DNA of 35,366 bases. It comes from an uncultured Lachnospiraceae bacterium. Its GTDB lineage: Bacteria; Bacillota; Clostridia; Lachnospirales; Lachnospiraceae. Below, one piece after another: positions 1 through 35,366 of the stretch (positions are counted from its first letter, which is position 1; every line of letters begins with the position of its first letter). Both the position numbers and the translations under genes were made by a program. The stretch spans positions 1 to 35,366 of the forward strand of contig ONEJ01000022.1 in assembly GCA_900316805.1 (NCBI GenBank). The letters run 5' to 3'. Below the pieces are notes generated by a model. The model had not been told where the DNA came from, made no database searches, and saw nothing but the letters and a program-made list of their open reading frames with translations.

Positions 1-35
1 CTTCGTTGTCGTTTTTCTCACGCGACAGCTTTCAT

Positions 36-64
36 ATTATATCAAACCGTTTCGTGTTTGTCAA
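36..64 (-). promoter_or_regulatory. Tandem promoter 3 of 3, perfect consensus, firing toward the left edge
   Basis: On the minus strand TTGACA (59-64) and TATAAT (36-41) are both perfect and separated by 17 bases. The expected start is near position 29, leaving a short leader before the window ends. An rRNA operon just beyond position 1 is inferred, not seen. Confidence 0.8.
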
Positions 65-112
65 CAACTTTTTATTTTTCTTTGTTGGCCGCTCATTCGC
101 GACAACCTCTAC

Positions 113-141
113 ATCATATCAGGTTGTTTCTCATCTGTCAA
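113..141 (-). promoter_or_regulatory. Tandem promoter 2 of 3, firing toward the left edge
   Basis: On the minus strand TTGACA (136-141) and TATGAT (113-118) are separated by exactly 17 bases. An A-rich stretch ending in GTTG precedes the -35 box, the same context as in promoter 3. Repeated strong promoters in a row are typical of ribosomal RNA operons. Confidence 0.75.
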
Positions 142-198
142 CAACTTTTTTTATCTTTTTGATGACTCATAAGTTGTTTTCTTGCGGTCAGCTTGTAT

Positions 199-227
199 AT
201 AATAGCATGGCCGCAATGGGTTGTCAA
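199..227 (-). promoter_or_regulatory. Tandem promoter 1 of 3, firing toward the left edge
   Basis: On the minus strand a perfect -35 TTGACA (222-227) is followed after 17 bases by TATTAT (199-204). An A-tract lies just upstream of the -35 box, like an UP element. It is the most upstream of three equally built promoters. No gene lies between it and the left edge, so the transcript leaves the window. Confidence 0.7.
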
Positions 228-289
228 CAGTTTTTTTACATTTTTCGATATTTTTTCAACATAATTTGGATTATTAACACCATTCCTGT

Positions 290-778
290 TTATATAAGAG
301 TTTTCACGATATCCAACAGGATATTATGTCTGCACAGCCAGGTCAGCAAAGGAGCCTCTGCAATCATTTTGCCCATGGTAGTCCCAAATGCCGTTTCACT
401 GCCTAGGGATACCACAAGAAGTATGAGTTCTGTTACAAACAGCCCCTTTGCCAGCCCCGCAAGAATTCCCATAAATCCATTGACTTCCCTAAGCAACGGA
501 AGCTTCGCAATCAAATCCAGGGCCTTTATCACAAAATGCAACAGCAGCTTCCATACAATCAGGGATATTACAAATGCAGCAAAGATACTTTTCAAAGTTC
601 CCTGCACGTACGCACTTTTCTCCAGCCAATTCGAAAGCTGCGGCGTTGCCCAAATTGTCAGAAACAACACAAGCACCCACCCCAGCATCGAATAAATCAC
701 TCTCACAAATCCATGGAAAAATCCCCATACCATATTTCCGGCAATCAGTAAAACCACCAGGATCAGCAGCCAGTTCAT
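290..778 (-). CDS. CvpA-like membrane protein
   Basis: A 162-residue protein with about four hydrophobic segments (near residues 3-22, 28-45, 63-85 and 100-127) and little soluble sequence, matching the size and layout of the CvpA (colicin V production) family. Family members are inner-membrane proteins linked to envelope stress tolerance in other bacteria; the molecular role is unclear. The ATG overlaps the TGA of the upstream DUF5711-like gene (ATGA), so the two are probably translationally coupled. No terminator is obvious after the stop; the next signals are the three tandem promoters. Family assignment rests on pattern and is moderately certain. Confidence 0.7.
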   Translation of the reverse strand: MNWLLILVVLLIAGNMVWGFFHGFVRVIYSMLGWVLVLFLTIWATPQLSNWLEKSAYVQGTLKSIFAAFVISLIVWKLLLHFVIKALDLIAKLPLLREVNGFMGILAGLAKGLFVTELILLVVSLGSETAFGTTMGKMIAEAPLLTWLCRHNILLDIVKTLI

Positions 779-1971
779 CTCAGACGTACCTCATCAATCT
801 CTCCCTTCAAAATAAAGGTGTACGTCGAAGCGTCACCTCCGGATAAGATCCGGTATAACTCTTTATCAAAAGTATAGGAAAATTTCCGGATGCTGTGTAT
901 GGTAAATATCTCACAGCTGTACTCATCTCTCACGCAAATCTCGTTGTTGTCCAGGAATTCAATCCGGCTATAGGCAAGAGACGTGTCATTCTCCATAACA
1001 ACATTTCCATTCATGTCGTAAACCTTGATGTGCCAGAAGCCTTCCTTCTGTGGACTGCTATAGGTAACTCCAATATATCTGTTGTTGTGGAAAACGCTCT
1101 GCATCTGTCCTTCAAACTGCACCTCTTTTTTGGGTGCCGGCTTCTGCTTTCCTTCAAATATAATAAATCCCCGATCCGAAAGAGCCACCATTCTGTCTGT
1201 TCCCATGTATTCAATCTCCGGGAAAAACATATCATCATAGGAATAGGTTCCCACATTGTTGTCGATTTCATTCTGGCCAACGGATCCGAAATTATAAAAG
1301 CTGATGGTAGACCGCACTTTTCCCTCTGTCACATCCAGCATATCCATCGCCAATTTCTCGCCATCCGAGGACAAAGCTATATCTACCGGAAAGCTCTCCT
1401 TCTCCTCATAAAATTCACCGCCCGCCAATTCTTTGCCCTTCTTATCATAGAGGCGTACATAGGAGACATTGTCCTCTTTCATAAGTACAGCAACCGTGCC
1501 CTGACTTGCGATGCAGACACTGTTGATGGGGATTGTCATTTCTATCTTGTGGACTACGCCCTTTTCCGCAATGATATAAATACTTGTACCGCCTCTGTCG
1601 TATACCGCCAGATACCGGTCGCAGCTTGTCAGTGTCGGTGTTGACATCTCGAAAGACTGGTTCCAGATCAGTTCATTCTCCGTATTTTTACACACAATAC
1701 CATCATTGTTATACTCCAGAACATTTCCCAGATAGGCTTCATACTTCGACGCCGAGCTGTCCTGCTGGGCAATCTGGGCGGTGACCTCGAAGGAAGTATA
1801 GCTTCGAAGGGCAAAGCCCAGCTGTACCCCCACCAGCACTACAACGAAAGCAACCACCGCAATTGCCACTCTGCGGATATTTTTGTGCCGATGGGTTCGA
1901 ATTTTATCATTCAGCTCGTCCAGTTCTGCACTGTCCGCCGCTACGGTTTTAAAATCTGTTTTTACTGCCAC
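775..1971 (-). CDS. DUF5711-like membrane-anchored beta-propeller protein
   Basis: The protein has a short cytoplasmic N-terminus with basic residues, one transmembrane helix (about residues 33-56) and a long extracytoplasmic part made of repeating beta-strand units, resembling a WD40/PQQ-like propeller. This matches the Lachnospiraceae family DUF5711, whose function is unknown. The start chosen is GTG at 1969-1971 (398 residues), because GAGGAG lies 10 bases upstream; a longer frame would begin with TTG at 1989, with the GAGGAG inside its own first codons. It is coupled by a 4-base overlap to the CvpA-like gene, suggesting a joint envelope role. Confidence 0.7.
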   Translation of the reverse strand: MAVKTDFKTVAADSAELDELNDKIRTHRHKNIRRVAIAVVAFVVVLVGVQLGFALRSYTSFEVTAQIAQQDSSASKYEAYLGNVLEYNNDGIVCKNTENELIWNQSFEMSTPTLTSCDRYLAVYDRGGTSIYIIAEKGVVHKIEMTIPINSVCIASQGTVAVLMKEDNVSYVRLYDKKGKELAGGEFYEEKESFPVDIALSSDGEKLAMDMLDVTEGKVRSTISFYNFGSVGQNEIDNNVGTYSYDDMFFPEIEYMGTDRMVALSDRGFIIFEGKQKPAPKKEVQFEGQMQSVFHNNRYIGVTYSSPQKEGFWHIKVYDMNGNVVMENDTSLAYSRIEFLDNNEICVRDEYSCEIFTIHSIRKFSYTFDKELYRILSGGDASTYTFILKGEIDEVRLR

Positions 1972-2010
1972 AAATGTATTTCTCCTCAATTTTTATCAAA
2001 TGTTATCTGT

Positions 2011-2039
2011 ATTATAGCATTTCATCTTCCGTTACGGAA
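2011..2039 (-). promoter_or_regulatory. Possible promoter of the DUF5711-cvpA pair
   Basis: On the minus strand a perfect TATAAT (2011-2016) lies 40 bases before the GTG start. The hexamer 17 bases upstream, TTCCGT (2034-2039), is a poor -35. A short palindrome (CTTCCGT/ACGGAAG, 2026-2040) overlaps this -35 and the stop codon of the LysM gene, and could modulate the promoter. Confidence 0.35.
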
Positions 2040-3270
2040 GTAACAATTTTTGTCCAGCGCGAATGTTATCGGAATCCTCCATCTTATTCAATTCTACGAT
2101 TTGTTTTACATTTCTGAGATTCCCATATCTTTTCTGGCAGATTCCCGAAAGCGTATCTCCCTCCTGCACCACGTAGTAACTCTGACCCTGTGAAGTCTGG
2201 GCGCTTGATTCACTGGTTTGTTCCCTGCTCTCTTCTTTTTGATTTTCTTTGCCTGCTTCTGCTGCGGCAGCTTCCGTTTTTTCTGTCTGGGCATCATTCT
2301 CCGTTGTCTGTTCTTTCGTTTCCTTCTCTTTTTGTATTTCTCCTGCCGGAATCTCTTCAATGGGAATCAGATCCAGCGGCCGGGTCCAGGTCTGGGTCTC
2401 TCCTTCGCTTTCCTGTGTCTGTGTCACAGCCTCGGTCTCCTCCGGTATCTGACTTCCCACCAGCACCTGCGCCTTGTCCCCTCCATTTACCGTCTTATTT
2501 CCCATTGTGCTGACTGCCCTCTGAATCCCGGACAGATTGATTTTACCCTGGGCAGCTCCGACGCAGCCAATCACCACCAGGAGTGCCACCGCAGCCGTCA
2601 TTGCGTAAGAAGAAGCCTTCGAGCTTCCCTGTCCCTTCTCTTTTTTCCGGGGCTTTTCTTTGTGTTTTTTCTTCTGCTCCTCCCCTGTCGGAGGGAGTAC
2701 CTGAAAGCTTTCTCTCCGCGGAACCTCAAAGGTGACCTCCGCCGGACGAATCTTATGAAGTTCCCTGGCATAATATATGTAAAAACCCTCCCTCTGCTGC
2801 AGCCGGTTTCCTTTGTTCATATAAAAATATTCTTCACCTTCCAAACTGTCCATGAGTAAAAACACCTGGTGAGCCCCGCCAAATTGTTCTCTGTGTATTG
2901 CCGTAAGCTCCGGGGTCATGCGGGGTGTAAATCCCTTCAGATCCAATGCCCATCCCACAATAATCGAATTTTCGTAGGATCTTTTGATTTCCCGGAACAC
3001 GTCAGACCATGCATGAGTGCTCCACCGCGGCACATTCTGGTCAAATTCCAGATCCCGCACCGGTATGGCCGCTTCCACAAAAGTCGCATACTTTCCCTGC
3101 CTGCACTCTGTATGTCCCATGAAAATAAAGGCTCTGCGATTCGCATAATCCTCTTCATGGATCCTGGCATATGCCGCATTTTCTATGTAGATTTTGTCAT
3201 CCTCTGTCGGGGTTCCGATCTGCCTGATATTTTTCAGGTTTGGTTCCTTTTCCGTCTCAATATCAATCAT
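2032..3270 (-). CDS. MPN-like domain, transmembrane and LysM protein
   Basis: A 412-residue protein. Residues about 27-170 look like a JAB/MPN fold: FIFMGHTE is followed by a strand-helix pattern and IIVGWALDLKGF, where an active JAMM enzyme has VGWxHSHP. The zinc-binding His pair is absent, so the domain is probably not a metalloprotease. A Lys-rich linker (200-215), a transmembrane helix (about 222-240), a long Glu/Thr/Gln-rich spacer and a C-terminal LysM domain (about 365-412) follow. The LysM probably holds peptidoglycan while the MPN-like domain stays in the cytoplasm. The start is ATG at 3268-3270 because GGAGGA lies 5 bases upstream; an in-frame ATG 13 codons earlier lacks this. Confidence 0.7.
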   Translation of the reverse strand: MIDIETEKEPNLKNIRQIGTPTEDDKIYIENAAYARIHEEDYANRRAFIFMGHTECRQGKYATFVEAAIPVRDLEFDQNVPRWSTHAWSDVFREIKRSYENSIIVGWALDLKGFTPRMTPELTAIHREQFGGAHQVFLLMDSLEGEEYFYMNKGNRLQQREGFYIYYARELHKIRPAEVTFEVPRRESFQVLPPTGEEQKKKHKEKPRKKEKGQGSSKASSYAMTAAVALLVVIGCVGAAQGKINLSGIQRAVSTMGNKTVNGGDKAQVLVGSQIPEETEAVTQTQESEGETQTWTRPLDLIPIEEIPAGEIQKEKETKEQTTENDAQTEKTEAAAAEAGKENQKEESREQTSESSAQTSQGQSYYVVQEGDTLSGICQKRYGNLRNVKQIVELNKMEDSDNIRAGQKLLLP

Positions 3271-3325
3271 GTTTCTCCTCCTATCCTGGAACAAAGGTCC
3301 ATGCCTCATTCATTTTGTTCATTGT

Positions 3326-3354
3326 AGCATAGGGAAAATGGCGTATTTTGGAAA
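3326..3354 (-). promoter_or_regulatory. Candidate promoter of the LysM gene
   Basis: On the minus strand TTTCCA (3349-3354) and TATGCT (3326-3331) are spaced by 17 bases. Each matches the consensus at only four or five positions. The site lies between the transketolase terminator and the LysM start, where a promoter is expected. Confidence 0.4.
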
Positions 3355-3397
3355 AACATGAAGCGGTTTTTAAAAATCGTCCAACATATTTTCGCAT

Positions 3398-3434
3398 AAA
3401 AAAACTGCCGTGCCCATCACACGACAGTTTTTTT
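3398..3434 (-). terminator. Rho-independent terminator of the transketolase operon
   Basis: In the minus-strand transcript an A-rich 5' arm with CTGTCGTG pairs with CACGGCAG (one G-U pair) across a 7-base loop, followed by seven T. It lies 17 bases after the stop codon of the transketolase C-terminal subunit. The A-rich 5' side makes it potentially usable in both directions. Confidence 0.85.
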
Positions 3435-3450
3435 CATATATTTGCACTTA

Positions 3451-4389
3451 TTATGCAAATGCTTTTACTTTCTTGTAGATGCCTTCTGCATCAAGTTCGT
3501 ATTTATGGAGAAGCTCCAATGCGGGACCGGACTCTCCAAAGCAGTCATTGACGCCGATGCGAAGCAACTTCGTGGGTGCCTTCTCACAGAGAACCTCTGC
3601 AACAGCACTTCCCAGGCCTCCAATCACAGAGTGCTCTTCCACGGTCACGACCTTGCCGGTCTTAGAAGCAGAACGGATCACAAGTTCTTCGTCCAAAGGC
3701 TTAATGGTATGAATGTTGATCACCTCTGCAGAAATTCCGTCAGCCTCCAGCAGCTTTGCTGCCTCTAAGGCTTGCGAAACCTCAAGTCCCGTTGCAAGGA
3801 TTGAAACGTCCGTTCCTTCCTTAAGCACGATGCCTTTTCCAATTTCAAATTTATAATTCGGTGTATCATTGATCACCGGAACCGCCAGGCGGCCAAACCG
3901 CAGATATACCGGTCCCACATAATCGTAAGCCGCATGTACTGCTGCTCTCGCCTCCACATCATCGGAGGGATTGATGACTACCATTCCCGGAATCTCGCGC
4001 ATCAGTGCCAGATCCTCCAGGCACTGATGGGTAGCACCATCCTCCCCCACAGAAATGCCCGCGTGGGTAGCACCGATCTTGACATTAAGGTGAGGATATC
4101 CGATAGAATTGCGAACCTGCTCGAAATTACGTCCTGCTGCAAACATGGCAAAAGAGCTGATAAATGGCACCTTGCCACAGGTTGCAAGCCCTGCCGCAAT
4201 ACCGGTCATATTGCATTCTGCAATCCCGCAGTCCCAATGACGCTCAGGAAACTCTTTCTGGAAAATACAAGTCTTGGTTGCGCCTGCAAGATCCGCATCC
4301 AATACAATCAGATTCTCATGCTCTTTTCCCAGTTCTACCAGAGCATTGCCGTAGCTGTCACGTGTTGCGATTTTCTTTACTTCTGACAT
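3451..4389 (-). CDS. Transketolase, C-terminal (pyrimidine-binding) subunit
   Basis: At 312 residues this is the Pyr plus C-terminal half of transketolase, encoded separately as in many Firmicutes and archaea. The N-terminal TPP domain carries the expected GATHAGISVGEDGATHQ motif (about residues 107-123). The C-terminal domain begins near residue 195 (DVSILATG) and includes VVTVEEHSVIGGLGSA. Together with the neighbouring N-terminal subunit it transfers two-carbon ketol units in the pentose phosphate pathway in the cytoplasm. Its ATG overlaps the end of the N-subunit gene by 13 bases, so the two subunits are co-translated. The related split DXP synthase is unlikely given the full transketolase motif set. 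Confidence 0.9.
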   Translation of the reverse strand: MSEVKKIATRDSYGNALVELGKEHENLIVLDADLAGATKTCIFQKEFPERHWDCGIAECNMTGIAAGLATCGKVPFISSFAMFAAGRNFEQVRNSIGYPHLNVKIGATHAGISVGEDGATHQCLEDLALMREIPGMVVINPSDDVEARAAVHAAYDYVGPVYLRFGRLAVPVINDTPNYKFEIGKGIVLKEGTDVSILATGLEVSQALEAAKLLEADGISAEVINIHTIKPLDEELVIRSASKTGKVVTVEEHSVIGGLGSAVAEVLCEKAPTKLLRIGVNDCFGESGPALELLHKYELDAEGIYKKVKAFA

Positions 4390-5213
4390 AATGCTTCACC
4401 TGCTTTCTCAAGATCTGCCATTGCAATCTTGTACTGTTCCTCATTGGGTGCCTTGCCATGCCAGCCGGCCTCATTCTCCATAAAGGAGACGCCCTTGCCC
4501 TTTATCGTCTTTGCGATAATTGCCGTAGGCATTCCCTTCGTCTGCCGCGCCTCCCGGAAAGCCCCACGGATTTCGTCAAAATTGTTGCCGTCGATGTTGA
4601 TAGTATGAAAATTGAACGCTTCAAATTTCTTATCGATAGGATACGGAGAACAGACCTTATCAATCTCTCCGTCAATCTGCAGATTATTGTTATCTACAAT
4701 GACTACCAGATTATCTAATTTCCGGTGTCCTGCCCACATGGCAGCTTCCCAGATCTGTCCCTCCTGGATCTCGCCGTCTCCCGTCAGGGCATAAACACGG
4801 TAATCCTTGTTGTCAAATTTACCGGCCGCCGCCATACCGACTGCCGCAGACAATCCCTGTCCCAGTGATCCGCTGGACATATCCACACCCGGAATGTGTT
4901 TCATATCCGGATGCCCCTGAAGATAGGAGCCTGTATGACGCAGGGTAACCAGATCCTCCTTTGGCAGAAATCCCTTCTCTGCAAGTACGGAATATAACGC
5001 CGGTGCTACATGTCCCTTGGAAAGAACAAAGCGATCCCGGTTTTCATCCTTTGGCTTTTGCGGATCCACGTTCATCTCTTCAAAATACAGATAGGTAAAC
5101 AAGTCTGCCGCAGATAAAGATCCGCCCGGATGGCCGGATTTCGCGCTGTAGACAGATGTTACAATGCTTTTGCGAACTTCGTTCGCAATCTTTTCCAGTT
5201 CTAAGTTGTTCAT
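4377..5213 (-). CDS. Transketolase, N-terminal (TPP-binding) subunit
   Basis: A 278-residue subunit. It carries KSGHPGGSLS near the N-terminus, the SKGH motif, and the thiamine pyrophosphate and Mg site GDG (residues 145-147) through NNN (about 175-177). It binds the diphosphate of TPP and forms the active enzyme with the C-terminal subunit. The start is ATG at 5211-5213, preceded by GGAGA at a spacing of 4 bases; an upstream in-frame ATG at 5231 would overlap recR and lacks such a site. It follows recR by 14 bases, so the recombination genes and transketolase are probably one transcription unit. Confidence 0.9.
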   Translation of the reverse strand: MNNLELEKIANEVRKSIVTSVYSAKSGHPGGSLSAADLFTYLYFEEMNVDPQKPKDENRDRFVLSKGHVAPALYSVLAEKGFLPKEDLVTLRHTGSYLQGHPDMKHIPGVDMSSGSLGQGLSAAVGMAAAGKFDNKDYRVYALTGDGEIQEGQIWEAAMWAGHRKLDNLVVIVDNNNLQIDGEIDKVCSPYPIDKKFEAFNFHTINIDGNNFDEIRGAFREARQTKGMPTAIIAKTIKGKGVSFMENEAGWHGKAPNEEQYKIAMADLEKAGEALCQK

Positions 5214-5227
5214 AGTCTCTCCTTTTA

Positions 5228-5824
5228 TCAAAGCTGCGTTCTTCCCTGAAGGGCACGAAGCAGAGTCACCTCGTCAATATATTCCAGATCACCACCCACC
5301 GGGACACCACTGGCAATGCGGGTCACTTTAATGCCGGTAGGCTTTACCAGCTTGCTGATATACATGGCAGTTGTCTCCCCTTCCAGGCTGGAATTCGTCG
5401 CGATGATTACCTCATCCACATCCTTCTCCAGCCGCACCAGCAGCTCCTTCAGCTTAATGTCTGCGGGGCCAATACCCAGCATGGGGGAAATCGCTCCGTG
5501 GAGCACATGATATACCCCCTCATATTTGCCTGTTTTCTCATAGGCAACCAGATCCCTGGTATTTTCCACCACCATAATCGTCTTATGATCACGGTTTTCA
5601 TCACTACATATAGGACAAATATCCTGATCTGTCAAGTTAAAACAGCATTTGCAGTATTTAATATTCTGTCTTGCCGTCACGATCGAAGACGCCAGCTCCT
5701 CCACCTGTTCCTTTGGCATGTTCAGGATATGGAAGGCAAGTCTCTGGGCCGATTTCGCACCAATCCCCGGAAGTGAGGACAATTCTTCAATTAATTTTGA
5801 TATTTCACTGCTATAATAATCCAT
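5228..5824 (-). CDS. recR: Recombination mediator RecR
   Basis: A 198-residue protein of standard RecR length. It has an N-terminal helix-hairpin-helix ([14 protein letters not shown], about residues 18-31), a four-cysteine zinc finger (C58, C61, C70, C73), a Toprim domain starting near residue 81 (IMVVEN) and a conserved C-terminal segment with [14 protein letters not shown]. RecR with RecO and RecF loads RecA onto gapped DNA. The ATG comes one base after the TGA of ybaB (TGAtATG), and the ribosome binding site GGCGGAGG lies in the end of ybaB, so translation is coupled. The dnaX-ybaB-recR order is widely conserved. Confidence 0.95.
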
Positions 5825-5825
5825 A

Positions 5826-6170
5826 TCAGAACGGAAGTCCTCCGCCCAGCCCGCCGGTAATCTGCGACATAGATTTCTGGGATGCCTCGTCGATCTGTCT
5901 GAGCGCCTCGTTGGCTGCTGCCATGATCAGATCCTCCAGCATCTCGATGTCGTCCGGATCCACAACCTCCTCTGACAGCTTTACCTTTGTGATCTCATGT
6001 CTGCCGGATACCGTAACCTCTACCGCGCCGCCACCTGCGGATGCGGTAATCTCCTGCTCCTCCAACGCCTTCTGCGCCTCTTCCATCTGGCGCTGCATTT
6101 TCTGCGCCTGCTTCATAAGGTTGTTCATATTTCCCGGCATACCGCCAGGGAAGCCACCTCTTTTTGCCAT
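5826..6170 (-). CDS. ybaB: YbaB/EbfC family nucleoid-associated protein
   Basis: A 114-residue protein of typical family length. The N-terminal Gly/Met-rich stretch ([20 protein letters not shown]) runs into an amphipathic helix, followed by the central strand region with [15 protein letters not shown] and a C-terminal helix. YbaB dimers bind DNA and are thought to affect nucleoid structure or replication and repair. An AGGAGG site lies 8 bases before the ATG. It sits between dnaX and recR, the usual place. Confidence 0.92.
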
Positions 6171-6216
6171 GTGGATATCCTCCTGTATGAATCTTTATTC
6201 TCGTACTATCATATCA

Positions 6217-7785
6217 TCAACTATCTTCTTCCTCAATATCAAAATGAATCAATTCCCTCAGATCCGGTACAACATCCTCAGCTCGCCGGGCACTCTCGTT
6301 CAGTTTCAGCACAACCTCCGTGGTTTTGCCGGTACGCTGCTCCAGTGCCTGTACAAACTGATCCATGCTGTCCGCAATATTATCATTCAGATAGCTGTAT
6401 GCATTCTTATCGTCAAAGACCAGCAGCAGACCACCGCTGTTACTTAGACTCGGAACCGCTTTATTCAGATACTGCTGGGTCAGATGACCGGTTTCGGAAA
6501 TAATGGATTTCCAATTCCGGATAATCTGGGTAATGTCCTCCGGAACAGCCTTGGGAAGGACCGGTTTCCCTGCCGGAGGAACCTGCGCCTCCAAAGCAGC
6601 ACCCGCCCGTGCCGGCGCCATAGTAAACTCACCCTTTTCCAGCTTTTCCTCCAGATTCTCAATTCTCTGGGATAGGGACTTATCATCCGACTCCATCTGT
6701 GGTCTGCAGAGCTTGATTACCGCGATCTCCAGCAGAATCCGCTTCTGGGCAGCATATTTAATCTGACTTGCCAGTTCCGAAAATATACGGATATAGCGGA
6801 TCAAGGTATCCGGACTCACCATCTGTGCCTCCTCTTTGAGGGAAGCCAGATGTTCTGCCGACATATCCAGAACCTCCTCCATGTCATCGGAGCTCTGGAT
6901 CAACAGGAGATTGCGGAGATACCAGGTAAAATCATTGACCAGCTGTCCCAGTTCCCTGCCTTTATCCACCAGCTCATCGATGGTTCGGATTGCACCGACT
7001 ATATCCTGCTCCAGAATCTGTCGGAGCAGCTGGGAAAACACCTCCGTGTCCACCGCCCCCAGCACCTCAAGAACATTCTCATAGGTCAGTTTCTCTCCAA
7101 GATGAAAGGCAATACACTGATCCAAAAGGCTTAAGGCATCTCTCATGGAACCGTCTCCCGCCTTCGCCACATAGCGAAGGGCCCGTTCCTCCACCTGAAC
7201 CTGTTCCGTTTCCATCAGTTCCGCAAGGCGTGCCGCAATGGTATCGATGGAAATCCTGTGAAAATCATAACGCTGGCAACGGGAAAGAATCGTGATGGGG
7301 ATCTTGTGCACCTCCGTCGTCGCAAGGATGAAGATCACATAGGCCGGCGGCTCCTCCAAGGTCTTAAGCAGGGCATTGTAGGCTCCCGGTGACAGCATAT
7401 GCACCTCATCAATGATATAAACCCTGTACTTTCCTTCTGTGGGACGATAGGCAACCTCCTCCCGGATCTGCCTGATATTATCCACACCATTATTGGAGGC
7501 TGCATCAATTTCCACAACGTTCATAGATGTCCCGGCTGCAATGCTCTTACACACCGGACATTCTCCGCAGGGGCTTCCGTCTACAGGCTGCTCACAATTG
7601 ACTGCTTTCGCGAAAATCTTGGCAACCGTCGTCTTACCTGTGCCGCGGGTTCCGCAAAAAAGATAGGCATGTCCTATACGGTCAGCCTTTATCTGATTCT
7701 TCAGGGTAGTAACGATATGCTCCTGCCCCTTTACATCCTCAAACTGCTGCGGACGGAATTTACGATATAGCGCCGTATAAGACAT
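6217..7785 (-). CDS. dnaX: DNA polymerase III gamma/tau subunit
   Basis: A 522-residue clamp-loader ATPase. Features in order: the RFC-box-like N-terminus YRKFRPQQF, Walker A GTRGTGKT (45-52), a zinc site with C64, C73, C76 and C79, Walker B IIDE (124-127), sensor 1 ATTE (155-158) and the SRC arginine-finger motif (168-170). Domain III for oligomerisation ends near residue 370, followed by a linker and a tau-like C-terminal domain. The length is near that of Firmicute homologues. I saw no A-run slippery site like the one used in E. coli to make gamma. A GGAGGAGAAAAGG stretch precedes the ATG; pfkA lies 14 bases upstream. Confidence 0.95.
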   Translation of the reverse strand: MSYTALYRKFRPQQFEDVKGQEHIVTTLKNQIKADRIGHAYLFCGTRGTGKTTVAKIFAKAVNCEQPVDGSPCGECPVCKSIAAGTSMNVVEIDAASNNGVDNIRQIREEVAYRPTEGKYRVYIIDEVHMLSPGAYNALLKTLEEPPAYVIFILATTEVHKIPITILSRCQRYDFHRISIDTIAARLAELMETEQVQVEERALRYVAKAGDGSMRDALSLLDQCIAFHLGEKLTYENVLEVLGAVDTEVFSQLLRQILEQDIVGAIRTIDELVDKGRELGQLVNDFTWYLRNLLLIQSSDDMEEVLDMSAEHLASLKEEAQMVSPDTLIRYIRIFSELASQIKYAAQKRILLEIAVIKLCRPQMESDDKSLSQRIENLEEKLEKGEFTMAPARAGAALEAQVPPAGKPVLPKAVPEDITQIIRNWKSIISETGHLTQQYLNKAVPSLSNSGGLLLVFDDKNAYSYLNDNIADSMDQFVQALEQRTGKTTEVVLKLNESARRAEDVVPDLRELIHFDIEEEDS

Positions 7786-7799
7786 GTCCTTTTCTCCTC

Positions 7800-8873
7800 C
7801 TAGTCACCAAAGCTGATTCCGATTCTCTTTGCTTCTTTGATCATCTGGCTGTCCGGATCAACGGTCTTAAGCTTACCTGCCACATCAGCCAGTGGAACAC
7901 GCTTTGTCTTGTTGTTGATCATGGCGATCATGCAACCATACTCCTGATCCATAATAGCCTTTGCCGCTGCCGATCCCAGTCTCGTACAAAGTACACGATC
8001 ATACGGACATGGGCTTCCGCCTCTCTGGGTATGTCCCGGAACGGCAACCCGTACCTCTGTACCGCAGACCTCTTTAATCTTATCTGCGATCTCATAAGAT
8101 ACAGACGGATATTTCCGATCCGCAATCTTTGCCTTATATTCTTTCTTGGAAAGAGCTGCATCCTCCTTTGATATTGCTCCCTCAGCAACAGCCAGAATTG
8201 TAAATCCTTTACCATCCTTGGTGCGCTTATGGATTGCCTCTACCACCTTATCGATATCGTATGGAATCTCCGGAAGAAGAATAATGTCGGCTCCACCGGC
8301 AATTCCTGCATACAAGGTCAGCCATCCTACTTTATGCCCCATGACCTCCACAATGAACACACGGTTATGGGAAGCTGCAGTAGTATGAATACAGTCGATG
8401 GCATCCGTTGCGATGTTAATGGCACTCTGGAAACCAAAGGTAACATCCGTTCCGTAAATATCATTGTCAATGGTCTTCGGAAGATGGATAATGTTCAGTC
8501 CCTCCTCCCGCAGCAGATTAGCAGTCTTCTGGGTTCCGTTGCCGCCAAGGATCACCAGGCAGTCCAGATTCAGCTTGTGGTAGGTCTGCTTCATAGCCTC
8601 CACCTTATCCAGTCCGTTGTCATCCGGCACCCTCATCAGTTTGAAGGGCTGACGGGAGGATCCTAAGATCGTGCCGCCCTTGGTCAGTATTCCGGAAAAA
8701 TCCCTGGAAGTTAACAGACGGTAATTTCCGTATATCAGTCCCTTATATCCATTCTCAAATCCATAGATCTCCAACTCGTCCACATTGGTGGTAAGGCCCT
8801 TCACAACACCTCTCATGGCTGCATTTAAAGCCTGACAATCGCCTCCGCTTGTCAGCATTCCAATTCTCATCAT
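7800..8873 (-). CDS. 6-phosphofructokinase (group III-like)
   Basis: A 357-residue PFK that phosphorylates fructose 6-phosphate in glycolysis. Seen: GMLTSGGDCQALN at the start, GTILGSSR, GGNGT (110-114), PKTIDND (132-138), VEVMGHKVGWL and the substrate loop GHTQRGGSP. It is longer than the 320-residue bacterial ATP-PFK. Two positions that govern phosphoryl donor use are notable: the Asp of GGDG is Asn112, and Lys133 precedes TIDND as in PPi-type and group III enzymes, while the next residue is Gly as in ATP enzymes. Donor specificity (ATP or pyrophosphate) is therefore uncertain. An AGGAGG site lies 8 bases before the first ATG. Confidence 0.88.
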   Translation of the reverse strand: MMRIGMLTSGGDCQALNAAMRGVVKGLTTNVDELEIYGFENGYKGLIYGNYRLLTSRDFSGILTKGGTILGSSRQPFKLMRVPDDNGLDKVEAMKQTYHKLNLDCLVILGGNGTQKTANLLREEGLNIIHLPKTIDNDIYGTDVTFGFQSAINIATDAIDCIHTTAASHNRVFIVEVMGHKVGWLTLYAGIAGGADIILLPEIPYDIDKVVEAIHKRTKDGKGFTILAVAEGAISKEDAALSKKEYKAKIADRKYPSVSYEIADKIKEVCGTEVRVAVPGHTQRGGSPCPYDRVLCTRLGSAAAKAIMDQEYGCMIAMINNKTKRVPLADVAGKLKTVDPDSQMIKEAKRIGISFGD

Positions 8874-8924
8874 GTGCGTTTCCTCCTATTTGATCTTTTA
8901 TTATCTCCAAATAACTCTTTTCCT

Positions 8925-8953
8925 ATTATAGTATAAAACCCTTTATTCCACAA
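8925..8953 (-). promoter_or_regulatory. Promoter of pfkA and the downstream dnaX operon
   Basis: On the minus strand TTGTGG (8948-8953) and a perfect TATAAT (8925-8930) are separated by 17 bases. Transcription would start near 8918, giving a leader of about 45 bases before the AGGAGG site of pfkA. Confidence 0.6.
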
Positions 8954-8979
8954 GATAAAAAGAACTTAAGATTCCGTGC

Positions 8980-9008
8980 TTGAAAACCTCTGTAGTTTTG
9001 AGTATAAT
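8980..9008 (+). promoter_or_regulatory. Promoter of tRNA-Ser
   Basis: On the plus strand TTGAAA (8980-8985) and TATAAT (9003-9008) are separated by exactly 17 bases. The -10 box ends 15 bases before the mature 5' end of the tRNA, so the start point would be just upstream of it. Confidence 0.8.
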
Positions 9009-9023
9009 GAAAAAGTATCCTTT

Positions 9024-9113
9024 GGAGAGTTGTCCGAGTGGTCGAAGGTGCCGCACTCGAAATGCGGTTTGCGTCTAATAGACGCAACGAGGGTTCGAAT
9101 CCCTTGCTCTCCG
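9024..9113 (+). tRNA. tRNA-Ser, anticodon CGA
   Basis: The acceptor stem GGAGAGT pairs with GCTCTCC (one G-U), with discriminator G at 9113. The anticodon stem CCGCA/TGCGG closes the loop CTCGAAA, giving anticodon CGA, which reads UCG. The long variable arm (stem of GCGTC and GACGC) is the class II mark of serine tRNAs, and the T loop TTCGAAT is standard. The 3' CCA is not encoded and must be added. It is a stand-alone gene with its own promoter and a terminator 14 bases downstream. Confidence 0.97.
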
Positions 9114-9126
9114 TTCTATGATCATT

Positions 9127-9162
9127 AAAAATCCCCGGCGGGAACACCACCGGGGATTTTTA
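9127..9162. terminator. Bidirectional terminator between tRNA-Ser and the Arg-rich protein gene
   Basis: The stem ATCCCCGG/CCGGGGAT is flanked by A residues on the left and T residues on the right, so it can end transcription from both sides. It serves the plus-strand tRNA and the converging minus-strand CarD operon. Confidence 0.9.
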
Positions 9163-9166
9163 TAAT

Positions 9167-9520
9167 TTATTCTGCCTGTTCATTCTGGGGTCTTCGGCCA
9201 TCTCTGCCACGGCGTCTTCTATGACTGCCCTGCTCCTGAGATCGGTGAGCATCATTATGCTCCGATTCCTGCCGGCCGCTTCGTTCCCTGTCATTGCGAC
9301 GATTATTCTCCGGAACTGGACGCTCTTTTTTACGTCCGATATACACATTCCACTTCATATAGGCTTCTTGGGCATTCTTGGACTTATAAATCACATCCCG
9401 TTCTTCTCCTACAATGTCCGTAATGCTGTACCAACCCTTATCATACTGGAATTCTGCAGTTTTCCCTTCCAGTTCCTTGCTGCCAAGAACAAATTTATGT
9501 ATTGCCTGCTGCTGTGCCAT
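9167..9520 (-). CDS. Small protein with Arg-rich disordered tail, unknown function
   Basis: I do not recognise this family. The 117-residue protein has a folded N-terminal part (about residues 1-65) with alternating strands, HKFVLGSKELEGKTAEFQY and GWYSITDIVGEERDVIYKS, and a polar tail (66-117) dense in Arg, Glu, Gln and Asn, including HRRRRGRDGRR. Such tails often contact nucleic acid, but that is only inference. The start is ATG at 9518-9520, preceded by GGAGGAAGGAGA; an earlier in-frame codon would extend it by 11 residues without a better site. It overlaps the CarD-like gene by 26 bases, so both are likely co-transcribed. Confidence 0.7.
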   Translation of the reverse strand: MAQQQAIHKFVLGSKELEGKTAEFQYDKGWYSITDIVGEERDVIYKSKNAQEAYMKWNVYIGRKKERPVPENNRRNDRERSGRQESEHNDAHRSQEQGSHRRRRGRDGRRPQNEQAE

Positions 9521-9812
9521 TTTCGCTCTCCTTCCTCCGTAATACGTAATCAACAGCTTCCTTTAATCTTTCATTTTTTGAAAGTTCCTCCGATCCCAGA
9601 AGCTCTTTCGCTTCTTCGGGGGTAAACATCTCCCGCAGCTTCACCTGATGGTGTTCTACGGGAATATACGATACTTTGGATGTGTCAAATACGGAGCGGA
9701 GCACATAATAGGGAATTCCCTTCTCTCCCTTGGATGCGGAAAGAGATACAATATTGTCCACCCGGCATACGCCCTGCGTCTCGCTGTATATGATCTGTTT
9801 CTTCTCAAACAT
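9495..9812 (-). CDS. CarD-family transcriptional regulator
   Basis: A 105-residue protein carrying the CarD/TRCF RNA polymerase interaction domain: FEKKQIIYSETQGVCRVDNI at the N-terminus and YYVLRSVFDTSKVSYIPVE around residues 35-53, followed by a helical C-terminal half (FTPEEAKELLGSEEL). CarD proteins bind the RNA polymerase beta subunit and stabilise open complexes, often at rRNA promoters. It is shorter than mycobacterial CarD (about 162 residues) but close to Firmicute homologues. The ATG at 9810-9812 is preferred over a GTG two codons earlier because AGAGGTGA lies 6 bases before it. Confidence 0.85.
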   Translation of the reverse strand: MFEKKQIIYSETQGVCRVDNIVSLSASKGEKGIPYYVLRSVFDTSKVSYIPVEHHQVKLREMFTPEEAKELLGSEELSKNERLKEAVDYVLRRKESENGTAAGNT

Positions 9813-9845
9813 AGACACTCACCTCTGAATCGTTGCGCTGTGTCT

Positions 9846-9873
9846 ATCATACCACAACCTACAGGTTTTTCAA
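9846..9873 (-). promoter_or_regulatory. Promoter of the CarD operon
   Basis: On the minus strand TTGAAA (9868-9873) and TATGAT (9846-9851) are spaced by 16 bases. The expected start near 9839 gives a leader of about 27 bases carrying AGAGGTGA. Confidence 0.6.
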
Positions 9874-9905
9874 AATTCTTTTTATAAAATCCGTGTGTAA
9901 AATAT

Positions 9906-11069
9906 CTACCGCAGTCTCGTGCGGATATCTGATAAGCGGTCCAACGCTGCCGTCAGAGTAGCATCCTGTTTTGCGAAATGAACCCGCACCAGATGTCTCA
10001 CATCCTCTTTAAAAAAGCTGAAGCCCGGTACAGCCGCTACTCCCACCCTTTTCGCCATATCAATGCAAAACTGCTCGTCATCCTCATATCCAAATTCACT
10101 GATATCCATGAGAACGTAGTAAGCCCCCTGGGGTCTAGTAAAGTTCAGTCCGATCTGCTCCAAGCCTCCCAGAAACAGATCTCTCTTATGGGTATAGGTT
10201 TCCTGCAGTTTCTCATAGTAGGAATCCTCAAACTGTAGTCCCACATTTGCTGCCTCCATAAGAGGAGCCGCCGCCCCCACAGTCAGAAAATCATGGACTT
10301 TTTTCACCCGGTCAATAATTTCCGGCGACGCGATCACGTAGCCCAGACGCCAGCCCGTAACGGAATAGGTCTTGGACAGGGAATTACAGATGATGGTCCG
10401 CTCCTTCATGCCGGGCAGTGCGGAAATATACTGGTGCTGGCTGGGTGCATACACAATGTGCTCATAGACCTCATCGGTAATCACGTAAATGTCATATTTT
10501 ATGGCAAGATCCGATATGATCTGCAGTTCCTCTTTGGTAAACACTTTACCGCAGGGATTGGATGGGTTGCAGAGAATCAGTGCCTTAACTTCTTCCTGTT
10601 TTATAGCAGCTTCCAGCTGATCTGCATCAAAATCAAAGGCCGGCGGCACAAGAGGTACATAAATTGGCTCCGCCCCGCTTAAGATTGCATCTGCTCCGTA
10701 ATTTTCATAAAAAGGCGAAAACACCACCACCTTATCTCCCGGATTGCACACAGACAGCATCGCTGCCATCATGGCCTCCGTGCTGCCGCAGGTCACTACG
10801 ATCTCACTAGCCGGATCCACCGACACCCCTGAAAAATGCTCCTGCTTTCTGGCCAGTGCCTCTCTGAAATTCGCAGCACCAAAGGTCACGGCATACTGAT
10901 GTGGTCCCTCTTTCGCCACCTGAGCCAGCCGGTTCATAATCTCTTCCGGCGGATTAAAATCAGGAAAGCCCTGAGATAAATTGATTGCATCATATTTCAA
11001 TGCAACTCTTGTCATCCTACGAATCACGGAATCGGTGAAGGTTGCTGTGCGGTTACTTAATTTTTTCAT
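9906..11069 (-). CDS. Class I/II PLP-dependent aminotransferase
   Basis: A 387-residue fold-type I aminotransferase. The N-terminal INLSQGFPDFNPP motif is typical of the kynurenine/glutamine aminotransferase-like (PatA/YbdL-like) branch. The PLP site shows D199 in ITDEVYEH and the Schiff-base lysine K233 in NSLSKTYSVTGWRLGY; the substrate-carboxylate arginine is expected in the C-terminal RHLVRVHF. It would convert an amino acid and a 2-oxoacid; the specific donor cannot be read. It lies at the end of the catabolic cluster, separated from the next aminotransferase by a 94-base gap holding a perfect palindrome, so it may have its own control. Confidence 0.88.
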   Translation of the reverse strand: MKKLSNRTATFTDSVIRRMTRVALKYDAINLSQGFPDFNPPEEIMNRLAQVAKEGPHQYAVTFGAANFREALARKQEHFSGVSVDPASEIVVTCGSTEAMMAAMLSVCNPGDKVVVFSPFYENYGADAILSGAEPIYVPLVPPAFDFDADQLEAAIKQEEVKALILCNPSNPCGKVFTKEELQIISDLAIKYDIYVITDEVYEHIVYAPSQHQYISALPGMKERTIICNSLSKTYSVTGWRLGYVIASPEIIDRVKKVHDFLTVGAAAPLMEAANVGLQFEDSYYEKLQETYTHKRDLFLGGLEQIGLNFTRPQGAYYVLMDISEFGYEDDEQFCIDMAKRVGVAAVPGFSFFKEDVRHLVRVHFAKQDATLTAALDRLSDIRTRLR

Positions 11070-11097
11070 TTATAAATTCATCCTTTCCAAAAAATAA

Positions 11098-11130
11098 CAG
11101 AATTGTTATACTCATAGTATAACAATTCTG
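11098..11130. promoter_or_regulatory. Perfect 14-bp inverted repeat, operator or terminator
   Basis: The arms CAGAATTGTTATAC and GTATAACAATTCTG are exact complements across the 5-base spacer TCATA. It lies 29 bases upstream of the aminotransferase at 9906 and 32 bases after the stop of the one at 11163. In the minus-strand transcript it is followed by a T-rich run, so a weak terminator is possible. Its AT-rich perfect symmetry equally fits a dimeric repressor site. Confidence 0.6.
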
Positions 11131-11162
11131 CTAATAAAAGACAAATATAGATGTTTTCTTTC

Positions 11163-12350
11163 TTAAGCACCTGACACAAAAGTATTAATTCTGGTAAGCC
11201 CTTCCTCAAGCCTCTCATAACTACAGGTATACGCGATTCGTATCACAGTGTGACACCCCTGCCCCATGCTGTCTGCCGGAACCACCGCCACATGATACTT
11301 TTCTAACAATTGTTCAGAAAACTCTTTGCCATTCATACCAGTCTCAGAAACATCCACCAGAATGTAAAACGCTCCATCCGGTACGCAGAATCCCAGTTTC
11401 CCTGTCTCTGCAAGTTTTTGCACAACCAGATTTCTGCGCTTTTCGAACTGCTGCACCATACGCTCCGCTTCCTTTTGCGTTTCAGGAAGCTCAAGTGCAT
11501 CTGCAATTCCATACTGCAGAAATGTCGGTGAACATGTACTGCAATAGGTATGGAACTTAATGATTGCCTGAACAAACCTTTCATCCGCTGCGATATACCC
11601 AATTCGCCATCCTGTCATGGCGTATGTTTTGGAAAATCCGCTGATCAAAATCAAACGTTCCTTCATATCTGGGAATTCAGCAATTGAACAGGCCTTTTTC
11701 CCATCATAAACAATATCTGCATATATCTCATCAGAGATAACCAGCATATTCTTCTCTCTGATAAAGCGGCATAATTCTTCCAGCCTGTCCTTTTCGAATA
11801 CCACACCGGTAGGATTGCCGGGATTATTGATGACAATCCCTTTGGTCTTATCCGTGACTGCCCTTTTGATATCCTCCATATTAATCTGATAATGCTCTTC
11901 TTTTCTAAGAGGCACCTCCACAAACTTTGCCCCGGACATTTTGATCAGATTTTCGTATGTAATAAATGCCGGTGTCAGAACAATCACCTCATCTCCCGCT
12001 CCAAACAAAGATAAAATGGTATTGTTCAAAGCCTCTGCGGCTCCCGTAGTCACAAGGATTTCATTCTCACTGTTGTAGCTGCAGCCTGTTTTTCTCCTGA
12101 TACGCTCTGCAACAGCGTCTCTTAGTTCCCTGACACCATAGGCAGAAGCATAATGGGTTTTATTTTCCTGCAAAGCCCGGATTGTGGCATCCTTAATGGG
12201 CTGCGGTGTATCAAAGTCAGGTTCTCCTGCGCTGAATGAAATCACGTCATCGTACTGCTGCTTCATTGCCGCAGCCCGGTCCATAAAATCACGAATTGGA
12301 GATTCCTTCGCAGGTGCCAGTAAAGCAGACTCTTCATATATCCGGTTCAT
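11163..12350 (-). CDS. Class I/II aminotransferase (aspartate aminotransferase-like)
   Basis: A 395-residue fold-type I enzyme with the aspartate aminotransferase Ib-like motifs ISFSAGEPDFDTP, NNPGNPTG, D207 in ISDEIYADIVY and PLP lysine K241 in SGFSKTYAMTGWRIGY; a C-terminal VIRIAYTCS carries the likely substrate-carboxylate Arg. It transfers an amino group between an amino acid and a 2-oxoacid. The start is ATG at 12348-12350, seven bases after GAGGAG; a longer frame would run into the upstream gene. It begins one base after the class III aminotransferase stop, firmly in the catabolic operon. It shares only general fold with the enzyme at 9906, so the two are not recent duplicates. Confidence 0.88.
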   Translation of the reverse strand: MNRIYEESALLAPAKESPIRDFMDRAAAMKQQYDDVISFSAGEPDFDTPQPIKDATIRALQENKTHYASAYGVRELRDAVAERIRRKTGCSYNSENEILVTTGAAEALNNTILSLFGAGDEVIVLTPAFITYENLIKMSGAKFVEVPLRKEEHYQINMEDIKRAVTDKTKGIVINNPGNPTGVVFEKDRLEELCRFIREKNMLVISDEIYADIVYDGKKACSIAEFPDMKERLILISGFSKTYAMTGWRIGYIAADERFVQAIIKFHTYCSTCSPTFLQYGIADALELPETQKEAERMVQQFEKRRNLVVQKLAETGKLGFCVPDGAFYILVDVSETGMNGKEFSEQLLEKYHVAVVPADSMGQGCHTVIRIAYTCSYERLEEGLTRINTFVSGA

Positions 12351-12351
12351 A

Positions 12352-13617
12352 CTAATGCTCCTCTCCGGCCAGCACCTCAATCATACTCTTTTCCAATATC
12401 TCAAAGAGCTCATCACAGTATTCCTTTGTACATAATAAGCCGGGAATAAACTGTAAAACATATTCATCAAATCTTGCATTGATGGCCCATACACCGTTTC
12501 TCGCCAATGCCTGCATCATCTTTTTGCCACCATCGGGAACATGGAATGAGAGACCAATGATCAATCCTTTCTGTGTATAATTGGTCAAAAATTCCGGATA
12601 CTTCTTATGCAGTTCTTCAAATTTACCTGCCATATAAGAGGAAAGCATTTCCACATTAGCAACGGTACTGTCCCTCAGGGTAATATCAAGGACTTTTCCT
12701 GCGACTGCACATCCCAGCTCTGAACCGCCAAAGGTAGATGTGTGCAAACGTCCGATCTCTGTTACCCACTTACCGGCTTCCCTGGTCATAATGGTTGCTG
12801 CTACCGGATACATACCTCCCGATAATCCCTTACCACATACGATCACATCCGGGTTCACCCCTTCACTGCTAATTGCCCACAACTGTCCTGAACGCATCAT
12901 TCCGGTCTGTGTCTCATCTGCAATGTACATGGTTCCGTATTTTTCACATAATTCCTTTACCTTCTTCAAATAGCCCGGTGCCGGAATCTTAAATCCGTAT
13001 GTTGCTGGAACCGTCTCAATGATAACACCGGCAACATCTTCATTCTTTAACACATTCTCCATCGCCTCAACATCATCCATGGGAACCTGGAGAAAATCTG
13101 CGTTATCCTGCCCGCACAAAAAGGGATCTTTGAAAAATGGATCTCCTGTATTAAGCGCAAGACCGGTATGTCCATGATAACATTTTTCAAGGGACACAAT
13201 TTTTCTGCGCTTGGTAGCATAACGGACGGATTTGATAGAGACATCAACAGCCTCACCTCCGCAGCTGGAAAAAATCGCATACTGCATACCCGGAGTAGAA
13301 GCTTTTACAAGTTTCTCTGCCAGATAACCACGTGTCACGGAACCAAAATGATGATTTCCAATATCAAACTCCTCGGAAGCCTCCAGCAAACGCTCCCTGA
13401 CCTCCTTATTTCTGTGTCCCAGATTAAAGGTACCGCCATTCAAATGCAGGTTCATATACCGTTTTCCGTCAACATCCCAGAAATAATAGCCCTCTCTTTT
13501 TCCAATCATGATGGGGATATCCTCATCATACCAATACTGGGTTCTGCTGGGATTCCAATAGGTCAGACATCTCTCCTTTGATTTCTCTTTGCTGTATTCT
13601 TCATTATCCAAAAACAT
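12352..13617 (-). CDS. Class III PLP-dependent aminotransferase or phospho-lyase
   Basis: A 421-residue class III enzyme of the ornithine/4-aminobutyrate aminotransferase type. Seen: YFWDVDGKRYMNL near the N-terminus, NLGHRNKEV, the SSCGGEAVD phosphate loop, KCYHGHTG, D234 in IADETQTGMMRSG and PLP lysine K263 in VCGKGLSGGMYP, then LHTSTFGGSELGC. Members transaminate omega-amines or amino acids; some eliminate phosphate from phosphorylated amino alcohols (ethanolamine phosphate and 5-phosphohydroxylysine phospho-lyases). The kinase gene at 16359 in the same operon makes the latter worth considering, but residues that would decide it are not known to me. GGAGGA lies 8 bases before the ATG at 13615-13617, and the upstream stop is one base away. 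Confidence 0.85.
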   Translation of the reverse strand: MFLDNEEYSKEKSKERCLTYWNPSRTQYWYDEDIPIMIGKREGYYFWDVDGKRYMNLHLNGGTFNLGHRNKEVRERLLEASEEFDIGNHHFGSVTRGYLAEKLVKASTPGMQYAIFSSCGGEAVDVSIKSVRYATKRRKIVSLEKCYHGHTGLALNTGDPFFKDPFLCGQDNADFLQVPMDDVEAMENVLKNEDVAGVIIETVPATYGFKIPAPGYLKKVKELCEKYGTMYIADETQTGMMRSGQLWAISSEGVNPDVIVCGKGLSGGMYPVAATIMTREAGKWVTEIGRLHTSTFGGSELGCAVAGKVLDITLRDSTVANVEMLSSYMAGKFEELHKKYPEFLTNYTQKGLIIGLSFHVPDGGKKMMQALARNGVWAINARFDEYVLQFIPGLLCTKEYCDELFEILEKSMIEVLAGEEH

Positions 13618-13618
13618 G

Positions 13619-15190
13619 TTATGCTTCCTCCTTTGCATCATATACACATTGTCCATTTACATAGGTTTTCAAAACTTTGGTATCCTTAATTTCCCTGCCC
13701 GGGATGTGGAAAATATCTCTGTCTATCACAATAAAATCTGCAAGTTTCCCCGGTTCCAGTGTTCCTTTGATATCCTCCTCATAGGATGAGTAGGCGGCAT
13801 TTTTTGTATACATACACACTGCATCATACACAGACAGGCGCTCCTTGGGCTGCCAGCCGCCTTCCGGCAGTTCATTTCCGTCCTGGCGCATTACTACAGA
13901 ATAAATGCCCCAGAAAGGATCCACCGGTTCTACCGGTGCATCAGAGCTTGCCGTCAGCATGATTCCGTTTTTCCTCAGGGTATTCCACGCATAGGACAGT
14001 TTCAGCCGGTCTTCTCCCAGGCGGTCAATAGACCACCAGATGTTGGTGTTGGATGTATAGCCCGGCTGAATGTCCACGATCATTGGCAGCTTCTTAATTC
14101 TTTCAATCAGATCCGGCCGCATAACCGTGCCATGTATCAGACGAAATCTCACATCCGGCTTGGGATTCTCCCGGTAACAGGTCTCCATGGCATCAACTGC
14201 AATTTCGATTCCTTTGTCACCAATGGCGTGAATTCCCACCTGCAGATCCTGTTCATAGGCCTGTCTGCATAGTTCTGTGATACTTTCTTTCGAATAATTC
14301 AGAATCCCACATTCCCCAGGTGCATCCGAATAGGGTTCTGACAAAGCAGCATCTCTTGTCCCCAGGGAACCATCTGAATATATTTTGAAAAAACCATATT
14401 TCAGAAAATCATTTCCGAATCCGGTCTTCATACAAAAGGAAGGAAATTCATCAAAATTAAGATAAACCCTTACCGGAAGGCGGTTTTCCTCATATAATTC
14501 CTGATACAGATTGGTATATTCCATTGCTCCCACAAATTTTCCCTGTATGGGATGAATGCCGGTAATTCCAAAAGAAGACATCTGCTTTAATGCCCGGAAC
14601 AACACTTCCTTTTTGCTGTCCTTATCCGGACATTTCTCTGGAATCAGTTTTAATACCTGCTCCATCCTGGTCTCTCTGACTACGCCGTCTGGACAGTCTG
14701 TGATCCCCGCAAGCTCCAGAGCTTTGGAATTTACAACACAGATATGCATACAGTATCTGGTAATTATAATCGGTTGTTCACTGCTCACTTCATCCAGATC
14801 TTTTACCGAAGGCAGTTTTTTATCCGGAAATTTCTGCTCATCAAAGCCAAAGCCCAGCAGCCAGTCCCCGTTACCCAATTGATTTTTACTTTTGGTAATT
14901 CTAAGTTCTTCCTTTATCTGCCCGATATTGGTACACTTTTTCAGATCAGCCTCTAAAAGCTTTTCCGCATAATGAAAGGTATGCTGATGGCAGTCAATCA
15001 TTCCCGGCAGTACAATCCGCCCCTGAAGATCAACCTGTTCTTTTGCATGAATACTTTTAATTTCATCATCAGATCCCACTGCAATAATTTTACCGTCACG
15101 TACAGAAAAGGCAGTTTTAAACTCATTTTCATGGGTCATCTGATAAACAATACCATTAAAATAATTTACATCTGCTTCATAAATTTTCAT
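13619..15190 (-). CDS. Amidohydrolase family 3 (YtcJ-like)
   Basis: A 523-residue metal-dependent hydrolase of the YtcJ / N-substituted formamide deformylase type. Seen: VLPGMIDCHQHTFHYAE (about residues 64-80) with the HxH metal ligands, GLHAIGD-like VGIHAIGDKGIE with another His near residue 323, FRLIHGT with the next His, the ASSDAPVEPVDPFWGIYSV motif with the metal-binding Asp, and the C-terminal GKLADFIVIDRDIF. It hydrolyses an amide or formamide bond; the substrate is unknown. The start is not secure: ATG at 15188-15190 has only weak GGTAG upstream, and a GTG at 15200-15202 overlapping the previous gene is possible. It sits between the alcohol dehydrogenase and the class III enzyme in the operon. 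Confidence 0.85.
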   Translation of the reverse strand: MKIYEADVNYFNGIVYQMTHENEFKTAFSVRDGKIIAVGSDDEIKSIHAKEQVDLQGRIVLPGMIDCHQHTFHYAEKLLEADLKKCTNIGQIKEELRITKSKNQLGNGDWLLGFGFDEQKFPDKKLPSVKDLDEVSSEQPIIITRYCMHICVVNSKALELAGITDCPDGVVRETRMEQVLKLIPEKCPDKDSKKEVLFRALKQMSSFGITGIHPIQGKFVGAMEYTNLYQELYEENRLPVRVYLNFDEFPSFCMKTGFGNDFLKYGFFKIYSDGSLGTRDAALSEPYSDAPGECGILNYSKESITELCRQAYEQDLQVGIHAIGDKGIEIAVDAMETCYRENPKPDVRFRLIHGTVMRPDLIERIKKLPMIVDIQPGYTSNTNIWWSIDRLGEDRLKLSYAWNTLRKNGIMLTASSDAPVEPVDPFWGIYSVVMRQDGNELPEGGWQPKERLSVYDAVCMYTKNAAYSSYEEDIKGTLEPGKLADFIVIDRDIFHIPGREIKDTKVLKTYVNGQCVYDAKEEA

Positions 15191-15195
15191 TTTAT

Positions 15196-16344
15196 CTACC
15201 ACGCTTTATCTAAGATATATTTCACTTTATCTTCCGTTAGCGGAACAGGATTACAGTCCAGCAGACGATATGCCATGGTTTCCCTGACAATCCGCGGCAC
15301 CATCTCTTCCGTTAGTCCCAGCTGCCCAAGCCCTTTCTCCATTTCATAATCCTTCAGCCACTGCTTTACGATTGTTACTGCATCCTCGGCTGCCTCTGCG
15401 CCATGGCGTGTACTCCCAAGAAGCTTTCCAATTTCTGCATATCTCTCCGGGCATCCCGGAATATTCATCTCCATGACATGGGGAAGCAGCAAGGCATTTG
15501 CCAGTCCATGGGGAATCGGCAAGAGACCTCCCACAGCTTGGGAAATTCCATGCACCGCCCCTAAGCCTCCATTAGCAAAGGCAGCTGCAGCCATCATGCT
15601 GGCGATTTCCATGTTCCTTCGGGCTTCCAGCTGATCCGGATTCTGTGCAGCAACGGGAAGATTATGTGCGATCAGCGTGATGGCCTCCTTTGCGTACATA
15701 TCACTGAAAGGATTGGCGCGTTTAGAAGTGTAAGCTTCAATGGCATGGGTCAATGCATCCATCCCGGTTGATACCGTCACCGAAAAAGGCATCTCACGGT
15801 GCAGTTTTGTATCTACAATAACCATCTGCGGAATCAGAAGCCGGTTTGTAACCGAAAGTTTTACCTGTCTTGCCTCATCTTCTATGACGGCGGCAGCTGT
15901 AACCTCACTGCCGCTTCCTGCTGTCGTTGGAATTGCAATCACAGGTACCGGTGGATTTTCAACACTTTTGCTCCCACCAAATAAATACTCTCTGATGCCT
16001 CCCTCATTTGTTGCCAGCATTGCTGCCGCCTTCGCCTGATCAATAATACTGCCGCCACCGATTGCCATTACAATGTCACAGGCCTCTTCACGAACAGCCT
16101 CCGCAAGGGCATCTACGCCTTCCACCGTGGGCTCCGCCTGCGGGCTGATATATGTCCTGCAAACAATCTGCTTCGACGCAAGGGTCTCCATAATCTCCAC
16201 AAAATAAGGTATTTTCGATACATGCCTTCCTGTAATAACAAAAATCCTTTTTCCCTTAAGTTCCCTGCAGCAATCTGCAACAATCTCTACCGTATCTGCC
16301 CCACAATAGATTCTGCCCGGCGGCTGAAATACATAACTGCTCAT
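15196..16344 (-). CDS. Iron-containing alcohol dehydrogenase
   Basis: A 382-residue group III NAD(P)-dependent alcohol dehydrogenase. Seen: the nucleotide-binding GGGSIIDQAKAAA, IPTTAGSGSEVT, TGMDALTHAIEAYTS with a metal-ligand His, and the second signature GLGAVHGISQAVGG through IPHGLANALLLPHV with two more His ligands. It interconverts an alcohol and an aldehyde or ketone. In this operon it could act on the aldehyde left after amine removal. Tandem ATGs open the frame; the second (16342-16344) is 6 bases from GGGAGG and is preferred over the first, only 3 bases away. It follows the kinase gene by 14 bases. Confidence 0.88.
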   Translation of the reverse strand: MSSYVFQPPGRIYCGADTVEIVADCCRELKGKRIFVITGRHVSKIPYFVEIMETLASKQIVCRTYISPQAEPTVEGVDALAEAVREEACDIVMAIGGGSIIDQAKAAAMLATNEGGIREYLFGGSKSVENPPVPVIAIPTTAGSGSEVTAAAVIEDEARQVKLSVTNRLLIPQMVIVDTKLHREMPFSVTVSTGMDALTHAIEAYTSKRANPFSDMYAKEAITLIAHNLPVAAQNPDQLEARRNMEIASMMAAAAFANGGLGAVHGISQAVGGLLPIPHGLANALLLPHVMEMNIPGCPERYAEIGKLLGSTRHGAEAAEDAVTIVKQWLKDYEMEKGLGQLGLTEEMVPRIVRETMAYRLLDCNPVPLTEDKVKYILDKAW

Positions 16345-16358
16345 CATGAACCTCCCTG

Positions 16359-17336
16359 CTAAAAATCTGTTCCATCACTTTCCACATACCGCTTTGCCAT
16401 CCGATATGTCTGTTCATAATAATTGTCAGTAACCTTCTTTACCGTATCATTCTCCATATGGGAGGCAATCCATCCGATTCTCACGATTTTTCTCATCACA
16501 ATGAAAGTAGGTACCATGGATCTGTCTGTTTCCGTAAGCTTTCGCTCTGTCTCATAGCCCTTTAACCATGCTGCCATTTTATCCCGGATTCCCTCATCAT
16601 ACTCCAGCACCGAAGTACTGAGATCGTACAAAAACCAACCGAATCCGCAATCGTCAAAATCCAACACCTGCACCTTTCCCTGATCCACCAAAACATTGTT
16701 GATATTAAAATCCGAATGGATCAGACCATAGTTTTCCGGGGTCTTTCCATACTGCTTTAATTTGTCCCCGATGATCTGCTCTGCTTTCTCATAGACACTT
16801 CGCTCCTCTTCCGACAGCCGGGGGTGTTTCCTCCAATCGCCTACACGGGCATCTTTGCCCAGCAGATCTTCATAATTCCAGGTAAATCTTACAATATTTT
16901 TTACTCCGGGCCATTCCTGCACCTGTCGGTGAAGCTTGGCAGTAATCTGACCGATTTCCTGCAGATATCCAAGGAGTTCTTCCCCTTCTATTCCCCGGAG
17001 GGTTGTCCCGTTCAAGAAGGAAAACATGGTACAGTAGTATTCTTTTATCTGGGTCAAAAGCTCTCCCCGGTGGTTCTTTATTACAACCGGCATCCGGATA
17101 TCCGTGCTTTTCTCCAATTCCTGAATCCACAGCAGTTCGCCCATTAATTCCTCTGTCGTATGATATCCGGGTCTGCATAGCCGCAGTACATATTTTTTGC
17201 TGCCGGTCTGTACCAGCCAATTATAATTCTCCGAGTATTTCAAAAGAGAAATTTCACAGGCAGAACCCAGATCATAATGTTTGCCCAGTTCTTCCTCCAG
17301 CATATGCTTTAATTCTTCATCTTTCCGTTCGTTCAT
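16359..17336 (-). CDS. APH/choline kinase-family small-molecule kinase
   Basis: A 325-residue protein with the aminoglycoside phosphotransferase fold. N-terminal strands include KYVLRLCRP with the likely ATP-binding Lys/Arg. The catalytic loop is HSDFNINN (H207, D209, N214) and the metal-binding motif is LDFDDCG (D226, D228). The family covers homoserine, choline, methylthioribose and hydroxylysine kinases. In a catabolic operon with an amino acid transporter, an antibiotic role is unlikely; phosphorylating a hydroxyl on the imported compound or an intermediate fits better, but this is inference. The ribosome binding site is weak (GAAGAC region), and the gene starts 20 bases after the dehydrogenase stop. 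Confidence 0.8.
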   Translation of the reverse strand: MNERKDEELKHMLEEELGKHYDLGSACEISLLKYSENYNWLVQTGSKKYVLRLCRPGYHTTEELMGELLWIQELEKSTDIRMPVVIKNHRGELLTQIKEYYCTMFSFLNGTTLRGIEGEELLGYLQEIGQITAKLHRQVQEWPGVKNIVRFTWNYEDLLGKDARVGDWRKHPRLSEEERSVYEKAEQIIGDKLKQYGKTPENYGLIHSDFNINNVLVDQGKVQVLDFDDCGFGWFLYDLSTSVLEYDEGIRDKMAAWLKGYETERKLTETDRSMVPTFIVMRKIVRIGWIASHMENDTVKKVTDNYYEQTYRMAKRYVESDGTDF

Positions 17337-17356
17337 AAGCAGTCTTCATTCTTTCG

Positions 17357-18343
17357 TTATTTCGTTATCTCGTTTTCGGAGTATCCCTTTAAGGCATAGG
17401 AAATCACATTCTGCATGGTCAGCTCGTTTAAAGATTTCATTGCCAGATCCGTGTAAAAGGCAATATGGCTCGTATAAATCACATCATCTCTGCCACACAG
17501 CTCCCAGAAAATTTTGTCCTGGTAATCCGGGTTCTTTGTCCGTATGTAGTCATCTTCTTTCTCATATACGTCAAATCCATATCCGGATAATTTTCCGCCC
17601 TTAAGTGCTGCCAGTACGGCCTCCGAATCTACCAGTCCGCCTCTTGCCGTATTCACAAGAATGGCACCGGTCTTCATCTGGCCTATACTTTCCTCATTGA
17701 TCAAGTGGTAGTTTTCTTTCTTTAATGGACAATGAAGCAAAAGGATATCACTCTCTTTTAACAAAGTGTCCTGATCCGTAAAGGTTACCAGATCATTCAC
17801 TTCTTTCTTCTCATGGGGTGTTGACACCAGAATTCTGCACTGGAAACCACTGAGCATTCGAATGGTGGAAATTGCTATCTTTCCGCAGCCAATAATTCCT
17901 ACTGTCAGGGCGGAGAGTTCCTTTCCCATTACGTTTTCTAATGTGAAATTTCCTCTGTCCGTATTCTTCATACTGTACTTCAGCTTTCGCAGCAGGGCAA
18001 GCAGCAGTAACACCGTATGTTCACTTACCGCTCCTGTGGAATACACAGGTACATTTGCTGCGCATATTCCATTGTCCCGCAATGCCTGAACAGACAAGTG
18101 ATCGGTTCCGGTAGATCTGGTCACAATGTATTTCACACCACATTCAGCCAGTGCCCTGGCTTCTTTTTCCCGGACAATACTGTTGGTAATAAGCCAGATA
18201 ATTTCATATCCCCGGGTGGAGGAAACCGTATCCATATTTAATACGCCCTCCGCAAAATCCACCTGTTCAAGTCCATGTGTACACAGATATGTTCTTATCT
18301 CATCCCGTTCCGCCGGTTCTGTACCGAATATCAGAATTTTCAT
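17357..18343 (-). CDS. D-2-hydroxyacid dehydrogenase (LdhA/VanH-like)
   Basis: A 328-residue NAD-dependent enzyme. The N-terminal substrate domain includes RSTGTDHLSVQA and NVPVYSTGAVSEHTVLLLLALLRK, strongly like D-lactate dehydrogenase. The Rossmann motif is VGIIGCGKIA (148-157) and the catalytic triad is R234 (NTARGG), E261 (DVYEKE) and H293 (SHIAFYT). It reduces a 2-oxoacid to the D-2-hydroxyacid, so with a class I aminotransferase it could run a reductive branch that disposes of NADH. AGGAGA lies 7 bases before the ATG. Which 2-oxoacid is used cannot be told. Confidence 0.9.
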   Translation of the reverse strand: MKILIFGTEPAERDEIRTYLCTHGLEQVDFAEGVLNMDTVSSTRGYEIIWLITNSIVREKEARALAECGVKYIVTRSTGTDHLSVQALRDNGICAANVPVYSTGAVSEHTVLLLLALLRKLKYSMKNTDRGNFTLENVMGKELSALTVGIIGCGKIAISTIRMLSGFQCRILVSTPHEKKEVNDLVTFTDQDTLLKESDILLLHCPLKKENYHLINEESIGQMKTGAILVNTARGGLVDSEAVLAALKGGKLSGYGFDVYEKEDDYIRTKNPDYQDKIFWELCGRDDVIYTSHIAFYTDLAMKSLNELTMQNVISYALKGYSENEITK

Positions 18344-18361
18344 TCATCTCTCTCCTGTTTC

Positions 18362-18868
18362 TTATAGAGAATCCTCAAGTTTTTTCACCTCTGGTTTTGG
18401 CAGACGATAAATCGTCCAGTCTGACATAGGAATTGCTCCGAGACCTTTATAGAATTTAATCGACGGCTCATTCCAGTCCAGACAGAACCACTCCATTCTT
18501 CCACAGTCATGTTCATTTGCAATTTTCGCAAGGCATGCAAAAGTCGCTTTACCCAATCCTTTTCCCCGTACTTCCGGGTCATAGAAAACATCCTCCACAT
18601 AGAGATTGGATTTGCCGAGGAACGTAGAGAAACTGTAGTAATATAAAGCAAAGCCCACCGGCTTTCCATCCAGTTCCCCGATCAGGCACTCACAATAATG
18701 TTTCACAAAAACGGAATCATAGATATCTTCTTCCGTAGCTACAACTGCATCCAGCATTTTCTCATAGGTTGCAATCTTCTTAATGAATTCCAGAATTAAT
18801 CCGGCATCCTTCTCTTCTGCTTTTCTCAACTGAAAGCCTTCGATCTTTGTCTCATAATATGTACTCAT
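18362..18868 (-). CDS. GNAT acetyltransferase, diamine acetyltransferase (SSAT)-like
   Basis: A 168-residue GNAT-fold enzyme. The acetyl-CoA loop appears as EVRGKGLGKA (about residues 93-102), preceded by YVEDVFYDP and followed by DWNEPSIKFYKGLGA. These motifs and the N-terminal FIKKIATYEKM resemble eukaryotic spermidine/spermine N1-acetyltransferase. It probably acetylates a primary amine of a polyamine or side chain. The start is ATG at 18866-18868, seven bases after TAGGAGT; a GTG three codons earlier lacks that spacing. It lies 11 bases after the ABC ATPase stop, so it is expressed with the transporter. Confidence 0.85.
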   Translation of the reverse strand: MSTYYETKIEGFQLRKAEEKDAGLILEFIKKIATYEKMLDAVVATEEDIYDSVFVKHYCECLIGELDGKPVGFALYYYSFSTFLGKSNLYVEDVFYDPEVRGKGLGKATFACLAKIANEHDCGRMEWFCLDWNEPSIKFYKGLGAIPMSDWTIYRLPKPEVKKLEDSL

Positions 18869-18879
18869 AATTCGCACTC

Positions 18880-19629
18880 CTAACCTGCCATAAATCTTGA
18901 TAAAAATTCTCTTGTATAACTGCTTCTTGGGTTGTAAAAAATCTGCTCAGGAGGTCCCTGCTCTACCACAGCTCCCTCTTTCATATATATGGTTTTTGTT
19001 GATACATCCCGTGCGAAGGCCATTTCGTGGGTCACAATCACCATTGTAGTTCCTTCCTGGGCAAGTTCCTTCATAACCTTTAAGACTTCTCCTACCATCT
19101 GGGGATCCAGCGCACTGGTAGGTTCATCGAATAAAATCACTTCCGGGCTCATACATAACGCTCTCGCTATGGCTACCCTCTGCTTCTGTCCACCGGAAAG
19201 CTGATGAGGCATGGCATTTACCTGAGGCAGCATATTTACCTTTTCCAGATATGTACGTGCGGTCTGTTCCGATTCTTCCTTTGACTTTTTCAATACATGC
19301 TGCATGCCAAAAGTACAATTTTCCAGCACGGTCATATTGTTAAAAAGATTAAATGTCTGAAAAACCATACCCATTTTAGCCCTGAATTTCTCTACCTTGG
19401 AATTGTATTCCGTGATTTCCTTATCATGAAAAAAGATTTTTCCTCCGGTAGGTGTTTCCAGCATATTTAAGCAGCGAAGAAGGGTGGTTTTTCCGGATCC
19501 CGAGGATCCGATAATACAAGTCACATCCCCCTTTTTCACGGTAAAATTTACATCCTTTAACACTTCATGCTTTCCAAAGCTTTTTTTCAGTTCCCTGACA
19601 GTAATAATTGTTTCTCTTTCTTTTTCCAC
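18880..19629 (-). CDS. Polar amino acid ABC transporter, ATP-binding protein
   Basis: A 249-residue ATPase of the GlnQ/HisP type. Walker A GSSGSGKTT (41-49), Q-loop QTFNLFNNMTVLEN (91-104), signature LSGGQ (144-148), Walker B VILFDEP (164-170) and switch His in IVTHEM are all intact. It powers uptake through the permease encoded 2 bases upstream (stop at 19632). The family moves amino acids or amino acid-like cations and anions. Confidence 0.95.
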   Translation of the reverse strand: MEKERETIITVRELKKSFGKHEVLKDVNFTVKKGDVTCIIGSSGSGKTTLLRCLNMLETPTGGKIFFHDKEITEYNSKVEKFRAKMGMVFQTFNLFNNMTVLENCTFGMQHVLKKSKEESEQTARTYLEKVNMLPQVNAMPHQLSGGQKQRVAIARALCMSPEVILFDEPTSALDPQMVGEVLKVMKELAQEGTTMVIVTHEMAFARDVSTKTIYMKEGAVVEQGPPEQIFYNPRSSYTREFLSRFMAG

Positions 19630-19631
19630 AG

Positions 19632-20402
19632 CTACTCCTCCTGTTTCGCCACCGGCTCTAATTGATAATTACTGTTTCCATCCATCTTTTTCTCAACCTT
19701 GCGAATGATCTTGGACACTACAATTGTCATGATCAGGTAAATAACGGCTACAATAAAGAAGGATTCAAAATACTTATAATAAACGGAAGCCGCCGTTTTT
19801 CCCGCAAAGAACAGTTCAGATACTGAAATCACATTTAAAACAGAGGTATCCTTGATATTAATAACTAACTGGTTTCCAACCTGTGGCATAATATTTCGGA
19901 GAGCCTGCGGCATTACGATATATCTCATAATGCCAAAATGCTTCAGTCCAATGGCTTTGCCTGCCTCAACCTGACCTACATCTACGGAATCAATTCCACC
20001 ACGTACTGACTCTGCCATGTAGGCTCCTGTATTGATAGACACCACCAGGAAGCCACAAGGAATTGCATCAATGGTAATCCCAAGCATCGGAAGTCCGTAA
20101 AAAATAACCATGGCCTGTACCATCATAGGCGTTCCACGAAATACCTCAACATATACGGTTGAAATCACTTTCAACAGCCATACGGTTATCTTCTTAAAAT
20201 AGGAATCCGTGCTGATCACTTCAATTGTCTGAATAAATCCGCAAAGAAAACCCAGTATACAGCCAACCAATGTGCCAGCAACCGCCAGCAGTATGGTCCA
20301 GCCACAGCCTTTTAATAAAATCAAACCATATTCTTCAATTAAAAAGCCAACCCAGTCCCAAAATGTACCACCTGTTGGCACTGTTGCTAAAATACAATCC
20401 AT
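19632..20402 (-). CDS. Polar amino acid ABC transporter, permease
   Basis: A 256-residue permease of the HisM/GlnP family with about five membrane segments. The cytoplasmic loop that docks the ATPase is VEAGKAIGLKHFGIMRYIVMPQAL, the classic EAA motif, near residues 155-180. The start is ATG at 20400-20402, since GGGAGG lies 6 bases upstream; a longer in-frame start adds seven residues without a site. With one permease gene the transporter is probably a homodimer. Confidence 0.93.
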   Translation of the reverse strand: MDCILATVPTGGTFWDWVGFLIEEYGLILLKGCGWTILLAVAGTLVGCILGFLCGFIQTIEVISTDSYFKKITVWLLKVISTVYVEVFRGTPMMVQAMVIFYGLPMLGITIDAIPCGFLVVSINTGAYMAESVRGGIDSVDVGQVEAGKAIGLKHFGIMRYIVMPQALRNIMPQVGNQLVINIKDTSVLNVISVSELFFAGKTAASVYYKYFESFFIVAVIYLIMTIVVSKIIRKVEKKMDGNSNYQLEPVAKQEE

Positions 20403-20438
20403 AACGTGACCTCCCAGTCCCAAACTCCAATGTCTTCT

Positions 20439-21302
20439 TTAGTTTTCTGCTGGCTGGTTGCTGATTGCCTCATCCATCCAGGCCGCTCTCGTTGACTCGT
20501 CAATTTCCTTTAACTTACTGTTCATAGCATCCAGTCGTTCTGAATCACCTTTTCGAACTGCAATGGAAATAGAGGTAATGGAATCATCCACATCGTATCC
20601 TTCTTCAAAATCCAGCAATTTCAAATCCGGATTTGTGGCAACCGCTGCCAGACCCATAGGCTTTTCAACAATCGTTGCATCGATTCTTCCGGATGTAAGA
20701 GCCACAACCACACTTGACATATCCGGAAGAGCCTCCTCGATCTTTGCTCCCGGAATCTGAGATAAGGTGTCGTACATTTTTGTTCCCTGCTGTGAGGAAA
20801 CAACTGCGCCATCCAGATCCTCCTTAGAAGCTGCATCTGCATACTTTCCGTCTGCTTTAACCAATGTCAGATACTCGGCTGTATAATAAGGATCCGTAAA
20901 ATCGACACTTTCCTTTCTTTCCTCCGTTGGAGACATACCTGCAATGATGGCATCAATTTTGTCGGACTGCAGTGCCATGATCAAGCCGTTCCATTCGATT
21001 TTGTATACCTCTAATTTACAGCCCATGCTCTCCGCAATTGCCTTTGCCATTGTAATGTCATAACCATTGACATATTCATTTGTTCCCTCCACCTTAACAG
21101 CACCATTGCTGTCATCTGTCTGGGACCAGTTATATGGTGGGTTTCCACACTCCATACCCACTCGAAGTACTTTTTCTTCTGTCTTTGCTTCTGTGGAAGT
21201 TTTCTCATCACTTACGGCAGTAGTACTCTTTCCACATCCTGCCACTCCCATTACCACAATCATTGCAGCCAGCAGTACACTCAGTAATCGTCTCTTCTTC
21301 AT
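20439..21302 (-). CDS. Amino acid ABC transporter, substrate-binding lipoprotein
   Basis: A 287-residue SBP_bac_3 family protein. A basic N-terminus and hydrophobic stretch end in the lipobox VAGC (20-23), so C23 is lipid-anchored. After a Thr/Lys/Glu-rich linker come LRVGMECGNPPYNW, NGYDITMAKAIAESMG, IDAIIAGMSPTEERKESVDFTDPYY (with the substrate-carboxylate Arg) and VVSSQQGTKMYD, the usual polar amino acid binding motifs. It captures the substrate outside the membrane. It is the first gene of the operon, with a 126-base structured leader and a consensus promoter controlled by the divergent GntR regulator. Confidence 0.93.
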   Translation of the reverse strand: MKKRRLLSVLLAAMIVVMGVAGCGKSTTAVSDEKTSTEAKTEEKVLRVGMECGNPPYNWSQTDDSNGAVKVEGTNEYVNGYDITMAKAIAESMGCKLEVYKIEWNGLIMALQSDKIDAIIAGMSPTEERKESVDFTDPYYTAEYLTLVKADGKYADAASKEDLDGAVVSSQQGTKMYDTLSQIPGAKIEEALPDMSSVVVALTSGRIDATIVEKPMGLAAVATNPDLKLLDFEEGYDVDDSITSISIAVRKGDSERLDAMNSKLKEIDESTRAAWMDEAISNQPAEN

Positions 21303-21370
21303 AGTCTTGTTCCTCCTTTAGATAAGTATATAAGAAATAGCAGCCAAACACAGCTTCGGATCCAAATACA

Positions 21371-21407
21371 AAAGGCGCCAACGAGACTTCATCTCATTGA
21401 CGCCTTT
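21371..21407 (-). promoter_or_regulatory. Long leader hairpin, possible attenuator
   Basis: In the minus-strand transcript 21392-21407 pairs with 21371-21386 over 16 positions with two G-U pairs and a 5-base loop. In the opposite strand the same two positions would be A-C mismatches, so the structure is built for the transporter transcript. The 3' side runs into CCTTTTGTATTTGG, only a weak T-tract. It begins about 20 bases after the expected start point. Confidence 0.6.
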
Positions 21408-21417
21408 GTCCGACCTT
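21407..21417 (-). promoter_or_regulatory. Imperfect FadR-like operator at the transporter promoter
   Basis: The minus strand reads AGGTCGGACAA, matching the GGTC-N-GAC core of the perfect site at 21610-21622. It lies just downstream of the expected start of the transporter transcript, the same relative place as the other site in the regulator promoter. Confidence 0.45.
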
Positions 21418-21434
21418 CTGTATTTGTTAGCGTT

Positions 21435-21463
21435 ATTATATGCCCGCATATGGAAACTGTCAA
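21435..21463 (-). promoter_or_regulatory. Promoter of the ABC transporter and catabolic operon
   Basis: On the minus strand perfect TTGACA (21458-21463) and TATAAT (21435-21440) boxes are separated by 17 bases. The start point near 21428 gives a leader of about 125 bases. Such a perfect promoter on a catabolic operon suggests tight repression. Confidence 0.85.
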
Positions 21464-21558
21464 TACTTAATTTGTGATTTTTTAGCAGTTTCTCTCATTT
21501 TTTTCTTTTGGCAGAAAAATCTTTTCGCTTCTCCATTCCTGCCAACCCTTTGATACTA

Positions 21559-21587
21559 TTGACTTTTCCTTCTGTTTCAACTATAAT
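21559..21587 (+). promoter_or_regulatory. Promoter of the GntR regulator
   Basis: On the plus strand TTGACT (21559-21564) and TATAAT (21582-21587) are separated by 17 bases. Transcription would start near 21594, about 14 bases before the operator. Confidence 0.8.
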
Positions 21588-21607
21588 TTTCTACACAAGG
21601 ATGGAAC

Positions 21608-21624
21608 ATCTGGTCAGACCAGTT
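21608..21624. promoter_or_regulatory. FadR-type operator, probable autoregulation site
   Basis: CTGGTC-A-GACCAG is a perfect palindrome with 6-base arms, extended to ATCTGGTC-A-GACCAGTT. This is very close to the FadR-subfamily GntR consensus TGGTNNGACCA. It lies between the regulator's start point and its AAAGGAG site, where bound protein would block its own transcription. Confidence 0.8.
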
Positions 21625-21640
21625 AAAGGAGCATGTAACA

Positions 21641-22312
21641 ATGAAAACACTATTATATGATAAGATTGCCCAAGATTTAGAAGACAAAATCCGTTCCGGT
21701 TTTTTCCCTGAGAATACGAAACTCCCCTCCGAACGAGACCTCTCGAATGAATATCAGGTAAGCCGTACCGTGATCCGTGAAGCCCTGAAGTTACTTATTG
21801 AGAAGAATCTTGTATCCAATCATCCGGGGAAAGGCAACTATGTCTGCCATCCATGTGAAGACAGTCTGGGGAACCACTTTGAATCCTTTCTGGACTTTAA
21901 AGGGATTCCTCTCTCCGATTTGATTGACGCCAGAGAGGAACTGGAGATTATCATCGGAAAAAGAGCAATCCAGCATGTATCCTGTAAACCATTAAAAGAA
22001 CTGGAACGCCTTTATGAAGATATGGAGGCTAGCATGAATGACAGTGTTCTCTACAATGAATATGATTATCAGTTTCATTTAAAGCTTGCGGACTGCTCCC
22101 AGAATGAAACCCTGAAAATCCTTTTTTTATCTTTTTACTCTATTACCGGTAAAAATATATTTTCATCCGTCACCAATAAATTTGAAACCCGAAAGCATGC
22201 ACAATTAGAACACTATCATATGCTCTGCGCCCTTAAAACCCGCTCTCCGAGAAATATGACAAAGGCCATACAGGAGCACATGAACTGCATCCGGGAGCAT
22301 ATCCAGACATGA
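21641..22312 (+). CDS. GntR-family regulator, FadR subfamily
   Basis: A 223-residue protein with an N-terminal winged HTH (residues about 8-70: KLPSERDLSNEYQVSRTVIREAL, then the wing HPGKGNYVC) and a C-terminal FCD ligand domain (about 84-210) with the expected D in DAREELE and His residues in YQFHLKLAD and EHYHML, which commonly bind a metal. It is divergent from the transporter operon and surrounded by FadR-like sites, so it most likely represses both itself and the operon until the imported compound or a metabolite binds. AAAGGAG lies 9 bases before the ATG. Confidence 0.92.
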   Translation: MKTLLYDKIAQDLEDKIRSGFFPENTKLPSERDLSNEYQVSRTVIREALKLLIEKNLVSNHPGKGNYVCHPCEDSLGNHFESFLDFKGIPLSDLIDAREELEIIIGKRAIQHVSCKPLKELERLYEDMEASMNDSVLYNEYDYQFHLKLADCSQNETLKILFLSFYSITGKNIFSSVTNKFETRKHAQLEHYHMLCALKTRSPRNMTKAIQEHMNCIREHIQT

Positions 22313-22316
22313 TGTT

Positions 22317-22530
22317 TTATTTTCCCTGGTCATCCGCTTCAATGAAAGATCCAATTTCTTCCAGTGATTCTGAAATCAGCACATGGGAAAGTTCCCATCA
22401 ATCCACTGTTGGCACCGCCATAAACCAGCGTGTGCCCATGCTCAGCAAGCCAGACCCCAAGAGCCATGGCACCGATAGTATAACTTTCTTCTTTCCCGGA
22501 TGTGGATCCGCAATATACAGCTATGTTCAT
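22317..22530 (-). pseudogene. LOG-family phosphoribohydrolase remnant with internal deletion
   Basis: The first 47 or so codons from ATG 22530 encode NIAVYCGSTSGKEESY and LAEHGHTLVYGGANSGLMG, the N-terminus of a LOG (TIGR00730) protein, normally about 180-190 residues. Directly after GLMG the reading shifts by one base into ELSHVLISESLEEIGSFIEA and a TAA at 22317-22319, which looks like the C-terminus of the same family. So roughly 115 internal residues, including the catalytic PGGxGTxxE motif, are gone and the frame is broken. AGAGGT lies upstream of the ATG. It cannot be an active enzyme. It converges with the GntR gene 4 bases away. Confidence 0.75.
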
Positions 22531-22569
22531 ATTCTTCAAACCTCTTACACTGCCAAATAATTTATAATA

Positions 22570-22782
22570 CTAATATTCCTTTGTAATAGTTTCAATGTCA
22601 TACATCTCCATAAATGTCTTAAGATCTCTGTCGTTTCGAATCAGCATGACATCTTCAAATTTACCGGTATGGATATCCTTAAAACCAGCCACCGGCTCCC
22701 CGGTGCAGATACTGCAGTGGAGTACCGGCTTTTGGTTCACCTTATCATAAGTTTTCTTCTGTGGTTTCTTTCTCCCAAACAT
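22570..22782 (-). CDS. Small conserved-looking protein, unknown function
   Basis: A 70-residue protein beginning MFGRKKPQKKTYDKVNQKP, then SICTGEPVAGFKDIHTGKFEDVMLIRNDRDLKTF. The basic start and a compact acidic/hydrophobic body suggest a small soluble domain; the two cysteines in the CSIC-like motif (HCSICTGE) could bind metal. I recall similar short proteins in Lachnospiraceae but know no function. The start is ATG at 22780-22782 because GGAGG lies 5 bases upstream; a longer frame from 22833 has no site. Confidence 0.6.
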   Translation of the reverse strand: MFGRKKPQKKTYDKVNQKPVLHCSICTGEPVAGFKDIHTGKFEDVMLIRNDRDLKTFMEMYDIETITKEY

Positions 22783-22860
22783 GGCATCCTCCATTCTTCG
22801 GAAATGATATGAAAGAATCTCGCAGTTCCTCACCCCAAAAGCCGCATACTCCTCGTTTGT

Positions 22861-23328
22861 TCATTCACCTTCTCCTTCCACCAGATAATACATCCCACCC
22901 ACATGATAGAGTTCGATCATAATCTCCTTGATGGTCTCATCCTCATACAGATATCCGGAAAACTTACTCTGATAATATCCATAAGTCTCATCTACGATCT
23001 CAATGTCTGCCTTCTTATATTTCTTTATGAACTTCTTCAAGGAATATTTGCGTCCCTTAATTTTCCCATAGTTAACACCACAAGTTTTCATTACGTATAC
23101 ATTGGAAAAATCCAGATCCACCTGCTCAAATAAAATACTTCCCGGTATCGGATTGCTGTCTTCATCGCTTCTATATACCCCCTCCGGCAGCATAAAAGTA
23201 ACATTGGCCATGAAATCATCCAACTGTTGCAGGCGAATCTTTTTGATATATACATCATGCATACTGAATGGGAGAAACGGCATGTCCTCCCGACGAATCT
23301 TTAAGTCCGCAGCTTCTTGTGTCACCAT
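22861..23328 (-). CDS. Hypothetical soluble protein
   Basis: I do not recognise it. The 155-residue protein is rich in charged and aromatic residues and predicted to be mixed alpha/beta. Features: a central Lys-rich stretch KGRKYSLKKFIKKYKKADIE and an acidic end ELYHVGGMYYLVEGEGE. There is no signal peptide or membrane segment. The start is ATG at 23326-23328, five bases after GGAG and within a purine-rich run AAGGAGGAGAAGGAAGTGGAG; an earlier in-frame start at 23370 would read through that site. It is separated from the surface protein by 244 bases. Confidence 0.65.
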   Translation of the reverse strand: MVTQEAADLKIRREDMPFLPFSMHDVYIKKIRLQQLDDFMANVTFMLPEGVYRSDEDSNPIPGSILFEQVDLDFSNVYVMKTCGVNYGKIKGRKYSLKKFIKKYKKADIEIVDETYGYYQSKFSGYLYEDETIKEIMIELYHVGGMYYLVEGEGE

Positions 23329-23368
23329 TCTATCTCCACTTCCTTCTCCTCCTTTTTTAACAAGCGGC

Positions 23369-23468
23369 ACAAGGGCAGGAATTCCCCGCCCTTGTACTTC
23401 TCTTTCCTTTTCTACTGCTTATGTCCAAAGCGGAGCTGTTTTTGTATTTCCCTCTGCATCCGCTTTGG
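23369..23468 (-). other. Non-coding gap with two hairpins downstream of the surface protein
   Basis: The gap 23329-23572 contains no convincing gene. Two perfect inverted repeats are seen: ACAAGGGC/GCCCTTGT (23369-23395, 11-base loop) and CCAAAGCGGA/TCCGCTTTGG (23425-23468, 24-base loop). Neither is followed by a T-run on either strand, so they are not standard terminators; they may stabilise or process the 3' end of the surface-protein transcript. Confidence 0.45.
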
Positions 23469-23572
23469 ATTGTGGCTCCATGCAAAATCTCTCTTTTGAT
23501 CCTTTCAGCCGGACTACCTACCGACTCTGCAGACAGTGGCTGCCGCCTAAGGCATTTCACGCTTATTTGATT

Positions 23573-26500
23573 TTATTGCGTTACCTTCACCTTCATTGTT
23601 ACAGTCTTTGTCTTTTCGTTCATTAAAGTAACTTTTGCCTTGATGACAGCGGTTCCTGCATTCTTAGCAGTTACCTTACCACTTGCGCTTACTGTTGCAA
23701 CGTTCTTCTTGCTGGTAGAATAGGTAATTTTCTTTACATTATCCATATCCAGCTTACTGCTCATCTGAACCGCAATTTTCTTTCCCTTCTCAACGGTGGC
23801 AGAAGTCTTCTTAACCTTAACGGTTGAAAGAACTGCCTTCTCAATTTTAGCTGCTTTTTTGGTGTCCATCAACTGATAGACTGCGCCCTCCTGCAGTGTC
23901 ACTTTGACATTTCCTGCATCACTTACTGTATAAGTCTTGGCATTTACCAGAACATACTCACCTGTCTTCTCATCAATTGACATAACCTTCAGCTTTTTAC
24001 CTGCGGTAATATCCTTGGTATCTGCCTTAACCGTGTACTCTTTCTCACCTGCAGCAACGGCCATTTCAACATTAACAGATTTCGTTTCTGCTGCCTCTGT
24101 AATCTGGGCAATTACAGAACCTGAAAGCGTTGCCTTTACACCGGACTTAGTGCCTGCCCCCTTCTTAGCAACTTTTGCCTGAGCGCTTATGATTTTACCT
24201 TCTGGATTCTTCTCTACGTTGACTGTAGCTGATGCACTTCCTGCAACTTTTTCAATGACAGAGGTCTCTGTAATTCCGGTAACTTTCCCCTTAGCATCCT
24301 TCACGGTAGTAATGGTAACCGCAACCGCTTTGCCCTTGGTATTTGTCTCGGTCTCTTTCTGAGTCTTCGTAGAAGAACCGTCTGCATTGGTAACCGTCTC
24401 CGTTGTCTTTACAGAACCATCCTTTGCAGTCTCAACAACCATCTCTGTCCTGGTTCCGTCCGTCTTCATCTCTACCGCTGTCTCAACCTTGGTTCCGTCC
24501 GCTTTGGTCTCCGTGCTGGTCTCTACCTTGGTTCCGTCCGGCTTGATTTCAGTTGTTGTGCTGCCTGTTGAGCCGCCGGTGGAGCCACCTGTTGGGCCTC
24601 CTGTTGAACCTTCGGATGGAGCGGTTGGAGTTGTATACTGGGTTAAAATATATGTTCCTGCTACTGCATTCGCATCCGTCACTGCTTCCAGGTTTGTTGT
24701 TCCTTCCGGAAGATATGCACGTACCGGATAAGTACCCGCAATGGCAGGTCTTGCCTTCACCCACTGCTTTGTTGTCTGACCCTTTTCGGATACTTCTACC
24801 TGATATTCAATTACTACAGCTGCTGTTGCATCTTCCGGGCTAATTGTTGCTTTCACACCGGATGGTGCCTGCGTTGTTTCACTTAAGTTCGATAATGTAA
24901 TGTTTGGTGCCGCTTTTGAAATTGTAAATTCTTTCGTAGCTGTTCCGGTATAATTGCCGGTACCGGTGATTGTTAAGGTGTAGGTTCCTGCATCCTTCTT
25001 CTCATTACCGGAAACCTTATAATCCGTAGATGGGGTTAATACCGTATCACCAATCTTAACACTGCTGACCGTCTGAGTCTGAGCAGCTCCATTGTAGGTC
25101 AGGCTTGTTCCCAGTGTAATCTCTGCATTCTCTATACTACTCTTTTGGATAGGTGTCTTTACAATCGTATATTTTGAGAATTTTCCTGTACTAAATGAAA
25201 TTGCACCATTTTCTACAGTCGGAGGCAAAATGTCCTCCTGTCCATTGTGTTCACGAATTACGGTATAGTTATAATGCGTAGTATCAGCATTCTCAAACGG
25301 AAGCGTTACTGTGGCATAAGCATTTTCTCCTAAGTCCGTCAAAGGAGTGTCCCAGCTTCCTCTGTCTCCTCCCTTGCTTACTACATTCTTAAGTGTAATG
25401 TCATAAGCAGCAAGAGCCTCTGAGCCAGAAGAAATATTACTACTTGCATCTACATTATCAACCTTCATCTCCAAAGTACCGCTTGCAGCTTCATAATTTG
25501 TAGATTCAATCTTTGCAGAAGAAGCAACATCTGCATTGCCTGTTACCTTGTTGTCCACTTTTTCAAATTTTACCTCGAAATGGACATTGCCACCTTGCTT
25601 TACCTTAAATTCGAATGAACTAACCGCCTCTGCAGCAGTAAAATCGTTTAATAGAGAATCCGTCTCGTTTTCGTTCGTATAGATATTGGTAAGCTGATAT
25701 CCAAAATCCGGAATAAATTTAAAGTCAATGGATACCCCTGATACGTCTGGTCTGATAAAGATATCTCCATCACTTCCACCAATTCCATATTTCATCAAAG
25801 GATCTTCATAACCAGATTCAGGATTATTCTCTTCTTCTTCTGTTTTTTGACGGAAGATAGTATCTTCCATGGAATAGATCTTATCTTCCTCGCTAGCATT
25901 ATACTCGCTTGCAATTGAAGAATAAGTGATATCTCCAATATGAACACGTTCTGCATATACCTTACCATTCTTGGTTGTTAAGTTTGCAGAATTGCCATAG
26001 GACACAGTATACCAAGGGGCATCTCCTCCTCCGCCCCCTTCTGCAGGTTGTTGATTTGTCACCCATCTACTCGATGTCATATCCCAATTAAACTCAACCG
26101 GTCCATCTCCATGATTTGAAAAGTCATTGTTGTTATCACCAGAAATCTTTTGATCTTGGTAATATAACGCTATTCCATTGGAAAACGCACCGCCTGCAAA
26201 GACAAGTTTTGATGACGCTGATGTTCCAACAATTGATGCACTGTCTTTTACTGCCAACTGATGATCAATTCGTAAGGAACAACCATCAATAGTAAGAATC
26301 CCTGCATTTACAGTCACATCATTCATAGTTAAGTCGCTGGAAATTGTGGTGTCTGCGTCATAGGTAACATCATGATCACCTGCCCCAGGTCCCGACTCAG
26401 ACCCCCTGAAACGAGCCTCTATGTGAACACAACCATATCTCTGGTTACCATTCTCATCTGTATCCGCCACTTTCGTATTATCCGGCTCCCAGCGATAAGC

Positions 26501-27895
26501 CTTAACATCCCCTTCTTTAAGAGTATAGGTATAGGAACCATCCTCTTTCGGTGTAAAGGTTTCGCCCTCAAAACTCTCCTCCACCATGATTTGGTTTGTA
26601 TACCGGGTATCACCAATCCGGAACTCCTCCAAAGTGTTGCCGCCTGATGGTGTAAATGTTAGGGTAACTCTATTCTTAAGCATACTAACGGCAAAGTTAT
26701 ACTTCTCACCATATGTCTCATGTTTGAAGGAATCCCCCTCTGTCGGAGTTGGAGAGAGGCTGATTGAGCCACCATTCTCATCATTCTGGACACCCATCTC
26801 TATCTGAAACTGTTCCGTATCATTATAAGAGAATGCATCATAATCGCTCCAGAAAACCTCTATATTATCACCAGCTTTATAGGTATAGGTAAAATGCCAG
26901 GTTGTGTTGTCTTCATCTGCACAATCATCAATTTTATTTGCTTCCTCTGTTGCATCTACCCGATATTCAACTGTGTCATCACCATTTCGCACAAATACAA
27001 CCGGCTCGGCTCCTGCACGCCAGCCATATCGGTTCTCTGCATCAGTCCCCCATTGGTCAAAATTATCTGGATACTCCGGCTTTTCTGTTAAATAGATATC
27101 ATAAACACCGTCTGCTTGCCCCACAATATCTTGATACGGATTTAATGGTGTCGATTCCTCGGAACCCTGCAGATTCCAGCTCACTGTTCCATTCCAATCA
27201 TCATATCCGAGCCAGACAGAATCACGCATGTCTTCCCCATGATTAACCCAAACATCTGTGCTGTCCTGCCGATAATTCGTAACACGCTCTCCATTTTCTT
27301 CATATGTTTCTGTCACATAGAAATATACACGTACCACATAGTCAGAGACGTTGCCACTCGGATTATTCCGAATGGATATCTTGCCGCTATCGCTGTCATA
27401 GCTTATACAATCCGAATAATTTTCTACTACTTCATCCTGTTGTGCCTCATCATTCCACTGAAATCTTGCAGCAATCAGCGGACTGCATTGCTCTAGCACC
27501 GGGTTGCCATTGTTATCCGTGTTTACACGTCCGTCTTCGTTGTAGGTAAGCTTTCCAAGCGATGCATTTTCATCAGATTGCTTCAAATAAAACCCAGTGT
27601 CCGCTGCAATATCCTGATAGAAATATTCTCTTAAGGGAGTATCTGTTATTTCATCTGTCTCATAGAAATCCCATGCGCGGTGATTCATAATCAGATAGCA
27701 GGACTGCTCCTTTTCATCCACAGTATAAGTAAACTTGTATGTACCTGTTTTGTTTAAGTTATACCATGATACAGGAATGTTTGAATTCTGAATATAATTA
27801 CCACCGCCTATTTCTTTTATTGCCCAGCTATTATAATCTTCTTCCGACAGCTGACACTTTGTCATCTGTCCCTCTGCCAATTCTGAAAAGGGCAA
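23573..27895 (-). CDS. Large secreted surface protein, main part, cut from its signal peptide by a TAG
   Basis: This frame runs 1440 codons from TTG 27895, and is open back to a TAG at 27944-27946. It has no signal peptide of its own; the one it needs lies in the same frame just beyond the TAG (27944-28228). In order: N-terminal beta-rich region, a G-rich turn (EGGGGGDAP, near 625), an MBG-like domain (about 920-990, LTYNGAAQTQT, DAGTYTLTITGTGNYTGT), a Gly/Ser/Thr linker (about 1093-1113), five 13-residue repeats built on DGTKVET (about 1113-1180), and a C-terminal Big_2 immunoglobulin-like domain (about 1353-1440, VATVSASGKVTAKNAGTAVIKAKV). There is no LPXTG anchor. The role is probably adhesion or matrix contact, inferred only from domain type. 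Confidence 0.8.
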   Translation of the reverse strand: MPFSELAEGQMTKCQLSEEDYNSWAIKEIGGGNYIQNSNIPVSWYNLNKTGTYKFTYTVDEKEQSCYLIMNHRAWDFYETDEITDTPLREYFYQDIAADTGFYLKQSDENASLGKLTYNEDGRVNTDNNGNPVLEQCSPLIAARFQWNDEAQQDEVVENYSDCISYDSDSGKISIRNNPSGNVSDYVVRVYFYVTETYEENGERVTNYRQDSTDVWVNHGEDMRDSVWLGYDDWNGTVSWNLQGSEESTPLNPYQDIVGQADGVYDIYLTEKPEYPDNFDQWGTDAENRYGWRAGAEPVVFVRNGDDTVEYRVDATEEANKIDDCADEDNTTWHFTYTYKAGDNIEVFWSDYDAFSYNDTEQFQIEMGVQNDENGGSISLSPTPTEGDSFKHETYGEKYNFAVSMLKNRVTLTFTPSGGNTLEEFRIGDTRYTNQIMVEESFEGETFTPKEDGSYTYTLKEGDVKAYRWEPDNTKVADTDENGNQRYGCVHIEARFRGSESGPGAGDHDVTYDADTTISSDLTMNDVTVNAGILTIDGCSLRIDHQLAVKDSASIVGTSASSKLVFAGGAFSNGIALYYQDQKISGDNNNDFSNHGDGPVEFNWDMTSSRWVTNQQPAEGGGGGDAPWYTVSYGNSANLTTKNGKVYAERVHIGDITYSSIASEYNASEEDKIYSMEDTIFRQKTEEEENNPESGYEDPLMKYGIGGSDGDIFIRPDVSGVSIDFKFIPDFGYQLTNIYTNENETDSLLNDFTAAEAVSSFEFKVKQGGNVHFEVKFEKVDNKVTGNADVASSAKIESTNYEAASGTLEMKVDNVDASSNISSGSEALAAYDITLKNVVSKGGDRGSWDTPLTDLGENAYATVTLPFENADTTHYNYTVIREHNGQEDILPPTVENGAISFSTGKFSKYTIVKTPIQKSSIENAEITLGTSLTYNGAAQTQTVSSVKIGDTVLTPSTDYKVSGNEKKDAGTYTLTITGTGNYTGTATKEFTISKAAPNITLSNLSETTQAPSGVKATISPEDATAAVVIEYQVEVSEKGQTTKQWVKARPAIAGTYPVRAYLPEGTTNLEAVTDANAVAGTYILTQYTTPTAPSEGSTGGPTGGSTGGSTGSTTTEIKPDGTKVETSTETKADGTKVETAVEMKTDGTRTEMVVETAKDGSVKTTETVTNADGSSTKTQKETETNTKGKAVAVTITTVKDAKGKVTGITETSVIEKVAGSASATVNVEKNPEGKIISAQAKVAKKGAGTKSGVKATLSGSVIAQITEAAETKSVNVEMAVAAGEKEYTVKADTKDITAGKKLKVMSIDEKTGEYVLVNAKTYTVSDAGNVKVTLQEGAVYQLMDTKKAAKIEKAVLSTVKVKKTSATVEKGKKIAVQMSSKLDMDNVKKITYSTSKKNVATVSASGKVTAKNAGTAVIKAKVTLMNEKTKTVTMKVKVTQ
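24350..24546 (-). repeat. Five tandem 39-bp coding repeats (13 residues)
   Basis: In the surface-protein frame the units KPDGTKVETSTET, KADGTKVETAVEM, KTDGTRTEMVVET, AKDGSVKTTETVT and NADGSSTKTQKET follow with exact 13-residue spacing between DG pairs. The first two or three are nearly identical in DNA (shared GGTTCCGTCC on the plus strand); later ones are diverged. Copy number may vary between strains. Confidence 0.8.
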
Positions 27896-27943
27896 CGACG
27901 ATGGTTTTTCCTCATCATACCCCGTGGAATATGTAACTTCAAT

Positions 27944-28228
27944 CTACGACATATCTACGCTTTGATATGTTGTACTTTCTCCCTCGTTTGTAACAGAAAC
28001 TAATACAACTCCGGTATCGTCCGGGAGATTGCAATATAATCTGTCACAAAGACGATTCATCGATTTATCGTTCCAATCCCATTCTGCAAAATAAAGCCCT
28101 GCTTCGACACTGCCTTCCTCGGCCTTTACTGCAGTTACCGGCATCAAACCTACAACCATTACAAATGTAAGCATATACGCCAGTATTCGTTTCAATATCC
28201 TTGAATCTTTGTGTCGTTTTTTCTCCAT
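27944..28228 (-). pseudogene. N-terminal part of the large surface protein, ended by in-frame TAG
   Basis: A 94-residue product with a clear signal peptide: basic MEKKRHKDSRILKR, a hydrophobic core AYMLTFVMVVGLMPVTA, and likely cleavage after VKA (about residue 35). It ends at TAG 27944-27946. The frame is the same as that of the 1440-codon protein downstream (distance between starts 333 bases, 111 codons) and continues after the TAG as IEVTYSTGYDEEKPSS with no other stop. The two parts are therefore one gene of about 1550 codons (23573-28228) broken by a single nonsense codon, or read through. AGGAGG lies 6 bases before the ATG; the fibronectin-type gene ends 21 bases upstream, so they form one operon. 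Confidence 0.8.
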
Positions 28229-28249
28229 ACTTTTTCCTCCTGTTTGCCT

Positions 28250-28978
28250 TTATTTCTTTGTGGTCTTGCTTACCGCACTGCTCCACTTACCTTCCGCTGT
28301 AACCTTCTGTCCCAATTCGTCCGTGTAATTCTTGTATGCACGGATTGTGATATAGTATTTTTTGCTTCCCTTCAGGTTCTTGATGGTATAACCGGTCTTA
28401 CTCTTAGAAACCTTAATGGTTTTCGCAGAAGCAAAGCTCTTGCTGGTACTGTACTGAACCTCATAGCCGCTGATGGAAGAGCTCTTCTTCCAGGTCAGTT
28501 TCAGTGCCTTGGACTGAGCTGCTGCTTTCAAACCGCTCACCTTGCCAACCTTAGGAACGGTTACCGTACTGCTTTGCGAATTTGCAAATGTGATTCCGGC
28601 TACCGAAAAGCCGTAAGCCTGATTGGCAGCAACCGGATCATCCTCCGCGTGATAGATCAAAGTAACCGCTACCCGACCATCTCCCGGAACCGATGCAATC
28701 TCAAGAGGATTTCTACCCTGGCTGTCCTTTGCCGTTGACTTGCTGCCTACATTTTTAAGCTTATTGCCATTGACAGATTCTACCCAAAAATCCAAATCCT
28801 TCAAATCGAAATCTCCAATAATGGTAGATCCGTTTGTAACATTTTCGTAGGTCTTGCCCCCGATACGAATGGTCAGTGTCGTTTCTCCCTCCGTCTCGGC
28901 AAATACCGTTGCCGGAGCGAACAGACTTACCAGGCAAACACATAGCACCAATAATAAACTCCTCAATTTTTTTTGCAT
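28250..28978 (-). CDS. Secreted fibronectin type III domain protein
   Basis: A 242-residue secreted protein. The signal peptide spans about residues 1-27 (KKLRSLLLVLCVCLVSLF, cleavage after VFA). A beta-rich N-terminal domain (about 28-140) resembles no family I can name. Residues about 145-242 form a fibronectin III domain: VSGLKAAAQSKALKLTWKK, GYEVQYSTSKSFASAK and YYITIRAYKNY. The start is ATG at 28976-28978, with GGAGGT 7 bases upstream; an earlier in-frame ATG (29002) lies before this site. It is the first gene of the surface-protein operon. No wall anchor is visible. Confidence 0.85.
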   Translation of the reverse strand: MQKKLRSLLLVLCVCLVSLFAPATVFAETEGETTLTIRIGGKTYENVTNGSTIIGDFDLKDLDFWVESVNGNKLKNVGSKSTAKDSQGRNPLEIASVPGDGRVAVTLIYHAEDDPVAANQAYGFSVAGITFANSQSSTVTVPKVGKVSGLKAAAQSKALKLTWKKSSSISGYEVQYSTSKSFASAKTIKVSKSKTGYTIKNLKGSKKYYITIRAYKNYTDELGQKVTAEGKWSSAVSKTTKK

Positions 28979-29169
28979 AAAAACTACCTCCTTCTTGTCC
29001 ATGCAAAATTTTCTTCCGACAATAAATTCACGAATTTTTGTAATAATTGTCGAATACAGGTCTCAAATATACATTAATTATCATACTTTTAACCTATTCC
29101 GTAAATATAATTGCCACAAATGGCATTTGCTTATTTTGGCAAAAACTATATCCAAAGCGCCATACTTTC

Positions 29170-29178
29170 TGATACAAT
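29170..29178 (+). promoter_or_regulatory. Possible extended -10 promoter of the tandem-HTH regulator
   Basis: TGATACAAT matches an extended -10 (TG-N-TACAAT). No good -35 lies 17 bases upstream. The start would be near 29185, just before the palindrome at 29191-29218. Confidence 0.35.
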
Positions 29179-29190
29179 GGTAAACAAATC

Positions 29191-29218
29191 GTAACTGTTC
29201 ATGGTTCTGAACAGTTAC
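29191..29218. promoter_or_regulatory. Perfect 11-bp inverted repeat, probable operator
   Basis: GTAACTGTTCA and TGAACAGTTAC are exact complements across the spacer TGGTTC. It lies 27 bases before the regulator ATG and directly after the likely start point, so it can act as an autoregulatory operator or as a leader hairpin. It is also in the intergenic region shared with the surface-protein operon. Confidence 0.65.
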
Positions 29219-29245
29219 AACAAATCATACAAAGGAGTTTCCACC

Positions 29246-31003
29246 ATGAAATTTGGCGAATTATTAGATCAATACATGAAAACGCTGGGCTGTACCGGCA
29301 AGGAATTATCTGACTGTTCCGGAATATCTTCTTCCATCATCAGCCGCTACCGGAATGGCGAGCGGGAACCACAGATGAATTCTGAAACTGTAATCGCATT
29401 AGCTCATGGGTTAGCTGCCATTGCTGCAGAAAAAAGCATCGAAAATATGTCGGAGGAAACGATTCTTTCTGCGCTCAAAGATGTGCCGGCTTCTAAATCC
29501 AAAGATTATGAAAGCTTTTTGCATAAATTTAATACCTTGTATGAAGAAATGCACCTTAACATGAAGGAAATCTCAGCCTTTACCAATTTTGATACGTCCT
29601 TTTTGTACCGTATCAAAGCCGGAGAAAGAAAGACTTCCGATCTTCCATCGTTTTGCGATAAGATTGCGAAATACCTTGCCAACTCTTATACCTCCTATGA
29701 AGATAAAGAAAAGATGGCCGGCTTATTAGGAGTGAACTATAACAACATTACCGAATCCAACAGCTATTACTCAGCCATCTACCAGTGGCTGCTGGACTGT
29801 GGCCAATCCCCGGCTCCATCAAAACCGACGAAATCATCTGAAAGTGACATTTCCCAGTTCCTGGTGAAAATGGACGAATTTGATCTGGAGAACTTCATCC
29901 GCGTGATCCATTTTGATGAGATTAAAGTTCCGACTTTACCGCTTCATCTTCCTTCTACGAAAAACTATTATGGAATTGAAAAAATGCGTGAAGGGGAGCT
30001 GGATTTTTTCAAAACGACGGTAACCTCCAAAACAACAGAACCTATTTTTATGTATTCCGATATGCCTATGATCGACATGGCAAAGAGCAATGATTTTAAT
30101 AAAAAATGGATGTTTGCCATTGCCTGCTCCATCAAGAAGGGACTTCATATAAACATCATCCACTCTTTGGATCGGCCATTTAAAGAATTACTGCTAGGGC
30201 TGGAGGCATGGATTCCCATCTATATGACCGGGCAGGTTTCCCCATACTATATCCCGGATCAGGCCAATCCGGTGTACCACCATCTGAATTATGTATCCGG
30301 CGTTGCTGCCCTGTGCGGGGAATCCATTGAAGGGGCACCTTTGGACGGAAAATACACCCTGACCAACAATAAAGAAGATCTTGCGTATTTTCGTAGAAAG
30401 GTAAAGCATATTCTTTCCCATGCCAAGCCATTGATGGAAATATTCGACAAGGCCCGCCCTGATGAATATCAGGAATTTCTTAAAAAAGATGCCCAAGTCC
30501 CGGGCAACCGGAAAAACATTTTGTCCTCCCTGCCAATATATACCATCAGCGAGGAATTGCTTAACCGGATTCTTGCTGCAAACCATGTCAATGGTTCTGA
30601 TGCGCAGATGATCCGTGACTACCGGGCGTCTGAGGCAAAACGCATGCAGCAAAAACTCGAACACTGTACCATTACCGATGAAATTGCCCCGCCATCTGAG
30701 CAAAACTATAAGGAACATCCAATGCATCTGTCGGTCTCCGGCTGTTTTTATAAATCTCCTCTGTTGTATTCTTACGAGGATATGATGAACCATTTAAAGG
30801 AAACACAGATGTATGCCAAAACCCATAAAAATTATCATCTCAAACTGAATGAGATATCCGCTTTCCGGAATATTCAGATTGAGATCATGCAGGATCGGTA
30901 TGTGATTATTTCCAAGATTAAATCACCGTCCATCCACTTTGTCATTGAGCATCCAACGATGGTGCATGCATTACAGAATTTTACGATTCCGGTGATTGAA
31001 TAA
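29246..31003 (+). CDS. Large regulator with two XRE-type HTH domains and an unknown C-terminal domain
   Basis: A 585-residue protein. The first HTH spans about residues 1-60 (LLDQYMKTLGCTGKELSDCS, SSSIISRYRNGEREP). A second HTH-like unit follows at about 88-140 (LYEEMHLNMKEISAFTNF, DTSFLYRIKAGERKTSDL). The remaining 430 residues have no domain I recognise and are mixed alpha/beta, with aromatic-rich segments and no membrane helix. AAAGGAG lies 8 bases before ATG 29246; an in-frame ATG 15 codons earlier lies within the palindrome and lacks a site. It is divergent from the secreted-protein operon and likely controls it or itself. The C-terminal part may be a sensor domain. Confidence 0.75.
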   Translation: MKFGELLDQYMKTLGCTGKELSDCSGISSSIISRYRNGEREPQMNSETVIALAHGLAAIAAEKSIENMSEETILSALKDVPASKSKDYESFLHKFNTLYEEMHLNMKEISAFTNFDTSFLYRIKAGERKTSDLPSFCDKIAKYLANSYTSYEDKEKMAGLLGVNYNNITESNSYYSAIYQWLLDCGQSPAPSKPTKSSESDISQFLVKMDEFDLENFIRVIHFDEIKVPTLPLHLPSTKNYYGIEKMREGELDFFKTTVTSKTTEPIFMYSDMPMIDMAKSNDFNKKWMFAIACSIKKGLHINIIHSLDRPFKELLLGLEAWIPIYMTGQVSPYYIPDQANPVYHHLNYVSGVAALCGESIEGAPLDGKYTLTNNKEDLAYFRRKVKHILSHAKPLMEIFDKARPDEYQEFLKKDAQVPGNRKNILSSLPIYTISEELLNRILAANHVNGSDAQMIRDYRASEAKRMQQKLEHCTITDEIAPPSEQNYKEHPMHLSVSGCFYKSPLLYSYEDMMNHLKETQMYAKTHKNYHLKLNEISAFRNIQIEIMQDRYVIISKIKSPSIHFVIEHPTMVHALQNFTIPVIE

Positions 31004-31017
31004 TTGTATTATAAAAA

Positions 31018-31101
31018 GGGAGCACTTGAAACCGAACTTCCATGCTCCCAATTGTTGAGCCGGAGGAGTCCCGCCCGCAGGACAGGCCTTTTCTCCGGCT
31101 C
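31018..31101. other. Two strong hairpins in an otherwise empty intergenic region
   Basis: GGGAGCA (31018-31024) pairs with TGCTCCC (31043-31049), and GAGCCGGAG (31057-31065) pairs with CTCCGGCTC (31093-31101), which encloses a nested GTCC/GGAC stem (31068-31083). No T-run follows, so a simple terminator is unlikely; the element may be a structured RNA, a 3' end processing signal or a small repeat. From 31102 to 31305 the sequence is AT-rich and I see no gene or signal in it. Confidence 0.5.
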
Positions 31102-31305
31102 TCCCTATGAAGTTTTCTGCAGAAGAGTGTGCAAGAATTATTTATTCCCTTCCTATGTGACCACAAACATTAAACGCTATCGAATAAAAAATAACACAAT
31201 AATCACAAACCGAATCCATAAACCATATTCTTTCCTTCGCTTAAAATTTAAACCATGTAGATTATAAACTCTCCCTGCACGGAAATCTGCGCTTTTCAGC
31301 AGAAG

Positions 31306-31821
31306 TTACACCTTCACCTCAAATTCAAAGGTCTGGTTATATTTATCCAGCGCGATCTGCATTTGGGCAATCTGACTGTCGACCTTTTCATACTCTTTCT
31401 TGATCAAATCCAGATCATAGTTGATATACTGATACTCCGGCGCTGTCTTCCGGTTCTGGTAAAAACCGGAATTGATTCTGGTTTTCGGCTGCTGTTTTCT
31501 CAGAGAGTCAAGCACATTTTTTCTCCCATTGAGCTGTGCCATCCGCACCAAAATCTCATCGATGGTCATTCTCTCCGTTCCCACCAGAATAGAATTGGTC
31601 ACGTTATTGACGTTAATGGCATGCTTGATGCGAACGATCTTCGCGTCAATTTCTGCGATGTTCCCTGCCACCTCCGAATAGTCGTAATCCGGAATTACCG
31701 GTTCTTCATCCAGCGCGGCGATGTAAAAAGTGCCCTCCTGCTCCTTACTCCGCCAGAACGCCTTGTCCTCCTGCAGCTTTCTTAAAACCTTATTTGCATA
31801 TGCCGATGTCATCTTTGCCAT
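31306..31821 (-). CDS. DIP1984-like helical protein, function unknown
   Basis: A 171-residue, highly charged, mainly helical protein. The pattern EIDAKIVRIKHAINVNNVTN, then MTIDEILVRMAQLNGRKNVLDSLR and a C-terminal EYEKVDSQIAQMQIALDKYNQTFEFEV resembles the DIP1984 (septicolysin-like, DUF6847) family, where two long helices surround an INxxN motif. Family members have no firm function. AGGAGG lies 8 bases before the ATG. It follows a small XRE regulator on the same strand but has its own promoter with a palindrome over its -35 box. Confidence 0.6.
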   Translation of the reverse strand: MAKMTSAYANKVLRKLQEDKAFWRSKEQEGTFYIAALDEEPVIPDYDYSEVAGNIAEIDAKIVRIKHAINVNNVTNSILVGTERMTIDEILVRMAQLNGRKNVLDSLRKQQPKTRINSGFYQNRKTAPEYQYINYDLDLIKKEYEKVDSQIAQMQIALDKYNQTFEFEVKV

Positions 31822-31883
31822 TACATTTTCCTCCTATACCTGACATAATCAAAAGAAACTGTCTATCGCGTCTCACTGGTGTC

Positions 31884-31912
31884 AGTATAGTACAAATCAG
31901 CACTGCTGTCAT
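31884..31912 (-). promoter_or_regulatory. Promoter of the DIP1984-like gene
   Basis: On the minus strand ATGACA (31907-31912) and TATACT (31884-31889) are separated by 17 bases. The expected start is near 31877, about 56 bases before the ATG. Confidence 0.6.
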
Positions 31913-31930
31913 TGAACGCATCGTTCAATG
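31910..31930. promoter_or_regulatory. Perfect 9-bp inverted repeat over the -35 box, probable operator
   Basis: CATTGAACG and CGTTCAATG are exact complements across the spacer CAT. The site overlaps the first bases of the -35 box of the DIP1984-like gene, the classic place for repression. The XRE regulator whose gene ends 11 bases away is the obvious candidate to bind it. Confidence 0.65.
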
Positions 31931-31940
31931 CTCAATATGG

Positions 31941-32240
31941 TCAGGCAACATTCTTACGTGGTCTGCTTCCTTGCTGCTCTTGTCTGCTGCTTTCCTGCTC
32001 AAAGGAGATAATTTCATGATCGCTGATAATGTCCTGCAGGTCTGCCTCATACAACTCCATCAGTGCAAACATGGTATCGGTCTGGGGATAACCTTTACCC
32101 CGTTCGTATTTATACACGGCCTGTACGGAACCCAGCCGCAGATATTCTCTGACATCCTCCACGGAAAGCTGCTTCGCTTCACGCAGCCTTCTTAAGTTGC
32201 TTCCGATTACTTTCATATCATATTCCGGTCTGTACTTCAC
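31941..32240 (-). CDS. Small XRE-family transcriptional regulator
   Basis: A 99-residue protein with one HTH_3 domain (about residues 9-63: IGSNLRRLREAKQLSVEDVR, YLRLGSVQAVYKYERGKGYP, TMFALMELYEADLQDI) and a polar tail rich in Gln, Ser and Arg. The frame is open for 144 codons, but the best start is GTG at 32238-32240, since AAGGAGG lies directly upstream (32244-32250); the upstream 45 codons cover a promoter and a hairpin (CTGGCG/CGCCAG, 32303-32322). It probably controls the neighbouring DIP1984-like gene through the palindrome at 31910-31930. Confidence 0.8.
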   Translation of the reverse strand: MKYRPEYDMKVIGSNLRRLREAKQLSVEDVREYLRLGSVQAVYKYERGKGYPQTDTMFALMELYEADLQDIISDHEIISFEQESSRQEQQGSRPRKNVA

Positions 32241-32333
32241 TACTTCCTCCTTTGTACTCGTTTCGCGAGCACGCGGTGCCAAGTCTGTCAGCATCTGTAG
32301 CTCTGGCGCCTTTCTCCGCCAGGCGAGTATTTT

Positions 32334-32362
32334 AATATACCATGTATCCTGATAAGTTGCAA
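32334..32362 (-). promoter_or_regulatory. Promoter of the small XRE regulator
   Basis: On the minus strand TTGCAA (32357-32362) and TATATT (32334-32339) are separated by 17 bases. The transcript would begin near 32327, giving a leader of about 87 bases with a 6-bp hairpin. The IS66 element ends only 18 bases upstream of the -35 box. Confidence 0.6.
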
Positions 32363-32373
32363 GACTTTTTTCC

Positions 32374-32380
32374 AATTGCA
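32374..32380. repeat. Target site duplication, left copy
   Basis: AATTGCA directly abuts the left inverted repeat of the IS66 element; the same seven bases follow the right end at 35245-35251. Counting the preceding C gives CAATTGCA, 8 bp, on both sides. Confidence 0.85.
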
Positions 32381-32393
32381 GTTACTATTCACA
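32381..32393 (+). repeat. IS66 left terminal inverted repeat
   Basis: GTTACTATTCACA, exactly complementary to 35232-35244. Pairing stops after this point, so the repeat is 13 bp. Confidence 0.88.
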
Positions 32394-32451
32394 CTTTTTC
32401 TAACTAATCTTCATCATTTTTCCACCTCACATAACGAGCTATTTCGCTTAT

Positions 32452-32500
32452 AAAAAATGCTGCTTTTCCTTGAAAAATCAAGGATTTCTAGCATTTTTTT
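32452..32500. terminator. Terminator at the left end of the IS
   Basis: AAAAAATGCT pairs with AGCATTTTTTT, enclosing a second stem TCCTTG/CAAGGA. It lies between the left inverted repeat and the transposase promoter, so it insulates the IS genes from outside transcription and may also stop transcripts leaving leftward. Confidence 0.75.
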
Positions 32501-32501
32501 G

Positions 32502-32530
32502 TTGCATTTTATATCTTTATGTGTTATAAT
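32502..32530 (+). promoter_or_regulatory. Promoter of the IS66 genes
   Basis: TTGCAT (32502-32507) and a perfect TATAAT (32525-32530) are separated by 17 bases. The expected start is near 32537, just ahead of the AAGGAGG at 32545-32551. Confidence 0.8.
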
Positions 32531-32558
32531 GTACACATAAAGATAAGGAGGTATTTCC

Positions 32559-32861
32559 GTGGGAATTGTATATCAAACTGACAAACGTTCAGGCATTACT
32601 TATGCTTATGAAAATCAATCTTTTTGGGATCCAGAACTTAAGAGATCTAAATCTAAAAGAAAACTTATAGGTCGAGTAGACCCTGAAACAAATGAAATAA
32701 TTCCAACTGATGGCAGATGTAAAAAACGCAGTCCGTCATATGTGCCTGGCAATGAGGAATACCAGATGCCTAAGACTGTTAAAGAATTAAAAGAAGAAGT
32801 GATTCGTCTTCTTAAAGAAAACGCTGAGCTAAAGCAACAGCTGGTAGATACCAAAAAATAA
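32559..32861 (+). CDS. IS66-associated accessory protein
   Basis: A 100-residue protein. The first half (YQTDKRSGITYAYENQSFWD, KRKLIGRVDPETNEIIPTDG) is the short module found near the start of several transposase families and alone upstream of IS66 variants; it replaces the usual TnpA/TnpB pair here. The C-terminal half is a coiled coil (KELKEEVIRLLKENAELKQQL). It may assist transposition, for example by binding DNA ends or the transposase; this is inference. The start is GTG at 32559-32561, 7 bases after AAGGAGG. The transposase starts 18 bases downstream. Confidence 0.8.
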   Translation: MGIVYQTDKRSGITYAYENQSFWDPELKRSKSKRKLIGRVDPETNEIIPTDGRCKKRSPSYVPGNEEYQMPKTVKELKEEVIRLLKENAELKQQLVDTKK

Positions 32862-32879
32862 TTCCCTGGGGTTGATGTT

Positions 32880-34592
32880 ATGGATTTAAAGACAGCTTTC
32901 TACAAACAAAAAGATGAACTCAATCAGCTAAAACGCGATTATGCCAAGTTTGAAAAGAAGCTAATAAAAGCGATAAAAGAAAATGCAGCTGATGAACGTG
33001 TACAGGAGCTTCTTAAAAAAATCCAAGGCTTAAACAACAAGATTGCTGAAGTAACAGGAATAATGAATCGCTATAAAGCTCTCTATGAACAGAAACAAAA
33101 GGTTATAGAACAGCAGGAATTAATTATCTTTGATCTACAAGAACAAATAAGAAATTTACAGTGGCAGTTAGACTGTCTCAACGATACACGCTCAACTGAT
33201 GGTCTTACTGCCGCTGAGGAAGCAAAGGCAAAAATTGCTGCGCTCTCAGATGAGGTTGCAAGGCTAACAGCTAAGCTTGAGGTCAACAGCTCCAACGCTG
33301 GCATATCAACTGCCAAAACTGCTATAGGTCAGGAGAAACTAATTCCTAATTCCAGAAAAAAGACTGATTTAAAAAAGGGTGGACAACCAGGTCACGAAAA
33401 GCATGAAATGGCTCAGTTCAATGATGATGAAGTTACTGATATTAAAATACATGCGCTTGATACTTGTCCTAACTGTGGAAGCCGAAATCTTGAAGAGCAG
33501 GACTATACTATAAAGGATGAATACGATTACAGAGTTGTTGTAAAAAAGATTCGTAATAGATTCATCGAATACAAATGTATAGACTGTGGGGAAATCGTAA
33601 GGTGTCCTTATAATGGCTTGGTTGCAAAAAATCAGTATGGAAATGTTATTCAATCAATGGCTCTTTCTCTAATGAATCTTGGTTTTGTAAGCATTAATCG
33701 AACCCGAAAGATACTTACAGGCTTCACTTCTGATGATATCACTCTTAGTGAAGGCTATCTGGCAAAGCTTCAAAAGAGATATGCAAAGAATCTACTTACC
33801 TTTGTTGATGAGGTGAGAACGAGAATGAAATCTCTTCCACTGCTATACCGGGATGACACAGTCGTATTTGTAGATACTTCGCGAGCATGTATGCGATTCT
33901 ATGGAGATGATAAGCTTGCTCTGTATACCGCTCACATGCATAAGGATTTAGAGAGCCTGATTGATGATGATATACTGCCGTCATTATCAGCCGGAACCGT
34001 TGTAATGCACGACCATAACACTATTAACTATCATCAAGGTTTTGTATTTAGAAACGTCGAATGCATTCAACACCTTGAACGAGACCTGCAGAAAATAATA
34101 GATGTTGCACACCATACCTGGGCGTCTGATTTAAAAGAGCTGATTACATCCTGGATGCACAAAAGAAAAGGTTTAATTGCTGATGGAATATCTAGCTTTT
34201 CTCCTGTTGAAGTAGGCGATTTTATAAGTAAAGTCACTAGCATCCTAGAGCGGGCTTGGACAGAATGGTCCATAGATCAGAGTAGATATTTCAGCGGTGA
34301 TGAACGTGCTCTCATATTTAGACTTGAAAAATATAGTCAGAATTACTTTGAGTGGGTTAAGGATTTTTCTATCCCTACCACAAATAATCTAAGTGAACGT
34401 TCGTTGAGGTTTGTAAAGACCAAAGATAAGGTCTCTGGCCAGTTTCAAAGCATTGAGTACGCTAGCTATTTCGCTGCCATAAGGACTTACCTAGAAACCT
34501 GTGCAAGAAATGGTGTAAATGAATTCACAGCACTATTGCGTCTTACTCAGGGAAATCCTTTTACTACAAAAGAACTATTAGGCGAAGCATAG
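32880..34592 (+). CDS. tnpC: IS66-family transposase
   Basis: A 570-residue DDE transposase. A long coiled coil fills about residues 1-140 (heptads of Leu/Ile with Lys/Glu), followed by a GGQPGHEKH linker typical of IS66 and a zinc ribbon (CPNC near 196 and CIDC near 233). The catalytic acidic residues are expected at DDT near 323 (LLYRDDTVVFVD), at HD in VVMHDHNTINYH near 378, and at the Glu of NNLSERSLRFVK near 505. It cuts and joins the inverted repeats. The frame is complete. The symbol follows the transposase naming of IS66. Confidence 0.93.
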   Translation: MDLKTAFYKQKDELNQLKRDYAKFEKKLIKAIKENAADERVQELLKKIQGLNNKIAEVTGIMNRYKALYEQKQKVIEQQELIIFDLQEQIRNLQWQLDCLNDTRSTDGLTAAEEAKAKIAALSDEVARLTAKLEVNSSNAGISTAKTAIGQEKLIPNSRKKTDLKKGGQPGHEKHEMAQFNDDEVTDIKIHALDTCPNCGSRNLEEQDYTIKDEYDYRVVVKKIRNRFIEYKCIDCGEIVRCPYNGLVAKNQYGNVIQSMALSLMNLGFVSINRTRKILTGFTSDDITLSEGYLAKLQKRYAKNLLTFVDEVRTRMKSLPLLYRDDTVVFVDTSRACMRFYGDDKLALYTAHMHKDLESLIDDDILPSLSAGTVVMHDHNTINYHQGFVFRNVECIQHLERDLQKIIDVAHHTWASDLKELITSWMHKRKGLIADGISSFSPVEVGDFISKVTSILERAWTEWSIDQSRYFSGDERALIFRLEKYSQNYFEWVKDFSIPTTNNLSERSLRFVKTKDKVSGQFQSIEYASYFAAIRTYLETCARNGVNEFTALLRLTQGNPFTTKELLGEA

Positions 34593-34635
34593 CCTTCGCC
34601 ACTTTAGAGCGCATTAAAGAAAGGACACAATAAAC

Positions 34636-35199
34636 ATGATATTAACAAACAATGATGCTAAATATTTTTATGATTTATGGATTCCACTTTTAGACTACGT
34701 TAACAAGAAGTATAAAATTTTACCTGAATTGTACGGAATGAGTTCTCCAGCAGGACTTCCCATACAGAAAATCGCAATTATTACCAATAAGTTATGGGAA
34801 GATACCACTCTAATTGACGAGTACATATCTTCTTCAGATTCACTGAATCAAAATGACAAAGCCCAGATAATGATGTGGAAAGATTATTCTATCCATGACA
34901 AATTTATCGTCGACCGCCACCTAAAAGATGGCTCAATATTTATTTCTCTACAAACAGAGAAAGTATATCTGGTAAAAGGGATTTATTCATCAATAAGAGA
35001 AATGTTGGAGGGACTTCCTATGCCACAAGTTGTCATGGCAACGCTAATCCCATTTAAAGATGCGATCATTCACGATGGTATTGTAATGCCTTACGGAGTA
35101 ACATTAGGAAAAAATATGTCAGATCAGTCAAAAGAAATATATCGTTCCGCCAAAACTAATAATGAAATAATAAAATCTGTCACTCAAGAAAAACCGTAG
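34636..35199 (+). CDS. IS66 passenger protein, unknown function
   Basis: I do not recognise a domain. The 187-residue soluble protein contains FYDLWIPLLDYVNKKYKILP near the start, an acidic middle and the FISLQTEKVYLVKGIY stretch, with a Lys/Ser-rich tail. It lies inside the inverted repeats, 43 bases after the transposase, with AAAGGA 10 bases before the ATG, so it travels with the element. IS66 elements do not usually carry such a gene after the transposase. Its stop codon sits inside the 5' arm of the terminator. Confidence 0.75.
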   Translation: MILTNNDAKYFYDLWIPLLDYVNKKYKILPELYGMSSPAGLPIQKIAIITNKLWEDTTLIDEYISSSDSLNQNDKAQIMMWKDYSIHDKFIVDRHLKDGSIFISLQTEKVYLVKGIYSSIREMLEGLPMPQVVMATLIPFKDAIIHDGIVMPYGVTLGKNMSDQSKEIYRSAKTNNEIIKSVTQEKP

Positions 35200-35218
35200 C
35201 AATCGCTACGGTTTTTTT
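35189..35218 (+). terminator. Rho-independent terminator of the IS66 operon
   Basis: CCGTAGC pairs perfectly with GCTACGG across the loop AATC, with A residues before and seven T after. The 5' arm overlaps the last codon and the TAG of the passenger gene. Confidence 0.93.
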
Positions 35219-35231
35219 ACCTCAATTATTC

Positions 35232-35244
35232 TGTGAATAGTAAC
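35232..35244 (-). repeat. IS66 right terminal inverted repeat
   Basis: TGTGAATAGTAAC, the exact complement of the left repeat at 32381-32393. The last base may belong to the 8-bp target duplication instead. Confidence 0.88.
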
Positions 35245-35251
35245 AATTGCA
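35245..35251. repeat. Target site duplication, right copy
   Basis: AATTGCA immediately after the right inverted repeat, identical to 32374-32380. Removing one copy and the IS rejoins the upstream region of the small XRE gene to the non-coding sequence at 35252. Confidence 0.85.
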
Positions 35252-35288
35252 CCTAGTACCGGAAAATATTAGTTACTGCTCACAGGTA

Positions 35289-35312
35289 GGTATTTTCGGA
35301 ACCGAAAATACC
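35289..35312. repeat. Perfect 11-bp inverted repeat at the right edge
   Basis: GGTATTTTCGG and CCGAAAATACC are complementary across AA. No gene is visible between 35252 and the end of the window, and no T-run follows, so a terminator is unlikely. It may be an operator for a gene beyond the edge. Confidence 0.6.
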
Positions 35313-35366
35313 GTATGAAAGTCTATCGTGTGCAGTTTTGGGCAATTTTGCATGCGGGAGCATTGC

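What the first reader, a model, noticed from the sequence alone, without database searches (positions are those of the whole stretch)
9906..21463. Candidate undescribed catabolic operon: amino acid transporter with kinase, class III PLP enzyme, Fe-ADH, amidohydrolase and D-2-hydroxyacid dehydrogenase
Ten or eleven co-directional genes with 1-36 base gaps (the last aminotransferase after a 94-base gap) link uptake of a polar amino acid-like compound to modification. Established knowledge: APH-fold kinases and class III PLP enzymes cooperate in breakdown of hydroxylysine and ethanolamine phosphate by phosphorylation then elimination, which yields an aldehyde. An Fe-ADH could then act on that aldehyde. 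A hydroxylated amino acid or amine from diet or host (such as 5-hydroxylysine from collagen) is therefore a testable substrate guess. I know of no described pathway with exactly this set.
Basis: partly seen in the sequence, partly recalled or inferred. Interest (0 to 1): 0.72.

Follow-up and report, generated by a model that had tools for sequence, protein, structure and literature searches.

The report
Gut bacterial amino-alcohol breakdown operon
A gut bacterium carries an operon that appears to import an amino-acid-like compound, tag it with phosphate and then split off phosphate and ammonia, using an enzyme that looks like an aminotransferase but probably is not one; the exact food molecule is still a guess.

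Summary
The operon is real. Ten co-directional genes (11163-21302, minus strand) lie behind a full-consensus promoter-like site. The eleventh gene (9906-11069) follows a terminator-like hairpin and is probably separate.

The kinase's closest solved relative is 6ef6 (recalled as a mycobacterial 1-amino-2-propanol kinase). The class III enzyme belongs to a 29-protein clade in which both carboxylate-holding arginines of ornithine-type aminotransferases are replaced (29 of 29). The kinase is present in 22 of 23 close loci. In one relative, an operon with kinase 75% and permease 81% identical to the clade's has a canonical phospholyase in the class III slot. Phosphorylation then PLP-dependent elimination is well supported by inference; no activity was shown.

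The substrate is open. The amino-acid-type binding protein, a thialysine-acetyltransferase-like GNAT and subclade residues point to a lysine-like hydroxyamino acid, with 5-hydroxylysine the best single guess (about 0.3). It is a new variant of a known kind. Whether this clade arose apart from canonical phospholyases is unresolved (AU p 0.34).

The parts
20439..21302 (-). substrate-binding protein, family 3 (polar amino acid type)
   Evidence: PF00497; best NCBIfam TIGR01096 Lys/Arg/Orn-binding, 114.3 bits, below its cut-off of 256.35; Arg and acidic positions kept in 8 of 8 aligned proteins (read by eye)
19632..20423 (-). amino acid ABC permease
   Evidence: PF00528; TIGR01726 over its cut-off
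18880..19629 (-). amino acid ABC ATPase
   Evidence: PF00005; best NCBIfam TcyN, GlnQ, below cut-offs
18362..18877 (-). GNAT N-acetyltransferase, thialysine/diamine acetyltransferase-like
   Evidence: PF00583; best solved relative 12jc thialysine acetyltransferase, E 1.8e-37, next 2fe7, a probable N-acetyltransferase, 5.2e-37
17357..18343 (-). D-2-hydroxyacid (D-lactate type) dehydrogenase
   Evidence: PF02826/PF00389; best solved relatives are D-2-hydroxyacid and D-lactate dehydrogenases, E about 1e-60
16359..17336 (-). APH-fold kinase related to the 6ef6 kinase
   Evidence: PF01636; 6ef6 E 1e-56; HxDxxxxN and DFDD intact
15196..16347 (-). iron-containing alcohol dehydrogenase
   Evidence: PF00465/PF25137
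13619..15202 (-). amidohydrolase family 3 hydrolase
   Evidence: PF07969; only two solved relatives at E 1e-10, both uncharacterised (3igh, 3icj)
12352..13656 (-). class III PLP enzyme, proposed phospho-lyase of a distinct clade
   Evidence: PF00202; H163/Q402 in 29 of 29 clade members; clade support 100/100
11163..12380 (-). class I/II aminotransferase, likely last gene of the transcription unit
   Evidence: PF00155; 60% identical gene at the same place in L024
11095..11133 (-). terminator-like hairpin with T run
   Evidence: 18-pair stem; pattern match only
9906..11069 (-). second class I/II aminotransferase, probably a separate unit
   Evidence: PF00155; lies behind the hairpin
21435..21463 (-). 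sigma-70-type promoter-like site, 12 of 12 consensus positions
   Evidence: pattern match only
21371..21407 (-). leader hairpin between promoter and first gene
   Evidence: 17-pair stem; fold of 21303-21428 z -4.07; a comparable hairpin upstream of the L024 operon, z -3.28
21641..22312 (+). divergent GntR/FCD-family regulator
   Evidence: PF00392 and PF07729; 52% identical gene at the same place in L024
21611..21621 (.). palindrome TGGTCAGACCA, possible regulator site
   Evidence: the only exact match of TGGTCNNACCA in the window, but matches with up to 1 mismatch are not above shuffles (4 against 6.66); resemblance to FadR-type operators is recalled

Best explanation
The operon takes up a carboxylated, amino-acid-like compound through a polar amino acid ABC importer. 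The APH-fold kinase phosphorylates its hydroxyl group. The class III PLP enzyme then removes phosphate and the neighbouring amino group (1,2-elimination), leaving an aldehyde. Fe-ADH reduces the aldehyde. The class I/II aminotransferase and D-2-hydroxyacid dehydrogenase would convert the alpha-amino acid end to a D-2-hydroxy acid, and the GNAT and amidohydrolase would add or remove an N-acyl group. Shown here: gene order, families, kinase/class III co-occurrence, loss of the aminotransferase arginines, and one natural replacement by a canonical phospholyase in a sister branch. Inferred: every reaction and the order of steps. The most likely single substrate is 5-hydroxylysine or a similar lysine-like hydroxyamino acid (about 0.3 by itself); the elimination chemistry is more certain (about 0.7).
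For: Kinase: best solved match 6ef6 (E 1e-56). Pairing: 22 of 23 close class III loci hold the kinase, 1 of 57 distant ones; in 392 genomes of the order all 3 with the class III enzyme are among the 11 with the kinase (hypergeometric 1.7e-5, ignoring relatedness and counting the window genome itself). Not a typical ornithine-type aminotransferase: H163 and Q402 in 29 of 29 clade members, while the second class III enzymes of the same or like loci keep R and R in 7 of 7. Swap: L019 has kinase 75%, APC permease 81%, SDR 73% and PII 69% identical to APC-branch loci but a canonical phospholyase (6tor 3.3e-101, 5g4i 1.3e-93) in place of the clade enzyme, and its kinase nests among theirs (node 100/100). 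H at the first column is also seen in the solved phospholyase 6tor (alignment). Substrate clues: SBP amino-acid positions kept 8 of 8; GNAT closest to thialysine acetyltransferase; kinase position 211 is R in 20 of 20 kinases of the APC branch or paired with canonical phospholyases and in 6ef6, but N/S in the 4 of the window subclade and H in 8 of 8 of the third branch; class III R303 and R395 in 14 of 15 non-APC members (not L045) and in 0 of 14 of the APC branch.
Against: No activity or ligand is shown. Only one locus shows the phospholyase swap (G380), and it lies in the APC branch, not the window's. The kinase is not always paired: of the 11 kinase genomes in the order sample, 3 have the clade enzyme and 1 the canonical phospholyase; the other 7 have neither at E 1e-80 and 1e-60, and no class III gene was matched in the stretches read around them (3 of the 7 only over 3.8 kb). 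In the family sample 6 of 9 kinase genomes have the clade enzyme nearby, 1 the canonical one and 2 (G572, G768) neither. The residue changes are not diagnostic alone: of 57 distant class III relatives 46 carry a residue other than R at the second column and 3 a gap, and 6 carry H at the first. The R303/R395 split may be a single event on the tree. The window and L024 lack the SDR found in 15 of 23 close loci.
Confidence: 0.6

Rival explanations
1. Same chemistry, but the substrate is a simple amino alcohol (1-amino-2-propanol, ethanolamine or aminoacetone-derived), as in the RMM microcompartment pathway.
For: Kinase closest to 6ef6; APC-branch loci carry an APC permease (7 of 11 in the clustering) and SDR, and L040 has EutB and EutC around the pair; the Rhodococcus plasmid locus L003 holds a homologous kinase beside microcompartment genes; passages of PMC4207490 list phosphotransferase, SDR, permease and GntR in RMM1 loci.
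Against: The window has an amino-acid-type binding protein, no SDR in the operon and no EutB in its (82% complete) genome, a thialysine-type GNAT and a different residue at kinase position 211.
Confidence: 0.2
2. The class III enzyme is an ordinary omega-aminotransferase or racemase, and the kinase acts at a different step on another compound.
For: Best solved matches are acetylornithine, putrescine and ornithine aminotransferases; most distant class III relatives also lack R at the switch column; 7 of 11 kinase genomes in the order sample lack a class III partner.
Against: Scores 224.6 against a cut-off of 410.05 for the ArgD family; both arginines replaced in 29 of 29; tight kinase pairing where the clade enzyme occurs; swap with a canonical phospholyase.
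Confidence: 0.15
3. The kinase and GNAT detoxify an antibiotic-like amine and the operon is protective or biosynthetic rather than catabolic.
For: Second-best solved kinase matches are amicoumacin kinases; some weak GNAT matches are antibiotic acetyltransferases.
Against: Amicoumacin kinase matches are far weaker (9e-18 against 1e-56); importer, dehydrogenases and aminotransferase fit uptake and breakdown.
Confidence: 0.05

Closest known systems
RMM (Rhodococcus and Mycobacterium microcompartment) amino-alcohol pathway
   Same: Homologous APH-fold kinase (6ef6; L003), class III PLP enzyme, amine uptake, and a GntR regulator in the published loci (passages)
   Different: No shell proteins or SDR among the 20 window ORFs scanned, ABC importer instead of permease, class III enzyme from a different clade, N instead of R at kinase position 211
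Canonical phospholyases: ethanolamine-phosphate phospho-lyase (6tor), Arthrobacter phospholyase (5g4i; species recalled), human AGXT2L2 acting on phosphohydroxylysine (passage)
   Same: Class III fold, kinase partner, found in the same operon slot in L019; H at the first column shared with 6tor
   Different: Separate clade; Q not K at the switch column; sister relation neither shown nor rejected
[quoted passage not shown]
   Same: A class III lyase annotated as transaminase, found by gene context
   Different: NF049939 score 171 against cut-off 525; no phosphonate genes among the ORFs scanned; PbfA acts without a kinase
Acetylornithine/ornithine aminotransferases
   Same: Best overall sequence similarity
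   Different: Both carboxylate-binding arginines replaced; below the curated cut-offs of the 25 of 69 families shown

Membership tests
Canonical class III phospholyase (ETNPPL/PHYKPL/5g4i) | Closest sequence similarity to 6tor/5g4i | tested here: not met
   Neither is among the 60 shown of 112 solved matches, which run down to E 1.8e-26; the L002 and L019 enzymes match them at E 1.3e-93 to 1.2e-105
Canonical class III phospholyase (ETNPPL/PHYKPL/5g4i) | Lysine at the switch-arginine column (defined here from the references, not from print) | tested here: not met
   Q in 29 of 29 of the clade; K in 6 of 7 reference rows and in 6tor and 5g4i; the seventh, L006a, has H and groups elsewhere in the tree
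Canonical class III phospholyase (ETNPPL/PHYKPL/5g4i) | Paired with a small-molecule kinase | tested here: met
   22 of 23 close loci
Canonical class III phospholyase (ETNPPL/PHYKPL/5g4i) | Releases phosphate and ammonia from a phosphorylated amino alcohol | not testable with these tools
   needs enzyme assay
Acetylornithine/ornithine aminotransferase | Score over curated NCBIfam cut-off | tested here: not met
   TIGR00707 224.6 against 410.05; TIGR01885 180.6 against 378.4
Acetylornithine/ornithine aminotransferase | Arginines for substrate carboxylate and amino-acceptor carboxylate (roles and numbering R180/R413 recalled) | tested here: not met
   H163 and Q402 in 29 of 29
Amino-alcohol kinase (6ef6 family) | Closest solved relative and intact catalytic motifs | tested here: met
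   E 1e-56; motifs
Amino-alcohol kinase (6ef6 family) | R two residues after the catalytic Asp (pattern found here) | tested here: not met
   N211 in the window; R in 20 of 20 APC-branch or phospholyase-paired kinases and in 6ef6
RMM module | Shell proteins and amino-alcohol SDR beside the pair | tested here: not met
   20 window ORFs scanned, none is BMC or SDR; best match to the L041 SDR elsewhere in the genome 43% identical

The most novel reading that the evidence does not exclude
A separate clade of class III PLP enzymes that look like aminotransferases works as a phospho-lyase with its own kinase. In the window's branch the pair has shifted from plain amino alcohols to a lysine-like hydroxyamino acid such as collagen-derived 5-hydroxylysine, giving gut Lachnospiraceae a bacterial kinase/phospholyase route that parallels the animal hydroxylysine pathway by a different enzyme.
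Probability: 0.28. Interest if true: 0.68.

Novelty: new variant of a known kind. Interest (0 to 1): 0.5.

Why it matters
Class III lyases are documented only rarely (ethanolamine-phosphate phospho-lyase, a closely related enzyme and PbfA, according to the passages of PMC8154272 read), so a further clade would correct the annotation of a recurring gut-bacterial gene family. If the substrate is hydroxylysine, it would supply a bacterial gene set for breaking down a collagen-derived amino acid and make that directly testable. In the listings of ten papers searches I saw no paper on this operon, but the held library covers only openly licensed papers and listings were capped.

Tried and rejected
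Rejected: the class III enzyme as ArgD/OAT (cut-offs and residues); the enzyme as a close canonical phospholyase; the last aminotransferase as part of the same unit; a known riboswitch in the leader (no Rfam match there at gathering score; only weak matches far below gathering scores).

Tried without result: own-genome EutB (none); a close SDR in the genome (best 43%); AU test for a separate origin (one clade with canonical phospholyases not rejected, p 0.343); papers searches for a bacterial hydroxylysine kinase or phospholyase. Of papers I saw search listings with starts of abstracts, and read passages only of PMC8154272, PMC4207490, PMC8156839 and PMC9283133. The identity of 6ef6 as the Mycobacterium smegmatis aminopropanol kinase is recalled; the record's molecule name is aminoglycoside phosphotransferase.

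Rows dropped: the class III tree used 12 of 57 distant relatives; the AU test used 40 rows, thinned by hand; the L046 kinase fragment (cut by its contig end) was left out of the kinase tree and residue counts, and the natural kinase-SDR fusion of L026 was cut to its first 350 residues there. L110 was left out of the invariant-residue count. The genome-contig scan kept 80 of 82 relatives. L127 (G410) equals L035 and L017 equals the start of L030, so they were not counted again.

Full report
What is there. The region holds ten tightly packed minus-strand genes: SBP, permease, ATPase, GNAT, D-2-hydroxyacid dehydrogenase, APH-fold kinase, Fe-ADH, amidohydrolase 3, class III PLP enzyme and class I/II aminotransferase. 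A TTGACA-17-TATAAT site lies at 21463-21435 and a 17-pair leader hairpin at 21407-21371 (pattern matches). An eleventh gene (9906-11069) lies behind a terminator-like 18-pair hairpin. A divergent GntR/FCD regulator sits at 21641-22312, with a palindrome TGGTCAGACCA just upstream of it. The genome is 2.25 Mb, 82% complete.

Relatives. A scan of genome contigs with the class III enzyme found 82 relatives, of which 80 loci were kept. Of these, 23 are close (42-83% identity, L024-L046) and 57 distant (24-32%, L047-L103). The nearest, L024 (uncultured Mediterraneibacter), has SBP, permease, ATPase, GNAT, D-2-hydroxyacid dehydrogenase, kinase, amidohydrolase, class III and class I/II aminotransferase in the same order, and a divergent GntR, but no Fe-ADH. 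L126 has Fe-ADH, amidohydrolase (53% identical), kinase and class III enzyme. The system is patchy: 3 of 392 genomes of the order and 3 of 62 of the genus have the class III enzyme at E 1e-80, the window genome counted in both.

Pairing. A kinase profile matches in 22 of 23 close loci (not in L045, which has a DUF6206 protein there) and in 1 of 57 distant loci, weakly (L071, E 3.1e-7). In the 392-genome sample all 3 genomes with the class III enzyme are among the 11 with the kinase. The converse fails: 7 of those 11 have neither the clade enzyme nor a canonical phospholyase at the thresholds used. In both trees the window, L024, one L025 copy and L126 group together, and so does the APC-permease branch; the third branch is one group in the class III tree (100/99) but two in the kinase tree. 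An SDR (UcpA-like) is present in 15 of 23 close loci, in L026 as a natural fusion to the kinase, but not in the window operon or L024.

What the class III enzyme is. Its best solved matches are acetylornithine, putrescine and ornithine aminotransferases, yet it is below the curated cut-offs of the 25 of 69 NCBIfam families shown. At the two columns that hold carboxylates in ornithine-type aminotransferases (roles recalled), all 29 clade members have H and Q. The second class III enzymes in the same or like loci have R and R in 7 of 7; E. coli ArgD, AstC and GabT have R and R, PatA K and R; 6 of 7 phospholyase-type reference rows have K at the second column, as do 6tor and 5g4i, and 6tor also has H at the first (alignments). 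Against over-reading this, 46 of 57 distant relatives have another residue than R at the second column, 3 a gap and 8 R; 6 have H at the first. The clade is one side of a branch with support 100/100; its relation to canonical phospholyases is unresolved (AU p 0.343).

The swap. L019 (G380, same family) carries SDR, kinase, APC permease and PII 69-81% identical to those of APC-branch loci, but its class III slot holds a canonical phospholyase (6tor 3.3e-101, 5g4i 1.3e-93). Its kinase nests inside the APC branch. The genome has no clade enzyme at E 1e-80. A scan with this phospholyase matched 4 of 392 genomes at E 1e-60: G380 itself and three at 32-34% identity whose surroundings I did not read. 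This single swap is the strongest sign that the clade enzyme does the same job; it lies in the sister branch, not the window's.

Substrate. The APC branch looks like simple amino-alcohol breakdown: SDR, APC permease, kinase R211 as in 6ef6, and EutB and EutC on either side of the pair in L040. This resembles the published RMM1 gene list (phosphotransferase, SDR, permease, GntR; passages). The window branch differs: an amino-acid-type ABC importer whose binding protein keeps the Arg and acidic positions in 8 of 8 (their roles are recalled), a GNAT closest to thialysine acetyltransferase (E 1.8e-37), kinase position 211 N in 3 and S in 1 of 4, and class III R303 and R395 (14 of 15 non-APC members, 0 of 14 APC). 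Humans have a class III lyase for phosphohydroxylysine (passage), and the hydroxylysine kinase paper is in that reference list. Together this favours a lysine-like hydroxyamino acid, with 5-hydroxylysine as the best single guess, but no call shows it.

Mechanism proposed. Uptake; phosphorylation of the hydroxyl next to the amine; PLP-dependent 1,2-elimination to an aldehyde with loss of phosphate and ammonia; reduction by Fe-ADH; transamination and D-specific reduction at the alpha-amino acid end. The roles of GNAT and amidohydrolase are the least certain (perhaps N-acylation to stop cyclisation, then removal). All reaction steps are inference.

Verdict. The system is a new variant of a known kind (kinase plus class III lyase), with a distinct lyase clade and probably a different substrate.

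Noticed in passing
window 21371-21407 and L024 3376-3486: A strong hairpin with a T-rich tail sits between promoter and first gene in both the window (fold z -4.07) and L024 (z -3.28), each enclosed by an outer helix; the window stretch has no Rfam match at gathering score. It may be an attenuator.
   Followed up: partly
L026 11266-13083: Natural fusion of the kinase with an SDR in one 605-residue ORF (APH 65-286, SDR 348-593), linking the SDR to the pathway in other branches.
   Followed up: yes
L042 5232-11992: Two sets of kinase, APC permease and SDR genes in tandem behind a single class III gene.
   Followed up: no
L045 11196-12215: In the most distant of the close relatives (Desulfobacteraceae) a DUF6206 protein takes the kinase position beside the class III enzyme; it may be a diverged kinase-like protein.
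   Followed up: no
L040 7100-13083: EutB and EutC (ethanolamine ammonia-lyase) genes flank the class III/kinase pair, with an APC permease upstream. The record is labelled Flavobacteriaceae although the genes group with Clostridia, so it may be a binning error.
   Followed up: partly
window 23573-29002 and 32880-34592: A 1440-residue ORF with a Big_2 domain, a fibronectin type III protein, and further on an IS66-type transposase.
   Followed up: no
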